Assembly (NCBI RefSeq): GCF_001424265.1
Contig: NZ_LMOV01000001.1
Coordinates: forward strand, 335,873-399,872
DNA: 64,000 bases
Direction: 5' to 3'
From: Acidovorax sp. Leaf160
GTDB taxonomy: Bacteria > Pseudomonadota > Gammaproteobacteria > Burkholderiales > Burkholderiaceae_C
Under the pieces are notes generated by a model. The model was given only the letters and a program-made list of their open reading frames with translations, was not told where the DNA came from and made no database searches. Each line of letters begins with the position of its first letter. Positions within the stretch are counted from its first letter, which is position 1. Both the position numbers and the translations under genes were made by a program. This document shows, piece by piece, positions 1 through 64,000 of the stretch.

Positions 1-47
1 AGCTCGAGCAAGCGCAAATCGATCAGATCAAGCTCATTTAATTCCAT
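1..47 (-). CDS. Lrp/AsnC-family transcriptional regulator, N-terminus only
   Basis: Only the first 15 codons lie in the window; the gene continues off the left edge. Read on the minus strand from the ATG at 47 it gives MELNELDLIDLRLLE, which has the usual N-terminal look of Lrp/AsnC regulators (a short acidic lead then an L-D-x-x-D-x-x-L-L helix that opens the HTH domain). It is divergent from glmS with 155 bp between the two start codons, so it may regulate itself and possibly glmS. The Shine-Dalgarno upstream is weak. Assignment rests on 15 residues only; any small HTH protein with a similar first helix remains possible. Confidence 0.6.
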   Translation of the reverse strand, partial: MELNELDLIDLRLLE

Positions 48-61
48 AAGCGGGCGGTATT

Positions 62-71
62 TGAAATTTCA
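62..71. promoter_or_regulatory. Palindrome in the Lrp/glmS divergent promoter region
   Basis: TGAAATTTCA is a perfect 10-bp palindrome 15 bp upstream of the divergent Lrp-family start. A related AT-rich motif (GAAATGAAGTTTC, about 122-134) lies closer to glmS. The spacer is markedly AT-richer than the rest of the window. Lrp/AsnC proteins typically bind degenerate AT-rich palindromes, often in several copies, so this is a candidate autoregulatory operator by position. The binding role is inferred. Confidence 0.35.
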
Positions 72-135
72 TTTCGGCGGTCAGATTGAGTGAAAGATAA
101 ATCCACATTCTGGCTGAAATAGAAATGAAGTTTCG

Positions 136-165
136 TTGACCTTTTTCTACCATGCCTCCTATTGT
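136..165 (+). promoter_or_regulatory. Candidate sigma-70 promoter for glmS
   Basis: TTGACC at 136-141 and TATTGT at 160-165 are separated by 18 bp and would start transcription about 30 bases before the glmS ATG at 203. An AAGGAA ribosome-binding site lies at about 188. The -10 matches the consensus at four of six positions, so the call is tentative. Confidence 0.35.
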
Positions 166-202
166 TCGGTACCCCTCTTCGACTTCTTGAAGGAATCTCC
201 CC

Positions 203-2125
203 ATGTGCGGCATCGTCGGCGCGGTCTCCACGCGCAACATCGTTCCCATCCTCGTGCAGGGCCTGCAGCGGCTGGAATACCGCGGCTACGACTCCTGCGG
301 TGTGGCCGTGCACGAAGCCAGCCTGGGCAGCCCACCCGCAGGCGGCTTGCGGCGCGCGCGCAGCACGGCCCGTGTGGCCGAACTGCTGGAACAGGTGGCG
401 GTGGACCATGTCGAAGGCGCGACGGGCATCGCCCACACCCGCTGGGCCACGCACGGCGCGCCTGTCGTGCACAACGCCCATCCGCATTTCAGCCATGGTG
501 CCGGCGTCGGGGCCGACCCGGACGTGGGCGAGCCGCTGCGGCTGGGCCGCGTGGCGCTGGTGCACAACGGCATCATCGAAAACCATGAAGAGCTGCGCAC
601 GGCGCTGCAGGCGCGCGGCTACATCTTCACCAGCCAGACCGACACCGAGGTCATCGCGCACCTGGTGGAAAGCCTGTACGAAGGCGATCTCTTCCAGGCC
701 GTGCAGGCGGCCGTGCGGCGCCTGCACGGCGCCTACGCCATCGCCGTGATCCACAAGGACGAGCCGCACCGGGTGGTGGGCGCGCGGGCCGGCTCGCCGC
801 TGATCCTGGGGGTGGGGCAGAACGAGCACTTTCTGGCCAGCGATGCCATGGCCCTGGCCGGGGTGACCGACCAGATCGTCTACCTGGAAGAAGGCGACCT
901 GGTGGATCTGCAGCTGGGCCGGTACTGGATCGCCAGCAAGAACGGCCAGCCGCTGGACGCCGCCGCGCGCCCGGTGCGCACCGTGCTGGCCCACAGCGGC
1001 GCTGCCGAACTGGGTCCGTATCGCCACTACATGCAAAAGGAAATCTTCGAGCAGCCCCGCGCCATTGCCGACACGCTGGAAGGCGTGCAGGGCATCGTGC
1101 CCGAGCTGTTCGACGGCCAGGGCCTGCACGGCGAGCCCGGCACAGCCGCCTGGCGCGTGTTCAAGGAGATCGACTCCGTCCTCATCCTCGCCTGCGGCAC
1201 CAGCTACTACAGCGGCTGCGCTGCCAAGTACTGGCTCGAATCGATTGCGGGCATTGCCACACAGGTCGAAGTCGCCAGCGAATACCGCTACCGCACCAGC
1301 GTGCCCAACCCGCGCACGCTGGTCGTCACCATCAGCCAGTCCGGCGAAACCGCCGACACGCTGGCCGCCTTGAGGCACGCGCAGAGCCTGGGCATGCAGC
1401 AGACGCTGACCATCTGCAACGTCGCCACCAGCGCCATGGTGCGCGAATGCAAGCTGGCCTACATCACGCGGGCGGGCGTGGAGATCGGCGTGGCTTCCAC
1501 CAAGGCCTTCACCACGCAACTGGCAGGCCTCTTCCTGCTGACCCTGGCGCTCGCGCAGGCCCGGGGACGCCTGAGCGAAGAGCAGGAAGCCGCCCACCTC
1601 AAGGCCATGCGCCATCTGCCGGTGGCCCTGCAGGCGGTGCTGGCGCTCGAACCGCAGGTCATCAGCTGGGCGGAGGACTTCGCCCGCATGGAAAACGCGC
1701 TGTTCCTGGGCCGTGGCCTGCACTACCCCATCGCCCTGGAAGGCGCGCTGAAGCTCAAGGAAATCAGCTACATCCATGCCGAGGCGTATCCGGCCGGCGA
1801 ACTGAAGCACGGCCCGCTGGCCCTGGTCACCAGCAGCATGCCCATCGTCACCGTGGCGCCCAACGACACCCTGCTGGAAAAGCTCAAGAGCAACATGCAG
1901 GAAGTGCGCGCACGCGGCGGCATGCTCTACGTGCTGGCCGATGCCGACACCCGCATCGAAAGCAGCGAAGGCGTCAACGTCATCCGCATGCCGGAGCACT
2001 ACGGCGCGCTGTCGCCGCTGCTGCACGTGGTGCCGCTGCAGCTGCTGGCCTATCACACGGCCTGCGCGCGGGGGACGGACGTGGACAAGCCGCGGAACCT
2101 GGCCAAGAGTGTGACGGTGGAGTGA
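203..2125 (+). CDS. glmS: Glutamine--fructose-6-phosphate aminotransferase (isomerizing)
   Basis: Makes glucosamine-6-phosphate from fructose-6-phosphate and glutamine, the entry step to UDP-GlcNAc for peptidoglycan and LPS; cytoplasmic. The protein starts MCGIVG, so Cys2 becomes the N-terminal nucleophile of the class II glutamine amidotransferase domain (about 1-240). Two SIS sugar-isomerase domains follow: [10 protein letters not shown] near residue 329, [10 protein letters not shown] near 375, and the conserved [16 protein letters not shown] stretch near 530. It ends in the family's usual [12 protein letters not shown] tail. At 640 residues it is about 30 longer than typical, with an insertion at about 33-50 in the amidotransferase domain. 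The start is fixed by the required Cys2 and by AAGGAA 10 bases upstream. Confidence 0.97.
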
Positions 2126-2240
2126 AGCGGGGCGGAGCGGGGGCTGCGTGCGGTGGCAGCGGTGTTGACGACCGACCCGTGCGGCGTCGGCCGATCGGCG
2201 CAGCGCCCGCGTCGTCGCCCGGCGCTGCAGCGTCTCATCG

Positions 2241-2270
2241 AAGCGCGCCGTGTTCGCCACGGCGTGGCTT
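2241..2270. terminator. Hairpin between convergent glmS and the DUF4124-like gene
   Basis: CGCCGTG (2246-2252) and CACGGCG (2258-2264) pair around a 5-base loop, and the outer AAGC/GCTT bases extend the stem past one bulge to about 12 pairs. It lies between two convergent genes, as expected for a bidirectional terminator, but has no T-tract on either side. Confidence 0.35.
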
Positions 2271-2283
2271 CGCAGCCTGCGGG

Positions 2284-2834
2284 CTAGCAGCGAAGCCGGT
2301 ACTGCTCATCCCTTGCCGACTTGCGCTCGCGCCGGACCCAATCGAGGTCGTAGTGCAGGCTGCCCGCACGGCCCATGCTGTCCAGGCTTTTGACCCGCTC
2401 GTCCAGCGCCGCGCAAGCCTCGCGGCGGCCGGGCACGGGCGCGGGCTGGGGCGTTGGCGCGGTGTTGTACGTGACGGGGGGCGGCGCCAGCAGCGCCGCC
2501 GTGGCATCGCGCTGCGAGCGTGCGATGCGGACCTGCTCATCCCAGCCCAGGCCACTGGCACGGTTTCCGTCCGTTCGATCCACGCGTCGTGCTGGTGGCA
2601 GTGCTGTTGTGCCCAGAACTGCCCGCCGCCCTTGCTGCTGCAGAGATAGATCTTCTGCCTTCCCGGAGGCGATGCGCTGCCGTGGCTGGTCACCGGCGGC
2701 GCGGTGTCGATCACCCGGGCGCCCTTGCAAGGCTCTTGCGTGTAGGTATTGCCGCAGCGATAGACCTGCGCGGTGGCTGACGCCGCCGACCAGGAGAGGG
2801 CGCAGAGAAGTGCGGCGTGCGGAATGGGGGACAT
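2284..2834 (-). pseudogene. Exported DUF4124-like protein, frameshifted
   Basis: Starting at the ATG at 2834 the frame gives a signal peptide (MSPIPHAALLCALSWSAASA, cleavage near ATAQ) and a DUF4124-like start (QVYRCGNTYTQEPCKGARVI). It stays plausible to ...WIERTETVPVA. The natural C-terminus (CAALDERVKSLDS..., ending WVRRERKSARDEQYRLRC) is in another frame and ends at the TAG at 2284-2286. One extra base near 2550-2554 (GTGGCC to GTGGGCC on the coding strand) would join the halves into one protein of about 183 residues. So either a one-base deletion has broken the gene or the assembly lost a G in a short G run. Function unknown; the family is periplasmic or exported. Confidence 0.7.
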
Positions 2835-2914
2835 GCGCGCGATGGTAGGGGCGCACCCTTGCAGCGAGCTTGCGGCGCTGCGAGGTCGCTGGCGCAGGCT
2901 GTCTCCCAACCTCC

Positions 2915-3790
2915 CTATCGAAGCCGCGCCCGCATCCACTCCACGACGTCGGCCGTCACCTCGTCCCGGTTCGTCTCGTTCACGATCTCGTGGCGCGCGC
3001 CCGGGTAGAGCTTCACGGTCACATCGCGCAGCCCCGCGTCGCGGTAGCGCTGGCCCAGCACCCGCAGCCGCTCGCCGCCCGCTGCGAGCGGGTCGGCGTC
3101 GCCCGAGGCGATGAGCACCGGCAGGTCGCTGGGGATGCGCGCAAGCTCGGCCGGGTCGGCCAGGCGGTGGGCGGGGGCGAGCAGGGCGGGGAACACGTCG
3201 GCGGGCACTTCCCATCCGCACCACGGGTCGGCCATGTAGGCGTCCACCTCGGCCGCATCGCGCGACAGCCATTCGTAGCCCGTGCGGTGCGTGAAACCGG
3301 CGTTGAGTGCGGCCAGGCCCGCTGGCGCGCCGGCGGGCGGGTGGGCCAGGTCTGCCGCGAAAAGGTCGAGCGCGGTCGAGCCGGACAGCACCACGCCTGA
3401 CCAGACCGCGGCGTGGTCGAGCAGGGCCGCCTGCGCTGCGAAGGAGCCCATCGAATGGGCGAACAGGAAGAGCGGCAGGCCCGGGTGCTGGGCGCGCAGC
3501 AGGGCGCCGAACTGGGCCACGTCGGCGATCAGCCCACCGAAGCCGGCAGCGCCGAAATCGCCCAGGCGTGGCCGGGCGGTGCGGCCGTGGCCGCGATGGT
3601 CCACGGCGTGAACGATGAAGCCGGCGGCATTCAACGCTTTGGCGAGACGGTCGTAGCGTTCTCCATGCTCGGCCAGGCCGTGGGCGATCTGCACCAGGCC
3701 GGCCGGTGCGCCGGCCACGTCGGACCAGGTGGAGGTGGCGATGCGGGTGCCGTCCGCGTCGGAGACGAAGGAGGAGGTGGAGGTGCTCAT
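2915..3790 (-). CDS. Alpha/beta hydrolase (monoacylglycerol-lipase/serine aminopeptidase S33 type)
   Basis: A 291-residue cytoplasmic hydrolase of the Hydrolase_4 type. The nucleophile elbow is FAHSMGS (Ser113), the oxyanion strand is QIAHGLAEHGERYDRLAKAL, and the VDHRGHGRT motif is the one found in lysophospholipase/monoacylglycerol lipases. The likely acid is the Asp in ASGDADPL and the likely base the His in ARHEI near the C-terminus. The likely substrate is a lipid ester or small acyl ester, but specificity cannot be read from sequence. It is monocistronic, on the same strand as the frameshifted gene 80 bp downstream. No signal peptide. Confidence 0.85.
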   Translation of the reverse strand: MSTSTSSFVSDADGTRIATSTWSDVAGAPAGLVQIAHGLAEHGERYDRLAKALNAAGFIVHAVDHRGHGRTARPRLGDFGAAGFGGLIADVAQFGALLRAQHPGLPLFLFAHSMGSFAAQAALLDHAAVWSGVVLSGSTALDLFAADLAHPPAGAPAGLAALNAGFTHRTGYEWLSRDAAEVDAYMADPWCGWEVPADVFPALLAPAHRLADPAELARIPSDLPVLIASGDADPLAAGGERLRVLGQRYRDAGLRDVTVKLYPGARHEIVNETNRDEVTADVVEWMRARLR

Positions 3791-3918
3791 GCGTCCATTC
3801 TCACACCCGGGCGGCGGTGGATGCCAGCCCTGCCGGGGCCATGCCTGTGTGAACGATCTGCACCGGCGCCGCCCCCGGGCGGCATGCAGGGCACTCGCCC
3901 GCCCAAGGCATCTTCGCG

Positions 3919-4302
3919 TCAGTCACGGGGCAGCGCATCGCCGCCGTAGCGGCGCATGTGCTGCCGGCAACCTTCCGCCATGGCGGTCGCGCCGTCGTGC
4001 ACCCTTGCCCCGTCCGCTTCCGCCATGCGCAACATGGTGGCGCAGACCTGCTCGAAGTGGCGGGCCGCCACCGTGGCGCGGGTGAAATGGTGCAGGTAGG
4101 AAGCGCGGTAGGCCCGCGCTTGGAGCGAGTCGTTCGCCAGGTCGTCGAGGAAGCTGGCGTAGTTCTGCGCGACAGGTGCATCGAGTTGCCGGTCGGTCCA
4201 GAAGCGGAAGGCCATCAGCAGGGCGGCCACGCCGAGAACGGCCGCCAATGGCGCGAGCCAGCGCCGGCGGAGGGCAGAGGGGGATGCAGGCGTGGGAGGC
4301 AC
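3919..4302 (-). CDS. Hypothetical protein with one N-terminal membrane segment
   Basis: A 127-residue protein: a basic N-terminus (LRRRW), one hydrophobic helix (about 14-32, LAPLAAVLGVAALLMAF), then a soluble helical domain with Cys and His (ARHFEQVCATMLRMAE, EGCRQHMRRYGG). The topology fits a single-pass inner-membrane protein with a periplasmic domain. I do not recognise a family. It stands alone between the hydrolase and the ribbon-helix-helix gene. The codon pattern looks natural in this frame, but the start could be a few codons further in. Confidence 0.6.
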   Translation of the reverse strand: MPPTPASPSALRRRWLAPLAAVLGVAALLMAFRFWTDRQLDAPVAQNYASFLDDLANDSLQARAYRASYLHHFTRATVAARHFEQVCATMLRMAEADGARVHDGATAMAEGCRQHMRRYGGDALPRD

Positions 4303-4480
4303 GGGTCGAAGGGGTGGGCTGTGGGGACGAAGGTTCCAGCGAGCGCAGTGTAGAAGGGAGCGGGGTGGCCCCGGGCACGACGCAGGGCGGCTCGGGTGGC
4401 GGAAGGTGCGGCTGGCCCGGGGACTACCGATGCTTTATTTTGCGTTCACCTGCCCGGTTCCCCCCTTGCAATCCGTTTTT

Positions 4481-4500
4481 CACCATCCATATGGATGGTG
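4481..4500. promoter_or_regulatory. Perfect 20-bp palindrome, likely operator of the RHH gene
   Basis: CACCATCCATATGGATGGTG is identical to its reverse complement over all 20 bases, and a further TATGGATG half follows directly. It ends 24 bp before the start codon of the ribbon-helix-helix gene. A possible -35 (TTGCAA, 4466-4471) lies just upstream, so the palindrome would cover the -10 region. RHH proteins usually bind such inverted or tandem repeats in their own promoters; autoregulation is inferred. Confidence 0.6.
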
Positions 4501-4524
4501 TATGGATGTTTTTAAGGATCGCGC

Positions 4525-4947
4525 ATGACGACTCCCACTACTGGCAACCGCCTCGCCAAGACGGGCGACTCCGAGAAGATCACGATCAACCTCGGCTATG
4601 TCGATCTCGGGCAGATCGATCTGCTCGTGGCCGAGAGCTTCTATGGCAACCGGACGGACTTCATCCGCACGGCGATCCGCAACCAACTGGCGGCGCACGC
4701 CGACGCGCTGAAGCAGGTAGTCGCTCGCAAGATGCTGGTGCTGGGCTTGCAGCATTTCAGCGCCGGCGATCTGGAAGCGGCCCGCTCGGCCGGCCAGCGC
4801 CTGCAGATCCGGGTGCTGGGGCTGGCCAGCATCGACCCGGCGGTCACTCCGGAACTGGCCCTCGCCACTATCGAATCCATCCACGTGCTGGGGGCCCTGC
4901 AGGCCAGCAGTGCCGTCAAAGCTGCGCTCGCCGGGCGCATCCACTGA
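4525..4947 (+). CDS. CopG/ribbon-helix-helix-type regulator
   Basis: 140 residues. The N-terminal part (SEKITINLGYVDLGQIDLLVAESFYGNRTDFIRTAIRNQLAAH, about 16-58) has the beta-strand, helix and helix pattern of ribbon-helix-helix DNA-binding proteins, with the N-R-T-D-F-I-R turn in the second helix. The rest is a helical region of unknown role, longer than in antitoxin-type RHH proteins. AAGGA lies 8 bases before the ATG. No toxin gene is adjacent; the downstream neighbour, 19 bp away, is a PHB-depolymerase-type esterase, so it more likely controls that gene and itself. The palindrome just upstream supports a DNA-binding role. Confidence 0.75.
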   Translation: MTTPTTGNRLAKTGDSEKITINLGYVDLGQIDLLVAESFYGNRTDFIRTAIRNQLAAHADALKQVVARKMLVLGLQHFSAGDLEAARSAGQRLQIRVLGLASIDPAVTPELALATIESIHVLGALQASSAVKAALAGRIH

Positions 4948-4966
4948 ACTTCAAGAAAGCCCCCGC

Positions 4967-6190
4967 ATGAACGACCGCTTTTCCCAATGGATGGCTGACG
5001 CCGCCCAGTCCACCCACGCCGGCCGGCTGGCCGAGGCGACCGACACCATCCAGCGGGCCCTGCGCGACGCCGGGCTGGCCCCGACTCGCGCGCACTCCGG
5101 GCCCGGGCCTGCCCCCCGGGGGACGCCGCCTGGGCAGGCGGCGCCAGGCTGGGTGCTGGATGGGCTGACGCGCGTGATCGACGACGGGCCGCATCCGGCC
5201 GGTCGCCCAGCAGGTGCGGCGGCCGGCGACGGAGCATCCTGGGCGGGCGCTGCTGGCAGCGCGAACGCCGATGGGGCGGGCGAGCGCTGGCTGCGCGACA
5301 GCTTCAGCCACCGCGGCCGCACGCTGGCCTACCGTCTCTATCTGCCCCCGGAAACGGCAGGCACCGCCGTAGCGACGGCGGCGGGAGCGCCGCGGCCCCT
5401 GGTGGTCATGCTCCACGGCTGCACGCAGAACGCCGACGACTTTGCGGCCGGCACGCAGATGAACCGGCTGGCACGCGACCACGGCGTGGTCGTGCTCTAC
5501 CCTGAACAGACGCAGCGCGACAACGCCCAGAAGTGCTGGAACTGGTTCAAGCCGCAGCACCAGCAGCGTGGGCGGGGCGAGCCCGCCGCCCTCGTGGCGC
5601 TGGTGCAGGCGGTGTGCGCCGCCCATGCCGTCGATCCCGCTCGCATCTATGTGGCAGGGCTTTCCGCCGGGGGCGCCATGGCCGACATCCTGGGCCAGTG
5701 CTACCCCGACGTGTTCGCCGCCGTGGGGGTGCATTCCGGCCTGCCGCAGGGCGCGGCGGCGGATGTGGCATCGGCGCTGGCCGTCATGCGCAACGGGCAG
5801 GCCGCCGCGCAGCCCAGGGGCGGTGCCGGACTGCCGCGTGCCGCCGTGCCCACCATCGTCTTCCATGGCGACGCCGACACCACGGTGCATGTGCGCAATG
5901 GGGCGGCCATCGCCCGTGCGGGCAGCCTGGCGGCCGATGCGGCGCAGGGGGCGGCGGGGCGGCAAGGGGCGTGCGAAGCCACCCAGGGCCGGTCGAGCCG
6001 GGGCGAGCGGCACACGCGCACCGTCTACACCGATGCCGGTGGCGGCGCCACGGTCGAGTACTGGACGCTGCATGGCGCCGGCCACGCCTGGTCCGGCGGC
6101 AGCGCTGCGGGTACCTATACCCACCCCGGCGGCGTGGATGCGAGTGCGGAAATGCTCCGGTTCTTCCTGCAGCATGCCCGCAAGGGGTAG
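4967..6190 (+). CDS. PHB depolymerase family esterase
   Basis: A 407-residue alpha/beta hydrolase of the esterase_phb/LpqC family. The signature VVMLHGCTQNADDFAAGTQMNRLA is present, the lipase box is YVAGLSAGGAMAD (Ser233), and the C-terminus carries YWTLHGAGHAWSGG with the catalytic His. The N-terminal 100 residues are low-complexity and lack a clear signal peptide, so it may be cytoplasmic and act on intracellular polyhydroxybutyrate granules or on soluble esters. The start at 4967 is preferred over an upstream in-frame ATG at 4910, which would overlap the RHH gene. It is probably co-transcribed with that regulator. Confidence 0.85.
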   Translation: MNDRFSQWMADAAQSTHAGRLAEATDTIQRALRDAGLAPTRAHSGPGPAPRGTPPGQAAPGWVLDGLTRVIDDGPHPAGRPAGAAAGDGASWAGAAGSANADGAGERWLRDSFSHRGRTLAYRLYLPPETAGTAVATAAGAPRPLVVMLHGCTQNADDFAAGTQMNRLARDHGVVVLYPEQTQRDNAQKCWNWFKPQHQQRGRGEPAALVALVQAVCAAHAVDPARIYVAGLSAGGAMADILGQCYPDVFAAVGVHSGLPQGAAADVASALAVMRNGQAAAQPRGGAGLPRAAVPTIVFHGDADTTVHVRNGAAIARAGSLAADAAQGAAGRQGACEATQGRSSRGERHTRTVYTDAGGGATVEYWTLHGAGHAWSGGSAAGTYTHPGGVDASAEMLRFFLQHARKG

Positions 6191-6272
6191 CGGGCGCCCG
6201 TGCAGAGCCGCTCCAGGGCGGCGGTCTTTCACCCGGCGACTCCGCAGGCCGGCGAAGCGCCCGCCCGGCGAC

Positions 6273-6297
6273 GGCTGGCGGCTGGCGGCTGGCGGCT
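6273..6297. repeat. 7-bp tandem repeat, 3.6 copies
   Basis: GGCTGGC is repeated three times in tandem with a partial fourth copy, in the spacer between the esterase and the small membrane protein gene. It is non-coding and could vary in copy number. Confidence 0.7.
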
Positions 6298-6377
6298 GAC
6301 AGCAGCTTCCAACTTGTCCGACAGGCGGGGGTGGGTGGGCCGGTTAACTTGTGGCTTCAGCTCCAGGAGAGAACGCC

Positions 6378-6620
6378 ATGCCCACGACCAAACCCCTGTC
6401 CGGAACGGACGCCCCCGCCAGCGAAAAGCCCCATGCCGCCCAGACCAAACACCGCGCCCCCAGCATCGGGGTGATCGGCACGGCCGTGGCGGTGGCGGCC
6501 GTCGTCGTCGCGGCCGTCGCCTTCATGTGGCGCGACAAGATCTACGACCCGGCCAGCAGCTATGGCACCGAATCGCCCCACATCGCCGTCCCGGCGCAGT
6601 CGGAGCCACCAAAGCGCTGA
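6378..6620 (+). CDS. Small single-pass membrane protein, hypothetical
   Basis: 80 residues: a polar N-terminus, one Ala/Val-rich membrane helix (about 33-50, IGVIGTAVAVAAVVVAAVAFMW) and a polar C-terminal tail (RDKIYDPASSYGTESPHIAVPAQSEPPKR). AGGAGA at 6365-6370 is well placed for the ATG at 6378. I do not recognise a family and no neighbour hints at function. The next gene starts 98 bp downstream. Confidence 0.55.
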   Translation: MPTTKPLSGTDAPASEKPHAAQTKHRAPSIGVIGTAVAVAAVVVAAVAFMWRDKIYDPASSYGTESPHIAVPAQSEPPKR

Positions 6621-6718
6621 TGTCGGCTCAAGCCATGGGACGGCGCTGCCCTGCGTAGGGGCTGCGGCGTCCGTCCACACGGGATATCCGTCCCGCCCAC
6701 CCCTGAAAACCGCCCTGC

Positions 6719-9481
6719 ATGCCCCGCGACAACGACCGACCTCCCGCCTCTGAATTCGCTGCTGGCCAGGGCTTCATCGAGGTGCGCGGTGCGCGCGAGC
6801 ACAACCTGCAGAACGTCGATGTACGCATCCCGCGCAACGCCCTCGTGGTCTTTACCGGCGTTTCCGGCTCGGGCAAGTCGTCGCTGGCGTTCGGCACGCT
6901 CTATGCCGAGGCCCAGCGGCGCTATTTCGAGTCCGTCGCCCCCTACGCCCGCCGGCTGATCGACCAGGTCGGCGTGCCGCAGGTCGATGCCATCGAGGGC
7001 CTCCCACCCGCCGTGGCGCTGCAGCAGAACCGCGGCACGCCCACGGCGCGCTCGTCGGTAGGCAGCGTCACCACCATCTCCAGCCTGGTGCGCATGCTGT
7101 ATTCGCGGGCCGGCCACTACCCCGCCGACCAGCCCATGCTGTATGCGGAAGACTTCTCGCCCAACACGCCGCAGGGTGCGTGCCCGCACTGCCACGGGCT
7201 CGGCCGCGTCTACGAGGTGACCGAGGCCTCGATGGTGCCCGACGATTCGCTCACCATCCGCGAGCGGGCCGTCGCCGCCTGGCCCAGCGCATGGCAGGGG
7301 CAGAACCTGCGCGACATCCTCACCACCCTGGGCCACGACATCGACGTGCCCTGGCGCGACCTGCCGAAAAAAACGCGCGACTGGATCCTCTTCACCGACG
7401 AGCAGCCCACCGTGCCGGTCTATGCCGGCTTCACGCTGCAGGAAGCACGCCGCGCGCGGCGGGAGAAGCAGCAGCCCAGCTACATGGGCACGTTCACCGG
7501 CGCGCGTCGCTATGTCATGCACACCTTCGCGACCAGCCAGAGCGCGATGATGAAGCGCAAGGTTTCGCGCTTCATGGTCGGCACGCCGTGCCCGGTGTGC
7601 GCCGGCAAGCGGCTCAAGCCGGAGGCGCTGTCCGTCACCTTCCGGGGGCTGGACATCGGCGACTTCACGCACCTGCCGCTGGCGGCCCTGGCGGGGCTGC
7701 TGCAGCCGGTGGCCGAAGGGCAGGGCGACAGTGCCGCTTCGCCTGGCAACGACAAGCCGCTGCCCCGCGCTGCACGCGCCCGGGCCACCGCCGCCCGCGT
7801 GGCGGCAGGCGGCTCTGCCCATGCCGCCGCGCCCGACGTGCGGCGCACTGCGTCGCAATCGGCCGAAAAGCGGATCGCGGCCCAGCGCATCGCAGCCGAA
7901 CTGCTGGGCCGCATCCGCGCCTTGACCGATCTGGGCCTGGGCTATCTTTCGCTCGACCGTGCCACCCCCACGCTGTCGCCGGGTGAACTGCAGCGCCTGC
8001 GGCTCGCCACCCAGCTGGCATCGCAGCTCTTCGGCGTGGTCTATGTGCTCGATGAACCCTCGGCCGGCCTGCACCCTGCCGATACCGCATCGCTGCTGGC
8101 GGCGCTGGAGCGCCTGAAGGCCGCCGGCAACTCCATCTTCGTGGTGGAACACGACGTGGCGACCATGCAGCGCGCCGACTGGCTGGTGGACGTGGGCCCC
8201 GAGGCGGGCGAGCGCGGCGGCCAGGTGCTCTACAGCGGCCCGCCGCCGGGGCTGGCCGGCGTGGCCGCTTCGCAGACGCGGCGCTACCTGTTCGGTGATG
8301 CCGCCGAGCGGCCGCGCCGCAGCCCGCGCCTGCCGCAATCCTGGCTGACGCTGGAGGACGTGCACCGGCACAACCTGCGCGGCGTCGATGCGGCCTTCCC
8401 CATTGGCTGCCTCACGGCCGTCACGGGCGTCTCCGGCTCGGGCAAGTCGAGCCTGGTCAGCCATGCGCTGCTGGACCTGGTGGGCGCGCGGCTGGGGCAC
8501 GAGGGGGCGCTCGCCGACGGCGATGAACCACCCATGCCGGACGGCCCGCCCGATGCCGCAGCAGGCGACGACGACCCGGGCGCCGGCGGCATGCCCGCCA
8601 CGGCGGCTGCGGTGACGGGGCGGCTGGGCGGTGCGGCCGGGCAGATCCACCGGCTGGTCTGCGTGGACCAGAAGCCCATCGGGCGCACGCCGCGGTCGAA
8701 CCTCGCCACCTACACCGGCCTGTTCGACGCCGTGCGCAAGCTCTTCGCCGCCACGCCTGCGGCGCGCAGGAAGCGCTACGACGCCGGCCGGTTCTCGTTC
8801 AACGTCGCCAAGGGCCGCTGCCCGACCTGCGAGGGCGAAGGTTCCGTGAGCGTGGAACTGCTGTTCCTGCCCAGCGTCTACGCGCCCTGCCCGACCTGCC
8901 ACGGCGCCCGCTACAACCCCGAGACGCTGGCCATCACCTGGAACGGGCTCACCATCGCCGACGTGCTGCAGCTCACCGTGGATGCGGCGTGCGACGCCTT
9001 CGCGCAGGAGCCCTCCGTGCTGCGGCCGCTGCAGGTGCTGCAGGCCATCGGCCTGGGCTACCTGCGGCTGGGGCAGCCGGCCACGGAGCTGTCGGGCGGC
9101 GAAGCCCAGCGCATCAAGCTCGCCACCGAGCTGCAGCGCACGCAGCGCGGCCACACGCTGTACGTGCTGGACGAGCCCACCACCGGGCTGCACCCGGCCG
9201 ATGTGGACCGCTTGCTGGCGCAGCTGGACGCCCTGGTGCAGGCCGGTAACACGGTCGTCGTGGTGGAGCACGACATGCACTTCGCCGCATCGAGCGACTG
9301 GGTCATCGACATGGGGCCGGGCGCGGGCGACGAGGGCGGGCGCATCGTCGCCGCCGGCACGCCGCAGGCCGTGGCGCAGCATGCCGCGTCGCGCACCGCC
9401 CCCTATCTGGCCCGCGCCTTGCGGCCGGCTGCGGACGGCGGCGGCTCTGCGACGCCGGCGGCGCGGCCCCAGGCGGCATAG
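6719..9481 (+). CDS. UvrA-like ABC ATPase, class II (UvrA2)
   Basis: 920 residues with the two tandem ABC ATPase modules and zinc modules of UvrA. Walker A GVSGSGKSS occurs at about 47-55 and again near 568; there are four Cys-pair motifs (CPHCHGLG at 155, CPVCAGKRL, CPTCEGEG, CPTCHGARY). The second signature is canonical (ELSGGEAQRIKLA), the first is altered (LSPGELQRLRLA). FSPNTPQGACPHC follows almost directly after the first ATP-binding segment, so the UvrB-interaction domain that canonical UvrA carries there is missing. That is the mark of UvrA2 proteins, linked to DNA-damage or drug tolerance. Two low-complexity insertions (about 335-385 and 600-640) add length. No ssb or uvrB nearby. 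It is presumably a paralogue of a housekeeping uvrA elsewhere. Confidence 0.85.
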   Translation: MPRDNDRPPASEFAAGQGFIEVRGAREHNLQNVDVRIPRNALVVFTGVSGSGKSSLAFGTLYAEAQRRYFESVAPYARRLIDQVGVPQVDAIEGLPPAVALQQNRGTPTARSSVGSVTTISSLVRMLYSRAGHYPADQPMLYAEDFSPNTPQGACPHCHGLGRVYEVTEASMVPDDSLTIRERAVAAWPSAWQGQNLRDILTTLGHDIDVPWRDLPKKTRDWILFTDEQPTVPVYAGFTLQEARRARREKQQPSYMGTFTGARRYVMHTFATSQSAMMKRKVSRFMVGTPCPVCAGKRLKPEALSVTFRGLDIGDFTHLPLAALAGLLQPVAEGQGDSAASPGNDKPLPRAARARATAARVAAGGSAHAAAPDVRRTASQSAEKRIAAQRIAAELLGRIRALTDLGLGYLSLDRATPTLSPGELQRLRLATQLASQLFGVVYVLDEPSAGLHPADTASLLAALERLKAAGNSIFVVEHDVATMQRADWLVDVGPEAGERGGQVLYSGPPPGLAGVAASQTRRYLFGDAAERPRRSPRLPQSWLTLEDVHRHNLRGVDAAFPIGCLTAVTGVSGSGKSSLVSHALLDLVGARLGHEGALADGDEPPMPDGPPDAAAGDDDPGAGGMPATAAAVTGRLGGAAGQIHRLVCVDQKPIGRTPRSNLATYTGLFDAVRKLFAATPAARRKRYDAGRFSFNVAKGRCPTCEGEGSVSVELLFLPSVYAPCPTCHGARYNPETLAITWNGLTIADVLQLTVDAACDAFAQEPSVLRPLQVLQAIGLGYLRLGQPATELSGGEAQRIKLATELQRTQRGHTLYVLDEPTTGLHPADVDRLLAQLDALVQAGNTVVVVEHDMHFAASSDWVIDMGPGAGDEGGRIVAAGTPQAVAQHAASRTAPYLARALRPAADGGGSATPAARPQAA

Positions 9482-9807
9482 GACGAATTGCGCACCAGCT
9501 TGCGGTTCTCGTCCGGCGCGCCGTCCTTCCACCATACCGGGCCGCGCTCGCCCAGCGCCTCCTTGGTGCGTTGCACCGCGTCGCGTGCGGCGGCCCGGTC
9601 CTCTGCGGTGCCGGGCGCGCGCAGCGCGCGCCGGGCCGCCATCAGCTGGCGCACCAGCGCGCTGCGCTCGCCCTCGGCCAGGGCCGGGTCGGCCATGCGC
9701 CACAGCCGGCCGCGCACGACGAAATAGCGGCCGTCGGGCGTCACGGGATGGGACTGCGCGCTGCCTTGCGGCGGCGTGTCCGACGCGTCCATGCCCCGCC
9801 GCGTCAC
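9403..9807 (-). CDS. Conserved hypothetical protein
   Basis: 134 residues, soluble and basic, with the recognisable stretch PDGRYFVVRGRLWRMADPAL followed by a helical segment (ERSALVRQLMAARRAL) and ERGPVWWKDG. I have seen this pattern in uncharacterised proteobacterial proteins but know no function. Its 3' end overlaps the end of the convergent uvrA2 gene by 79 bp. Its start overlaps the stop of the upstream DUF3253 gene by four bases (ATGA), so the two are translationally coupled. A second in-frame ATG five codons in (MDASDTP) is an alternative start. Confidence 0.7.
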   Translation of the reverse strand: MTRRGMDASDTPPQGSAQSHPVTPDGRYFVVRGRLWRMADPALAEGERSALVRQLMAARRALRAPGTAEDRAAARDAVQRTKEALGERGPVWWKDGAPDENRKLVRNSSYAAWGRAAGVAEPPPSAAGRKARAR

Positions 9808-10103
9808 TCGTCCACCCGCCCCAGCCGGATGGGCCCGCCCGGCGCGGTGGCATCGACCGGCACCCCCTGCCGGGTCACCCGCAGGCGGCCGGCCAGGGCG
9901 AGGTTCCGTGCCACCTCGCGGATGTGCGGCATCCAGTCACGCCAGCGGTCGCCGGGCGCTGCGAGGGAGCGGGCTACCTCGGAGGGGCAGATGGTCGCCT
10001 GGGGTTGGCGCGCCGCCAGCAGGGAAAAGATGCGCGCTTCCACCGCCGCCTGCGGCAGGCTTTCCGGCGGGGCCGGGGCGTGAGCGGATCGGACGTCGGG
10101 CAT
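9804..10103 (-). CDS. DUF3253 domain-containing protein
   Basis: 99 residues with a small winged-helix-like fold: [27 protein letters not shown], then [25 protein letters not shown]. That is the DUF3253 pattern (two helices, a conserved CPSEVAR and a beta wing). Biochemical role unknown; members are often found beside small stress or DNA-related genes. It overlaps the next gene on the same strand by ATGA and starts 21 bp after the end of the Lys-rich protein gene, so all three may form one transcript. Confidence 0.8.
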
Positions 10104-10123
10104 GACGGTGCAGCGGCGGAGCG

Positions 10124-10429
10124 TCAGGACCTGGCTTTGGACTGGGACTTTGCTTTGGACTTGGACTTGGACTTGGACTTGGACTTGGACTTGGACTTGG
10201 ACTTGGACTTGGACTTGGACTTGGACTTGGACTTGGAAGATTTTGCCGCCACGTGCATGTTGTCCACCAGGTTCGGATAGGGCCGGCCGGCCTTCTTCGC
10301 GCGGCGCTTGGCAGTGGCTTTCTGCGCAGGCGTCAGGCGCTTGCTGCGCTGGACGGACTTCGGGTTGCTCCTGTTCCAGGGGCTGGCGCGGCTGGTCTTC
10401 TTCTTTTTCCTGCGGTGCGAGGTGCTCAT
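10124..10429 (-). CDS. Lys/Arg-rich hypothetical protein with (Ser-Lys)n tail
   Basis: 101 residues. The first 65 are a conserved-looking basic protein ([44 protein letters not shown]). The rest is a run of Ser-Lys dipeptides coded by perfect 6-bp repeats, ending [10 protein letters not shown]. Very high charge suggests nucleic-acid binding, like histone-H1-like or ribosome-associated small proteins, but this is inference. Changes in hexamer number keep the frame, so tail length could vary between strains without killing the gene. The start at 10429 is chosen because the upstream extension is unlike protein and lacks conserved features. Confidence 0.7.
10155..10232. repeat. Hexanucleotide tandem repeat (TTGGAC)13 coding Ser-Lys
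   Basis: Thirteen perfect head-to-tail copies of TTGGAC (plus strand) occupy 78 bp, with degenerate copies on both flanks. On the coding (minus) strand each copy reads as one Ser-Lys pair. It is a simple-sequence repeat inside a gene and prone to slippage in steps of two residues. Confidence 0.95.
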
Positions 10430-10539
10430 GCGGTCGTCTCCCAAGACGTGTTGACGTGACTTCGCATCACACCTCGCGGCGCACTGCGCGGGGGTGGGCG
10501 GCAGGCGGCGTGTGGTGTGGGACGGGATACCATCCGCCC

Positions 10540-10722
10540 ATGGCCCGAGGCAAATCTTCTTCCGCCGCCGATGGCGGGCGCCCGCCGCATGCCGGCAACA
10601 AGGCGAACCTGCCCAGCAAGCTCTGCGCAGGCTGCGGCCTGCCCATGACCTGGCGGCGCAGCTGGGCGAAGAATTGGGAAGAAGTGAAGTACTGCTCGGA
10701 ACGCTGCCGGCGCCACAAATGA
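10540..10722 (+). CDS. DUF2256 domain-containing zinc-ribbon-like protein
   Basis: A 60-residue protein with the DUF2256 signature: [36 protein letters not shown]. The four cysteines (CAGC and CSERC) would bind one zinc. The family is widespread and often near photolyase/cryptochrome-like genes, but none is here; its role is unknown. It is divergent from the Lys-rich gene and 31 bp upstream of the XRE-type regulator. Confidence 0.88.
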
Positions 10723-10753
10723 ACAAGGGCTGAAGCCCGGTCAGAATCCCGCC

Positions 10754-11050
10754 ATGGCTCAAGGCAAACGTGTATCCGCAGACATTTCCGGCGAGACCCT
10801 CGCCGCCATCCGCGCGCTGGGCGCCGCGGCCCGGCAGGCGCGCCTGGCCGCAGGCGAGGGGCAGGCCGCAGCCGCCGCCCGTCTGGGCGTGCATGTGCAG
10901 ACCATCGGGCGCGTCGAGGCGGGCGAGCCCGGCGTGGCGATCGGCCATGTGCTGGGGCTGCTGGCGCTGTACGGCGTCGAGGTGGCATGCCGCCCGCAAG
11001 CTGGCGGATCGCCGGCCGCCGCCAACGCCGCCAACAACGCCGCTTCCTGA
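10754..11050 (+). CDS. XRE-type helix-turn-helix protein
   Basis: 98 residues. An HTH of the XRE/Cro type spans about 25-75: AARQARLAAGEGQAAAAARLGVHVQTIGRVEAGEPGVAIGHVLGLLALYGV. The helix spacing matches HipB-like antitoxins and small repressors, but no toxin or kinase partner follows. An Ala/Asn-rich tail ends the protein. It may be co-transcribed with the DUF2256 gene. Confidence 0.75.
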   Translation: MAQGKRVSADISGETLAAIRALGAAARQARLAAGEGQAAAAARLGVHVQTIGRVEAGEPGVAIGHVLGLLALYGVEVACRPQAGGSPAAANAANNAAS

Positions 11051-11065
11051 GTTGTCGCTTCGCGC

Positions 11066-11083
11066 TCCGTGCTGCCGCACGGA
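11066..11083 (+). terminator. Hairpin after the XRE-type gene
   Basis: TCCGTGC and GCACGGA form a perfect 7-bp stem around TGCC, 16 bases after the stop codon. No T-tract follows, so it may act with Rho or merely protect the mRNA end. Confidence 0.35.
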
Positions 11084-11143
11084 CCGGCGCGGCGTGACGG
11101 CGCGGACGACACGGTTCCGCCCCCGGGTTTCTGCGGGTGTCGA

Positions 11144-11160
11144 TTTAGTTGACAACTAAA
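11144..11160 (+). promoter_or_regulatory. MarR-type operator overlapping a -35 box
   Basis: TTTAGTTG and CAACTAAA form a perfect 8-bp inverted repeat around a single A, the size and AT-rich form of MarR-family operators. A perfect TTGACA -35 hexamer (11149-11154) lies inside it; a -10 near 11172 (CAAACT) is poor. It sits 50 bp before the first gene of the aryl-CoA operon, whose third gene encodes a MarR-family protein. Repression relieved by the substrate or its CoA thioester is the likely logic, by inference. Confidence 0.65.
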
Positions 11161-11209
11161 CTATTGAGAACCAAACTGACCGCTTCTGGACTCGGCAAGG
11201 CGGCAGGTC

Positions 11210-13573
11210 ATGAAGATCGTGTGCATCGGCGGGGGGCCCTCGGGGCTGTATTTCGCGCTGCTCATGAAGCTGCAGAACCCGGCCCACGACATCCGCGTCG
11301 TGGAGCGCAACCGTCCCTACGACACCTTCGGCTGGGGCGTGGTGTTCTCCGACCAGACGCTGGGCAACCTGCAGGCGGCCGATCCGGTCACCGCCGCGCA
11401 GATCCTCGATGCCTTCAACCACTGGGACGACATCGACGTCCACAGCCACGGCCAGACGGTGCGCTCGGGCGGCCACGGCTTTTGCGGCATCGGGCGCAAG
11501 CGGCTGCTCAACATCCTGCAGGCCCGCTGCGAGGAACTGGGGGTCGAGCTGGTGTTCGAGACCGACGTGCAGAGCGACGAGGACTACCCCGACGCCGACC
11601 TGGTGATCGCGGCCGACGGCCTCAACAGCCGTATCCGCACGAAGTACGCCGCCACCTACCAGCCCGACATCGACCTGCGCCTGTGCCGCTTCGTCTGGCT
11701 GGGCACGCACCAGCTGTTCGACGCCTTCACCTTCGCCTTCGAGAAGACCGAGCACGGCTGGTTCCAGGCGCATGCCTACCGCTTCGACGACAGCACCTCG
11801 ACCTTCATCGTCGAAGCCCCTGAAAAGGTCTGGCGCGCCGCCGGGCTGGAGGCGATGGACAAGGAAGAGGCCATCGCCTTCTGCGAGCGGCTCTTCGCGC
11901 GCCACCTGGGCGGCCACCCGCTGATCTCCAACGCCAGCCACCTGCGCGGCTCGGCCCAGTGGATCCGCTTTCCGCGCGTGATCTGCAAGCGCTGGGTGCA
12001 CCACAACGGCCATGCGCCGGTGGTGCTGATGGGCGATGCGGCCCATACCGCGCACTTCTCCATCGGCTCGGGCACCAAGCTGGCGCTGGAAGACGCGATC
12101 GAGCTGGCCCGCTGCATCGGCCGCCAGCCGGACGACCTGGCCGCTGCGCTGGCCGACTACGAAGCGGTGCGCGGCGTCGAAGTGCTGCGCATCCAGAACG
12201 CGGCCCGCAACTCCACCGAGTGGTTCGAGAACGTGGACCGCTACGCCAGCCTGCCGCCCGAGCAGTTCGCCTATTCGCTGCTCACGCGCAGCCAGCGCAT
12301 CAGCCATGAAAACCTGCGCTTGCGCGACCGTGGCTACGTGGAGCGGTACGAAGACTGGATCGCCCAGCGCGCCGGCCTGCCGCAGCGCGGCGACGCGCAG
12401 CAGCCCCCGGTGCCGCCGATGTTCACGCCCTACGCCCTGCGCGGCCTGGTGCTCAAGAACCGCGTCGTCGTCTCGCCCATGGCGCAGTACTCCTGCACCG
12501 ACGGCCTGCCCGCCGACTACCACCTGATGCACCTGGGCGCCCGCGCCCTGGGCGGGGCGGGCCTGGTCTTCGCCGAGATGACCTGCCCGTCGCCCGACGC
12601 ACGCATCACCCCCGGCTGCCCGGGCCTGTGGAACGAGGCCCAGCGCGATGGCTGGAAGCGCATCGTCGATTTCGCGCATGCCCACAGCACCGCGAAGATG
12701 GCCCTCCAGCTCGGCCATGCTGGCGCCAAGGGCGCCACGCGCGTCGCCTGGGAGGGCATCGACCAGCCGCTGCCCGAAGGCGAGCGCTGGCCGCTGCTTT
12801 CCGCTTCGCCGCAGCAGTACCTGCAGGGCGTGAGCGACACCTCGCGCGCCATGACCCGGGCGGACATGGACCGCGTGCGCGACGCGTTCACCCAGTCCAC
12901 GCGCTGGGCCCAGGAAGCCGGCTTCGACTGGCTCGAACTGCACTGCGCGCACGGCTACCTGCTCAGCAGCTTCATCTCGCCGCTCACCAACCAGCGCACC
13001 GACGACTACGGCGGCTCGCTGGAGAACCGGCTGCGCTACCCGCTGGAGGTGTTCGCCGCCATGCGCGCGGCGTGGCCGCAGGACAGGCCCATGTCGGTGC
13101 GCATTTCCGCCCACGACTGGGTGGAGGGCGGCATCACGCCCGATGACGCCATCGAGATCGCCCGCGCCTTCAAGGCGGCGGGCGCCGACATGATCGACTG
13201 CTCTTCCGGCCAGGTGAGCAAACTGGAAAAACCGGTCTACGGCCGCATGTTCCAGACGCCGTTCGCCGACCGCGTGCGCAACGAGGCCGGCATTCCGACC
13301 ATGGCGGTGGGTGCGATCTCCGAGGCGGACCACGTCAACGGCATCATCGCCGCCGGCCGGGCCGACCTCTGCGCCGTCGCCCGCCCGCATCTGGCCAACC
13401 CGGCCTGGACGCTCAACGAGGCGGCGCGCATCGGTTACTTCGGTGCCGAGTGGCCCCGCCAGTACCAGGCCGGCAAGGTGCAGCTGGAGCGCAACCTGGA
13501 GCGTGAACGCGCCGTCGCCGCGCAGGCCGCTCTGTCGCCCCTGCAGCGCGCCCTGCAAGCGGAGGCGAACTGA
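11210..13573 (+). CDS. Aryl-CoA monooxygenase/Old Yellow Enzyme fusion (anthraniloyl-CoA or salicylyl-CoA type)
   Basis: 787 residues in two flavoenzyme halves. Residues 1-395 are an FAD aromatic hydroxylase: [10 protein letters not shown] at 7-16 and the second FAD motif [10 protein letters not shown] near 270-280. Residues about 404-770 are an Old Yellow Enzyme-like reductase: [36 protein letters not shown]. The same fusion is known as 2-aminobenzoyl-CoA monooxygenase/reductase of Azoarcus evansii, which hydroxylates and then reduces the ring to a non-aromatic CoA ester. It is annotated as bifunctional salicylyl-CoA 5-hydroxylase/oxidoreductase in other genomes. First gene of the operon; its TGA overlaps the SDR start (TGATG). 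Neighbouring RidA and CoA ligase favour the anthranilate substrate, not proven. Confidence 0.9.
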
Positions 13574-14367
13574 TGGCGTCCCTGCCAGGCCGCCATGCGG
13601 TCATCACCGGCGCGGGACGCGGCATCGGCGCGGCCATCGCCCGCCGGCTGGCGCAGGAGGGTGCCGTGCTGACCCTGCTGGGCCGCAACCTGGGCACCCT
13701 GCAGGCGCTGGCGGCCGAACTGCCGGCCTCCGCCCAGGCGCTGGCCGTGGCATGCGACATCACCTCGGACGCCAGCGTGGCGCAGGCCTTCGCCGCCGCG
13801 CGGGCTGCGGCCGGGCCGGTCGCCATCCTGGTCAACAACGCGGGCCAGGCCGAGAGCACGCCGTTCCACCGCATGGATGCCGCGCACTGGCAGCGCATGC
13901 TGGACGTGAACCTGACCGGCACCTTCCGCTGCACCCAGGCCGCCTTGCCCGACCTGCTGGCGGCCGCTGCCCCGGGCGCGGGCGGCACCCGGGGCCGCAT
14001 CGTCAACATCGCCAGCACCGCCGGCCTGCGCGGCTATGCCTACGTTGCCGCCTACGCCGCCGCCAAGCACGGCGTGATCGGCCTGACGCGGTCCCTGGCC
14101 CTGGAGCTGGCCGGCAAGGGCATCACCGTGAACGCGGTGTGCCCGGGCTACACCGACACCGACATCGTGCGCGAGAGCGTGGAGCGCGTGGCCGCCAAGA
14201 CGGGCCGCAGCGCCGAACAGGCGCAGGCCGAGTTCGTGCGCGGCAATCCGCAGGGGCGGCTGGTGTCGCCGGCCGAAGTGGCCGACACGGTGGCCTGGCT
14301 CTGCGGCGACGGCGCGGCGGCGGTCACCGGCCAGTCGATTTCCGTCTCGGGCGGCGAGGTGATGTGA
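13573..14367 (+). CDS. Short-chain dehydrogenase/reductase (3-hydroxyacyl-CoA type)
   Basis: 264 residues of a classical SDR: the NAD(P)-binding TGAGRGIG near 12-19, NNAG near 88, catalytic Ser in VNIASTAG and the YAAAK pair (Tyr/Lys near 158-162). It ends with a typical SGGEVM tail. In this operon it most likely oxidises the hydroxyl group formed by hydration of an acyl-CoA, or reduces the ring ketone of the dearomatised product. It overlaps the fusion gene's stop by one base and is followed after one base by the MarR gene. Confidence 0.88.
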   Translation: MASLPGRHAVITGAGRGIGAAIARRLAQEGAVLTLLGRNLGTLQALAAELPASAQALAVACDITSDASVAQAFAAARAAAGPVAILVNNAGQAESTPFHRMDAAHWQRMLDVNLTGTFRCTQAALPDLLAAAAPGAGGTRGRIVNIASTAGLRGYAYVAAYAAAKHGVIGLTRSLALELAGKGITVNAVCPGYTDTDIVRESVERVAAKTGRSAEQAQAEFVRGNPQGRLVSPAEVADTVAWLCGDGAAAVTGQSISVSGGEVM

Positions 14368-14368
14368 G

Positions 14369-15030
14369 ATGGCAAGCAGCCCTGTTCCTGTTCCTGTTCC
14401 TGGCCCATCGTCCGCGCCCATGCTGGCCGACGACTGCATCGGCCACGAGGCCCGCGCGGTGGCCGGCGACCACATCGACCTGAAGATCTGGCTGCGGCTG
14501 CTGGCCTGCAGCACGCAGATCGAGCAGCAGATCAGCCAGCGGCTGCGGGCGCGTTTCGCCACCACGCTGCCGCGCTTCGACTACCTGGCCCAACTGCAGC
14601 GCCACCCGGGCGGCCTGCGCATGAACGCGCTGTCGCGCTACCTGATGGTGACGGGCGGCAACATCACCGGCCTGACCGACCAGCTGGCCAAGGAGGGCCT
14701 GGTCACGCGGGTGGACGACCCGGAAGACCGCCGCTCCTGGCGCGTGGCGCTCACCCCCAAGGGCCGCAGCGACTTCGCCGCCATGGCCGCCGAGCACGAG
14801 ACCTGGCTCACCGCCATGTTTGCGGGGCTGGGCGCCACCGACAAGGAACAGCTCTACGACCAGCTGGGCCGGCTGCGGGTGCAGCTGGCCGGGCGCCAGG
14901 CGGAGCACCAGGCAGGGTTGCCAGCGGCCCCGGCCCCGCCCCAGCTCAAGCCCACCGCATCCACCGGCGGCCGCGCCCGGCAAGCCTCAGCCGCCCGACC
15001 CGCCCCCTCTCGCAAGCCCAAGACCGCACC

Positions 15031-15034
<4 letters not shown>
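14369..15034 (+). CDS. MarR-family transcriptional regulator
   Basis: 221 residues. The winged-HTH core (about 45-165) has [18 protein letters not shown]-like recognition helix features (here [19 protein letters not shown]), then the wing [19 protein letters not shown] typical of MarR. The N-terminus has VPVPVPGP coded by a 6-bp repeat; the true start may be the in-frame ATG at residue 18 (MLADDCIG). The C-terminal 40 residues are Pro/Ala-rich and disordered. Being inside the operon with a MarR-type palindrome at the promoter, it is the likely local repressor, perhaps sensing the aryl-CoA. Its ATGA overlaps the enoyl-CoA hydratase start. Confidence 0.88.
14382..14402. repeat. CTGTTC tandem hexamer at the 5' end of the MarR gene
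   Basis: CTGTTC is repeated three times plus a partial copy, coding Pro-Val pairs at residues 5-10 of the MarR protein. Length changes would stay in frame. Confidence 0.8.
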
Positions 15035-15882
<848 letters not shown>

Positions 15883-15896
15883 GCCCGCACTGGCTG

Positions 15897-15968
15897 CAGA
15901 TGCTATGAAAATAATAGCTTCTGGCGCTTATGTAGCAAGCGCTGGAGCCTGATTCGATTCGGAAATTA
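15897..15968. repeat. Dispersed Comamonadaceae-type repeat, copy 1
   Basis: A roughly 70-bp element with the pattern GCTATGAAAATAATAGCT, then GCGCTT...AAGCGCTGGAGCC and a GATTCGATTC end. Two related copies lie at 52607-52673 and, inverted, at 57669-57739. It fills the 118-bp gap between the hydratase and dehydrogenase genes. The two GCGCT-containing arms (CGCTTATGTAGCAAGCG) can form a small hairpin. It looks like a small non-coding mobile or palindromic repeat. Confidence 0.75.
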
Positions 15969-16000
15969 GCCGTCCACATGGCGCGCGGCAAGGAAACCTC

Positions 16001-17194
<1,194 letters not shown>

Positions 17195-17272
17195 CGCCGC
17201 TGGCTTGCCGATGGCTTGACTGCACAACGGATTCGGATCTTCGAAACGCGTCGCACCACAAGGGGTTTCCGC

Positions 17273-18955
17273 ATGGCCAGCGCACACATCGACACCTTCG
17301 CCCGCGACCGGCTGCCGCCCGTCGCGATGCAGCCGGAATTTCTCTTCGAGCTGCCCGAGCTGCAGTTCCCCGAGCGCCTCAATTGCGGTGTCGAACTGCT
17401 CGACCGCGCGATCGACAGGGGCTGGGGCGACCGGCTCTGCGTGCAGGGCGCCGGCCTGCGCTGGACCTATGCGGACCTGCTGGCGCAGGCCAATCGCATC
17501 GCCCAGGTGCTGGTCGGCGACATGGGCCTGGTGCCCGGCAACCGCGTGCTGCTGCGCGCCCCCAACACGCCCATGCTCGCGGCCTGCTGGTTCGCGGTGA
17601 TGAAGGCGGGGGGCATCGCAGTGGCCACCATGCCGCTGCTGCGCGCCAAGGAACTCCAGGCCATCATCGACAAGGGCCAGGTCAGCCACGCGCTCTGCGA
17701 CCTGCGGCTGGCCGATGAGCTGCAGGTCGCTGCCCGGGCCTGTCCCGTGCTGCGGCAGGTGCGTTGCTTCAACGACCCCTCGCCCCAGGGGCTGGAGGCC
17801 GCGATGGCGGCGCGGCCCGCCACCTTCGACAACCTAGACACCGCGGCCGACGACACCTGCATCCTGGCCTTCACTTCCGGCACCACCGGCGTGCCCAAGG
17901 CCACCATGCACTTCCACCGCGACGTGATGGCCATCTGCGCCTGCTGGCCGGGCCACGTGCTGCGGCCCTCGGCCGATGACGTCTTCATCGGCAGCCCGCC
18001 CATGGCCTTCACCTTCGGGCTGGGCGGCCTGCTGCTGTTTCCGATGGCCGTGGGGGCATCGACCGTGCTGCTGGAAAAGGCATCGCCCGCCCAGCTGCTG
18101 GAGGGCATCCGCGACTATGGCGCCACCGTGCTGTTCACCGCGCCCACCTCGTACCGCACGCTGGCGGCCCACGGCGACGCGATCCGCGCCAGCACGCTCA
18201 GGCGGTGCGTGTCGGCCGGCGAGGCGCTGCCCGCCGCCACGCGGGCGCTCTGGAAGCAGGCCACCGGCATCGAGCTCATCGACGGCATCGGCGCCACCGA
18301 GCTGCTGCACATCTTCATCTCGGCCGACGAATCGCGCGCGCGGCCGGGCGCCACCGGCACGGCGGTGCCCGGCTACCGCGCCCGCGTGGTCGACGCCGAG
18401 GGCCGTCCGGTGCCGCCCGGCACCGTGGGCCGGCTGGCCGTGCAGGGCCCCACCGGCTGCCGCTACCTGGACGATGCCCGCCAGGCGCAGTACGTGCAGA
18501 ACGGCTGGAACCTGACGGGCGACGCCTACCTGATGGACGAGGGCGGCTACTTCCACTACCAGTCCCGCACCGACGACATGATCGTCTCGGCCGGCTACAA
18601 CATCGCCGCGCCCGAGGTGGAAGAGGCGCTGCTGCAGCACCCGGCGGTGGCCGAATGCGGCGTGATCGGCGTGCCCGACGAGGAGCGGGGCCAGATCGTC
18701 AAGGCCTTCGTGGTGCTGCGGCCCGGCCATGCCGAGGGGCCCGAGATGGCCCGCACGCTGCAGGAATTCGTCAAGCAGACGGTGGCTCCGTACAAATACC
18801 CACGCGCCGTGGCCTTCGCGACCTCCCTGCCGCGCACCGAAACAGGCAAACTCCAGCGGTTCCGCCTGGGCCAGGCCGGTGCCCCTGGCACGGCCGGCGC
18901 AGGCACCGACCACCGCCAAGCCACCCCTTCCACCGACAGAAAGGTTGCCCCATGA
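17273..18955 (+). CDS. Aromatic acid--CoA ligase (2-aminobenzoate/benzoate-CoA ligase family)
   Basis: 560 residues of the ANL superfamily. The AMP-binding loop FTSGTTGVPKATMHFHRD is at about 199-216; later motifs are LIDGIGATELLHIF and the hinge YFHYQSRTDDMIVSAGYNIAAPEVE, and the catalytic Lys lies in PRTETGKLQR near 525. The His-containing TMHFHRD and the IGATELLHIF pattern are those of benzoate/2-aminobenzoate-CoA ligases. It activates the imported aromatic acid as its CoA thioester in the cytoplasm. The start at 17273 (MASAHIDTF) follows AAGGGG and is preferred over an in-frame ATG 57 bases upstream. Its stop overlaps the binding-protein ATG (ATGA). Confidence 0.88.
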   Translation: MASAHIDTFARDRLPPVAMQPEFLFELPELQFPERLNCGVELLDRAIDRGWGDRLCVQGAGLRWTYADLLAQANRIAQVLVGDMGLVPGNRVLLRAPNTPMLAACWFAVMKAGGIAVATMPLLRAKELQAIIDKGQVSHALCDLRLADELQVAARACPVLRQVRCFNDPSPQGLEAAMAARPATFDNLDTAADDTCILAFTSGTTGVPKATMHFHRDVMAICACWPGHVLRPSADDVFIGSPPMAFTFGLGGLLLFPMAVGASTVLLEKASPAQLLEGIRDYGATVLFTAPTSYRTLAAHGDAIRASTLRRCVSAGEALPAATRALWKQATGIELIDGIGATELLHIFISADESRARPGATGTAVPGYRARVVDAEGRPVPPGTVGRLAVQGPTGCRYLDDARQAQYVQNGWNLTGDAYLMDEGGYFHYQSRTDDMIVSAGYNIAAPEVEEALLQHPAVAECGVIGVPDEERGQIVKAFVVLRPGHAEGPEMARTLQEFVKQTVAPYKYPRAVAFATSLPRTETGKLQRFRLGQAGAPGTAGAGTDHRQATPSTDRKVAP

Positions 18956-20154
18956 AGACCGTCTCCGCCGTCTCCGCCGCCTCCCCGCTCAAGCCCCTGG
19001 CAATCGCCGCGCTCGCCGCCCTGGCCTTCACGGCCCAGGCCGCCGACGCGGTCAAGGTCGGCCTGCTCAGCACCCTGTCCGGACCGGGCGCGGGCCTCGG
19101 CGTGGACATCCGCGACGGCTTTCAGCTGGCCGTCAAGCACGGCGGCGGCAAGCTCGGCGGCCTGCCTGCCGAGGTGGTGGTGGCAGACGACCAGCAGAGC
19201 CCGGACGTGGCCCGCCAGACGGCCGACCGGCTGATCAAGCGCGACAAGGTCGATTTCATGACCGGCGTGGTGTTCTCCAACGTGATGCTGGCGGTGGGCG
19301 CGCCCACCTTCGCCTCCAGGACGTTCTACATCAGCGCCAACGCGGGCCCTTCGCAGTACGCGGGCGAGCAGTGCAACCCGTATTTCTTCAGCGCCAGCTA
19401 CCAGAACGACAACCTGCACGAAGCCGTCGGCAAGACGGTGCAGGACAAGGGGTTCAAGCGCGTCGCGCTGCTGGCGCCCAACTACCCCGCCGGCAAGGAC
19501 GCGCTGGCCGGCTTCAAGCGCTTCTACAAGGGCGAGGTGCTGCTGGAGAGCTACACGCCGCTCAACCAGCTCGACTACGGCGCCGAGATCGCCAAGATGC
19601 GCGCCGCCAAGCCCGACGCGGTCTACATCTTCCTGCCGGGCGGCCTGGGCATCAACTTCATCAAGCAGTTCGTGGGCTCGGGCCTGTCCAAGGACATGAC
19701 CCTCTTCGGCCCCGGCTTCTCTGCCGACGAAGACGTCATCAAGGCGGTGGGCGAGCCCATGCTCGGCATGTTCAACAGCTCCCTCTGGGCGCACGACCTG
19801 GACAACGCCGCCAACAAGAAGTTCGTGGCCGACTTCCAGAAGGAATACGGCCGCCTGCCCACGCTGTATGCGGCGCAGGGCTACGACGCGGCGCGGCTGA
19901 TCGACGGCGCGGTGCGGGACGTCAAGGGCAACCTGGCCGACAAGGCCGCGGTGCGCCGTGCGCTGGAAGCCGCGCGCTTCGAATCGGTGCGCGGCCCGTT
20001 CAAGTTCAACACCAACCACTTCCCGATCCAGGACTACTACCTGCGCGTCATCACCAAGGACCCGCAGGGCCGCGTCACCAACCGCACGCTGGGCACCGTG
20101 TTCAAGAGCCACGCAGACGCCTACGTCGGCAGCTGCAAGATGCCGGCGGCATGA
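18952..20154 (+). CDS. ABC transporter substrate-binding protein, branched-chain amino acid/aromatic acid type
   Basis: 400 residues: a signal peptide (about 1-27, ending FTAQAADA) followed by a periplasmic-binding fold of the LivJ/HBT family (KVGLLSTLSGPGAGLGVDIRDGFQLAVKH, QQSPDVARQTADRLIKRDKVDFMTG). Members of this family next to aromatic catabolic genes bind benzoate-like acids rather than leucine. It is coupled by ATGA to the ligase gene and followed by its own permease and ATPase genes, so it very likely imports the operon's aromatic substrate. Confidence 0.9.
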   Translation: MKTVSAVSAASPLKPLAIAALAALAFTAQAADAVKVGLLSTLSGPGAGLGVDIRDGFQLAVKHGGGKLGGLPAEVVVADDQQSPDVARQTADRLIKRDKVDFMTGVVFSNVMLAVGAPTFASRTFYISANAGPSQYAGEQCNPYFFSASYQNDNLHEAVGKTVQDKGFKRVALLAPNYPAGKDALAGFKRFYKGEVLLESYTPLNQLDYGAEIAKMRAAKPDAVYIFLPGGLGINFIKQFVGSGLSKDMTLFGPGFSADEDVIKAVGEPMLGMFNSSLWAHDLDNAANKKFVADFQKEYGRLPTLYAAQGYDAARLIDGAVRDVKGNLADKAAVRRALEAARFESVRGPFKFNTNHFPIQDYYLRVITKDPQGRVTNRTLGTVFKSHADAYVGSCKMPAA

Positions 20155-20197
20155 CCGGCGCAGCGATCCCCATCGACGCCGTGAGCGGGGCCAGGCC

Positions 20198-21118
20198 ATG
20201 ACCGGGGTGCTGGTGCTGGAGCAGTCGCTGAACGGGCTGCAGTTCGGGCTGATGCTGTTCCTGCTGGCCGCCGGCCTCACGCTGGTGTTCGGCATCATGG
20301 ACATGATCAACCTGGCGCATGGCTCGCTCTACATGGTGGGCGCCTACCTCATCGCCACCGCGGCGGCGGCCACCGGTTCGTTCTGGATCGGCCTCGCCGC
20401 CGGCATCGCGGGCACGGCGGTGATCGGCATGCTGCTGGAGGTGACGGTGCTGCGCCGGCTCTACCAGCGCGACCATCTCTCGCAGGTGCTGGGCACCTTC
20501 GCCATCCTGCTGATGGCCAACGAGGGGGTGCGCATGGTCTGGGGCTCGCAGCCCATCGCGCTCAACCCACCGGCCAGCCTGGCCGGCCCGGTGGAGCTGC
20601 TGCCCGGCTTCTTCTACCCGGCCTACCGGCTGCTCATCATCGGCGTGGGCCTGGGCGTGGCGCTGCTGCTCTACGTGCTGGTCACCCGCACCCGGCTGGG
20701 CATGCAGGTGCGCGCAGGCGCGTCCAACCGCGAGATGGCGCTGGCCATGGGCACCAACGTGCGCCGCCTGTTCACGGCGGTGTTCGGCCTGGGCGCGGCG
20801 CTGTGCGCGGTGGCGGGCGGTATGCTGGGCCCGCTGCTGGCGGTGCAGGTGGGCATGGGCGAGAGCATCCTGATCCTGGCCTTCGTGGTGATCGTGATCG
20901 GCGGCATCGGCTCCATCCGAGGCGCGCTGTTCGGCGCCCTGCTGGTGGGCCTGGTCGACACCGCCGGCCGCGCGCTGATTCCGCTGGCGTTCGGCCACTG
21001 GCTGGGCCCCGAGGCCGCCAGCGGCGCCGGCCCCGCGGTGGCGTCGATGCTGATCTACCTGTTGATGGCCGCCGTGCTGTTCTGGAAGCCGCGCGGGCTG
21101 TTCCCGGCGCACGGCTGA
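20198..21118 (+). CDS. ABC transporter permease, LivH type
   Basis: 306 residues, strongly hydrophobic with about eight membrane helices. It carries the LivH signature FGIMDMINLAHGSLYMVGAY near 27-46 and the cytoplasmic EAA-like loop RAGASNREMALAMGTNVRRLF that contacts the ATPases. One half of the inner-membrane channel. It begins 43 bp after the binding protein and ends 4 bp before the second permease. Confidence 0.92.
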   Translation: MTGVLVLEQSLNGLQFGLMLFLLAAGLTLVFGIMDMINLAHGSLYMVGAYLIATAAAATGSFWIGLAAGIAGTAVIGMLLEVTVLRRLYQRDHLSQVLGTFAILLMANEGVRMVWGSQPIALNPPASLAGPVELLPGFFYPAYRLLIIGVGLGVALLLYVLVTRTRLGMQVRAGASNREMALAMGTNVRRLFTAVFGLGAALCAVAGGMLGPLLAVQVGMGESILILAFVVIVIGGIGSIRGALFGALLVGLVDTAGRALIPLAFGHWLGPEAASGAGPAVASMLIYLLMAAVLFWKPRGLFPAHG

Positions 21119-21122
21119 CGCA

Positions 21123-22172
21123 ATGGCCGAAAAATTCCTCCGCATGCACACCGCTTCTTCTTCCTCCTCCCATTCGCCGCCGCCGGCCGGGCCGCGGGCG
21201 GCATCGCCTGCCGGGGGGCCACCCGGGCTCTTCGACCATGCGCTGCACCTGCGGTGGACGCTGCCGCTGCTGGTGCTGCTGGCCGCGCTGCCGCTGGTGG
21301 CCTCGGCTCTGGGCGAGGCCTTCTACGTCGGGCTCTCCACGCGCATCCTGATCTTCGCGCTGGCCGCCACCAGCCTGAACCTGATCCTCGGCTTCGGCGG
21401 CATGGTCAGCTTCGGCCACGCCGCCTTCATCGGCATCGGCGCCTATGCGGTGGGCATCCTGATGCAGCAGGGCGTGGTGTCGGCCTGGATCGCCTGGCCC
21501 GCCGCCGTGCTGGCCAGCGCCCTGTTCGCCCTGGTGGTGGGCGCCATCAGCCTGCGCACGCGGGGCGTGTACTTCATCATGATCACGCTGGCCTTCGCGC
21601 AGATGCTGTTCTACCTGATGGTGTCGGTCAAAGCCTGGGGCGGCGAAGACGGGCTCACCCTGGCGGGGCGCTCGGTGCTGGGCGGGGGGTTCGACTTGGC
21701 GAGCGACACGCGCTTCTACTACGTGGTGCTGGTGCTCTTCGTGCTGGCGTTCCTGCTGATCCAGCGGCTGCTGAATGCCCGCTTCGGCCATGTGCTGCAG
21801 GCCATCCGCGAGAACGAAACCCGCATGCTCGCCATCGGTTTCCCGGTCTACCGCTATCAGCTCGCGGCGTTCACGCTGGCCGGCGGGCTGGCCGGCCTGG
21901 CGGGCGCGCTGCTGGCCAACCAGTCGAGCTTCGTCAGCCCGTCGCTGCTGCAGTGGAACCAGTCCGGCCTGCTGATGGTGATGGTGATCCTGGGCGGGGT
22001 CGGCCACCTCTGGGGCGGCTTCATCGGCGCTGTGGTGTTCCTGCTGCTGGAGGAAGTGCTCGCGGCCTACACCATCCACTGGCAGTTCATCCTGGGTGCC
22101 GTGCTGCTGCTGGTGGTGCTGGCCGCGCCGCGCGGGCTGGCCGGCCTGCTGCGGCGGGAGAAGCGTGCATGA
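21123..22172 (+). CDS. ABC transporter permease, LivM type
   Basis: 349 residues. After a Ser/Pro/Gly-rich cytoplasmic lead (about 1-40) it has the LivM core: AATSLNLILGFGGMVSFGHAAFIGIGAYAVG and the loop AIRENETRMLAIGFPVYRYQLAAF. It pairs with the LivH-type subunit in the membrane. An in-frame ATG at 21144 would shorten the variable lead by seven residues. Its stop overlaps the ATPase start (ATGA). Confidence 0.92.
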   Translation: MAEKFLRMHTASSSSSHSPPPAGPRAASPAGGPPGLFDHALHLRWTLPLLVLLAALPLVASALGEAFYVGLSTRILIFALAATSLNLILGFGGMVSFGHAAFIGIGAYAVGILMQQGVVSAWIAWPAAVLASALFALVVGAISLRTRGVYFIMITLAFAQMLFYLMVSVKAWGGEDGLTLAGRSVLGGGFDLASDTRFYYVVLVLFVLAFLLIQRLLNARFGHVLQAIRENETRMLAIGFPVYRYQLAAFTLAGGLAGLAGALLANQSSFVSPSLLQWNQSGLLMVMVILGGVGHLWGGFIGAVVFLLLEEVLAAYTIHWQFILGAVLLLVVLAAPRGLAGLLRREKRA

Positions 22173-22963
22173 GCGTTCAGCCCCTGCAAACCGAAAGCGC
22201 TGCTCCGCTGCTGCACGTGGACGGCCTCGTCAAGCGCTTCGGCGGCCTCACCGCCACCGACCATGCCGAGCTGCGCGTGCAGCCCGGTGAGCTGCATGCG
22301 CTGATCGGCCCCAACGGCGCGGGCAAGACCACGCTGATCCACCAGATCTCGGGCGCGCTCGCACCGGACGCGGGCCGCATCGTCTTCGGCGGTGACGACA
22401 TCACCCGCCAGGCCATGCCCGAGCGCGTGTTGCGCGGCCTGGCCCGCTCCTACCAGATCACCAGCATCTTCAAGCGCCTGTCGGTGCTGGACAACGTGGC
22501 CCTGGCCGTGCAGGCGCGGCAGGGCAGCAGCATGCGCTTCTGGCAGGCGGCCCGCGCCGAGCGCGCCCGCTACGCGGAGGCCGCCGAGGTGGTCGAGCGG
22601 GTGGGCCTGGGCGCGCAGCTGCACGCGCTGGCCGGCGCGCTGGCCCATGGCGAGCAGCGCCAGCTGGAAGTGGGCCTGGCGCTGGCCACCGCGCCCCGGC
22701 TGCTGCTGCTGGACGAGCCCATGGCTGGCATGGGGCCGGACGAATCCGAGCGCATGGTGGCGCTGCTGCAATCGCTGCGCGGAAGCACCACGCTGTTGCT
22801 GGTCGAGCACGACATGGACGCCGTGTTCCGCCTGGCCGACCGCATCTCGGTGCTGGTGTTCGGGCGCGTCATCGCCTGCGGCACACCGGCCGAGATCCGC
22901 AACCACCCGGACGTGCGCCGTGCCTACCTGGGTGACGAACTGCCGGTGGAGGCCGAGGCATGA
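22169..22963 (+). CDS. ABC transporter ATP-binding protein, LivG type
   Basis: 264 residues: Walker A GPNGAGKTT near 46-54, Q-loop in ARSYQITSIFKRLSVLDNVALA, a divergent signature (ALAHGEQRQLEVGLALA, with AHGEQ in place of SGGEQ as usual for LivG) and Walker B LLLLDEPMAGMG. One of two different ATPases driving uptake. ATGA overlap on both sides shows tight coupling. Confidence 0.93.
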   Translation: MSVQPLQTESAAPLLHVDGLVKRFGGLTATDHAELRVQPGELHALIGPNGAGKTTLIHQISGALAPDAGRIVFGGDDITRQAMPERVLRGLARSYQITSIFKRLSVLDNVALAVQARQGSSMRFWQAARAERARYAEAAEVVERVGLGAQLHALAGALAHGEQRQLEVGLALATAPRLLLLDEPMAGMGPDESERMVALLQSLRGSTTLLLVEHDMDAVFRLADRISVLVFGRVIACGTPAEIRNHPDVRRAYLGDELPVEAEA

Positions 22964-23733
22964 CGCACGAGTCGCTCAATCCGCCGGCGGCTGCGCCGGC
23001 CGCTGCCCGCGCCGCTTCGGGGCGGCAGGTGCTGCTGGAGGTGGACGACCTGCAGACCGCCTACGGCAGCAGCCAGGTGCTGTTCGGCGTCGGCATGCGC
23101 ATCGACGCGGGCGACGTCGCCACGCTGCTGGGCCGCAACGGCATGGGCAAGACGACGACCGTGCGGTCGCTGCTGGGCCTGGTGCGGGCGCGGGGCGGCA
23201 CAGTGCGCTTCCGGGGCGAACGCATCGAGCGGCTGGAGCCCGACCGCATCGCCCGCATGGGCCTGGCGGTGGTGCCCGAAGGCCGGCAGATCTTCCCCAA
23301 CCTGTCGGTGGCCGAGAACCTGCGCGCCTTCGCGGGCAACCGCAACCAGTCGCCCGACCCGTGGACGCTGGAACGTGTCTATGCGCTGTTCCCGAGGCTT
23401 GCCGAGCGGTCGCGCAACATGGGCAACCAGCTGTCGGGCGGCGAGCAGCAGATGCTCGCCATCGGCCGCGCGCTGATGACCAACCCCTACCTGCTGGTGC
23501 TGGACGAGGCCACCGAGGGCCTGGCCCCGCTGGTGCGCGAAGAGATCTGGCACTGCCTGGCGCAGCTGCGCGCGCAGGGCCAGAGCATCCTGGTCATCGA
23601 CAAGTACGTGCAGCGGCTGATCCAGCTGGCCGACCGGCACACCATCGTGCAGCGCGGCCGCGTGGTCTGGCAGGGCGATTCGGCTGCGCTGGCCGCCGAC
23701 CCGGGCCTCTGGCAGCAGTACATCGGCGTATGA
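22960..23733 (+). CDS. ABC transporter ATP-binding protein, LivF type
   Basis: 257 residues with Walker A GRNGMGKTTTV, LivF-type VPEGRQIFPNLSVAENL, a canonical LSGGEQQML signature and Walker B LLVLDEATEGLAP. Forms a heterodimer with the LivG-type subunit. Residues 1-22 are a variable Pro/Ala-rich lead. Overlaps the thioesterase start by ATGA. Confidence 0.93.
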   Translation: MTHESLNPPAAAPAAARAASGRQVLLEVDDLQTAYGSSQVLFGVGMRIDAGDVATLLGRNGMGKTTTVRSLLGLVRARGGTVRFRGERIERLEPDRIARMGLAVVPEGRQIFPNLSVAENLRAFAGNRNQSPDPWTLERVYALFPRLAERSRNMGNQLSGGEQQMLAIGRALMTNPYLLVLDEATEGLAPLVREEIWHCLAQLRAQGQSILVIDKYVQRLIQLADRHTIVQRGRVVWQGDSAALAADPGLWQQYIGV

Positions 23734-24215
23734 CCTCTTCGACTCTCCTCATGTCCTCTCCCGACTCTTCCGTCCCCTCGGCCACGCCATCGCCATCGCT
23801 ATCGCCCGTGGTTTTCGAGCGGCCGCTGCGCATCCGCTTCGCCCACTGCGACCCGGCCGGCATCGTGTTCTTTCCGCAATACCTGGTCATGCTCAACGGG
23901 CTGGTCGAGGACTGGTTCAACGACTGCCTGGGCGTGTCGTATTCGGGGCTGCTTGGGCCGCGCCGCATCGGCATGCCCATCGTGCGGCTGGAGTGCGAGT
24001 TCCGCGCCGTCAGCCGCATGGGCGACGACGTGACCCTGGGCCTGGCGGTGGAGCGCGTGGGCAACAGCTCCATCACCCTGGCGCTGCACTGCCGCGCCGG
24101 CGACGAGGAGCGCATGCGCTCGCGCCAAGTGCTGGTGGCCACCGACCTCAAGACCCACAAGGCCCGCGCGCTGCCCGATGACGTGCGCGAGGCGCTGGCG
24201 CGGCTGCCGCGCTGA
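23730..24215 (+). CDS. Hotdog-fold acyl-CoA thioesterase (4-hydroxybenzoyl-CoA thioesterase type)
   Basis: 161 residues; after a Ser/Pro-rich lead of about 27 residues comes the 4HBT signature IRFAHCDPAGIVFFPQYLVMLNGLVEDWF with the catalytic Asp in HCDPAG. In 2-aminobenzoate and benzoate CoA pathways a thioesterase of this kind releases CoA from dead-end aryl-CoA esters, a clean-up role that fits here. The long lead makes the start uncertain, but ATG at 23730 is coupled to the LivF stop. The RidA gene follows after 47 bp. Confidence 0.87.
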   Translation: MTSSTLLMSSPDSSVPSATPSPSLSPVVFERPLRIRFAHCDPAGIVFFPQYLVMLNGLVEDWFNDCLGVSYSGLLGPRRIGMPIVRLECEFRAVSRMGDDVTLGLAVERVGNSSITLALHCRAGDEERMRSRQVLVATDLKTHKARALPDDVREALARLPR

Positions 24216-24262
24216 CGGCACGCGACGGGGCGCCGCAGAATTCCCTTTTCCCGGAGACAAGC

Positions 24263-24655
24263 ATGCAGACTCTTCTTCCCCCCGGCTGGCCCCGGCCCCG
24301 CGGCTACGCCAACGGCGTCGCGGCGCGCGGCCGCATGGTGTTCGTGGCCGGCATGATCGGCTGGGACGCCGAGGGCGTCTTCCACACCGACGACCTGGCC
24401 GGCCAGGTGCGCCAGGCGCTGCAGAACGTGGTCGCCGTGCTGGCCGAGGGCGGCGCGCGGCCCGAGCACATCGTGCGCATGACCTGGTACGTGACCGACC
24501 GCAAGGCCTACGTGGCGGCCTATCCCGAGATCGGGAAGGCCTTCCGCGAGATCGTCGGCAGCTTCAACGCCGCGATGACGGCGGTGGAGGTGTCGGGCCT
24601 GATCGAGGACCGCGCCAAGGTCGAGATCGAGGTCACGGCCGTCATTCCCGACTGA
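24263..24655 (+). CDS. RidA/YjgF family enamine/imine deaminase-like protein
   Basis: 130 residues of the RidA fold: GYANGVAARGRMVFVAGMIGWDAEG, then DLAGQVRQALQNVVAVLAEGGARPEHIVRMTWYVTDRKAY and the C-terminal VEVSGLIEDRAKVEIEVTAVIP. RidA proteins hydrolyse reactive enamines/imines to ketones and ammonia. A member is reported in the Azoarcus evansii 2-aminobenzoate gene cluster, where the ring amino group must be lost from a non-aromatic enamine. Its presence here is the best hint that the substrate carries an amino group. Confidence 0.9.
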   Translation: MQTLLPPGWPRPRGYANGVAARGRMVFVAGMIGWDAEGVFHTDDLAGQVRQALQNVVAVLAEGGARPEHIVRMTWYVTDRKAYVAAYPEIGKAFREIVGSFNAAMTAVEVSGLIEDRAKVEIEVTAVIPD

Positions 24656-24656
24656 C

Positions 24657-25520
24657 ATGCTCTACCGCGACTTCGCCACGCAGGAGCAGATCGACGCGCA
24701 GTACGACACGGCCATTCCCGTGGCCGACCGCGCCGCCGAGATGCGCCACTACCAGGAGCGCAGCGCCCATGCGCGCGGGGCGCTGCGGTGCACGCTGGAC
24801 GTGCCCTACGGCCCCACGCGGGCCGAGACGCTGGACATCTTCCCGGCAGACGTTCCGGGGGCGCCGGTCTTCGTCTTCATCCACGGCGGCTACTGGCGGG
24901 CGTTGTCGTCGAAGGAATTCAGCTGCGTGGCGCTGGGGCTGGTGCAGCGCGGCATCACCGTGGTGGTGCCCGACTACGCCCTGTGTCCGGCCGTCACCAT
25001 CGATGAAATCGTGCGCCAGATGCGCGCGGCCTGCGCCTGGGTGCTGCGCCACATCGGCGAGCACGGCGGCGACCCGCAGCGCGTGGCCGTGGGCGGCAGC
25101 TCGGCGGGCGGGCATCTTGCGGCGATGTGCCTGCAGACGGAGTGGGCACGCGATTACGGCCTGCCGCAGGACCCCTTCAAGTGCGCGGCGATGGCCAGCG
25201 GCCTCTACGACCTGGCGCCGCTGCGTTACAGCTACCTGCAGCCCAGGATCCAGCTGACCGAGGAGACGGTGCGGCGCTGCTCCCCGGTGCTGCACGTGCG
25301 CCCCAGCCCCACGCCGGTGCTGCTGACCTGGGGCGGGCTGGAGCAGCCGGAATTCGCGCGCCAGACCATGGCCTGGCACGATGCCTGGCGCGCCGCGGGC
25401 AACCATGCCGAACTGCTGGACCAGCCGCAGGCCCACCATTTCAGCGCCATCCACGGCTTCGAGGATCCCGCCAGCGCACTGTGCGACTGGCTGGTCGCGG
25501 CCCTGTCCCGCCCCCGCTGA
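24657..25520 (+). CDS. Alpha/beta hydrolase, arylformamidase-like
   Basis: 287 residues. The oxyanion motif HGGYWRALSSKEFS and the nucleophile elbow VGGSSAGGHLAAMC match the kynurenine formamidase-like branch of the hormone-sensitive-lipase family; the His is in QAHHFSAI near the C-terminus. It begins with the Y-x-x-Q-E-Q-I-D-A-Q-Y start common in that branch. Only one base separates it from the RidA gene. A role in releasing anthranilate from N-formylanthranilate, or in N-formylkynurenine hydrolysis, would feed the operon, but aryl-ester hydrolysis is equally possible. Confidence 0.8.
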   Translation: MLYRDFATQEQIDAQYDTAIPVADRAAEMRHYQERSAHARGALRCTLDVPYGPTRAETLDIFPADVPGAPVFVFIHGGYWRALSSKEFSCVALGLVQRGITVVVPDYALCPAVTIDEIVRQMRAACAWVLRHIGEHGGDPQRVAVGGSSAGGHLAAMCLQTEWARDYGLPQDPFKCAAMASGLYDLAPLRYSYLQPRIQLTEETVRRCSPVLHVRPSPTPVLLTWGGLEQPEFARQTMAWHDAWRAAGNHAELLDQPQAHHFSAIHGFEDPASALCDWLVAALSRPR

Positions 25521-25623
25521 CGGCGGCCGATCCCAGCCGCCGACATGGCGTTGCACGCGCTTCCTACAGGCGAGGCGCGCCATCCGGACGACCATCTCGG
25601 CTCAACTCAACGAGGACCTCTCC

Positions 25624-25725
25624 ATGCGCAAGATGATTCTGATGGCTGTCGCCGGTTTTCTGTGGAAGAAATTCCAGGCCAAGCGCACCGGAACGCCGAT
25701 GGCGGCCGGCTACCGTCGCCGCTGA
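25624..25725 (+). CDS. 33-residue small basic protein
   Basis: MRKMILMAVAGFLWKKFQAK and 13 more residues (ending GYRRR), with GAGG 8-11 bases upstream of the ATG. A short hydrophobic helix (about 4-14) is flanked by basic residues, so it may associate with the membrane. It is followed 41 bases later by a good terminator, so it would be the last gene of the operon or a separate small transcript. Family not recognised with certainty; start, RBS and terminator context make it worth annotating. Confidence 0.5.
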   Translation: MRKMILMAVAGFLWKKFQAKRTGTPMAAGYRRR

Positions 25726-25766
25726 GCTGGCACGCGTCCGCAGCGGCGGACGACCGATTGAGAAAC

Positions 25767-25800
25767 TCCCCAGGCGGCGCGAGCCCCCTGGGGATTTTTT
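25767..25800 (+). terminator. Intrinsic terminator ending the aryl-CoA operon
   Basis: TCCCCAGG (25767-25774) pairs perfectly with CCTGGGGA (25787-25794) around a 12-base loop and is followed at once by six T residues. The best factor-independent terminator in the window. Confidence 0.88.
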
Positions 25801-26202
25801 CGGGCGCGGGCTGGGGCGGGGGCCAGGTCGGGGCAGGTAAAGCTCTCCGTGGTGTCAGGGCCGCCGGAGCCTTTGCAGCGCGGGAACTTCGAGTCTCTGC
25901 TGGTAGGGCGCTGCCGGCAAGGCAAACGGCGCCGCCACCCGCTGGCCGGGCGCGTCGTGGCACTGGCTGAGTGCGGCCAGTTCGCCCCTTCCCGGTGCCG
26001 CGATGCGTCGCAGTGGCGCGAGATGCCTGTACCCAGCCGGGTCAGCGCCGGGTGGGTCGGAAGGGCCGGCCCACGCGCTGTTCAGCCCGCCACCTACAAC
26101 CGCAACACTGCAGATGGACGAGGCTCTCGGAAGTGGTGCGCCTTGCGCCTGCTACCCCACGAGCCGCGGCGAAATGACCGCGACCACAACAACGGACGCC
26201 CC
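25801..26202. other. Intergenic region with no supported gene
   Basis: About 400 bases between the operon terminator and the paoA-like gene. Reading frames present on both strands have no recognisable motif or plausible start. The promoter of the Pao operon must lie here, but I could not identify a convincing -35/-10 pair or operator. Confidence 0.6.
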
Positions 26203-26847
26203 ATGGACCCCAACGCCCACTTCCCCCTTTCGCGGCGCGACCTGCTCATCGCTGGCGCCACGTCGGCCGCCGCCACGGCGGTGCCTGCCGCGACACCCTC
26301 CCAACCCAAGCCCACCACCATGACAGCTGCCGCCGCACCCATGTCCGTCCGCTTGAGCGTCAATGGCGCTCCCCGCCAACTCGAGGTGGATCCCCGCACC
26401 ACGCTGCTGGATGCGCTGCGCGAGAACATGCACCTCACCGGCACCAAGAAGGGCTGCGACCACGGCCAGTGCGGCGCCTGCACCGTGCTGGTGAACGGCC
26501 GGCGCGTCATATCCTGCCTCAGCCTGGCGGTGATGAACGAGGGTGCCAGCGTCACCACCATCGAAGGCCTGGGAACGCCCCAGGCGCCGCACGCGCTGCA
26601 GACCGCCTTCGTCAAGCACGACGGCTACCAGTGCGGCTACTGCACGCCCGGGCAGATCTGCTCCGCCGTGGGGGTCATCGACGAGATCAAGCGCGGCACG
26701 CCCAGCCATGTCAGCGCCGACCTGACGGCCCAGCCGATGCTGTCGGCCGAAGAGCTGCGTGAACGCATGAGCGGCAACATCTGCCGCTGCGGCGCCTATT
26801 CCAACATCGTCGACGCCATCACGGAAGTGGCGGGGGCCAAGGCATGA
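26203..26847 (+). CDS. paoA: Aldehyde oxidoreductase, [2Fe-2S] subunit (PaoA/YagT type)
   Basis: 214 residues. A Tat signal ([18 protein letters not shown]) directs the folded complex to the periplasm. Plant-type ferredoxin cysteines lie in [22 protein letters not shown], and the second [2Fe-2S] motif is [13 protein letters not shown] with [11 protein letters not shown]. It is the electron-transfer subunit of a xanthine-oxidase-family molybdenum enzyme that oxidises aromatic aldehydes in E. coli. The start at 26203 gives the Tat motif right position; no strong Shine-Dalgarno is visible. ATGA overlap with paoB. Confidence 0.92.
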
Positions 26848-27794
26848 AATCCTTCACTTACGAACGCGTCACATCGTCGGCCCAGGCCGCAGCCGCCGTG
26901 GCGGGCAAGCCCGGCGCCAAATTCGTGGCGGGCGGCACCAATCTGCTCGATCTGATGAAGCTGCAGATCGAAACCCCCGCCCATCTGGTGGACGTGAACG
27001 GCATCGGCCTCGATACGGTCGAAGCCACGTCCCAGGGTGGGCTGCGCATCGGCGCGCTGGTGCGCAACAGCGACCTGGCGGCGCACCCCACGGTGCGGCG
27101 CGACTATGGCGTGCTGTCGCGCGCGCTGCTGGCCGGTGCTTCGGGCCAGTTGCGCAACATGGCCACCACGGCCGGCAACCTGCTGCAGCGCACCCGCTGC
27201 CCGTATTTCTACGACACCAACATGGCCTGCAACAAGCGCCAGCCGGGCAGCGGCTGCTCGGCCATCGGCGGCTACAGCCGGCAGCTGGCGGTGATCGGCA
27301 GCAGCGATGCCTGCATCGCCACCCATCCCAGCGACATGGCCGTGGCGATGCGCGTGCTGGACGCCACGGTGGAAACCGTGCGCGCCGACGGCGCCACCCG
27401 GGTGATCCCGATCGCCGACTTCCACCGCCTGCCCGAGAACACCCCGCACATCGAAACGCAGCTGCAGCCGGGCGAATTGATCACCTCGGTCACCCTGCCC
27501 GCGCCGGTCGGCGGCACGCACGTCTACCGCAAGGTGCGCGACCGCGCTTCCTACGCCTTCGCGCTGGTGTCGGTGGCTGCCATCGTGCAGCCAGGCGGCA
27601 GCGGCCGCGTGGCGGTGGGTGGCGTGGCCCACAAGCCCTGGCGCGTGGAAGCGGCGGAAGCCGACATGCCGCAAGGTGCCAAGGCCGTGGCCGCGCGCCT
27701 CTTCGCAGGCGCCCGCCCGACGCCCGAGAACGCTTTCAAACTGCCGCTGGCCGAGCGCACGCTGGCCGCCGCACTGAACCAGGCCAGGAGCTGA
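26844..27794 (+). CDS. paoB: Aldehyde oxidoreductase, FAD subunit (PaoB/YagS type)
   Basis: 316 residues of the CO-dehydrogenase flavoprotein family: FAD-binding [19 protein letters not shown] at about 21-39 and [18 protein letters not shown]. The insert [27 protein letters not shown] carries the cysteines that in E. coli PaoB bind an extra [4Fe-4S] cluster, setting this family apart from ordinary xanthine dehydrogenases. No signal peptide; exported with PaoA by Tat hitchhiking. Starts inside the paoA stop and ends 5 bp before paoC. Confidence 0.93.
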
Positions 27795-27799
27795 AGTCC

Positions 27800-30055
27800 A
27801 TGAAATTCGATACCCCCGCAACCACCAATCCGATCGACCAGCTGAAGGTCGTCGGCCAGCCGGTGGACCGCATCGACGGCCTGCTCAAGACCACCGGCAC
27901 CGCGCCCTATGCCTATGAACGGCACGACGTGGTGTCCAACCCGGCCTACGGCTACATCGTGGGTTCCGCCATCGCCAAGGGCCGCATCCGCAGCATCGAC
28001 GGGGCCGAGGCCCGCAAGGCGCCCGGTGTGATCGCCATCGTGACGGCCGAAACCGCCGGCAAGCTGGGGCAGGGCAAGATGAACACCGCCCCGCTGCTGG
28101 CCGGACCGCAGGTGGACCACTACCACCAGGCCGTGGCGCTGGTGGTGGCCGAAAGCTTCGAGCAGGCCCGCGCCGCAGCGCAGCTGCTGCGCGTCGACTA
28201 TGAAACGGCGGCCGGCAACTACGACCTGGCCAAGGCCAAGGACTCGGCCACCAAGCCCAGCGACATCAACGGCGACGCGCCCGATACCGCCGTGGGCGAC
28301 TTCGCTGGTGCCTTCGCTGCCGCCCCGGTGCAGGTTGACGCCACCTACACCACCCCCGACCAGTCGCACGCCATGATGGAGCCGCACGCCACCATCGCTG
28401 CCTGGAAGGGCGACGAGCTCACGGTGTGGACCTCCAACCAGATGATCGCCTGGGGCCAGGGCGAGCTGGCCAAGACGCTCGGTATTCCCAAGGACAAGGT
28501 GCGGCTGGTGTCGCCCTTCATCGGCGGCGGTTTCGGCGGCAAGCTGTTCCTGCGCGCCGATGCGCTGATGGCGGCGCTGGGCGCCCGTGCGGCCAAGCGG
28601 CCCGTGAAGGTGACGCTGCAGCGTCCGCTGATGTTCAACAACACCACCCATCGGCCGGCGACCATCCAGCGCGTGCGCATCGGTGCGGACAAGGAAGGCA
28701 AGATCCTCGCCATCGGCCATGAATCCTGGTCGGGCGACCTGCCCAAGGGCCAGGCCGACGCAGCGGTGGACCAGACCCGGCGCCTCTACGCCGGTGCCCA
28801 CCGCATGACCGCCACCCGGCTGGCCGAGCTGCACCTGCCCGAAGGCAACGCGATGCGCGCGCCGGGCGAAGCCACCGGCCACATGGCGCTGGAAGTGGCC
28901 ATGGACGAGCTGGCCGAAAAACTGGGCATGGACCCGGTGGAGCTGCGCATTCGCAACGACACGCAGGTCGTGCCCGACACGACCGGCGAGAAGTCCTCTT
29001 CCGGCGACAAGGAAGAGGGCGGCAAGCGCCCGGAAAAGCGCTTCTCCCAGCGCGAACTGGTGCAGTGCCTGCGCCTGGGCGCGGAACGCTTCGGCTGGAA
29101 CAAGCGCAGCGCCCAGCCTGCCCAGACCCGAGACGGCCGCTGGCTGGTGGGGCTGGGCGTGGCGTCGGCCTACCGCGGCGCCCCGGTGATGAAATCCGGC
29201 GCCCGCGTGCGGCTCGACGGGCGCGGCGTGGTCACGGTCGAGACCGACATGACCGACATCGGCACCGGCAGCTACACCATCATCGCGCAGACCGCTGCGG
29301 AAATGATGGGTGTGCCGCTCAACCGCGTGGTGGTGCGCCTGGGCGACTCCAAGTTCCCGGTGTCCGCGGGTTCTGGCGGGCAATGGGGCGCCGCCAGCTC
29401 CACCTCGGGCGTCTATGCCGCCTGCGTCAAGCTGCGGGAAGCCGTTGCCCAGAAGCTGGGCCTCGATGCCGCCAGCGCCCGCTTCGAAGGCGGCCAGGTT
29501 CTGGCCGGTGGCCGCAGCATGCCCCTGGCCGACGCGGCGCGCGGTGCCGATCTGACGGCCGAAGACAGCATCGAGTTCGGCGACAGCACCAAGAAGACGC
29601 AGCAATCCACCTTCGGCGCCCACTTCGTCGAAGTGGCCGTGGACGCCTTCACGGCGGAGGTGCGCGTGCGCCGCATGTTGGCAGTCTGCGCGGCCGGGCG
29701 CATCCTCAATCCGAAGTCGGCCCGCAGCCAGGTGATCGGCGCGATGACCATGGGCGTGGGCAGTGCGCTGATGGAGGAACTGGCGGTGGACACGCGCCGG
29801 GGCTTCTTCGTCAACCACGACCTGGCGGGCTACGAAGTGCCGGTGCATGCCGACATTCCGCACCAGGAGGTGATCTTCCTGGACGAAGTGGACCCGCTGG
29901 CTTCGCCGTTGAAGGCCAAGGGCGTGGGCGAGTTGGGCATCTGCGGTGTGAGCGCGGCCCTGGCCAATGCGATCTACAACGCCACCGGCGTGCGCGTGCG
30001 CGACTATCCTGTCACGCTCGACAAGCTGATCGAAGGCCTGCCGCTCGCGGCCTGA
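27800..30055 (+). CDS. paoC: Aldehyde oxidoreductase, molybdenum-binding subunit (PaoC/YagR type)
   Basis: 751 residues of the large molybdenum-cofactor subunit. Motifs: MMEPHATIAAW, GGGFGGKLFLRADALMAALGAR near 237-258, the MRAPGEATGHMALEVAMDELAE segment, and the C-terminal AKGVGELGICGVSAALANAIY with the Glu that activates the Mo-OH. It binds molybdopterin cytosine dinucleotide. An insertion rich in charged residues (about 398-415, SSSGDKEEGGKRPEK) resembles the E. coli protein. Likely oxidises aromatic or other toxic aldehydes in the periplasm. Confidence 0.95.
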   Translation: MKFDTPATTNPIDQLKVVGQPVDRIDGLLKTTGTAPYAYERHDVVSNPAYGYIVGSAIAKGRIRSIDGAEARKAPGVIAIVTAETAGKLGQGKMNTAPLLAGPQVDHYHQAVALVVAESFEQARAAAQLLRVDYETAAGNYDLAKAKDSATKPSDINGDAPDTAVGDFAGAFAAAPVQVDATYTTPDQSHAMMEPHATIAAWKGDELTVWTSNQMIAWGQGELAKTLGIPKDKVRLVSPFIGGGFGGKLFLRADALMAALGARAAKRPVKVTLQRPLMFNNTTHRPATIQRVRIGADKEGKILAIGHESWSGDLPKGQADAAVDQTRRLYAGAHRMTATRLAELHLPEGNAMRAPGEATGHMALEVAMDELAEKLGMDPVELRIRNDTQVVPDTTGEKSSSGDKEEGGKRPEKRFSQRELVQCLRLGAERFGWNKRSAQPAQTRDGRWLVGLGVASAYRGAPVMKSGARVRLDGRGVVTVETDMTDIGTGSYTIIAQTAAEMMGVPLNRVVVRLGDSKFPVSAGSGGQWGAASSTSGVYAACVKLREAVAQKLGLDAASARFEGGQVLAGGRSMPLADAARGADLTAEDSIEFGDSTKKTQQSTFGAHFVEVAVDAFTAEVRVRRMLAVCAAGRILNPKSARSQVIGAMTMGVGSALMEELAVDTRRGFFVNHDLAGYEVPVHADIPHQEVIFLDEVDPLASPLKAKGVGELGICGVSAALANAIYNATGVRVRDYPVTLDKLIEGLPLAA

Positions 30056-30102
30056 TACCCCCTTGCACACCCACCGCATGAATGCCGTAGAAAGACACTG
30101 CC

Positions 30103-31164
30103 ATGGATGACCTGGACAGCCGGGTACTGCGCACCGCGAGCGCATGGGTGGCGGCCGGCACGCCGGCCGCGCTGGTGACGGTGGTGCGCACCTGGGGGTC
30201 TGCGCCCAGGCCTCCGGGTTCGCTGATGGCGATCAATGCGCAAGGCGAGACGGTCGGTTCGGTCTCCGGCGGCTGCATCGAGGACGACCTGATAGCGCAC
30301 ATCCGCGAGGGCGGGCTGGCCACCGTCTGCGCGGGAGGGCTGCCCGCCGTGCTGCGCTACGGCATTTCCGCCGACCAGGCCCACCGCTTCGGGCTGCCCT
30401 GTGGCGGCACCATCGAACTGGTGGTGGAGCCGCTGTCGGCGCACAGCCGGCTGGACGACCTCCTGGACGCCTGCCTGCGCCGCCAGGCGACGGAGCGCGT
30501 GCTCGACCTGGCCACCGGCCAGGTGCGGCTGCGGCCTGGCGGACGCGACGGCGTGCCCCTGCTGGAAGGCGCGCGCCTGCGCAGCAGTTTCGGCCCGCGC
30601 GCCCGCATCATCGTGATCGGTGCCGGCGACCTGTCGGCCTTCCTGTGCCAGATCGCGCTGGGCCTGGGCTTCGAGGCCATCGTGTGCGACCCCCGCGCCG
30701 AGCACCGCGCCACCTGGTGCGTGCCAGGCGTGGAAGTCAGCCACGAAATGCCGGACGACCTGATCCTGCGCCTGCAGCCCGACGCCCGCACGGCGGTGGT
30801 GGCGCTGACGCACGACCCCAAGCTCGACGACCTGGCGCTGATCGACGCACTGCAGTCCAAGGCCTTCTACGTGGGCGCGATCGGCTCGCGGCGCAATGCC
30901 GCCACGCGGTCGGAGCGGCTGCAGGAACACTTCGGCCTCACGGCCGCCGACCTGGCCGCGCTGCATTCGCCGGCCGGCCTCTACATCGGCAGCAAGACGC
31001 CGGCCGAGATCGCGCTGTCGATCATGGCGGAGGTGGTGGCGGCCAAGAACGGCGTGCTCGTGCCGCAACAGGCGCAGGTCGCCACCGCCAAGCGGCTGCA
31101 GGAAGAAGAGGGCGCCGGCGCGGCGTCGGCGACCGGCCTGCTGGCGCCGACGTGCGCGCTCTGA
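30103..31164 (+). CDS. XdhC/PaoD-type molybdenum cofactor insertion chaperone
   Basis: 353 residues: the XdhC N-terminal domain (TVVRTWGSAPRPPGSLMAINAQGETVGSVSGGCIEDDL) and the C-terminal Rossmann domain (RIIVIGAGDLSAFLCQIALGLGF, DAIGSRRNAATR-like YVGAIGSRRNAA). Such proteins hold the mature cofactor, help sulfurate it and insert it into the large subunit; PaoD does so for PaoABC. It begins 47 bp after paoC and overlaps the next gene by 13 bp. Confidence 0.92.
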   Translation: MDDLDSRVLRTASAWVAAGTPAALVTVVRTWGSAPRPPGSLMAINAQGETVGSVSGGCIEDDLIAHIREGGLATVCAGGLPAVLRYGISADQAHRFGLPCGGTIELVVEPLSAHSRLDDLLDACLRRQATERVLDLATGQVRLRPGGRDGVPLLEGARLRSSFGPRARIIVIGAGDLSAFLCQIALGLGFEAIVCDPRAEHRATWCVPGVEVSHEMPDDLILRLQPDARTAVVALTHDPKLDDLALIDALQSKAFYVGAIGSRRNAATRSERLQEHFGLTAADLAALHSPAGLYIGSKTPAEIALSIMAEVVAAKNGVLVPQQAQVATAKRLQEEEGAGAASATGLLAPTCAL

Positions 31165-31862
31165 GCCCTGGCGCGGCCGCAGCGCCCCAGCCGCCCGTTG
31201 CCCACCCCCCGGATGCCGCGCCTTGCGTCGGCGTGCTGGCAGCCGGCCTCGGCCGCCGCATGGGGAACTGCGCCAAGCCCGCGCTGGCGCTGGGCGGGAT
31301 CAGCGTCCTGGAGCGGCTGACGGCGGCGTTTCGGTCTGCGGGATGCGAACACGTCAGCCTGGTGCTGGGGCCCTATCGGGACGCGTTGATGCCGCTGGCG
31401 GACCGTTGCCGGGCTCGCCCGCTGCTGCACACGCTGGCGGAGCCGACCCTGCCGGATTCGCAGCGGCTGGCGATCGAGGACCATGTGTCGTCCCACGCGG
31501 GCCGCGACCTCATGCTGGTGGTGGCAGACCTGCCGCTGCTCACCGCGTCGCATGTGCGGTCGCTGCTGGCCGCCTGGCAGCACCGGCCGGCCCCTGTCGA
31601 TGCGCTGATACCCACCGTGGACGGCGCGCCCGGCCACCCGGTGGTGCTGTCGTGGCAGGCGGTGAGCGCCATCCGTGCGCAGCCCCCCTCGGCGGGCGTG
31701 CGCGACTGGATGGCCGCCCACGCGGCCAGCCTGTGGCGCTGGCCGTGTGCCGACGCGGCTTACGTCACCGACATCGACACGCCCGAGGACCTGGCGCGGG
31801 TCCGGGCCGCCTTCGCGCCGCCGGGCCCTGCTGCCCCGCCGCGGCAGCCGCAGAGCGGCTGA
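31152..31862 (+). CDS. MobA/MocA-like nucleotidyltransferase
   Basis: 236 residues from a GTG start that overlaps the chaperone gene's end by 13 bp; no ATG fits the conserved part. The NTP-binding loop CVGVLAAGLGRRMGNCAKPAL (about 26-46) and DLMLVVADLPLL are those of the MobA/MocA family. It most likely attaches CMP to molybdopterin to make the MCD form required by PaoC, as MocA does. The N-terminal 20 residues are variable, so the exact start is uncertain. It ends convergent with glf, 49 bp away. Confidence 0.85.
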   Translation: MRALSPGAAAAPQPPVAHPPDAAPCVGVLAAGLGRRMGNCAKPALALGGISVLERLTAAFRSAGCEHVSLVLGPYRDALMPLADRCRARPLLHTLAEPTLPDSQRLAIEDHVSSHAGRDLMLVVADLPLLTASHVRSLLAAWQHRPAPVDALIPTVDGAPGHPVVLSWQAVSAIRAQPPSAGVRDWMAAHAASLWRWPCADAAYVTDIDTPEDLARVRAAFAPPGPAAPPRQPQSG

Positions 31863-31911
31863 GCCTTGAAGGCGCAGGCACCCACCGCACCCATCTCAAC
31901 GCCTCACCGCC

Positions 31912-33117
31912 TCACAGCGGTTCCACGACGAAGCTCTCCATCGCGGCGCCGGCGGACAGCCGTTCCTGGAAACGCTGCGCCGTGTCCAGGGCTTCCGCGA
32001 TGGTGACGTGCATGTCGATGTAGCGGTAGGTGCCGAGCCGGCCGACGAAGGTCACGCCACGCTCCTGCCGCGCGCGCTCCACGTACCGGGCCAGCAAGGA
32101 CTTTTCCTTGACCAGGCGGATGGGGTAGTAGGGTGTGTCCGTGCCTTCGCACAGGCGGCTGTATTCCTTGAAGACCACGGTGTCCGCATGCTGCTCCCAC
32201 GGCGCGAAGTGCTTGTGTTCCGAGATCCGCGTCCAGGGCACCGAGGGGTCGCAGTAGTTGATGACGGCGTTGCCCTGGTAGTCGCCGCCATGGTCTTCCC
32301 GCACGAAGTCCAGCGTGCGGTACCCCAGGCGCCCCTCGTCGTAACCGAACCAGGCGTCGATGGGCCCGCTGCAGAAGACGTGGTCGTAGCGCGGCGCGTC
32401 CGATCGGTGGAAGGGCGTTTCCAGATGCACCGACACGGTCGGCAGATCGAGCAGGTTCTGCACGATGGCGGTGTAGCCGTCCCGCGGTATGCCCTGGTAG
32501 TGGCTGGCGTAGTAGTTGTCGTCGTAGTTGAACCGCACCGGCAGCCGCTTCAGGATGCTGGCCGGCAGGGCCGAGGGCGGCATGCCCCACTGCTTGGTGG
32601 TGTAGCCCGCGAAGAAGGCGTCATAGAGCGCGCGCCCCATCAAGCGCAGCGCCTGCTCCTCGAAGTTCTGCGGCTCGCCCTCGCCGGGCTCCCCGATCTG
32701 CGCGAAGAACGCTTCGGCTTCGCGTGGCGAAAAGGTCTTGCCGAAGAACTGGTTGATGGTCAGCAGGTTGAGCGGCAGGGAAAACACCCGGCCGCCGGTG
32801 AGGGCCTTCACCCGGTTGACGAAGGGCATGAACTCGCCGAACCGGCGGATGTAGTCCCATACGACCTGGTTGCTGGTGTGGAAGATGTGCGGGCCATAGG
32901 TGTGCAGCATCACGCCGGTGGCGTCGTCGCGGGCGGTGTGGCAGTTGCCGCCGACATGGGGGCGCGTGTCGAAGACGTCCACTTCATGGCCGGCGCGACC
33001 CAGTTCCTGGGCGAGCACGGCGCCGGAGAATCCGGCACCGACGATGGCGATGCGCTGCCTGCGCGCATCCGCCGGGCGGGCGTCGGCGGCAGGGGCGGGG
33101 TGGGACAGAGTGCTCAT
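31912..33117 (-). CDS. glf: UDP-galactopyranose mutase
   Basis: 401 residues. It interconverts UDP-galactopyranose and UDP-galactofuranose, the donor for galactofuranose in O-antigen or capsule. FAD-binding IAIVGAGFSGAVLAQELGRAGHEVDVFDTRPHVGGNCHT at 23-62, then the family markers YGPHIFHTSN, LPLNLLTINQFFG, GYTTKQWG and YYPIRLVKEK, and the final RLGTYRYIDMHVTIAEAL. Start overlaps the upstream glycosyltransferase stop by ATGA, so the two are coupled. No galactosyltransferase cluster beyond that gene is visible. Confidence 0.96.
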   Translation of the reverse strand: MSTLSHPAPAADARPADARRQRIAIVGAGFSGAVLAQELGRAGHEVDVFDTRPHVGGNCHTARDDATGVMLHTYGPHIFHTSNQVVWDYIRRFGEFMPFVNRVKALTGGRVFSLPLNLLTINQFFGKTFSPREAEAFFAQIGEPGEGEPQNFEEQALRLMGRALYDAFFAGYTTKQWGMPPSALPASILKRLPVRFNYDDNYYASHYQGIPRDGYTAIVQNLLDLPTVSVHLETPFHRSDAPRYDHVFCSGPIDAWFGYDEGRLGYRTLDFVREDHGGDYQGNAVINYCDPSVPWTRISEHKHFAPWEQHADTVVFKEYSRLCEGTDTPYYPIRLVKEKSLLARYVERARQERGVTFVGRLGTYRYIDMHVTIAEALDTAQRFQERLSAGAAMESFVVEPL

Positions 33118-35684
33118 GTGGCGGAAGCCGTTTCTTCGGCGGGGGCGGCCTGCGGCGCGCGTAGGTGGTCCATTGCTCCGGCGGCGTCGTCGAAGCGCTC
33201 CAGCAGCCGCTGCATGGCGGCGGCCGTCAGGTCCCACGAGGTGGCGGCCACCTTCGCCCGGGCCTTGCGCTGGAAGTCGGCCCGCTCCTGGTCGCCCCAG
33301 CCCAGGATGCGCTCGCAGGCGGCGACGAACTCGGCATGGGACTGCGCGATGGGCACCACGCCTGCATAGTGCTGGCGCACGTCGTGGATGTCGGTGCTCA
33401 CCGCGGGCTTGCCGGCAGCCAGATACTCGAGCGTCTTCGTCGGACTGATGAAGCGGGTGGAGGCATTGAGCGCGAAGGGCATGAGGCACACGTCCCAGCC
33501 CGACAGGAACGCGGGCAGCTCGTCGTAGCGGCGCTGGCCCATCCAGTGCAGGTTGGGCCGCTGGGGCAGGCTGGCGGGGTCGATCTTCACCACCGGGCCG
33601 ACCATCACCCACTGCCAGTCGGGGTGCGCGTCGGCGGCGGCGGCCATCAAGGCCAGGTCGAGCCGCTCGTCGATCACGCCGTAGTAGCCCAGACGTGGGC
33701 GCGCCATGCCCGCCTGGTCGGGATGGTCCGGCACCCCGGTCTGGCCGAAGTGCGCGTGATCGACACTGCTCGGAAAGCAATGCACGTCGGCATGCCGGCC
33801 GCGTTTGGATTCGTAGAGGCTGCGGCCGCCGGTGAAGACCAGGTCGACGGAACGCAGCAGGGCTTCTTCCCGCGCAAGCAGCTCTTTGGGGGCGAAGTCG
33901 AACGCCGAGAGCTCATCCATGCAGTCGTACACGGACCCGCGCGGCGTCAGCTCCTCTGCCAGGGGCAGGGCCATGGGGGTGTAGAACCAGAGCACGTAGT
34001 CATGGATGTCGTGCTCCAGCAGGTGGCCGAGCAGCAGCGTGCGCATGCCGTCCATGTGCTGTGCGTCGAAGCCGTGGGCGGTGCCGGGCATGTGCATGCG
34101 CAGCACCTCCACGCCGGCGCAGGGGCTGTAGCGTTCCAGCCAGGGCCGGTCGGCGCCAGGCATGGGTTCTTCGACGAACAGCACGGGGTGCCGGGCCGCC
34201 AGGCGCGAAAGCAGCTGCTGTGGGCGCTGATAGACGAAGTCCCAACGGAGATGCGAGAAAACGATCAGATGGGTCATGGGAGTCTCCGGTGAGGGGTGAA
34301 GGAAAGCGCTGTGGGAGTCGGGTGCGGGCAGGGTGTGCTGCCAATGCCGGAGCCGGTCGGCATAGGGGGCGCAGAGGCGCCGGTCCAGCCCGCCCGACGG
34401 GGCGTCCGGCAGGTCCCAGAGACCGCTGTGGTGCCAGTGCTGCGGCTCCTGCCAGTCGGGGCGGTCGATGAGCGGGTACAGGCACATGCCCAGCAGCGGA
34501 ATGCCGCGCGCCCTGCAGGCGACGGCCTCCGCTGCGATGTGATCCAGCCAGTCGCTGCGACCCACGCCGACGTGGCCCGTCTCCGACAGGCAGAGCGGCC
34601 GGCGGTACCGTTGCCATACGTCGGCGATCAGCTGCGAGGGCCGGCGCCTGCGGGTGTCGTTCAGGTGCCAGTGCAGCCGCGCGTGGCTGCCGTGTTCCCA
34701 CTGGTTGTTGTGGTAGTAGTTCAAGCCGATCAGGTCGAGGTAGCGCGGCGCGCCGCCCAGCTCCGGCGCCGCGCGGCCGCACAGCATGTCCCAGGCCTCG
34801 AACTGGCCGGCATGCTCTTGCGCTGCATCGGCGCAGGCGCCGGGGCCTGCGCCGCACGGCGGCTCCACATGCATCACCGGGTCGGTGTGCAGCAGCCGGG
34901 CGAGGGGCGCCACGCTCCACACCGCGTCGGCACCGCGCAGCGCCGCGCGCACCAGCACGCGCTTGAAAGCCTGGCCCCGATGCGGGTCCGCACTCGGGGC
35001 GTGGGGCCAGATGAGGCCGGTCCGGGTGGCCGCCCAGGCCAGGAAGGAAATCTCGTTCACCGGCTGGTACACCGGAGCTGGGCCGGGAATGCCCTGCACC
35101 GTCTCGGCCACGCGGCGGCAATACGCCGCGAAGGCGTCGACGAACTCATCGGGCCGCTCGAATGGGTCGAGCCGGTCGGGCCAGCCGTAGTGCATCAGCG
35201 TCCAGACCACCTGGAGGCCATGGGCTGCGGCCAGATGGGCCTGCCGGGCCAGCGCCCGGAACCCTTCGTCGCCCGCCCGGTCGATCAATCGCCAGCCGAT
35301 GCTTTCCCGCACGACGCGGATACCCAGCGGGCCGAGCGCGGCATAGTCCTCTACCAGCCGCGCGCCGTGTCCGTTGCGCACGTTCGCATCCAGCGGCATG
35401 CCCCAGCCGTTCACGTGGTCGGCGCCTTCGTAGCCGCCCATCCAGAAATCCTGGAAAGGGCTCGCTTCGTGGAAACCGGGGGGGATATGCCGGTGCGGCA
35501 GGCTGGTCGCCGGCGAGGAAGTTGCGCGGCGTAGCACGGGCATGTCGGGGGTCAAGATCGATAGAGCGGACGGGTGGGGAGGTTCCGACAGGCGGCACGG
35601 CGCTGTCTGAGAATCAGCCTGCGCCCCGCGCCACTCTGGCGTGTAGGGAAACAGCCCGCCTCGGCCTAGGAAGGGGCGCTGCAT
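33114..35684 (-). CDS. Glycoside hydrolase (clan GH-A)-glycosyltransferase fusion
   Basis: A single open frame of 856 residues from the ATG at 35684 (AGGAG 6 bases upstream). Residues about 60-450 are a GH1-like glycosidase: WMGGYEGADHVNGWG, the acid/base Glu in YQPVNEISFLAW, and the nucleophile Glu in PLCLSETGHVG. Residues 470-856 are a GT-B glycosyltransferase beginning MTHLIVFSHLRWDFVYQRPQQLLSRLA and ending FALNASTRFISPTKTLEYLAAGKPAVSTDI. An internal ATG at 34277 with GGAG upstream could start the glycosyltransferase alone, so the two may be made as a fusion, separately, or both. No stop separates them. Coupled to glf, pointing to surface polysaccharide synthesis. Confidence 0.82.
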   Translation of the reverse strand: MQRPFLGRGGLFPYTPEWRGAQADSQTAPCRLSEPPHPSALSILTPDMPVLRRATSSPATSLPHRHIPPGFHEASPFQDFWMGGYEGADHVNGWGMPLDANVRNGHGARLVEDYAALGPLGIRVVRESIGWRLIDRAGDEGFRALARQAHLAAAHGLQVVWTLMHYGWPDRLDPFERPDEFVDAFAAYCRRVAETVQGIPGPAPVYQPVNEISFLAWAATRTGLIWPHAPSADPHRGQAFKRVLVRAALRGADAVWSVAPLARLLHTDPVMHVEPPCGAGPGACADAAQEHAGQFEAWDMLCGRAAPELGGAPRYLDLIGLNYYHNNQWEHGSHARLHWHLNDTRRRRPSQLIADVWQRYRRPLCLSETGHVGVGRSDWLDHIAAEAVACRARGIPLLGMCLYPLIDRPDWQEPQHWHHSGLWDLPDAPSGGLDRRLCAPYADRLRHWQHTLPAPDSHSAFLHPSPETPMTHLIVFSHLRWDFVYQRPQQLLSRLAARHPVLFVEEPMPGADRPWLERYSPCAGVEVLRMHMPGTAHGFDAQHMDGMRTLLLGHLLEHDIHDYVLWFYTPMALPLAEELTPRGSVYDCMDELSAFDFAPKELLAREEALLRSVDLVFTGGRSLYESKRGRHADVHCFPSSVDHAHFGQTGVPDHPDQAGMARPRLGYYGVIDERLDLALMAAAADAHPDWQWVMVGPVVKIDPASLPQRPNLHWMGQRRYDELPAFLSGWDVCLMPFALNASTRFISPTKTLEYLAAGKPAVSTDIHDVRQHYAGVVPIAQSHAEFVAACERILGWGDQERADFQRKARAKVAATSWDLTAAAMQRLLERFDDAAGAMDHLRAPQAAPAEETASAT

Positions 35685-35956
35685 GGCGCTCCTGCGGCTG
35701 TAGGGTGGTATGCAAATGTTGACGGCGCCTTCTCCTACCCCGGCCAGAGGGGCCGCATGCAGGCTCGGGTGGCGGTGTGGGCCCGGAGGCAGTGAGGATG
35801 AGGCATGCCACCCAGACCCCCTGTGGATGGGCCGCACGGCCGAAAAGCTAAACCGCCGGTAATCGACCGCCGCGAGGAAGTGGCGTGCCCCGGTTTCCGC
35901 CGAGATCCCTTGGCAGCATGCAGTAACGACACCGTCCGTCCAACAGAACAAAAATC

Positions 35957-38900
35957 ATGCAACAAGACACCTCAGCCGCCCTCAGCGCACGGGTCATTGC
36001 CAAAAGCCACCTTGCCTTCCCGATAGTGGGCATCGGTGCTTCCGCAGGCGGCCTCGAAGCCTTGCGCCGGCTGCTGGCGGAACTGCCTGCCGAGCCGGGG
36101 CTCGCCATGGTGGTCGTGATGCATCTGAGCCCGGAGCACGAAAGCGCGCTGGGCTCGATCCTGAGCCGGGTGGGCAAGCTGCCGGTGACGACCGTGACCC
36201 AGACCACTCGCATCGCCATCGACCACGTGTACGTGATTTCGCCGGCCCTGCGGCTGGTGATGAGCGATGGCGAGTTGCAGGTCTATCCTTTGACCACGCT
36301 CGAAGGCCGGCGCCGATCCGTCGACCTGTTCTTTCGCAGCCTGGCGCAGGCGCATGCCGAACACGCCGTCGGCATCGTGCTTTCGGGCACCGGCAGCGAC
36401 GGTGCGCAAGGGCTGCGCCGCATCAAGGAGGCCGGCGGCTTGACAATGGTGCAGAGCCTGGAGGATGCCGAATACGACGGCATGCCGCGATCCGCCATCC
36501 AGACCCAGGCTGTGGATTTCGTGATGCCGGTAGAGGAGATGCCTGGCAAGCTGGTGCAGCTGCTGCAGAACGCCCGACGGATCGAAATGCCCAGCCCGCC
36601 CGATGAGCTCGACGTGCTGCAGTCCAGGGGCGAAGCCGCCGTGCTGGCCGAAGAGGCGTTGTTGTCCATCAAGGCGCTGCTGCGCGAACGCACCGGCCAT
36701 GACTTTTCCCACTACAAGCGGGGCACGGTGCTGCGCCGCATCGAACGGCGCATGCAGGTCAACGGCATGCCGGACCTGCCCAGCTATCGCCGCCTGCTCG
36801 ATTCCGAGCCGCGCGAGACGCCGGCCTTGCTGCAGGACATGCTCATCAGCGTGACCAATTTTTTCCGCGACCCGGACGCCTTCGACCTGCTGAAGCGATC
36901 GATCCAGCAGTTCCTGCGGGAGCGCCAGGCCAACGAGCCCTTCCGCGCCTGGGTCGCTGGCTGTGCCTCGGGCGAGGAGGCCTACTCCATCGCCATCCTG
37001 CTGCGCGAGGTACTGGGCGCACACGGCGTGCCGGTGCAGCTCTTCGCGTCGGACATCGACGAGCGGGCGGTGGCTGCCGCTCGCACCGGCGTGTTCCCGG
37101 CCTCCATCGGTGGCGACGTGGAGCCCGAACGCCTGCGCGACTTCTTCCTGACGGAAGCAGGAGGGCTGCGCATCGCCAAGAGCGTTCGCGATACGGTGGT
37201 CTTCTCCGTTCACAACGTGCTGAGCGACCCGCCCTTCACCCGCATGGATCTCATCTGCTGCCGCAACCTGCTGATCTATCTCGACCGGGTCGCGCAGCTG
37301 CAGGTGCTGCAGAGCTTCCATTTCTCCTTGAAGGCGGGCGGCCTGCTGTTCCTCGGCAGCTCGGAAACGGCCGACGTGGCGGACACGCTGTTCGACGAGG
37401 TGGACAAGACCCACCGCATCTACCGCGCCAGCCGCCAGACACAGCGCGCCCGCCCGTTGCCCCCCCTGCCGAGCCGCATCGCGGACCTGCCGGTGCCGCC
37501 ACCGCGCACGGCCAGCGCTTCGCCGCCCAAGCCTCCGCTGGAGCTGCTGCACGAACGCATCGTGCGCAATTACTCTCCGCCCACGGTGCTGGTCGATGCC
37601 GACGACACCGTGCTGCACGTGAGCCATCGCGCCTCGCACCTGCTGCGGTTGCCGGAAGGCGTGCCGTCCAACAAGCTGCTGGCGCTGGCCCGGCCCGAAT
37701 TGCGGGCCGAGCTGCGCGCGGCTCTCAGCCGGGCGGCCGAAACCGGCTTCACCGTGGCTTCGCCCAGCGTGCGGTTAACCATCAACGGCGTGCCTTCCAC
37801 CGTCGTGATGACCGTGCGGCCCGCGGTGGACGAGACTCCCAAGGGCTTGATGCTGGTGGTGTTCGACGAAGCCCGCGAGAGCATGGGTCTGCCCGCCGAA
37901 GGAATGGATGGGCGCGACCCGGTCATCGAGTCGCTGGAGTCGGAGCTGCTGCTCACGCAGGAGCGGCTGCGCAACATGCTGGGCGAATCGACGGCGTCCA
38001 CCGAGGAGTTGCGTGCCTCCAACGAGGAACTGCAGACCATCAACGAGGAGCTTCGCTCCACGACCGAGGAGCTGGAAACCAGCCGGGAGGAACTGCAGGC
38101 GGTGAACGAGGAGCTGACCACCGTCAATTCGGAGCTGACCCTGCGGATGGAGGACAGCTCCAAGCTCAGCGACGACCTGCAGAACCTGATGAATTCCGCC
38201 GAGATCGGCACCGTGTTCGTGGACCGGGAGATGAAGCTCAAGCGCTTCACGCCGCAGGCGGCGACGCTCTTCAACCTGCTGCCCACCGACACGGGCCGCC
38301 CACTGCTCGACATCACCCACCGGCTTCAATACGACGAGCTGGCCAGCGATGTCGCCGACGTGCTGCGCGACCTCAGGCGCATCGAGCGGGAGGTGCGCAG
38401 CCTGGACCACCGCTGGTTTCTCGCCCGGGTCGTGCCCTATCGCACCAGCGAGGACCGCATCGAGGGGGCGGTGCTCGCGTTCTTCGACATCACGTCGCGC
38501 CGCATGATCGAGGAGAAGCTGCGGCTGAGCGAGCAGCGCATGCGGCTGGTGGCCGAAAGCATGCGCGACTACGCCATCATCACCATGGATGAGAAAGGCG
38601 TCATCGCCACATGGAGCCCGGGCGCGGAAAAGATCTTCGGCCACAGCCTGGAGGAAGCCGTCGGCCAGCCGTTCGACATCCTCTTCGAGGCGAGCGACCG
38701 TGCCGCGGGCAAGCCCCGGATGGAACTGCAGAAGGCGCGGGATACCGGCCGGGCGGATGACAACCAGTGGCACGTCCGCAAGAACGGGGAACGCATCTTC
38801 TGCAGCGGCATCACGACCCCGCTGGGCGAGGGAGGTGTCATCGGCTTCGCGAAGATCTGCCGCAATTTCACGCAGGAGGAGTTTCGCGAGCGGCAGCGGG

Positions 38901-40126
38901 ACGCGGCGCTGGAAACGGAGCGCGCCACCACCCACCGGCTGCACGAGGCGGGCGTGATGAAGGACGAATTCCTCGCGGTGGTGTCGCACGAACTGAAGAA
39001 CCCGCTGTCTGTCATCCAGATGAACGCGCAGCTGCTCTCGCGTCTGCCCACCCTGCAGGGCGAAAGCCGGGCGCTGCGGGCTGCCCGGGCGATCCAGGGG
39101 GCAGTGGCCAGCCAGCTGCAGATCATCAACGACCTGCTGGAGCTTTCGCGTGCCAACATGGGCAAGCTGGTGCTCGCACCGAGCGTGTTCGATGTGGCGG
39201 ACACGCTCCGCGGCATCGTCGACGCACTGGTCAGCAACGCGCAGGCCAAGCAACTGACGATCAACGTCGACGCGGTGCCGGCCAGGCTCTACGCCGACCC
39301 GGTGCGCATCGAGCAGGTGGTGTGGAACCTGATGACCAACGCGGTCAAGTTCACCCCCAGCGGTGGCAGCGTCCATGCCGCCTTGACCGTGGAGGCGGGC
39401 ATGGCCGTGCTGACCGTGGCGGATTCGGGCATCGGGCTGCACCCGGCCGATCTGGCGGGGATCTTCGAGATGTTCCGGCAGGTCGATTCCGGTGCCAGCC
39501 GGCGCAGCGGAGGCCTGGGCATCGGGCTCGCCCTGGTCCGCCAGTTGGTCGAACTGCACGGCGGGCGCGTGGCCGCCCACTCGGAAGGACAAGGGCGGGG
39601 GGCGTGCTTCACCGTCTGGCTACCCCTGTGTCTGGCCGCATCGGAAGACGTCGAAGGGGCGCAGCCCCCGTGCAGCCTGGACGGCCTGCGCCTGTTGGTG
39701 GTGGACGACGAGCCCGACCTGTTGAACGCGTTCGGTGCGCTGCTGGAGGGCGAGGGCGCGCAGGTACGGCTCTGTACCGGCGCCGAGGAAGCCCTGGCGC
39801 AGGCGCATGCCGGTGCTTTCGACGCCGTGATCTCCGACATCGCCATGCCGGGGCGGGATGGCTACTGGCTTGCGCAGCAGCTGCGGGCGGACCCGACCAC
39901 GCGGGCGCTGACGCTGGTGGCGGCCTCGGGCATGGCGCGGGAGGTGGACCGATCCCGCGCCCTGGCCGCAGGCTTCGATGCCCATCTCGGCAAGCCGGTC
40001 GACATCGATCTGCTCAACAACGTGTTGGTGGCCGCATTCAGACAGCGCCACCCGCAAGCCACGGACGATGCACGCCGCGGTGCATCGGCGGGAACGGGCA
40101 ACAAATTGCCGCCGGCCACCGTCTGA
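35957..40126 (+). CDS. CheB-CheR-PAS hybrid histidine kinase with receiver domain
   Basis: 1389 residues. CheB methylesterase (about 20-210: GIGASAGGLEALRR with Ser29, MHLSPEHES, VLSGTGSDGAQGL); CheR methyltransferase (about 230-490: TVLRRIERRMQ, WVAGCASGEEAYSIAILL, DLICCRNLLIYL); a long Glu-rich coiled coil (about 660-740); two or three PAS domains (540-985); histidine kinase (VVSHELKNPLSV, His1011; LGIGLALVRQLVELHGG); receiver (phospho-Asp1294 in ISDIAMPGRDGY). No membrane segment, so it senses a cytoplasmic signal. The domain order is known for a bacterial family of unclear signals; no partner regulator is adjacent. Convergent with recQ. Confidence 0.95.
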   Translation: MQQDTSAALSARVIAKSHLAFPIVGIGASAGGLEALRRLLAELPAEPGLAMVVVMHLSPEHESALGSILSRVGKLPVTTVTQTTRIAIDHVYVISPALRLVMSDGELQVYPLTTLEGRRRSVDLFFRSLAQAHAEHAVGIVLSGTGSDGAQGLRRIKEAGGLTMVQSLEDAEYDGMPRSAIQTQAVDFVMPVEEMPGKLVQLLQNARRIEMPSPPDELDVLQSRGEAAVLAEEALLSIKALLRERTGHDFSHYKRGTVLRRIERRMQVNGMPDLPSYRRLLDSEPRETPALLQDMLISVTNFFRDPDAFDLLKRSIQQFLRERQANEPFRAWVAGCASGEEAYSIAILLREVLGAHGVPVQLFASDIDERAVAAARTGVFPASIGGDVEPERLRDFFLTEAGGLRIAKSVRDTVVFSVHNVLSDPPFTRMDLICCRNLLIYLDRVAQLQVLQSFHFSLKAGGLLFLGSSETADVADTLFDEVDKTHRIYRASRQTQRARPLPPLPSRIADLPVPPPRTASASPPKPPLELLHERIVRNYSPPTVLVDADDTVLHVSHRASHLLRLPEGVPSNKLLALARPELRAELRAALSRAAETGFTVASPSVRLTINGVPSTVVMTVRPAVDETPKGLMLVVFDEARESMGLPAEGMDGRDPVIESLESELLLTQERLRNMLGESTASTEELRASNEELQTINEELRSTTEELETSREELQAVNEELTTVNSELTLRMEDSSKLSDDLQNLMNSAEIGTVFVDREMKLKRFTPQAATLFNLLPTDTGRPLLDITHRLQYDELASDVADVLRDLRRIEREVRSLDHRWFLARVVPYRTSEDRIEGAVLAFFDITSRRMIEEKLRLSEQRMRLVAESMRDYAIITMDEKGVIATWSPGAEKIFGHSLEEAVGQPFDILFEASDRAAGKPRMELQKARDTGRADDNQWHVRKNGERIFCSGITTPLGEGGVIGFAKICRNFTQEEFRERQRDAALETERATTHRLHEAGVMKDEFLAVVSHELKNPLSVIQMNAQLLSRLPTLQGESRALRAARAIQGAVASQLQIINDLLELSRANMGKLVLAPSVFDVADTLRGIVDALVSNAQAKQLTINVDAVPARLYADPVRIEQVVWNLMTNAVKFTPSGGSVHAALTVEAGMAVLTVADSGIGLHPADLAGIFEMFRQVDSGASRRSGGLGIGLALVRQLVELHGGRVAAHSEGQGRGACFTVWLPLCLAASEDVEGAQPPCSLDGLRLLVVDDEPDLLNAFGALLEGEGAQVRLCTGAEEALAQAHAGAFDAVISDIAMPGRDGYWLAQQLRADPTTRALTLVAASGMAREVDRSRALAAGFDAHLGKPVDIDLLNNVLVAAFRQRHPQATDDARRGASAGTGNKLPPATV

Positions 40127-40166
40127 CCACCGGGCTGGCCGCGGGATCGCCCCGGCGGCGCCACTG

Positions 40167-40190
40167 CCCGCCCATCGATGCGATGGCGGG
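40167..40190. terminator. GC-rich hairpin between convergent kinase and recQ genes
   Basis: CCCGCCCATCG and CGATGGCGGG pair around ATG with one bulged C. It lies in the 76-bp gap between convergent genes, so it may terminate both, although there is no T-tract. Confidence 0.4.
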
Positions 40191-40202
40191 GGCGGCGGGC
40201 GC

Positions 40203-42185
40203 TCAGGCCGTTGCCACGGCCAGCGGCATGGCCGTCTCCAGCTTCGGGTCGTTGGCCGCCGTACGGCGCGGGGCGCGGCGCTTGACGGCCGGACGCACGA
40301 AATCCGGGTGGAAACAGCGCCGGCTGCCGTCGGCGAACGCCACGGTCACCGATTGCCCGTCTGCCGCGGCCACCGTACCCTGGCCGTATTTCTTCACCCG
40401 CACCACGGCACCGATCTCGAAGCGCGTGGGTGCCGGGGGGGCCGTGGGAAGGCCGGTGCGGTTCGCGGCCGTCGCGGTGGCCACCGGGCTCAGTTGCGGA
40501 GCCGAGGTGCCCCCGCCGCTGCGGCCCACCGTGGGCGAGCCGGGACGGGAGGCGGAGACCCGGACGGCCTCTCCCGCGCGCGCCGGAATCTGCTGCACGG
40601 TGGCGCTCTGGCGGCCCTCGGTGGCACGGTCCTGCGCCGCCTGCGCCTCGGCCATGCGCACGCAGTTGTCGCACACGCCGCAGGCCTCGGCGTCCTCGAT
40701 CTGGTTCATGGTGCCCAGCAGCACCTGCCAGCGGCAGCGGCCCGTCTGCGCGTAGAACACCATGTGCTCCAAGCCGTCGTGGTCCAGCGTGCGCTTTTGC
40801 ACGTAATCCTCGACCAGGGCGCCCAGCGCGGCTTCGTTCAAGCCGTTGCGCTGGAGCTTCACGTGGCCCCGCGCGTTCTGCACGGCGATGCGGCGGCGGC
40901 GCAGCAAGCCCAGCGCCACCTGCAGCTTGGCGCGCGGGCGGTCGAGCACACGCTGCAGGCTGTCCAGGTCCCAGGCGGTGGCGTCGCCGGGCGGCGGGTT
41001 CTGCAGCGCTTCGTAGAGCGCCGACAGGTCTTCCAGCGTGGGGTAGCGGCCCGCCAGGAAGAACTGCTGCACGGCCTTGTCCTTGCGCAGATAGAGCAGG
41101 GTGCAGTCGGCCGGCTGGCCATCGCGGCCGGCGCGGCCAGCCTCCTGGTAGTAGGCGTCCAGCCCGCCGGGCATCTGGTAGTGCACGACGAATCGCACGT
41201 CCTGCTTGTCGATACCGAGGCCGAAGGCGTTGGTGGCCACCATCACGCGGGTGTCGCCGCGCATGAAGCGGTCCTGCGCCGCGCTGCGCTCGGCGGACGG
41301 CATGCGGCCGTGGTAGAGCTCCACCGATTCGCCCTTGCCGGCCAGCAGGCCATGCACTTCCTCGGCGGCTTTCACGGTGGCGGCGTAGACGATGCCGGAG
41401 CCGGGCGCATCGCGCACCGTGCGCAGCAGGGCGTCGCGCTTTTCCGCCTCGGTGGCGACCTGCGTCGCATGGAAGCGCAGGTTGGGCCGGTAGGTGCCGG
41501 TGTCCAGCAGCCCAGCCGCCGCGATGCCCAGCTGGCGGCGGATGTCCTGCGCCACGGCGCCGGTGGCGGTGGCAGTCAGTGCCAGCACGGGTGGCTTGCC
41601 CAGGCGCGGCAGGGCGTGGGCGATGTCGAGAAAGGCGGGGCGGAAGTCGTGGCCCCATTGCGATATGCAATGCGCCTCGTCCACCACCAGCAGGCCGACG
41701 GGGCCGCTGTCGGCCAGCAGGTTCATGAAATCGGCATCGGCCAGCCGTTCGGGCGTGGTGAGGATGATGCGGGCGCTGCCGTCGCGAATGGCTTGTTCGG
41801 CCGCCTGCGTCTCGCCGCTCGATAGGGCGCTGTGCAGCTGCACTGCGGCCACGCCGCACTCGCGCAGGGAATCGCACTGGTCGCGCATCAGGGCGATCAG
41901 CGGCGACACCACCACGGTCCGGCCGGCGATCAGCACGGCGGGCAGCTGGTAGCACAGCGACTTGCCGGCACCGGTGGGCATCACCGCCAGGGTGTTCTCG
42001 CCGCGCAGCACCCGTTCGATCACCTCGCGCTGCCCGGAGCGCAGCGCCCGCAGACCGAACACGTCCTTCAGCACGGTCTGGATGCGCGCCTGGCCGGGGA
42101 TGCGTGGGCGGCGGGTAGGGGTCTTGGGCGCCGACGTCGTGGAACGGGGCGCGCGGTGGCTGCGAGCAGCTGTGGAAGCAGGCAT
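40203..42185 (-). CDS. RecQ-family ATP-dependent DNA helicase
   Basis: 660 residues. Helicase core: LRSGQREVIERVLRGENTLAVMPTGAGKSLCYQLPA (motifs 0 and I), VVDEAHCISQWGHDFRP (DEAH), ALTATAT, and motif VI YQEAGRAGRDGQPADC. The RecQ zinc site is CRWQ...CGVCDNC. There is no HRDC domain; instead, after a Pro/Ala-rich linker, a C-terminal segment (RFEIGAVVRVKKYGQGTVAAADGQSVTVAFADGSRR) looks like the small SH3/Tudor-like domain seen at the end of UvrD-type helicases. It unwinds recombination and replication intermediates. It may be a RecQ paralogue rather than the housekeeping RecQ. Confidence 0.9.
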   Translation of the reverse strand: MPASTAARSHRAPRSTTSAPKTPTRRPRIPGQARIQTVLKDVFGLRALRSGQREVIERVLRGENTLAVMPTGAGKSLCYQLPAVLIAGRTVVVSPLIALMRDQCDSLRECGVAAVQLHSALSSGETQAAEQAIRDGSARIILTTPERLADADFMNLLADSGPVGLLVVDEAHCISQWGHDFRPAFLDIAHALPRLGKPPVLALTATATGAVAQDIRRQLGIAAAGLLDTGTYRPNLRFHATQVATEAEKRDALLRTVRDAPGSGIVYAATVKAAEEVHGLLAGKGESVELYHGRMPSAERSAAQDRFMRGDTRVMVATNAFGLGIDKQDVRFVVHYQMPGGLDAYYQEAGRAGRDGQPADCTLLYLRKDKAVQQFFLAGRYPTLEDLSALYEALQNPPPGDATAWDLDSLQRVLDRPRAKLQVALGLLRRRRIAVQNARGHVKLQRNGLNEAALGALVEDYVQKRTLDHDGLEHMVFYAQTGRCRWQVLLGTMNQIEDAEACGVCDNCVRMAEAQAAQDRATEGRQSATVQQIPARAGEAVRVSASRPGSPTVGRSGGGTSAPQLSPVATATAANRTGLPTAPPAPTRFEIGAVVRVKKYGQGTVAAADGQSVTVAFADGSRRCFHPDFVRPAVKRRAPRRTAANDPKLETAMPLAVATA

Positions 42186-42336
42186 GGTAGGTGGTGCATC
42201 AAGGCCGCAGGGTGCGCAGCCATGGACTGAATGGTCCCGGCACCGGGTGGGCGCCCGCGTGGGACGGTGCTTACGCAGCCTGTCGTCCCCGGGCGCCAAG
42301 GGGGGCCCTACAACGCCGCACCCCCGGTGGGCGCCG

Positions 42337-42885
42337 TCAGCGCACGCACTCCAGCAGCTTGGCATTGAAGGCCGGCAGGTCGTCGGGCTTGCGGCTGCTC
42401 ACCCAGCGGCCGTCCACCACCACCTCCTGGTCGACCCAGGTGGCTCCGGCATTGCGCAGGTCGGTGGCCAGGCTCGGCCAGCTGGTCAGCTTGCGGCCCT
42501 GCACCAGGCCGGCATCGATCAGCAGCCAGGCGCCGTGGCAGATGACGGCGATGGGCTTGCCCGCTTCGTCGAAGGCGCGCACGAAGGCCTGTGCCTGCTC
42601 GTCGGTGCGCAGCGTGTCTGCGTTGAGCACGCCGCCCGGCAGCACCAGCACGTCGAAATCCTCGGCGCGCGCCTGGGCCAGCGGCAGATCGACCGGGAAG
42701 GTGTCGGCCTTCACGTCGTGGTTGAAGCCCTGCACGCTGCCGTCCTTGGGCGAGACGATGCGGGGTTCGGCGCCGGCCTGGCGCAGCGCGTCGCGCGGGC
42801 TGGTCAGCTCGACCTGCTCGAAGCCGTCGGTGACGAGCAGGGCGACACGGCGGCCGGGCTGGGAGGAGGTGGGGGTGGTGCTCAT
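42337..42885 (-). CDS. DJ-1/PfpI family protein (type 1 glutamine amidotransferase-like)
   Basis: 182 residues: RVALLVTDGFEQVELTSPRDALRQAGA, then the nucleophile elbow PIAVICHGAWLLIDAGL with the reactive Cys and adjacent His, and GATWVDQEVVVDGRWVSSRKPDDLPAF. This is the PfpI/YhbO branch, whose members act as general stress proteins, proposed as proteases or deglycases/glyoxalases. Cytoplasmic. AGGAA lies about 8 bases upstream of the ATG. No link to its neighbours. Confidence 0.92.
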   Translation of the reverse strand: MSTTPTSSQPGRRVALLVTDGFEQVELTSPRDALRQAGAEPRIVSPKDGSVQGFNHDVKADTFPVDLPLAQARAEDFDVLVLPGGVLNADTLRTDEQAQAFVRAFDEAGKPIAVICHGAWLLIDAGLVQGRKLTSWPSLATDLRNAGATWVDQEVVVDGRWVSSRKPDDLPAFNAKLLECVR

Positions 42886-43255
42886 GGATTCGGATTCCTG
42901 GAGTGGGGAGGGTTGGGATGAGGCACGGCGCCGTGGTCGGGCCGGCGCCGTGCCGGGCCGCACATCCTGGCGCCGTGCGCCCCCGGCCCCCGGTAGGAAA
43001 AGGGCGTGCGCCGCCGTCGCCCGCCGCTGAAGCTGCGGGACGGTGGGGCGGCCGGTCGCCATCGATGCGCGGCCCCCGCTGCGTGAACCGGCTGATGGGC
43101 CGCGCGCCGGCCGGCCTGGGCGTACAGGGCGTGCCGGGGGGGCGGGGCGGTGCCGGGGCCGGGCAGGGGCTGGGCAGGTGCCGGGCAGTGGCCGAGGCGG
43201 TGGAGCGGCGGGGGGTGAGCGGCCCTGCGGGCCCCGCAGTCGCCCGGAAGGCCAG
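42886..43255. other. Intergenic G/C-rich region with a long hairpin, no supported gene
   Basis: 370 bases between the PfpI-like gene and the end of the LacI-type gene, both on the minus strand. A perfect 11-bp inverted repeat (GGCACGGCGCC at 42922-42932, GGCGCCGTGCC at 42944-42954) sits near the PfpI start. The remaining frames are Gly/Arg/Ala-rich and look non-coding. Confidence 0.6.
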
Positions 43256-44260
43256 CTAGGCGCGATGCAGCGCGGGCGGGTGCAGGCGCTGCAGTTCCTG
43301 CGGGGGCACGCCGCGGAGCAGGTCGAGCACCATCTCGGCCAGCTCGGCGCCCGTGGCGGCCGAGCTGGCCTGCCGCACGCAGAGCAGGCCGGCCGGGGCC
43401 ATGCCATCCGGCCATTCGCCGTAGATGGCTACTTCCAGGTCGCGGCCCGGCTGCAGGCCTTGCTCCTTCAGCGCCTGCAGCGCGCCCTGGCCGGCCAGGT
43501 CGTTGTCCACCAGCACGGCCTGGGGGCGCTCGGCTGGCGGCAGCGCCAGCAGGTCCCGCAGGGCGCGATAGCCGGCCAGGGGGTCGAAGGCATCGCGCCG
43601 GACGGCGGCCTCGGGCAGCGCGGCGCCCGGGGCCGCCTGCAGGGCCGAGACGAACCCGGCGTGCCGTTGCGCTGCGAAGCTGTAGCCGGCGGGGGCACCG
43701 ATGTAGCCCATGCGCCGCAGGCCGCCGGCCAGGAAGTGTTCGGCCGCCTGCCGCCCGCCCGCATGGTTGTCGAAGTCCAGCCACGCATGGGCGGGCAGCC
43801 GGCTCTGCTCCGCCCGGCCATACGCCAGGAAGGGCATGCCATGGCCGGCCAGCAACTGCAGCCGCTCGTCCTGCACGCGGGTGCGGGCGACCACGAAGGC
43901 ATCGACGCGCCGCGCGGCGATGGCCCTTTCGTAGGCCTGCAGTTCCTGGTCCACGGGAGCGGAGACCAGCAGCAGGTCCACCCCGTCGCGTGCCAGCCGC
44001 TCGGTCATGGCAGCCGCCACGGTCAGGAACTGCACGTCGCTGGCGAGGTGGCCCGGAACGATGGGCAGCACCATGCCGACCGCGTCGGCCTTGCCCAGCG
44101 CCAGCCGCCGGGCCGTCGCGTTGGGCTGGTAGCCCATGCGCTGCGCGGCGGCCTGCACCAGCCGGCGCGTGCCCTCGGCCACCTCGGGGTAGTCGTTGAG
44201 GGCACGGCTGACGGTGGTCAGCGACAGATTGAGTTCGGCAGCGATCCGTTTGAGGGACAT
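43256..44260 (-). CDS. LacI-family repressor of the sucrose genes
   Basis: 334 residues. The LacI HTH is at the N-terminus (SLKRIAAELNLSLTTVSRALNDYPEVAEGTRRLV) with the hinge GYQPNATARRLALGK; the rest is a periplasmic-binding-like sugar domain (GMVLPIVPGHLASDVQFL, VDNDLAGQGALQAL). It is divergent from the porin-sucrose phosphorylase-MFS-fructokinase genes, and two CAAAGCGCTTTG sites lie in the 117-bp gap. Repression relieved by sucrose or fructose is likely by context. The start is fixed by the MSLKRIA HTH beginning. Confidence 0.93.
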   Translation of the reverse strand: MSLKRIAAELNLSLTTVSRALNDYPEVAEGTRRLVQAAAQRMGYQPNATARRLALGKADAVGMVLPIVPGHLASDVQFLTVAAAMTERLARDGVDLLLVSAPVDQELQAYERAIAARRVDAFVVARTRVQDERLQLLAGHGMPFLAYGRAEQSRLPAHAWLDFDNHAGGRQAAEHFLAGGLRRMGYIGAPAGYSFAAQRHAGFVSALQAAPGAALPEAAVRRDAFDPLAGYRALRDLLALPPAERPQAVLVDNDLAGQGALQALKEQGLQPGRDLEVAIYGEWPDGMAPAGLLCVRQASSAATGAELAEMVLDLLRGVPPQELQRLHPPALHRA

Positions 44261-44304
44261 GGGGCGTGGCGCGTTTCGTCCTAGTAGAACTACTAAGACG
44301 GATT

Positions 44305-44337
44305 CAAAGCGCTTTGGAGAAAATTCAAAGCGCTTTG
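44305..44337. promoter_or_regulatory. Twin LacI-family operators
   Basis: Two identical perfect 12-bp palindromes, CAAAGCGCTTTG, at 44305-44316 and 44326-44337, are centred 21 bp apart, or two helical turns, on the same DNA face. They lie between the divergent LacI-type gene and the porin gene. The central CG and the AAGCGCTT form are typical LacI/GalR-family half-sites. Confidence 0.88.
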
Positions 44338-44377
44338 AGGTGGTGGATCAATAAAAAATTTAGGGGAGACGAATTCC

Positions 44378-45634
44378 ATGTGCCCACGTCGATCGACGGT
44401 TCTGGCAGCGCGCGCATTCCGGGTTGTAGCAAGCGCTTCGATGATACTGGCGGCCCCCGTCGCGCGGGCCGCGGAACCCGCTGGGGAGTGGGAGTTCGGC
44501 GCCTACCTGCGCACCGGCGCTGCCCGGGCGTCGGTGGAGGGGGCCCGGCGCGGGGGCTACAGCCTCGGCCTGCCCGGCCAGAAATTCCGGCTGGGCAACG
44601 AGGGCGATTTCTATGGCGAGGCGCGGGTCGGCCGCAGCTTCGAACTGGGCTCGGGCGTCAAGCTGCGGGCCGTCTGGGGCGGTGCGCTCTACGACCCCAC
44701 TCCCACGCCCGACCACCCGCGCTACACGCTCAAACAGGCCTTCGCCGAACTCCAGGGCCTGCCGGCGCTGCCGCCGCAGGCCGCCATCTGGTTCGGCCGG
44801 CGCGCCTGGCACCGCGAGCACCTGCACATCGTGGACACCGACTATCTGCTGCCCGACACCGGCCAGGGGGTGGGCATCCATGGCCTGCCGGTCGGCTCCG
44901 GCCTGCTGGGGGTGGCCTACTTCGCCAAGAGCATCGAGACGCTGGAGCAGGGCGTCCAGCGCGACGTGAACGCTTCACGGCTCAGCGTGGACTGGAGCGC
45001 CGTGCCCATGGGTTCCCAAGGCGCCCAAGGCGATCTGCGCGTGCAGGGCAGCCTGGTGCGCGGCCGCGCGGGCGCGACGGGCGAGCGCCATGGGCATTCG
45101 CTCTCGCTGCGTCACCGCAGCTCGGCCGACATGGAGTCGTACCGCCTGCGGCATCTCACCTGGCTGCAGTTCGCCTCGGGCCGGAGCGCGCTCGACAACG
45201 GATTCGGCTCCTTCGCGGGCGAGGGGGGCCGCACGGCCAGGCGGCTGGTGCACGCCGTGGAAGGCCAGTTCGGCGCCTGGGGCGGGCAGGCGCTGGTCGG
45301 CGTGGAGCGGGGCCGCAACGAAGGTGCGGCCCACCGCGACGACGGCTGGGTGGCCGGCGGCCGGCTCAGCTGGGACGTCGCCCCCCGGGCCAAGCTGCTG
45401 TTCGAGGCCGGCTTCAACGAGCGCCGGACGGGCGACGGCGGCCCGGTGCAGCACCTGAGCAAATTCACTTTCGCCCCCGCGCTCGCGGGCAAGCCCGGCA
45501 TCCATGGCCGGCCCGAACTTCGCCTCTTCGTCACCCACGTCCGCATGAACGGCGCGGCCTCCTCCGCGCTGGCCATGCCCGGCGGCGCCCGCAGCGTCAC
45601 GCTGGTGGGCCTGCAGCTGGAAACCTGGCTGTAG
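44378..45634 (+). CDS. Maltoporin-like carbohydrate porin
   Basis: 418 residues with an N-terminal signal peptide (about 1-32, ending ARAAEP) and a beta-barrel rich in alternating hydrophobic residues. LamB/ScrY-like features: WEFGAYLRTGAARASVEG, FRLGNEGDFYGEARVGRSFELGSG, IWFGRRAWHREHLHIVDTDYLLPDTGQGVGI and the C-terminal LVGLQLETWL. It would let sucrose pass the outer membrane. The barrel ends in Leu instead of the usual aromatic. AGGGGAG is 9 bases before the ATG. First gene of the sucrose operon. Confidence 0.85.
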   Translation: MCPRRSTVLAARAFRVVASASMILAAPVARAAEPAGEWEFGAYLRTGAARASVEGARRGGYSLGLPGQKFRLGNEGDFYGEARVGRSFELGSGVKLRAVWGGALYDPTPTPDHPRYTLKQAFAELQGLPALPPQAAIWFGRRAWHREHLHIVDTDYLLPDTGQGVGIHGLPVGSGLLGVAYFAKSIETLEQGVQRDVNASRLSVDWSAVPMGSQGAQGDLRVQGSLVRGRAGATGERHGHSLSLRHRSSADMESYRLRHLTWLQFASGRSALDNGFGSFAGEGGRTARRLVHAVEGQFGAWGGQALVGVERGRNEGAAHRDDGWVAGGRLSWDVAPRAKLLFEAGFNERRTGDGGPVQHLSKFTFAPALAGKPGIHGRPELRLFVTHVRMNGAASSALAMPGGARSVTLVGLQLETWL

Positions 45635-45687
45635 CTCCCTCCTTTTCTTCCCTTCGCTCCTTTTTTTGCCCTCGACGGCGCATTCCC

Positions 45688-47214
45688 ATGAAAAACCAAG
45701 TCCAGCTCATCACCTACGCAGACCGCCTCGCGGGCCATTTCCCTGGCCTTGCCGACCTGTTGGCGGGCCCGCTGGCGCAGGCCATCGGCGGCGTGCACGT
45801 GCTGCCGTTCTTCGATCCCATCGACGGGGCGGATGCGGGCTTCGACCCCAGCGATCACACCGCCGTCGATCCGCGCCTGGGCACCTGGGACGACGTGCGT
45901 GCCCTGGGCGAGCGGGTCGAGCTGATGGCGGACCTGATCGTCAACCACGTGTCGGACGCGTCGCCACAGTTCCAGGACTTCCTGCGCCGGGGCGATGCCT
46001 CGCCCTATGCGGGCATGTTCCTCACGCTCGGCAGCGTGTTCCCCGGCGGGGCGACCGAAGCGGACCTGCTGCGCATCTACCGACCGCGCCCCGGCCTGCC
46101 GCTGACGGGCGTGACGCTGGAAGGCGGCGAGAAGCGCCTGTTGTGGACCACCTTCACGCCCCAACAGGTGGACATCGACGTGCAGCACCCCGAGGGCCAG
46201 GCCTACCTGAGCGCCATCCTGCAGCGCTTCCAGCAGGCCGGCGTGCGCGTGATCCGGCTCGACGCGGCGGGCTATGCCATCAAGAAGGCGGGCACCAGCT
46301 GCTTCATGATTCCCGAGACCTTCGACTTCATCGCCCGGCTGAGCGAGCAGGCGCGCGGCATGGGCATGGAGGTGCTGGTGGAGATCCACAGCTACTACCA
46401 AACGCAGATCGAGATCGCCCGGAAGGTGGACCGGGTGTATGACTTCGCGCTGCCGCCGCTGGTGCTGCACGCGCTGTTCCAGGCGGACGCCGCGCCGCTG
46501 GCGCACTGGCTTTCCATCAGCCCGCGCAACGCCGTCACGGTGCTGGATACGCACGACGGCATTGGCGTGATCGACGTGGGCGCCGACGCCGCCACCGGCC
46601 GGCCGGGCCTGCTGGAGCCCGACGCGATCGATGCGCTGGTGGAAACCATCCACGCCCGCAGCGGCGGCCAGAGCCGCCAGGCCACGGGCGCCGCGGCCTC
46701 CAACCTCGATCTCTACCAGGTCAACTGCACTTACTACGACGCCTTGGGCCGCGACGACGAAGCCTATCTGGCGGCCCGCGCCATCCAGTTCTTCGCGCCC
46801 GGCGTACCGCAGGTCTATTACGTGGGCCTGCTGGGCGGCGTGAACGACATGGACCTGCTGGAGCGCACCCACGTGGGCCGCGACATCAACCGCCACCACT
46901 ACGCGGCAGGCGAGGTGCAGGCCTGCCTGCGCACGCCGCTGGTGCGCCGCCTGCTGGAACTGGCGGCCTGGCGCAACACGCACCCCGCCTTCGCGGGCGA
47001 CTTCGCGGTGCTGCCGGCGGCGCCGGGCCACCTCTCGCTGGCCTGGACGCACGGCGCGGCCCACGCGCGGCTGGACGTCGACCTGGCCGCGCGCCGCGCC
47101 GTCATCACCCAGCAGGGCGGCGCCGATGGCCGTCCCGCCCGCTGGGCCGTGAGCGGCGCCGGACCGGCCCCCGCCCCGGCCCGGGCCGAGCCCGTGGCCC
47201 TCGACGCCCGCTGA
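45688..47214 (+). CDS. Sucrose phosphorylase (GH13)
   Basis: 508 residues. Converts sucrose and phosphate to glucose-1-phosphate and fructose in the cytoplasm. Catalytic motifs match sucrose phosphorylases: VIRLDAAGYAIKKAG (nucleophile Asp), VLVEIHSYYQTQ (acid/base Glu) and VLDTHDGIGVIDV (stabiliser Asp), plus LMADLIVNHVS and the phosphorylase-specific NLDLYQVNCTYYDALG. No clear Shine-Dalgarno precedes the ATG at 45688, so it may rely on coupling to the porin 53 bp upstream. The C-terminal 25 residues are a Pro/Ala-rich extension. Confidence 0.93.
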   Translation: MKNQVQLITYADRLAGHFPGLADLLAGPLAQAIGGVHVLPFFDPIDGADAGFDPSDHTAVDPRLGTWDDVRALGERVELMADLIVNHVSDASPQFQDFLRRGDASPYAGMFLTLGSVFPGGATEADLLRIYRPRPGLPLTGVTLEGGEKRLLWTTFTPQQVDIDVQHPEGQAYLSAILQRFQQAGVRVIRLDAAGYAIKKAGTSCFMIPETFDFIARLSEQARGMGMEVLVEIHSYYQTQIEIARKVDRVYDFALPPLVLHALFQADAAPLAHWLSISPRNAVTVLDTHDGIGVIDVGADAATGRPGLLEPDAIDALVETIHARSGGQSRQATGAAASNLDLYQVNCTYYDALGRDDEAYLAARAIQFFAPGVPQVYYVGLLGGVNDMDLLERTHVGRDINRHHYAAGEVQACLRTPLVRRLLELAAWRNTHPAFAGDFAVLPAAPGHLSLAWTHGAAHARLDVDLAARRAVITQQGGADGRPARWAVSGAGPAPAPARAEPVALDAR

Positions 47215-47281
47215 CCGGCTGACCAGCTGACCGGCACCGCAAGGCGCGCCCGCCAACACCATCCACACAGGAGACAACGCC

Positions 47282-48526
47282 ATGCATTCCGCCTCCACCC
47301 TGCCCGCGCAGGCCCGCCAGCTGCGCTGGCTCACCTGCCTGATGTTCCTGATCTTCGCCATGACCACCGACGCCGTCGGCGTCATCCTGCCCGAGGTGAT
47401 CCGCACCTACGGCCTGAGCATGGCGGCCGCCAGCGCGTTCCACTACGGCACCATGCTGGCGATCGCGCTGTCGGGCTTCCTGCTGGGCGGCCTGGCCGAC
47501 CGCTGGGGGCGCAAGGCCACCATCCTGCTGGGCCTGTCCCTCTTCGCAGCGGCCAGCGGCCTGTTCGCGGTGGGCGACGGCTTCGGGTTCTTCCTCGCGC
47601 TGCTCATGCTCTCGGGCGTGGCCATCGGCATCTTCAAGACCGGAGCGCTGGCGCTGATCGGCGACATCTCCCGTTCCACCCGCGAGCACACCGCCACGAT
47701 GAACACCGTGGAAGGCTTCTTCGCCATCGGCGCCATCATCGGCCCGGCCCTGGTGACCTGGCTGCTGCATGCCGGCCTGCCCTGGATGTGGCTCTACGTG
47801 TCCGCCGCCGTGCTGGCCCTGGTGCTGGTGGTGTCCGCCGCCAGCGTGCGCTATCCGCAGCGGCCCGCCACGGCAGCGGCCACCGCCGCGCCCGGCGCCA
47901 GCCTGGGCCAGTGCTTCGCGCTCATGCGCCAGCCCTACGTGCTGGGCTTCGCGGTCTCGCTCTTCCTCTATGTGGCGGTGGAATGCGCCATCTACGTCTG
48001 GCTGCCCACGCTGCTGCAGGGCTACCAGGGCCCGGCGGCCCTGCTCGCCGCCTATGCGCTGCCGGTGTTCTTCACGCTGCGCGCCATCGGCCGCTTCCTG
48101 GGTGGCTGGCTGCTGGAGCGGCTCGAATGGTCGCTGCTGACCTGTGCCATGGCGCTGTGCATTGCCCTGTGCTTCGCCGGCGCGCTCTGGGGCGGCGTGG
48201 CCTGGGCGGTGTACCTGCTGCCCGCTTCGGGTCTCTTCATGTCCGTGCTCTATCCCACGCTCAATTCCAAGGGCATCAGCTGCGCGCCGCGCTCCCAGCA
48301 CGGCGCCGTGGCCGGCCTGAACCTGTTCTTCTCCTGCCTGGGCGCGGCGGCCGGCCCGTTCGCCATGGGCCTGGCGGCCGACGCCTTCGGCGGCATGCGC
48401 CACGGCTTCGCGCTGGCGGCCGGCTTCGCCGTGCTGCTGTTCGCCGGCCTGCTGTGGAACTGGCTGCGCCAGCCGGTGCGCGAGCACCTGGCGCGCTGCG
48501 ACGAGCGCGACTATGCCGGCGCCTGA
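47282..48526 (+). CDS. MFS transporter, probably for sucrose
   Basis: 414 residues with 12 predicted membrane helices. The MFS loop 2-3 signature GGLADRWGRKATILLGLSLF is present near 73-92. It sits between sucrose phosphorylase and fructokinase under the LacI-type operators, so it most likely brings sucrose across the inner membrane by proton symport; specificity is inferred from context only. GGAG 10 bases before the ATG. Confidence 0.87.
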   Translation: MHSASTLPAQARQLRWLTCLMFLIFAMTTDAVGVILPEVIRTYGLSMAAASAFHYGTMLAIALSGFLLGGLADRWGRKATILLGLSLFAAASGLFAVGDGFGFFLALLMLSGVAIGIFKTGALALIGDISRSTREHTATMNTVEGFFAIGAIIGPALVTWLLHAGLPWMWLYVSAAVLALVLVVSAASVRYPQRPATAAATAAPGASLGQCFALMRQPYVLGFAVSLFLYVAVECAIYVWLPTLLQGYQGPAALLAAYALPVFFTLRAIGRFLGGWLLERLEWSLLTCAMALCIALCFAGALWGGVAWAVYLLPASGLFMSVLYPTLNSKGISCAPRSQHGAVAGLNLFFSCLGAAAGPFAMGLAADAFGGMRHGFALAAGFAVLLFAGLLWNWLRQPVREHLARCDERDYAGA

Positions 48527-48554
48527 GGCCGGTGCATCACCGAAAGGAGCACCC

Positions 48555-49481
48555 ATGTTCGTGGTCTGTGGCGAAGCGCTGATGGACGTCTACGTGCGCG
48601 ACAGCACGCCCACCGGGCTGCTGCTCGATGCCCGCGTGGGCGGATCGCCCTTCAACATGGCCGTGGGACTGGCCCGCCTGGGCCAGCCGGTGCAGCTGCT
48701 GGCGGGCCTGTCGCAGGACGTGTATGGCGAGCGGCTGCTGCAGACGCTGCGCGACGAAGGCGTGGGCGCCTCGCTGGTCCTGCACAGCCCGGCGCCCACC
48801 ACCCTCAGCGTGGTCAGCGTGAACCACGCGGGCGTGCCAAGCTACGCCTTCCACGGCCATGGCGCGGCCGACCGCCAGCTGCACCCGCACGACCTGCCGG
48901 CGCTGCCGGCCGGGGCGCGGGTGCTGCAGTTCGGCTCGTATGCGATGGTGGTGGAGCCGGTCGGCGCCACGCTGCGGGCGCTGGCGGCGGCCGAGCGCGG
49001 CAGCCGGCTCATCGCCTACGACCCCAACGTGCGGTTGAACGTCGAGCCCGACCTGGAACGCTGGCGGGCCGTGGCCAGCCAGATGGCGGGGCTGGCCGAC
49101 CTGGTCAAGGTGAGCGACGAAGACCTGGGCCTGCTCCATCCGGACGAGTCTCCCGCCCATGTGGCGGAGCGCTGGCTGGCGGCCGGCGCCCGCCTGGTGG
49201 TCGTCACCCGGGGCGCCACCGGCAGCGAGGCCTGGAACCGCCGGGGGCATGCTGCCGCCCGGTCGCTGCTGGTCGACGTCGTGGACACCGTGGGCGCGGG
49301 CGATACCTTCCAGGCGGCGCTGCTCGCCTGGCTGGCCGAGCACGGTTTGCTGGACGCGGGTGCGCTGGACGCGCTGGACACCCACCAGCTCGGCGCGATG
49401 CTGCGCTTCGCTGCCCGGGCGGCTTCCATCACCTGCTCGCGGCGGGGCGCAGACATGCCCCGGCGGGCCGAGCTGCTGTAG
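48555..49481 (+). CDS. Fructokinase (PfkB family carbohydrate kinase)
   Basis: 308 residues of the ribokinase/PfkB fold: FVVCGEALMDVYV start, GGSPFNMAVGLARLG near 33-47 and the anion-hole motif VVDTVGAGDTFQAALLAWL near 246-264 with the catalytic Asp. AAGGAG 7 bases before the ATG at 48555. It would phosphorylate the fructose released by sucrose phosphorylase. It closes the sucrose operon. Confidence 0.92.
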   Translation: MFVVCGEALMDVYVRDSTPTGLLLDARVGGSPFNMAVGLARLGQPVQLLAGLSQDVYGERLLQTLRDEGVGASLVLHSPAPTTLSVVSVNHAGVPSYAFHGHGAADRQLHPHDLPALPAGARVLQFGSYAMVVEPVGATLRALAAAERGSRLIAYDPNVRLNVEPDLERWRAVASQMAGLADLVKVSDEDLGLLHPDESPAHVAERWLAAGARLVVVTRGATGSEAWNRRGHAAARSLLVDVVDTVGAGDTFQAALLAWLAEHGLLDAGALDALDTHQLGAMLRFAARAASITCSRRGADMPRRAELL

Positions 49482-49784
49482 GCAGGCCTGGCAGCGATGG
49501 CCGTGCCACGGCCCTTTGCAGATGCGGTCAGCCGGGGGGCGTCCCGACCCCGCCCAGGGGCCGCCGCACTCCGCTGTGCACGGGCCCACCGCACCCGTAG
49601 GCTTCGGCTGACATCGCGGTGCGGCGTCGCCCGCCGGCCACGGCCCGGGCGGCCTTCTACATTCCTTCCATGCAAGCGCAGACGGCACTGTTCACTACGT
49701 ACACGGCATTGGTTCGTGAGGTCAGGCAGGGTGCTTCGGAGCGCTGCTCCCCATTCGGTTCCTCCTTCCTTCGGCGATGACGCC
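49482..49784. other. Intergenic region with no supported gene
   Basis: 303 bases between the fructokinase and the exonuclease genes. The left half is GC-rich, the right half (about 49650-49740) is AT-richer and probably holds the promoter of the repair genes. I see no clear hairpin terminator, LexA-type box or other operator. Confidence 0.5.
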
Positions 49785-50909
49785 ATGGCCCAAGGCAGCG
49801 GTTCCACCTCCGGCGACCTCGTCGTCGCCCGCCCCCAGGGCCTGTATTGCACGGCCGGCGATTTCTACATCGATCCGTGGCGGCCGGTAGACCGTGCCGT
49901 CATCACCCACGGCCATTCCGACCATGCCCGCATGGGCCACGCCCACTACCTGGCGCACACCGACAGCGAAGGCACGCTGCGCCAGCGCCTGGGGGCCGAC
50001 ATCCAGCTGCAGACGCTGCCCTATGGCGAGGTGATCGAGCACCACGGCGTCAAGCTGTCGCTGCATCCGGCGGGCCACGTGCTGGGTTCCGCGCAGGTGC
50101 GGCTGGAGCACGGCGGCCGGGTCTGGGTGGCCTCCGGCGACTACAAGACCGAAGCCGATGGCACCTGTGCGCCCTTCGAGCCGGTGCGCTGCGACACCTT
50201 CATCACGGAATCCACGTTCGGCCTGCCGATCTACCGCTGGCCCACCCAGCCGGTGCTGTTCGCCGACATCAACGCCTGGTGGCGCGCCAACGCGGCCGAC
50301 GGGCGCCCGTCCGTGCTGCTCTGCTATGCCTTCGGCAAGGCGCAGCGCATCCTGCACGGGGTGGATCGCAGCATCGGGCCGATCGTGGTGCATGGCGCCG
50401 TGGAGCCCCTCAACGAGGTCTACCGCGCCGCCGGCGTGGATCTGCCGGAGACCCTGCGCGCCACCGATCCGCGCGTGACGCCCTCCCTGCTGAAGACGGC
50501 CCTGGTACTGGCGCCGCCCTCGGCCCAGGGCACGCCCTGGATGCGCCGCTTCCCCCGCCATTCCGACGCCTTTGCCAGCGGCTGGATGCAGCTGCGCGGC
50601 ACGCGCCGCCGGCGCGGCGTGGACCGGGGCTTCATCATGTCCGATCACGCCGACTGGCCCGGGCTGCAGTCGGCCATTGGCGCGACCGGCGCGGAGCGCA
50701 TCTTCGTCACCCACGGCAGCGTGGCCGTGCTGGTGCGGTGGCTGCGCGAGCAGGGGCTGGACGGCCAGTCCTTCCATACCGAATACGGCGACGAGGACGA
50801 TCAGCCGGACGCGGCGCAGCACCCCGCCAGCGGCTCGACCACCGCAGCTGCGGAGGGCGCCGCAGGCGACGCCGAGCCGGAGCCGGCGCAGGAGCCGGCC
50901 GGCACATGA
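49785..50909 (+). CDS. Ligase-associated DNA exonuclease (metallo-beta-lactamase fold)
   Basis: 374 residues. Metal-binding motifs of the beta-CASP/SNM1-like family: VITHGHSDHARMGHAHYL near 40-57, SLHPAGHVLGSAQVRLEHGG, VASGDYKTEADG and FIMSDHADW. Proteins of this type occur next to an ATP-dependent ligase, a DEXH helicase and a phosphoesterase in a conserved bacterial repair cassette. A C-terminal acidic tail (EGAAGDAEPEPAQEP) follows the catalytic part. Its TGA overlaps the ligase ATG, so they are made together. Confidence 0.92.
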   Translation: MAQGSGSTSGDLVVARPQGLYCTAGDFYIDPWRPVDRAVITHGHSDHARMGHAHYLAHTDSEGTLRQRLGADIQLQTLPYGEVIEHHGVKLSLHPAGHVLGSAQVRLEHGGRVWVASGDYKTEADGTCAPFEPVRCDTFITESTFGLPIYRWPTQPVLFADINAWWRANAADGRPSVLLCYAFGKAQRILHGVDRSIGPIVVHGAVEPLNEVYRAAGVDLPETLRATDPRVTPSLLKTALVLAPPSAQGTPWMRRFPRHSDAFASGWMQLRGTRRRRGVDRGFIMSDHADWPGLQSAIGATGAERIFVTHGSVAVLVRWLREQGLDGQSFHTEYGDEDDQPDAAQHPASGSTTAAAEGAAGDAEPEPAQEPAGT

Positions 50910-52606
50910 AGGACTTTGCGGCGCTCTACCGCGCGCTCGACTCCAGCACCTCCAACCTGGCCAAGCAGGCGGCACTGCGCGCCTATCTGGAAGCCGCTGC
51001 GCCCGAAGACGCCGCCTGGGCCGTGTATTTCCTGGCCGGCGGCAAGCCGCGCCAGCTGGTGCCCTCCAAGCTGCTGCGCAGCTTCGCGCGCGAGGCTGCG
51101 GGCCTGCCGGAGTGGCTGTTCGACGAAAGCTACGACGCCGTGGGCGATCTGGCCGAGACCATTTCGCTGCTGCTGCCTGCGCCCCTGCAGACCCACGAGC
51201 TGGGTCTGGCCGAGTGGATGGAGCATCACCTGTTGCCGCTGCGCGGCCAGCCGCCCGAGGTTCTGGAGCCCACCCTGCGGGCGCAGTGGAGTGCGCTCGC
51301 GCCCGATGAGCGGCTGGTGTATTTCAAGCTCATCACCGGCGCCTTCCGCGTGGGGGTGTCGCGCCTGCAGGTCACCCAGGCGCTGGCGGCGGTGAGCGGG
51401 GTGGATGCCAAGCGCGTGGCGCAGCGGCTGATGGGCTATACCCACATCGGCGCGCGCCCCGGTGCCGCCGACTACCTGCGGCTGGTGGCCGCGGCCGATG
51501 CCGGGGGCGACGAAGCCGCCGAGGGCGAAGTGCGGGGCCATCCGTATCCCTTCTTCCTGGCCCACCCGCTGCAGCTGCCGGTGGAGCAGTTCGACGCCGT
51601 GCTCGGCCCGCCCGACCGCTGGCAGGTCGAGTGGAAGTGGGACGGCATCCGCGCCCAGCTGGTGCGCCGCGCGGCAGCCGATGGATCTGCCGCCGGCACC
51701 TGGATCTGGTCGCGCGGCGAGGAGCTGGTGAGCGACCGCTTCCCCGAACTGCAGGCCCTCGGCGGCCAGTTGCCGCCCGGCACGGTGATCGACGGCGAGA
51801 TCGTCGTCTGGCGCGCCGCCGAGGGCGACGTGCCGGCCCGCGTGCGCCCCTTCGCCGATCTGCAAAAGCGCATCGGCCGCAAGACGCTGGGCCCGAAGCT
51901 GCTGCGCGACCTGCCCGTGGTGCTGCTGGCCTATGACCTGCTGGAAGAGGGCGGCGAGGACCTGCGCGCGCTGCCGCAGCACGAGCGCCGCGCCCGGCTG
52001 GACGCGCTCGTCGCCCGCCACCCGCACCCGGCGCTGGTTCAGAGCCCGGTGCTGCAGGGCGACAGCTGGGCCGCGCTGGCCGAGCAGCGCAGCGAGGCCC
52101 GCGCCCTGGGCGTGGAGGGCATGATGCTCAAGGCCCACGATGCGCAGTATGGCGTGGGCCGCACCAAGGACGTGGGCACCTGGTGGAAGTGGAAGATCGA
52201 TCCGCTCTCGGTCGATGCCGTGCTGATCTACGCCCAGCGGGGCCACGGCCGCCGTGCCACGCTCTACAGCGACTACACCTTCGCCGTGTGGGACGCCGAG
52301 CCCGGCGTGCCGGAGCGCCAGCTGGTGCCCTTCGCCAAGGCGTATTCGGGCCTGACCGATGCCGAGATGGCGCGGGTGGACGCCATCATCCGCCGCACCA
52401 CCGTCGAGACCTTCGGCCCGGTGCGCAGCGTGCGCCCCACGCTGGTGTTCGAGCTGGGCTTCGAGGGCATCGCCCGCAGCAGCCGCCACAAGAGCGGCAT
52501 CGCCGTGCGCTTTCCGCGCATGCTGCGCTGGCGGGAAGACAAGCCGGTGGAGGAGGCGGATTCGCTCGGCACGCTGGCCATGCTGCTGCCGGCGGCGGAT
52601 GGCTGA
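50906..52606 (+). CDS. ATP-dependent DNA ligase (cassette-associated, LigB/LigC-like)
   Basis: 566 residues. An N-terminal helical DNA-binding domain (about 1-200: ALRAYLEAAAPEDAAWAVYFLAGGKPRQL) precedes the adenylation domain with the nucleophile Lys in VEWKWDGIRAQLV near 241; later ligase motifs are VIDGEIVVWR, VEGMMLKAHDAQYGVGRTKDVGTWWKWKIDP (motifs IV-V) and FGPVRSVRPTLVFELGFEGIARSSRHKSG in the OB-fold. It seals nicks in double-stranded DNA. Overlaps the exonuclease by ATGA. It is unrelated in domain plan to the LigD at the end of the window. Confidence 0.95.
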   Translation: MKDFAALYRALDSSTSNLAKQAALRAYLEAAAPEDAAWAVYFLAGGKPRQLVPSKLLRSFAREAAGLPEWLFDESYDAVGDLAETISLLLPAPLQTHELGLAEWMEHHLLPLRGQPPEVLEPTLRAQWSALAPDERLVYFKLITGAFRVGVSRLQVTQALAAVSGVDAKRVAQRLMGYTHIGARPGAADYLRLVAAADAGGDEAAEGEVRGHPYPFFLAHPLQLPVEQFDAVLGPPDRWQVEWKWDGIRAQLVRRAAADGSAAGTWIWSRGEELVSDRFPELQALGGQLPPGTVIDGEIVVWRAAEGDVPARVRPFADLQKRIGRKTLGPKLLRDLPVVLLAYDLLEEGGEDLRALPQHERRARLDALVARHPHPALVQSPVLQGDSWAALAEQRSEARALGVEGMMLKAHDAQYGVGRTKDVGTWWKWKIDPLSVDAVLIYAQRGHGRRATLYSDYTFAVWDAEPGVPERQLVPFAKAYSGLTDAEMARVDAIIRRTTVETFGPVRSVRPTLVFELGFEGIARSSRHKSGIAVRFPRMLRWREDKPVEEADSLGTLAMLLPAADG

Positions 52607-52673
52607 TACTACCAAATTGATAGCTACACAGCCTTGATCATCAAGCGCTGGAGGGCGATTTGACCTGAATTTC
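52607..52673. repeat. Dispersed Comamonadaceae-type repeat, copy 2
   Basis: Starts immediately after the ligase stop. It shows the shared pattern TTGATAGCTAC, then ATCAAGCGCTGGAGGGC and GATTTGACCTGAATTTC. Same orientation as copy 1 (15897-15968) and opposite to copy 3 (57669-57739). It stands at the left edge of the metabolic insert within the repair island. Confidence 0.75.
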
Positions 52674-52697
52674 TCGGCGCCAGGGCCCGGGGCCGCC

Positions 52698-53495
52698 TCA
52701 GCCCGCGGCCTCCGGCGGGCGGTCGTTCTCGATCCACACCTTGGTGGCGTCGCCCACGCGCGAGAGCTGCATGTGGTACTCGTAGCGCTCGGGGTGGTAG
52801 AGGCCGGTCAGGAACTGCACCGGCCGGCCGCTCGCATCGACCGCCACGCGGGCGACGCGCAGCAGCGGCACGCCCGGCGCCACGCGCAGGGCCGCCGCCA
52901 CGTGCAGGTCGGCCAGCGCCGCGCCCAGGGTCTGCTCGGCCGACACCACCTGCACGCCCGACTGCTCCAGCGCGACCAGCATGGGCACGTCCTGCAGGGT
53001 GGGCTTTTCCACCGCCGCTGCCAGGTCGGGCGGCAGGAACACCTCGGTGTATGCGATGGGCTGGCCCTTGAACTTGCGCACCCGCACCACCTTCAGCACC
53101 GGGCTGCCGGCCGGCAGCTGCAAGGCCTGGGCGACGTGCGAGGGCGCCGGCAGCAGCCTGTGCTCCAGCACCGTCACGCGCGTGCGCCGGCCCATGTTGA
53201 CGATGTTGTCCAGCAGGCCGCCCCGCAGCCGCAGGTGCGCGGGCAACTCGTCCTGGGCTGCCGGCAGCGTGCCCTTGCCGCGCAGGCGCACCACCAGGCC
53301 CTCTTCTTCCAGCCGCGCCAGGGCCGAGCGGATGGTGACGCGCGCCACGCCGAACTCCTCGGCCAGCTGCCGTTCGCCCGGCAGCGGCAGGCCGCGTTCG
53401 TACTGGCCGGACTTGAGCCGCTCGCGCAGGATGAGCCGCACCTGGTGGAACCGCGGCAGGGCGGGCGAAGGGGAGGTGTCGAGCGGCTCGGTCAT
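52698..53495 (-). CDS. GntR-family regulator (HutC/UTRA type)
   Basis: 265 residues: a GntR winged HTH (about 14-80: FHQVRLILRERLKSGQYERGLPLPGERQLAEEFGVARVTIRSALARLEEEGLVVRLRGKGT) and a UTRA effector domain (VTVLEHRLLPAPSHVAQALQL, PIAYTEVFLPPDLA). It is last in the minus-strand order of the metabolic operon, 55 bp after the lyase gene, and probably represses it until an organic-acid effector binds. No operator could be identified with confidence. Confidence 0.9.
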   Translation of the reverse strand: MTEPLDTSPSPALPRFHQVRLILRERLKSGQYERGLPLPGERQLAEEFGVARVTIRSALARLEEEGLVVRLRGKGTLPAAQDELPAHLRLRGGLLDNIVNMGRRTRVTVLEHRLLPAPSHVAQALQLPAGSPVLKVVRVRKFKGQPIAYTEVFLPPDLAAAVEKPTLQDVPMLVALEQSGVQVVSAEQTLGAALADLHVAAALRVAPGVPLLRVARVAVDASGRPVQFLTGLYHPERYEYHMQLSRVGDATKVWIENDRPPEAAG

Positions 53496-53550
53496 TGCAG
53501 CCACTGTAGGAGCCCGGTGGGCCGAGGGCAAGGCGCCGGCCCCGGCCGGT

Positions 53551-54414
53551 TCAGTCGTAGCGCTTGGCGCCCGCCAGCAGTTCGGGCGTTCCCAGCAGCT
53601 GGTTGAGCCCGTCGAACTGCAGCATCTGCGGCCAGTACGGCTCGGTCGTGCCGTGCCGGTGCAGGCTGGCCAGATAGCCTTGCAGCGCATGGCTCAGCGC
53701 GCGCACGGTGCCGCCGGGGAAGATCGCCAGCCGGTAGCCCAGCGCCTGCAGCTCGGCGGCCGGCAGGAGGGGCGTCTTGCCGCCTTCCACCATGTTGGCC
53801 AGCAGCGGCCCGCGCGGCGACAGCCGGGCCAGGGCGGCCGCCATGTCGTCCCGCGTGCGCAGGGCCTCCACGAAGAGCACGTCGGCGCCCGCGTCGGCAT
53901 AGCGGTCCATGCGGTCGAGGGCGGCGTCCAGGCCCTCCACCGCCACGGCATCGGTGCGGGCCACGATGAGCGTGCCGGCGTCCCGCCGGGCATCGCAGGC
54001 GGCGCGGATCTTGCCGGCCATCTCGGCCGCGCCGATCAGCGTCTTGCCGTCCAGGTGGCCGCAGCGCTTGGGGCTGGTCTGGTCCTCCAGCTGGATGGCC
54101 GATGCGCCGGCGCGCTCCAGCAGGCGCACCGTGCGCTGCACGTTGATCGCGTTGCCGAAGCCGGTGTCGGCATCGACGATCAGGTGCAGCGCCTCGTTGC
54201 GCTCGCGGATGGCGGTGGTCACCTGGGCCACGTCGTCCAGCGACAGCAGGCCGATGTCGGGCCGGCCGAGCCGGGTGTAGGCGATGCTGGCGCCGGACAG
54301 GTAGGCGGCGTCGAAGCCGGCCTGCGCGACCAGCAGGGCCGAAAAGGCGTCGTACACGCCGGGCGCGGTGACGATGGCCGGCGACTGCAGGCGGGTCTTG
54401 AGGTCTGTGGTCAT
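53551..54414 (-). CDS. Isocitrate lyase/PEP mutase family lyase
   Basis: 287 residues of a TIM-barrel of the ICL/PEPM superfamily: TAPGVYDAFSALLVAQAGFDAAYLSGASI, metal-binding IVDADTGFGNAINV, the lyase loop QTSPKRCGHLDGKTLIG with the KRCGH catalytic Cys, and IVARTDAVAVEGLDAAL. The KRCGH loop marks C-C lyases (isocitrate, methylisocitrate and 2,3-dimethylmalate lyases), not phosphonomutases. With the LeuCD-type genes upstream, a dimethylmalate-lyase-like or related reaction is likely. Overlaps the LeuD-like gene by ATGA. Confidence 0.9.
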   Translation of the reverse strand: MTTDLKTRLQSPAIVTAPGVYDAFSALLVAQAGFDAAYLSGASIAYTRLGRPDIGLLSLDDVAQVTTAIRERNEALHLIVDADTGFGNAINVQRTVRLLERAGASAIQLEDQTSPKRCGHLDGKTLIGAAEMAGKIRAACDARRDAGTLIVARTDAVAVEGLDAALDRMDRYADAGADVLFVEALRTRDDMAAALARLSPRGPLLANMVEGGKTPLLPAAELQALGYRLAIFPGGTVRALSHALQGYLASLHRHGTTEPYWPQMLQFDGLNQLLGTPELLAGAKRYD

Positions 54415-54950
54415 GGGTGGGGTGCGGGGGCGTGGCTGGCGCGCCGGGCGGCCAGGCGTTTTTCGAGGTGCGGCAGCAGACCGCCGTCCCGGATCATGGC
54501 GACCAGGTGCGCCGGAATGGGCTCGCAGGCCAGCACGCGGCCGGTGGCCAGGTCGTGCACGCGGGCCCGGTCCAGGTCGCAGGCCACCGGGGCGCCCGCG
54601 GCCACGGTGGGCGCGTCGAGGCACACCAGCAGCGGCAGGCCCAGGTTGAAGCCGTTGCGGTAGTAGATGCCCGAGAACGAGCGCGCCACCACGCAGGCCA
54701 CGCCCAGGTGCCGCAGCACCTCGGCCGCCTGCTCGCGCGACGAGCCGGCGCCGAAGTTGCGCCCGGCGAAGACGATGTCGCCCGGCCGCACTTCGGCGGC
54801 GAAGCGCGCATCCACCGACTCCAGGCAATGGCGCGCGATCTTGGCGATGCCGAACTTCATGTAGGCGCCCGGGGCCAGCAGGTCGGTGTTCAGGTCGTCG
54901 CCGAACAGCCAGGCACGGCCCGTGGCGGGCAGGGTGTGCGCCGCGCTCAT
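54411..54950 (-). CDS. Aconitase-superfamily hydratase, small subunit (LeuD-like)
   Basis: 179 residues of the swivel domain: GRAWLFGDDLNTDLLAPGAYMKFG and the family loop VFAGRNFGAGSSREQAAEVLRHLGV, then ARSFSGIYYRNGFNLGLPLL. It pairs with the large subunit 5' of it to hydrate/dehydrate a carboxylic acid. ATGA overlaps on both sides. It is the same class as isopropylmalate, homoaconitate and dimethylmaleate hydratase small subunits. Confidence 0.92.
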   Translation of the reverse strand: MSAAHTLPATGRAWLFGDDLNTDLLAPGAYMKFGIAKIARHCLESVDARFAAEVRPGDIVFAGRNFGAGSSREQAAEVLRHLGVACVVARSFSGIYYRNGFNLGLPLLVCLDAPTVAAGAPVACDLDRARVHDLATGRVLACEPIPAHLVAMIRDGGLLPHLEKRLAARRASHAPAPHP

Positions 54951-56269
54951 TGCAGCATCTCCCGCGGGTCGGCGACGCGACCGGCCACGGCCGATGCGGC
55001 CACCGTCCAGGGCGAGCCCAGGTAGATCTGCGCCTGGGGCGAGCCCATGCGGCCCTGGAAGTTGCGGGCCGTGGTGCTGATGGCCACCACGTCGGGCCCG
55101 AAGGTATGCGCGCCGTAGCCGGCGCAGGCGCCGCAGCTGGTGGGCAGCAGTTCGGCGCCGGCTTCCACCAGGGTGCCGAGCACGCCTTCCGCCTCGGCAC
55201 GCTGCTGGTCCTGCAGGCTGGCCGGCGCCACCAGCAGGCGCACGCCGGCGGCCACCTTGCGGCCCTGCAGCACCTGGGCCGCCATGCGCAGGTCGTCCAG
55301 CTTGGCGCCGGTGCAGGCGCCCACGTAGGCCAGGTTGATGGCCACGCCGGCCAGGTCGGCCGCGTCGCGGCCATGGGCCGGGCTGTGCGGCTCGGCCACC
55401 TGCGGGGCGAGGGCGGCGGCATCGAAGACATGGTCGGCCAGCAGCGGCGCGCCTTCGTCGGTGTGCCAGTGCGCCAGGTCCACGTCGCCGGCGCCGGCGC
55501 GGGCCAGCCAGTCGCGGGTGACTTCGTCGGGCGCCACCAGGCCCGCCTGGGCGCCCAGTTCCGCCGTCATGTTGGAGAGCGTCATGCGCTCCTGCATCGA
55601 CAGCGCCTGCACCGCCGGGCCGGCATATTCCACCGCCTGGTACTGCCCGCCGTCCATGCCGAAGCGGGTGCAGAGAAACAGCATCATGTCCTTGGCGGAC
55701 ACGCCCGGCGCCAGCCGGCCGTTCCAGGCCATGCGCAGGGTGTGCGGCACCTTGAGCCAGATCTCGCCGGTGACCAGCACGCCCAGCATCTCGGTCGCGC
55801 CCACGCCGAACATGTAGGCACCGAAGGCGCCGCCGGTGGGCGAATGGCTGTCGCCGCCCACGGCGAACATGCCGGGCCGCAGGTAGCCCTTTTGCGGCAC
55901 CACCACATGGCAGATGCCTTCGCCGTCGTGGAAGCGCGCCACGCCCGCGCTCTTCACCCAGTCGCGGGCGATCTGCACGATGGCGCGGCTGTCGTCGTCG
56001 TAGGCCGGCACGTAATGGTCGGTGACCACCACCACCTTGTCCGGGTCCCACACCGTCGCGCCCAGGCGGTCGAGCATGGGCTTGACCCGGCGCGGCCCGC
56101 CCGAGTCGTGCATCATGGCCAGATCGACCCGGCAGGTGACGATCTCGCCCGGCGTGACGTGGCCGACGCCGGCAGCGCGGGCCACCAGCTTCTGCGCCAG
56201 GGTCTGCGGAGCGGCCCCAGCCGAAGGGGTCGCAGCAGCAGCAGCGGAAGGGAAGGCGGCGGCGCTCAT
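54947..56269 (-). CDS. Aconitase-superfamily hydratase, large subunit (LeuC-like)
   Basis: 440 residues: KLVARAAGVGHVTPGEIVTCRVDLAMMHD, GGDSHSPTGGAFGAYMFGVGATEM with the first cluster Cys region shifted as in LeuC-like members, YVGACTGAKLDDLRMAA and PTSCGACAGYG carrying the [4Fe-4S] cysteines. Cytoplasmic. With the small subunit it would form a hydratase like dimethylmaleate hydratase (DmdAB) or isopropylmalate isomerase; its placement next to an ICL/PEPM lyase and TctC binder argues for organic-acid catabolism rather than leucine synthesis. Confidence 0.92.
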   Translation of the reverse strand: MSAAAFPSAAAAATPSAGAAPQTLAQKLVARAAGVGHVTPGEIVTCRVDLAMMHDSGGPRRVKPMLDRLGATVWDPDKVVVVTDHYVPAYDDDSRAIVQIARDWVKSAGVARFHDGEGICHVVVPQKGYLRPGMFAVGGDSHSPTGGAFGAYMFGVGATEMLGVLVTGEIWLKVPHTLRMAWNGRLAPGVSAKDMMLFLCTRFGMDGGQYQAVEYAGPAVQALSMQERMTLSNMTAELGAQAGLVAPDEVTRDWLARAGAGDVDLAHWHTDEGAPLLADHVFDAAALAPQVAEPHSPAHGRDAADLAGVAINLAYVGACTGAKLDDLRMAAQVLQGRKVAAGVRLLVAPASLQDQQRAEAEGVLGTLVEAGAELLPTSCGACAGYGAHTFGPDVVAISTTARNFQGRMGSPQAQIYLGSPWTVAASAVAGRVADPREMLQ

Positions 56270-57243
56270 TCCACGCTCGCGCCGGAGGCCTTGATGATCT
56301 TGGCCCAGTCCTGCACGTCCTGCGCCACGAACTTCGCGAACGCGGCGGGCGGCATGTCCACCGTGGTCGCCGCTTCGGTGCGCATGCGCTCCTGGTAGTC
56401 GGGCGACTCGATGGCCTTCTTCACGGCGGCATAGAGCTTCTGCGTCACGTCCGCCGGCATCTGCGCCGGGCCGAACAGGCCGAACCAGGCCATCGACTCG
56501 AAGCCCTTCACCGTCTGCGCGATCGGTGGCACGCCGGCGAACTGCGGCAGCGGCTCGCGGCTGCTCACGCCCAGCAGCTGGATGCTGCCGTTCTTCATGT
56601 GCGGCAGCACGTTGACCGTGCTGGCGAACATCAGGTCCACGGTGCCCGCCAGCACATCGGACAGCGCCGGGCCGGTGCCCTTGTAGGGCACGTTGACGAT
56701 GTCGGTGCCGGTCAGCATCTTGAACTGCTCGCTGGCCAGGTGCAGCGACGAGCCCTGCGCGCCGATGGCGAAGTTCAGCTTGCCCGGGTTGGCCTTGGCA
56801 TAGGCGATGAGCCCGCGCGTGTCGGAGAACGGGGCGCCCCGGCGCGCGATGAGCACGCTGGGCACCTTGGCCACCATGGTGATGGGCGTGAAGTCCTTCA
56901 CCGGATCGAAACCCAGGTTTTTGTAGAGCGTGGCGTTGATGGTGTGGCCGGTGAAGCTCATCAGCAGCGTGGACCCGTCGGCCGGCGCCTTGGCCACATA
57001 GGCCGCGGCGATGTTGCCGCCGGCGCCGGCGCGGTTTTCCACGATCACCGGGCGGCCCAGGGTGTCGCCCATCATGCGGCCGATGACGCGGGCGAGCGTG
57101 TCCGTGGTGCCGCCGGAGGGACTGCCCACGATGAGGGTGATGGGCCTGCCGCCGTCCTGCGCCAGGGCGAATGAGGGTGCCAGCGCGGCGGGCAGGGCGC
57201 AGAGCGCGGCCAGCGCGCAGCGCCGGGTCAGGGCTGTGTTCAT
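56266..57243 (-). CDS. Tripartite tricarboxylate transporter substrate-binding protein (TctC/Bug family)
   Basis: 325 residues with a signal peptide (about 1-28, ending PSFALAQ) and the TctC fold: [60 protein letters not shown]. Bug-family proteins bind carboxylates in the periplasm and are expanded in Comamonadaceae and Bordetella. No TctA/TctB membrane genes are adjacent, so it would use a distant transporter or act in sensing. First gene of the minus-strand operon; GGAGA lies about 10 bases before the ATG; ATGA overlap with the LeuC-like gene. Confidence 0.93.
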
Positions 57244-57432
57244 GTTGCTTGTCTCCGTCTTTCGTTTGTTCGTTCGTTCTCGTGGAAGGCCCATCCTAGG
57301 CAGCCTGGCTGCGGCTTTCAATGGAACCTGCTGGTCCCATCGGGCAGACCAGAGGGCGGCCGACCGGCGCAGACGGCGGGCGTGGCCTTTGGCCTACGCG
57401 GCTCGGCAGTGCGGCGCGGTGTAATCGCGGCC

Positions 57433-60432
57433 ATGGAATCGAGCGACGCCGACACCCCGGGCTCCCGCCCGCCGCGCCGGGGCGCTGCGCAGCAAGCCGT
57501 GGCCCGGTGGATGGCGTTGCGCGGCTGGAAGCCCTTCGCCTTCCAGCGCGAGGTGTGGCGCGCACTGGCCCAAGGCCGCAGCGGCCTGCTGCATGCCACC
57601 ACCGGCGCGGGCAAGACCTATGCGGTGTGGCTGGGCGCGCTGCAGGCCTTCGCCGACCAGCGCCCACCACTGAAATCCAAGTCAAAACAGGCTGTAGCGC
57701 TGGAATCACGGGCGCGGGTAGCTATCGAAACAATAGCGAAGACGCGCCGGCCCACGCCGGAGCCGCTGACCGTGCTGTGGCTCACGCCCATGCGCGCCCT
57801 GGCGGCCGACACGCTGCGCGCCCTGCAGACGCCGCTGGACGCGCTGGCGCCCGAGCACCCGGTGCTGGCCCGCTGGACGGCCGGCGCCCGCACCGGCGAC
57901 ACCGCCAGCGGCGAGCGCAGCGCGCAGTCGCGCCGCCTGCCGACCGTGCTGGTGACCACGCCCGAGAGCCTGTCGCTGCTGCTGGCGCGCGCCGATGCGC
58001 GCGAGACGCTGTCCACCGTGCAGCTGGTGGTGGCCGACGAATGGCACGAGCTGCTGGGCAACAAGCGCGGGGTGCAGGTGCAGCTGGCGATCGCCCGGCT
58101 GCGCGGCTGGAACCCGGCGCTGCGTATCTGGGGCATGTCGGCCACGCTGGGCAACCTGCCCGAGGCCATGCACACCCTGCTGGGCGACGGGCAGGCCGAG
58201 GGCGCGGGCGGCGCGGGCGTGCTGGTGCAGGGCAAGGTCGACAAGCGGCTGGTGGTGGACACGCTGCTGCCCGACCACCCGGAGCGCTTCTCGTGGGCCG
58301 GGCACCTGGGCCTGTCGATGCTGCCGGCGGTGGTGCGCGAGCTGGCCTCGTCCGGCACCACGCTGGTGTTCGTCAACGTCCGCTCGCAGGCCGAGGTCTG
58401 GTACAAGGCCATCCTCGATGCGCGGCCCGACTGGGCGGGCGAGCTGGCCATCCACCACGGCTCGCTGGACCGGGGCGTGCGCGAATGGGTGGAAGCGGGG
58501 CTCAAGGCCGGCCAGCTGCGCGCCGTGGTCTGCACCAGCAGTCTCGACCTGGGCGTGGACTTCCTGCCGGTCGAGCGGGTGCTGCAGATCGGCTCGCCCA
58601 AGGGCGTGGCGCGGCTGCTGCAGCGCGCCGGGCGTTCCGGCCACGCGCCGGGCCGGGCCTCGCGCATCACGCTGGTGCCCACCCACAGCCTGGAGCTGGT
58701 GGAAGCCGCCGGTGCCCGCGCGGCCGTGCAGGCCGGCCAGGTGGAGATGCGCGCCAGCCCGCGCCGGCCCATCGACGTGCTGGTGCAGCACCTGGTGACC
58801 GTGGCGCTGGGCGGCGGCTTCGAGCCCGAGGCGCTGTATGCGGAAGTGCGCGGCACCGCGGCCTACCGCGACCTGCCGCGCGACGTCTGGCAGTGGTGCC
58901 TGGACTTCGTGCACCGCGGCGGCCCGTCGCTCGCCGCCTATCCCGACTACCAGCGCGTGGCCCCCGACGAAGACGGCGTGTGGCGCGTGCCCAGCGCCCG
59001 GCTGGCGCGCCGGCACCGCGCCAACATCGGCACCATCGTGAGCGATGCGAGCATGGTCGTGCAGGTGCTGCACGGCGCGCGGCTGGGCACCATGGAGGAG
59101 AGCTTCCTCTCGCGCCTCTCGCCGGGCGACTGCTTCGTCTTTGCCGGCAACGTGCTGGAGATGGTCAAGATCGAGGACATGACGGCCTACGTGCGCCGGG
59201 CCGCGCGGGGCCGCCCCACGGTGCCGCGCTGGGGCGGCTCGCGCATGCCGCTTTCCACCGTGCTGGCCGACTTCGTGGTGCGCCAGCTGGCGCAGGCGGC
59301 CGAGGGCGACTACAGCGGCCCCGAGATGCGCTGCGTGCGCCCGCTGCTGGAAGTGCAGCAGCGCTGGTCCGCCTTGCCCACGCCCGGCACGCTGCTGGCC
59401 GAGACGCTGCGCACGCGCGAAGGCTGGCACCTCTTTCTCTACCCCTTCGCCGGCCGGCATGCCCACACCGGCCTGGCCAGCCTGTTCGCCTGGCGTGCGG
59501 CGCAGGGCGAGGCCGGTACCTTCTCCATCGCCGTCAACGACTACGGCCTGGAACTGCTGAGCGCCACCGAACGCGACTGGGCCGCGCTGCTGCCCGAGCT
59601 GTTGCGCGCCGACCCCGTCGATCCTGCCGCCGCGCCTGCGCCCGGCCTGCCCGCGGACGAGGCCCTGGCCATTCGCAATACCGCCAACGCCCCCGCCGAA
59701 GCGCCGGCCACCGACGCCGCGCGGCAGGCCCTGCTGCACGAACTGCTGGCCAGCCTCAACGCCACGGAGATGGCGCGGCGGCGCTTCCGCGAGATCGCCC
59801 GCGTCTCCGGCCTGATCTTCCAGAGCCATCCGGGCGAGCGCCGCAGCGCGCGCCAGCTGCAGGCGTCGTCACAGCTCTTCTTCGAGGTGTTCCGCAAGTA
59901 CGACAACGCCAACATGCTGCTGCGCCAGGCCGACGAGGAGGTGCTGAGCCAGGAACTGGACGTGGCCCAGCTGCTGGCCGCGCTGCGCCGCATGCAGCAC
60001 CAGCGCCTGGAAGTGCGCTCGCTGGTGCGGCCCAGCCCGTTCGCCTTTCCGCTGATGGTGGAGCGCTTCCGCGAAAAGCTCACCAACGAACACCTGGCCG
60101 ACCGCATCGCCCGCATGCTGGCGCAGCTCGACAGCGCCGCCGACGCCCCCGCCGGCAAGGCGCAGGCCGCGCCGCCGCCGCAGGACGTGGTGCCGCCCGA
60201 TCCGCCGCAACGTCCCGCGAAGCGCAAGCCGCGCGTCCAGGCGGCGCGCCCCGGATCGGCGCCCGACCCAGTGGCCCCGGAGCAGGGCGAGCCCACGGAG
60301 CTGCAGGCGGCTGCGGCCACGGTGCGGCGGATGCTCGATTTTTCGCTCACCAGCGCTGACGGGCCGGAAGCCGGCCGCAGCCAGCGCCAGCGCCGCGTGC
60401 GCAAGCCCTCGCGGCCTTTGCCGCCCCTCTGA
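57433..60432 (+). CDS. Ligase-associated DEXH-box helicase (Lhr-like)
   Basis: 999 residues. Walker [18 protein letters not shown] near 53-69, the DEXH motif [66 protein letters not shown] (motifs IV-VI), then the long Lhr-type C-terminal region. It is the helicase of the four-gene repair cassette. Residues about 79-103 ([14 protein letters not shown] and on) are coded by an inverted dispersed repeat read in frame. The start at 57433 fits [10 protein letters not shown]; an upstream in-frame ATG at 57382 is less likely. The PdeM gene starts 31 bp downstream. Confidence 0.95.
57669..57739. repeat. Dispersed Comamonadaceae-type repeat, copy 3 (inverted, inside the helicase gene)
   Basis: The reverse complement reads CGCTATTGTTTCGATAGCTA, then CCAGCGCTACAGCCTG and TTGACTTGGATTT, aligning along its length with copies 1 and 2. 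It lies between helicase motif I and the next conserved segment and adds about 24 in-frame residues. Confidence 0.7.
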
Positions 60433-60463
60433 GGGGCCTCTGCCCGACCGCTACCATCGCTGA

Positions 60464-61165
60464 ATGCTTTTCGGATCCGAGACGTTGTCCCCCGCTGCGC
60501 TGATCGGCGCGCATGCCACCACCCTCGCCGGCGAGCCGGTCCATCTGCTGGCGGGCCATGCCGTGTGGTGGCCGGCGGGCGCCACCGTGTTCGTGGCCGA
60601 CGTGCACCTGGGCAAGGCTGCCACCTTCCGGGCACGGGGCATTCCCGTGCCCGGAGGCACCACGCAGGACAACCTGGCGCGGCTGACGGCGCTGCTGCAC
60701 GGCCTGCCGGCGCGGCGCCTGGTGGTGCTGGGCGACTTCCTCCACGCCGCCGAGGCGCACACGCCCACGCTGCGCGCGGCGCTTGCCGACTGGCGCGACC
60801 AGCACGCGGCGGTCGACATGGTGCTGGTGCGCGGCAACCACGACAGCCATGCGGGCGACCCGCCGCCGGGCCTGGGCATCGCGGTGGTGGACGAGCCCTG
60901 GTGCGCGGGCCCGTTCGCCTGCTGCCACCACCCGCAGTCGCACGCCACCCACCATGTGCTGGCAGGCCATGTGCATCCGGCCACGGTGCTGTGGGGCCCC
61001 GGGCGGGACGCCTTGCGCCTGCCGTGCTTCGCCGTCGCGCCACGGCTCACGCTGCTGCCCGCCTTCGGCAGCTTCACCGGCGCTGCCACGCTGCCGCCGC
61101 AGGCCGACCGCCGGCTCTTCGCCGTGGGCGGCGGGCGGGTCTGGCCCGTGCCGCCCGGGCGCTGA
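60464..61165 (+). CDS. pdeM: Ligase-associated phosphoesterase PdeM
   Basis: 233 residues of the calcineurin-like metallophosphoesterase fold: TVFVADVHLGKAATFRARGIPVPGGTTQDNL, LVVLGDFLHA, VLVRGNHDSHAGD and HHVLAGHVHPATVL supply the metal-binding D-x-H, GD, GNHD and GHxH motifs. It is the fourth part of the ligase-associated repair cassette. It follows the helicase by 31 bp and precedes ku by 89 bp, all on the same strand. Confidence 0.94.
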   Translation: MLFGSETLSPAALIGAHATTLAGEPVHLLAGHAVWWPAGATVFVADVHLGKAATFRARGIPVPGGTTQDNLARLTALLHGLPARRLVVLGDFLHAAEAHTPTLRAALADWRDQHAAVDMVLVRGNHDSHAGDPPPGLGIAVVDEPWCAGPFACCHHPQSHATHHVLAGHVHPATVLWGPGRDALRLPCFAVAPRLTLLPAFGSFTGAATLPPQADRRLFAVGGGRVWPVPPGR

Positions 61166-61254
61166 GCGCGCGGCCTTCCGCGTCCCTCCGCCGTCCTACA
61201 GGAGCCTGCGGGGCCGGGTGCTAATTTGCCCCTCGCAGCTTCTGGAGACACCCC

Positions 61255-62358
61255 ATGGCAGACGACGACGGCAAGGCCCCCACATCGACCCGCACCCTCT
61301 GGAGGGGCGCCATCAGCTTCGGGCTGGTGCACGTGCCGGTGGGGCTCTATGCGGCCACGCAGAATTCCGGCATCGACTTCGACTGGCTCGACAAGCGTTC
61401 GATGGAGCCGGTGGGCTACAAGCGCATCAACAAGATCACCGGCAAGGAGATCACGGCCGCCAACATCGTCAAGGGCGTGGAATACGAAGACGGGCGCTAT
61501 GTGGTGCTGTCGCCCGAGGAGATCGAGGCGGCCTTCCCCAAGACCACGCAGACTATCGAGATCGAGGCCTTCCTCGACGCCGACGAGATTCCGTTCGTCT
61601 ACCTGGAGCGGCCCTACTACACGGCTCCGCTCAAGCGCGGCGAGAAGGTCTACGCGCTGCTGCGCGAGGCGCTGCGCAAGACCAACAAGGTGGGCGTGGC
61701 CAAGGTGGTCATCCAGACCAAGCAGCATCTGGCGGTGCTCATCCCCTGCGGCCGGGCGCTCATCCTGAACCTGCTGCGCTGGGGCGGCGAGATCCGCTCG
61801 TTCGAGCAGTTGAACCTTCCGCCCCTGGGCGCGAAGGCGGCCGGCATCCGCGATGCGGAGATGACCATGGCCACGCAGCTGATCGACGACATGACCCAGG
61901 GCTGGAACGCCGACCAGTTCCGCAATTCGTTCGCCGAGGAAATCCACAAGCTGGTGCAGACCAAGGCCGAGGCGGGCGACATCGCCGACGTGGTGAAGGC
62001 TGCCGCGCAGGAGACCGCGCCCGCCAGCGCCGACGTGCTCGATCTCACCGCGCTGCTCAGGCGCAGCCTGGAGGGCGGCAAGGGCAGGAAGGGCGGCGGC
62101 AGCGGCAAGGGCGCCGCGGACCCGGAGGCGGATGAAGACGCCGCAGCAAAAGAGGCCGGGAAGAAGACCGCCAGCCGGGGCGGCAAGTCCGCCTCGGTGA
62201 CCGACCTGCCCCGCAAGGCCGCCGCCAAGAAGGCTGCGCCCGCGGCGAAGAAGGCCGCCGCTGCCAGGAAGGCTCCCGCCAAGAAGGCCGCTGGCGCTGC
62301 CAAGGCGAAGAGCCGCAGCCCCGCGCCAGCGAAGAAGCCCGCCCGCCGGGCGGCCTGA
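61255..62358 (+). CDS. ku: Non-homologous end-joining protein Ku
   Basis: 367 residues. The bacterial Ku core (about 10-265) starts TRTLWRGAISFGLVHVPVGLYAATQN and contains DWLDKRSMEPVGYKRINKITGKEI, RPYYTAPLKRGEKVYALLREAL and GWNADQFRNSFAEEIHKLVQTK. It forms a homodimeric ring on double-strand ends and recruits LigD. The last 100 residues are a Lys/Ala-rich tail (KKAAPAAKKAAAARKAPAKK-type repeats) of the kind that helps DNA binding. Its stop is 14 bp before the ligD start. Confidence 0.97.
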   Translation: MADDDGKAPTSTRTLWRGAISFGLVHVPVGLYAATQNSGIDFDWLDKRSMEPVGYKRINKITGKEITAANIVKGVEYEDGRYVVLSPEEIEAAFPKTTQTIEIEAFLDADEIPFVYLERPYYTAPLKRGEKVYALLREALRKTNKVGVAKVVIQTKQHLAVLIPCGRALILNLLRWGGEIRSFEQLNLPPLGAKAAGIRDAEMTMATQLIDDMTQGWNADQFRNSFAEEIHKLVQTKAEAGDIADVVKAAAQETAPASADVLDLTALLRRSLEGGKGRKGGGSGKGAADPEADEDAAAKEAGKKTASRGGKSASVTDLPRKAAAKKAAPAAKKAAAARKAPAKKAAGAAKAKSRSPAPAKKPARRAA

Positions 62359-62372
62359 GGGGCAGGCGCGCC

Positions 62373-64000
62373 ATGGCCCGAAAGACCCAGGACCCGACGA
62401 AGGCGACGAGCGGCACGAGCGCCACGAGCGCGAAAAAGAAGAAGGCCGCTCCCGCTCCCGCAGCCGACGCTGCGGCCGCACCCGACGCACCCGACGCACT
62501 CGCGGTCTACCGCGGCAAGCGCAACTTCGCGGTGACGCCGGAGCCCGCGGAGGGCGGCGAACCGGGCACGGAGGCGCTGCAGTACGTGATCCAGAAGCAC
62601 TGGGCCAGCCGGCTGCATTACGACCTGCGGCTGGAGATCGGCGGCACCATGAAGAGCTGGGCGGTGCCCAAGGGCCCCAGCTTCGACCCGGCCGACAAGC
62701 GCATGGCGGTGCAGGTGGAGGATCACCCCATTTCGTACAACCGCTTCGAGGGGCAGATTCCGGCCAAGCAGTACGGCGCCGGCAAGGTGATCATCTGGGA
62801 CAGCGGCTACTGGTCGCCGGTGGGCGACCCGGAAGCCGGCTGGCGCGAGGGCAAGCTCAAGTTCAGTCTGCACGGCCACAAGCTGGAAGGCCACTGGACG
62901 CTGGTGCGCATGCACGGACGCGGCAGCGAGAAGCAGCCGCCCTGGCTGCTCATCAAGGAGCGCGACGGACTGGAGCGCCCAGCCGCCGAGTTCGACGTGG
63001 TGGAGGCCATGCCCGACAGCGTGGCCGCGCTGCCCCCCGTGCCGGCACCGGGCGCGCAGGTGGCGCGTGCCGCTGCAGAACCCACGGTCAAGCACGCCGC
63101 CAAGGCTCGCCGGGCGGCGTTGCCGCAGGAGCTCAAGCCCCAGCTCGCCACGCTGGTGGACGGGCCGCCCGCCGATGCGCAGGACTGGCTGTGGGAGCTC
63201 AAGTTCGACGGCTACCGGCTGCTCGCCCGCATCGAACGCGGAGCGGTGCGGCTGATCACGCGCAACGGCAACGACTGGACGGAACGCATGCCGCGCCTGG
63301 CGAAGGCGGTGGCGCAGCTGCCGCTGAAATCCGGCTGGATCGATGGCGAGGTGCTGGTGATGGACGAACAGGGCGCGCCCGACTTCCAGGCGCTGCAGAA
63401 CGCCTTCGACGCCCAGGCGACCAGCCACCTGGTGTATTACGTCTTCGACATGCCTTTCGCCGACGGACGCGACCTCAGGCCGCTGCCGCTGGACGAGCGA
63501 CGCGAGCTGCTGCGGGCGGTGGTCGAACAGGCGCCCGAGGCTGCGGCCGATGCGGTGCGTTTCAGCGAGGCCTTCGAGGCGCGTGCCTCCGACCTGGTGC
63601 CTGCCGCCTGCCGGCTGGGGTTCGAGGGCGTGATCGGCAAGCGCCGTTCGGCTCCCTATGCATCGCGCCGCAATGCCGACTGGATCAAGCTCAAGTGCAG
63701 CCAGCGGCAGGAATTCGTCATCTGCGGCTTCACCGAACCCCAGGGCACGCGCACCGGCCTGGGCGCGCTGCTGCTGGGGGTGCACGGCGACGACGGCCAA
63801 TTGCGCTATGCCGGCAGCGTGGGCACCGGCTTCAACGAGCGCACGCTGGCGGAACTGCGCGAGCGGCTGGAGGCGCTGCAAGCCGACGCCAGTCCGTTCG
63901 ACCGGGCGCCCGCCATCGGCAAGAAGCCCCTCTGGGTCCGGCCCCGGCTGCTGGCCGAGGTGTCCTTTGCCGAGTGGACGCGCGAGGGCCGCATCCGCCA
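62373..64000 (+). CDS. ligD: DNA ligase D, partial (continues past the window)
   Basis: 542 codons are present, with no stop before the window edge. After a Lys/Ala-rich lead comes the 3'-phosphoesterase domain (about 60-200: IQKHWASRLHYDLRLEIGGT, SWAVPKGPS, GAGKVIIWDSG). The ATP-dependent ligase domain follows, with nucleophile Lys in LWELKFDGYRLLARIE near 276, WIDGEVLVMDEQG, FEGVIGKRRSAPYASRRNADWIKLKC and the start of the OB-fold. A polymerase/primase domain is expected beyond the edge, as in other LigD proteins with PE-ligase-POL order. Coupled to ku. Confidence 0.95.
   Translation, partial: MARKTQDPTKATSGTSATSAKKKKAAPAPAADAAAAPDAPDALAVYRGKRNFAVTPEPAEGGEPGTEALQYVIQKHWASRLHYDLRLEIGGTMKSWAVPKGPSFDPADKRMAVQVEDHPISYNRFEGQIPAKQYGAGKVIIWDSGYWSPVGDPEAGWREGKLKFSLHGHKLEGHWTLVRMHGRGSEKQPPWLLIKERDGLERPAAEFDVVEAMPDSVAALPPVPAPGAQVARAAAEPTVKHAAKARRAALPQELKPQLATLVDGPPADAQDWLWELKFDGYRLLARIERGAVRLITRNGNDWTERMPRLAKAVAQLPLKSGWIDGEVLVMDEQGAPDFQALQNAFDAQATSHLVYYVFDMPFADGRDLRPLPLDERRELLRAVVEQAPEAAADAVRFSEAFEARASDLVPAACRLGFEGVIGKRRSAPYASRRNADWIKLKCSQRQEFVICGFTEPQGTRTGLGALLLGVHGDDGQLRYAGSVGTGFNERTLAELRERLEALQADASPFDRAPAIGKKPLWVRPRLLAEVSFAEWTREGRIR

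Follow-up and report, generated by a model that had tools for sequence, protein, structure and literature searches.

An in-frame internal start allows CheA, McrB and IF2 to be made as a long and a short isoform. Hydrolases of family GH1 carry the motifs NEP and ENG and use beta-pyranosides as substrates, and glycosyltransferases of family GT4 are retaining enzymes. Galactan synthases and O-antigen galactofuranose (Galf) transferases, described from Kingella kingae (PMC12269835) and Klebsiella, use UDP-Galf made by UDP-galactopyranose mutase (UGM).

We analysed a stretch of 64,000 nucleotides from Acidovorax sp. Leaf160 (the window) in which a hydrolase (GH) and a glycosyltransferase (GT) share one stop-free reading frame on the minus strand. 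The frame has 856 codons from the ATG at 35684 and ends with the stop codon TGA at 33116-33114. The features are:

31912..33117, minus strand: glf, bacterial-type UGM; its start overlaps the GH-GT stop codon (ATGA, 33117-33114)
33114..35684, minus strand: GH-GT fusion reading frame (long product), 856 codons and stop; about 95 kDa from Met1, about 90 kDa from Met48
33117..34277, minus strand: GT4-like glycosyltransferase, 387 amino acids, 43 kDa; makes up the C-terminal half of the long product, and by itself is the proposed short product
34275..34277, minus strand: internal start codon ATG (Met470)
34278..34328, minus strand: GH-GT linker, residues 453-469, variable and predicted to be disordered (pLDDT under 50 at residues 457-468)
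34284..34287, minus strand: GGAG, internal Shine-Dalgarno sequence, 6 nt 5' of the internal ATG; duplex -6.6 kcal/mol
34329..35456, minus strand: GH1-like domain, residues 77-452, with catalytic N210-E211 (35057-35052) and E368 (34583-34581)
35689..35693, minus strand: AGGAG, candidate Shine-Dalgarno sequence of the long product, 4 nt 5' of ATG 35684, read from the sequence

It is uncertain whether the long product starts at ATG 35684 or at Met48 (35543). Residues 1-64 were unaligned and predicted to be disordered (AlphaFold2), and Met48 is nearer than Met1 to the N-termini of the relatives. A scan for sigma-70 promoters found none. Around the locus, the window also carries genes for XdhC and a CheB/CheR/PAS kinase, and one MobA-like gene.

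The N-terminal half is GH1-like. It matched GH1 structures in a profile search, and the top Foldseek matches of its AlphaFold2 model (mean pLDDT of 84) were GH1 glycosidases. It shares with GH1 enzymes (beta-glucosidase, 6-phospho-beta-glucosidase) the barrel fold and the two catalytic glutamates; N210-E211 and E368 were the same in all 46 aligned fusions and in all 38 GH domains. It differs from them in having NE[ILV] and ET[GS]H in place of NEP and ENG, and in being joined to a glycosyltransferase. Because its score for Pfam PF00232 (15.2 bits) is below the cut-off of 22.6, we call the domain GH1-like and do not file it as GH1.

The C-terminal half is GT4-like. It passed the cut-off for Pfam Glyco_trans_1_4 (40.7 bits versus 27), and Foldseek matched it to MshA (3c48), a GT4 enzyme, indicating a common GT-B fold. 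The nearest NCBIfam model was that of TuaH (NF047676), yet the score was 83.8 and the equivalog cut-off is 550. A sequence search of the PDB with the GT profile gave no relatives at an E value of 0.01. The downstream glf passed the TIGR00031 equivalog cut-off only just (303.9 versus 303.75). The original prediction was that a clan GH-A hydrolase with both catalytic glutamates runs without a stop into a GT-B glycosyltransferase next to glf, and that the junction Met at 34277 has its own GGAG. All of this was borne out, with both families narrowed and the strand, absent before, supplied.

The arrangement is widespread. Including the window, GH and GT share a frame in 65 loci that are full-length and not duplicates, mostly from Comamonadaceae, Oxalobacteraceae and Enterobacterales. 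Four loci were dropped: L024 (same place as L031), L091 (GH cut by the end of the contig), L142 (taken to duplicate L033, whose contig has the same length) and L109 (because of its ambiguous status); L076, L079 and L085 were kept despite frameshifts elsewhere in the gene. In the annotation records that we examined, an intact GH-GT locus is entered as one protein, so a short product would be invisible in annotation.

The start codon at the GH/GT junction is conserved. It was located exactly at the start of the GT in 63 of the 65 frames (59 ATG, 4 GTG), which are all of the frames with a normal GT, and there was none at the eight positions directly upstream. The distance from this codon to the GT core varied from 10 to 13 residues, the start shifting along with the core. 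ATG was also present at the site in the dropped L091 and in 10 of 10 further junctions checked afterwards. The two exceptions (L088 and L089) are outside the 63 because the GT motif used for that set was not matched. Their fused GT is degenerate, keeping only 61 and 63 of 106 conserved residues, and an adjacent, intact free GT keeps 105 and 104.

The sequence around the junction start also has features of a translation initiation site. A Shine-Dalgarno core at a spacing of 4-10 was found at 30 of 44 junctions versus 45 of 980 other in-frame ATGs, and in 29 of 42 representatives versus a mean of 15.3 in a synonymous-codon null (none of 2000 draws was as high), although the rows are related and these nulls overstate independence. 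Taken one by one, only 13 of the 63 sequences reached p<0.1 by synonymous resampling, and the junction had the strongest Shine-Dalgarno sequence among all in-frame ATGs, by duplex energy, in only 7 of 63 frames. The junction mRNA was in the least structured 3% of the reading frame (median rank; 34% for the GT-UGM linker described below), and its fold z was positive in 38 of the 42 representatives. The start signal is therefore conserved beyond the amino-acid sequence, but the Shine-Dalgarno sequence is weak in most of the window's clade: among 11 loci with a neighbouring bacterial UGM, the duplex reached -5 kcal/mol only in the window and in L025 (-5.1). The start codon and the low mRNA structure persist there nonetheless.

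UGM is the usual partner of the GT. In most loci a UGM, bacterial or eukaryotic in type, is fused to the GT or beside it, and in many GH-GT frames a eukaryotic-type UGM forms a third domain. We considered whether the third domain of these 1300-aa proteins is a bacterial glf and rejected this: blastp with glf gave no match, and when the third domain from a triple fusion in Pantoea was searched against the PDB, it matched UGM chains (best E value of 1.7e-46, 3ute) that we take to be fungal and trypanosomal enzymes. The same GT is paired with one type or the other, either as a neighbour or within a fusion, with at least four changes on a quick GT tree with long branches, and the cassette apparently uses them interchangeably. 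In Methylomagnum, galT and galK are beside GT-UGM. The same GT adjoins a GH1-RmlD fusion in L103 and L106, two loci where no UGM was found. The fusion to or adjacency of UGM suggests that the GT is a galactofuranosyltransferase with UDP-Galf as donor. The cassette is apparently an uncharacterised, self-contained galactofuranose system. The summaries returned by our literature searches contained no account of the GH-GT/UGM cassette, of a eukaryotic-type UGM in a bacterial triple fusion, or of a dual-start enzyme-fusion gene of the GH-GT type.

We considered whether the frame might yield only the long protein, with the junction ATG and GGAG as relics of an ancestral, separate GT gene. The open frame in 65 loci fits this, as does the weak Shine-Dalgarno sequence across much of the window's clade, and stand-alone GT genes often share the same start, so the signals could have been inherited. 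However, the 15 codons before the internal start have a mean pairwise identity of 13%, a divergence that would have erased relics, and the start codon is nevertheless present in every frame with a normal GT. Shine-Dalgarno cores exceed the synonymous null, and the only losses of the start, in L088 and L089, coincide exactly with the presence of a free intact GT. We regard this explanation as unlikely. Amino-acid composition is a much poorer candidate still, and we think it very improbable. Linkers rich in Pro, Ser and Thr, and codons for Glu, Gln and Lys, could produce words that resemble a Shine-Dalgarno sequence, and low structure, with no function attached, and the amino-acid sequence by itself does account for the 15.3 core motifs expected among the 42 representatives. 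It does not account for the 29 observed, nor could it fix a start codon at the same place in each of the 63 frames with a normal GT. The same proteins provide a clean negative control: 43 triple fusions showed no conserved start codon where GT meets UGM, and the GT-UGM linker is not unusually unstructured.

The opposite possibility is that GH and GT are used separately: only the GT start would matter, the upstream GH enzyme would be dispensable, and the lack of a stop codon between them would be incidental. The two parts are indeed split in L080, L095 and L145, and no GH was found in several loci. But on average 5 of the 15 linker codons are a single step from a stop codon, and across the sequences compared the linker stays open and in frame through saturation. 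An open linker in 65 loci, versus three adjacent split pairs, is better accounted for by selection for the joined protein than by chance, and we consider separate use improbable. The stop codon at the junction, which the original prediction had named as refuting when combined with a sequencing error here, is seen in that minority of relatives. We found nothing in favour of a sequencing or assembly error, and reject it with near certainty, because independent genomes and complete plasmids of Comamonas antarctica and Comamonas endophytica have the same fusion.

A bifunctional enzyme and overlapping products, originally offered as alternatives, are not exclusive, and the comparative evidence (the open frame and the kept start) supports both together. 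The polysaccharide role proposed with them received no support from the neighbourhood, which has no polysaccharide locus. Because relatives keep the second start signal, the cell probably uses both the fusion and the GT-only protein. GT genes without a GH, fused to UGM, exist in L099, L104 and L107, indicating that the short form would be a workable protein. As a whole, the explanation that we favour, and think likely to be right, is that one frame gives GH-GT (about 90-95 kDa) and free GT (43 kDa), working with UDP-galactofuranose.

Under this explanation, ribosomes starting at the 5' end would make GH-GT, others starting at Met470 would make the glycosyltransferase alone, and glf would then be translated through the ATGA overlap. 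UGM would make UDP-galactofuranose, and the GT4-like enzyme would move it onto a probably small, cytosolic acceptor. Only some of the GT subunits would have the GH1-like domain attached, and this domain would process the acceptor or the product by hydrolysis or transglycosylation; given the beta-pyranoside substrates of GH1 and the retaining mechanism of GT4, it need not act on the sugar that the GT adds. The internal start would set the ratio of GH to GT within a GT oligomer. A more speculative form, which we put forward tentatively, is that subunit stoichiometry is written into the gene: the fusion would be old and would have kept its internal start so that only a fraction of the GT subunits carry a GH1-like transglycosidase. 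Together with UGM, the GT subunits would form a single self-contained complex in the cytosol, whose product would be a small molecule or a lipid bearing galactofuranose. The two products would have been shared out between two genes in Limnobacter and Lautropia, where the fused transferase would be reduced to a scaffold.

If both proteins are made, the locus would have an internal start that is widely conserved within a fusion of metabolic enzymes, and the lineage in which the short product now has a gene to itself would be a natural experiment. Compared with the described systems, the cassette would share UDP-Galf from UGM with the galactan synthases and O-antigen Galf transferases, which are located in LPS or O-antigen loci and for which the summaries consulted mention no GH1 domain. 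It has in common with CheA, McrB and IF2 that one frame has two starts and that the short product, the C-terminal part, begins at a start of its own, usually with a Shine-Dalgarno sequence. It differs from all three in that two enzymes are fused in the GH-GT frame, and its proposed short product is one whole enzyme.

As the original prediction stated, the hydrolase runs without a stop into the glycosyltransferase, next to glf, in a single frame (35684-33114); this frame shares an ATGA overlap with glf. We are virtually certain that this GH-GT fusion is real and conserved; this and our other statements of confidence (start, donor, oligomer role) are judgements, not computed values.

Features of the window
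ATG 35684 to TGA 33116-33114, minus strand: uninterrupted GH-GT open frame (sequence reading)
Residues about 77-452, minus strand: GH1-like barrel (profile, AlphaFold2 model, Foldseek)
Residues 470-856, minus strand: GT-B, GT4-like transferase (Pfam Glyco_trans_1_4; MshA by fold)
Next gene after GH-GT, ATGA overlap: glf, UDP-galactopyranose mutase (UGM; domain model matches)
35957-40126, divergent neighbour of GH-GT: CheB-CheR-PAS-histidine kinase-receiver hybrid, 1389 aa

Both predicted domains were borne out. In the PDB, a profile of the hydrolase family matched GH1-type enzymes (best E 1e-13), the AlphaFold2 model had high confidence from about residue 80 onward, and its top Foldseek matches were GH1 beta-glucosidases and 6-phospho-beta-glucosidases (TM about 0.6-0.7). 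Because the score of the window's domain falls under the cut-off of the Pfam GH1 model, we call it GH1-like. N210-E211 and E368, which include the two catalytic glutamates, were invariant in an alignment of 46 fusions (46/46) and in one of 38 hydrolase domains (38/38). The transferase, predicted as GT-B, matched Pfam Glyco_trans_1_4 and the fold of MshA, which makes it GT4-like. The linker (residues 457-468) had low pLDDT in the two-domain model. One hydrolase relative (L149:3744-6683) has about 570 N-terminal residues without a Pfam match.

The fusion has relatives in both fused and split form. Of 17 genomes from the genus, only the window's own and two others (G001 and G002) gave strong matches to the whole fusion, and 22 of 399 genomes of the order matched at E 1e-60. 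A search of genome contigs gave 174 stretches encoding relatives. Among the best 80 of these, G002 and the window, at least 65 full-length frames hold both domains, after removal of a duplicate and of a frame truncated where its contig ends. Whether relatives have a fusion or two genes, a check proposed with the original prediction, has both answers: the fused state prevails among these relatives, but L080, L095, L145 and others are split.

Other arrangements among relatives
L080: GH and GT as separate genes
L095, L145: GH separate from a GT-UGM fusion
Skermanella, Chryseobacterium: gene order GT, glf, GH
Azospirillum: glf gene containing GT, then GH
Deinococcus: gene order GH, GT, glf

At least 43 of the 63 fusions with a normal GT have a frame that continues into a second type of UGM; the identity of this type was tested against the PDB for one domain (E 1.7e-46), and the others were found by tblastn with that domain. 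In Enterobacterales and Betaproteobacteria, L045 (10350-11756) and other triple fusions carry a UGM of the eukaryotic type as their third domain; the same GT is accompanied by bacterial and eukaryotic-type UGM in alternation. The window's clade has bacterial glf as a separate gene instead. A quick tree built from 74 GT rows required nine changes of the GH-fused state, at least seven of them forced by starred branches, and at least four changes of UGM type; we therefore conclude that the modules were repeatedly joined, split and swapped. We found no published description of the cassette in the literature searched, which covered few papers of subscription journals.

The genes around GH-GT and glf are unrelated (xanthine dehydrogenase parts, XdhC, a MobA-like gene and the hybrid kinase), and the GC content of the locus is that of the flanking DNA. 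Genes for PAS-domain signalling proteins are found close to the cassette in Azospirillum, Methylomagnum and Comamonas endophytica as well.

A start codon is conserved where the GT begins. It was present in all 63 frames that carry a fused, normal GT (59 ATG; 4 GTG, in the Atlantibacter group: L059, L074, L086, L108), while the 15 codons ahead of it had a mean identity of 13% and the eight positions directly before it held no start codon in the 63 frames. The distance to the GT motif is 10, 11, 12 or 13 residues, and the start shifts along with a short insertion. Stand-alone GTs (such as L112, L150 and L151) carry other residues there, and the fold therefore does not require Met. A later set of 10 further junctions had ATG in all 10, including two (L168, L170) in which the wider frame is broken elsewhere. 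The GT-UGM junction had no conserved start codon (43 frames).

Signals for initiation are enriched at the junction. A Shine-Dalgarno core at a spacing of 4-10 preceded 47 of 63 junctions and, among genus-level representatives, 30 of 44, compared with 45 of 980 other in-frame ATGs. In a second thinning, 29 of 42 representatives had the core; synonymous-codon resampling gave a mean of 15.3, codon-order shuffling gave 3.0, and neither reached 29 in 2000 draws. The rows are related, and thinning was by genus-like label rather than by a phylogenetic model. For structure, the 50 nt around the start ranked near the bottom among stretches of the same ORF (median rank 0.033), and in 38 of 42 representatives they were also more open than synonymous versions of the same stretch; structure at the GT-UGM junction was not unusually low (median rank 0.344, n=25). 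Ranked by duplex energy, only 7 of 63 frames had their strongest site at the junction, and synonymous tests on single sequences gave p<0.1 in 13 of 63. Shine-Dalgarno pairing is poor in the window's clade, where only the window and L025, of 11 loci, reached -5 kcal/mol; the clade keeps the start codon and the open structure (fold z positive in 9/9 tested, lowest 0.2). In E. coli, one study documents initiation at correct sites without such pairing, and reports that A-rich leaders favour initiation and that true starts are less structured (PMC7043885). Judging from sequence, the internal start is very likely functional across the family, and probably also in the window's organism.

Two exceptions, L088 (a Lautropia MAG; 2542-6300) and L089 (a Limnobacter MAG; 7737-11752), join the GH to a degenerate GT, which retains only 61 and 63 of 106 otherwise conserved positions, at a junction without a start codon. 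Directly upstream is an intact, free GT gene that retains 105 and 104 of these positions. This matches the expectation if free GT is needed and its own gene can supply it. The two are probably one lineage and are counted once. Their arrangement resembles two products shared out between two genes.

We propose that ribosomes entering from the 5' end would make GH-GT, that others would begin at Met470 (34277-34275) and make GT alone, and that glf would be translated next through the stop-start overlap, with UGM supplying UDP-galactofuranose. The donor is likely galactofuranose, given that the GT is often paired with a UGM of one type or the other and that galT-galK adjoin a GT-UGM fusion in Methylomagnum. 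On this Methylomagnum plasmid (L162:8058-14622), the fusion and, after it, a GH2-type gene, galT and galK form a compact galactose-to-galactofuranose cassette. In L103 (1596-3773) and L106 (9210-11663), where no UGM was found at the locus, the same GT precedes a fusion of GH1 and an RmlD-like (dTDP-4-dehydrorhamnose reductase-like) domain, and the donor sugar may therefore vary. Since the hydrolase is fused to a GT that uses nucleotide sugars and to UGM, it is presumably cytosolic and would therefore act on the acceptor or product of the GT and not on an exported polymer. In Azospirillum, Skermanella and Chimaeribacter, the cassette is followed by an ABC transporter gene, a hint of export. More tentatively, and with the odds somewhat against it, the two products could serve stoichiometry or oligomer formation: MshA, the nearest solved fold to the GT, is a homodimer, and a dimer of that kind would allow long and short chains to mix.
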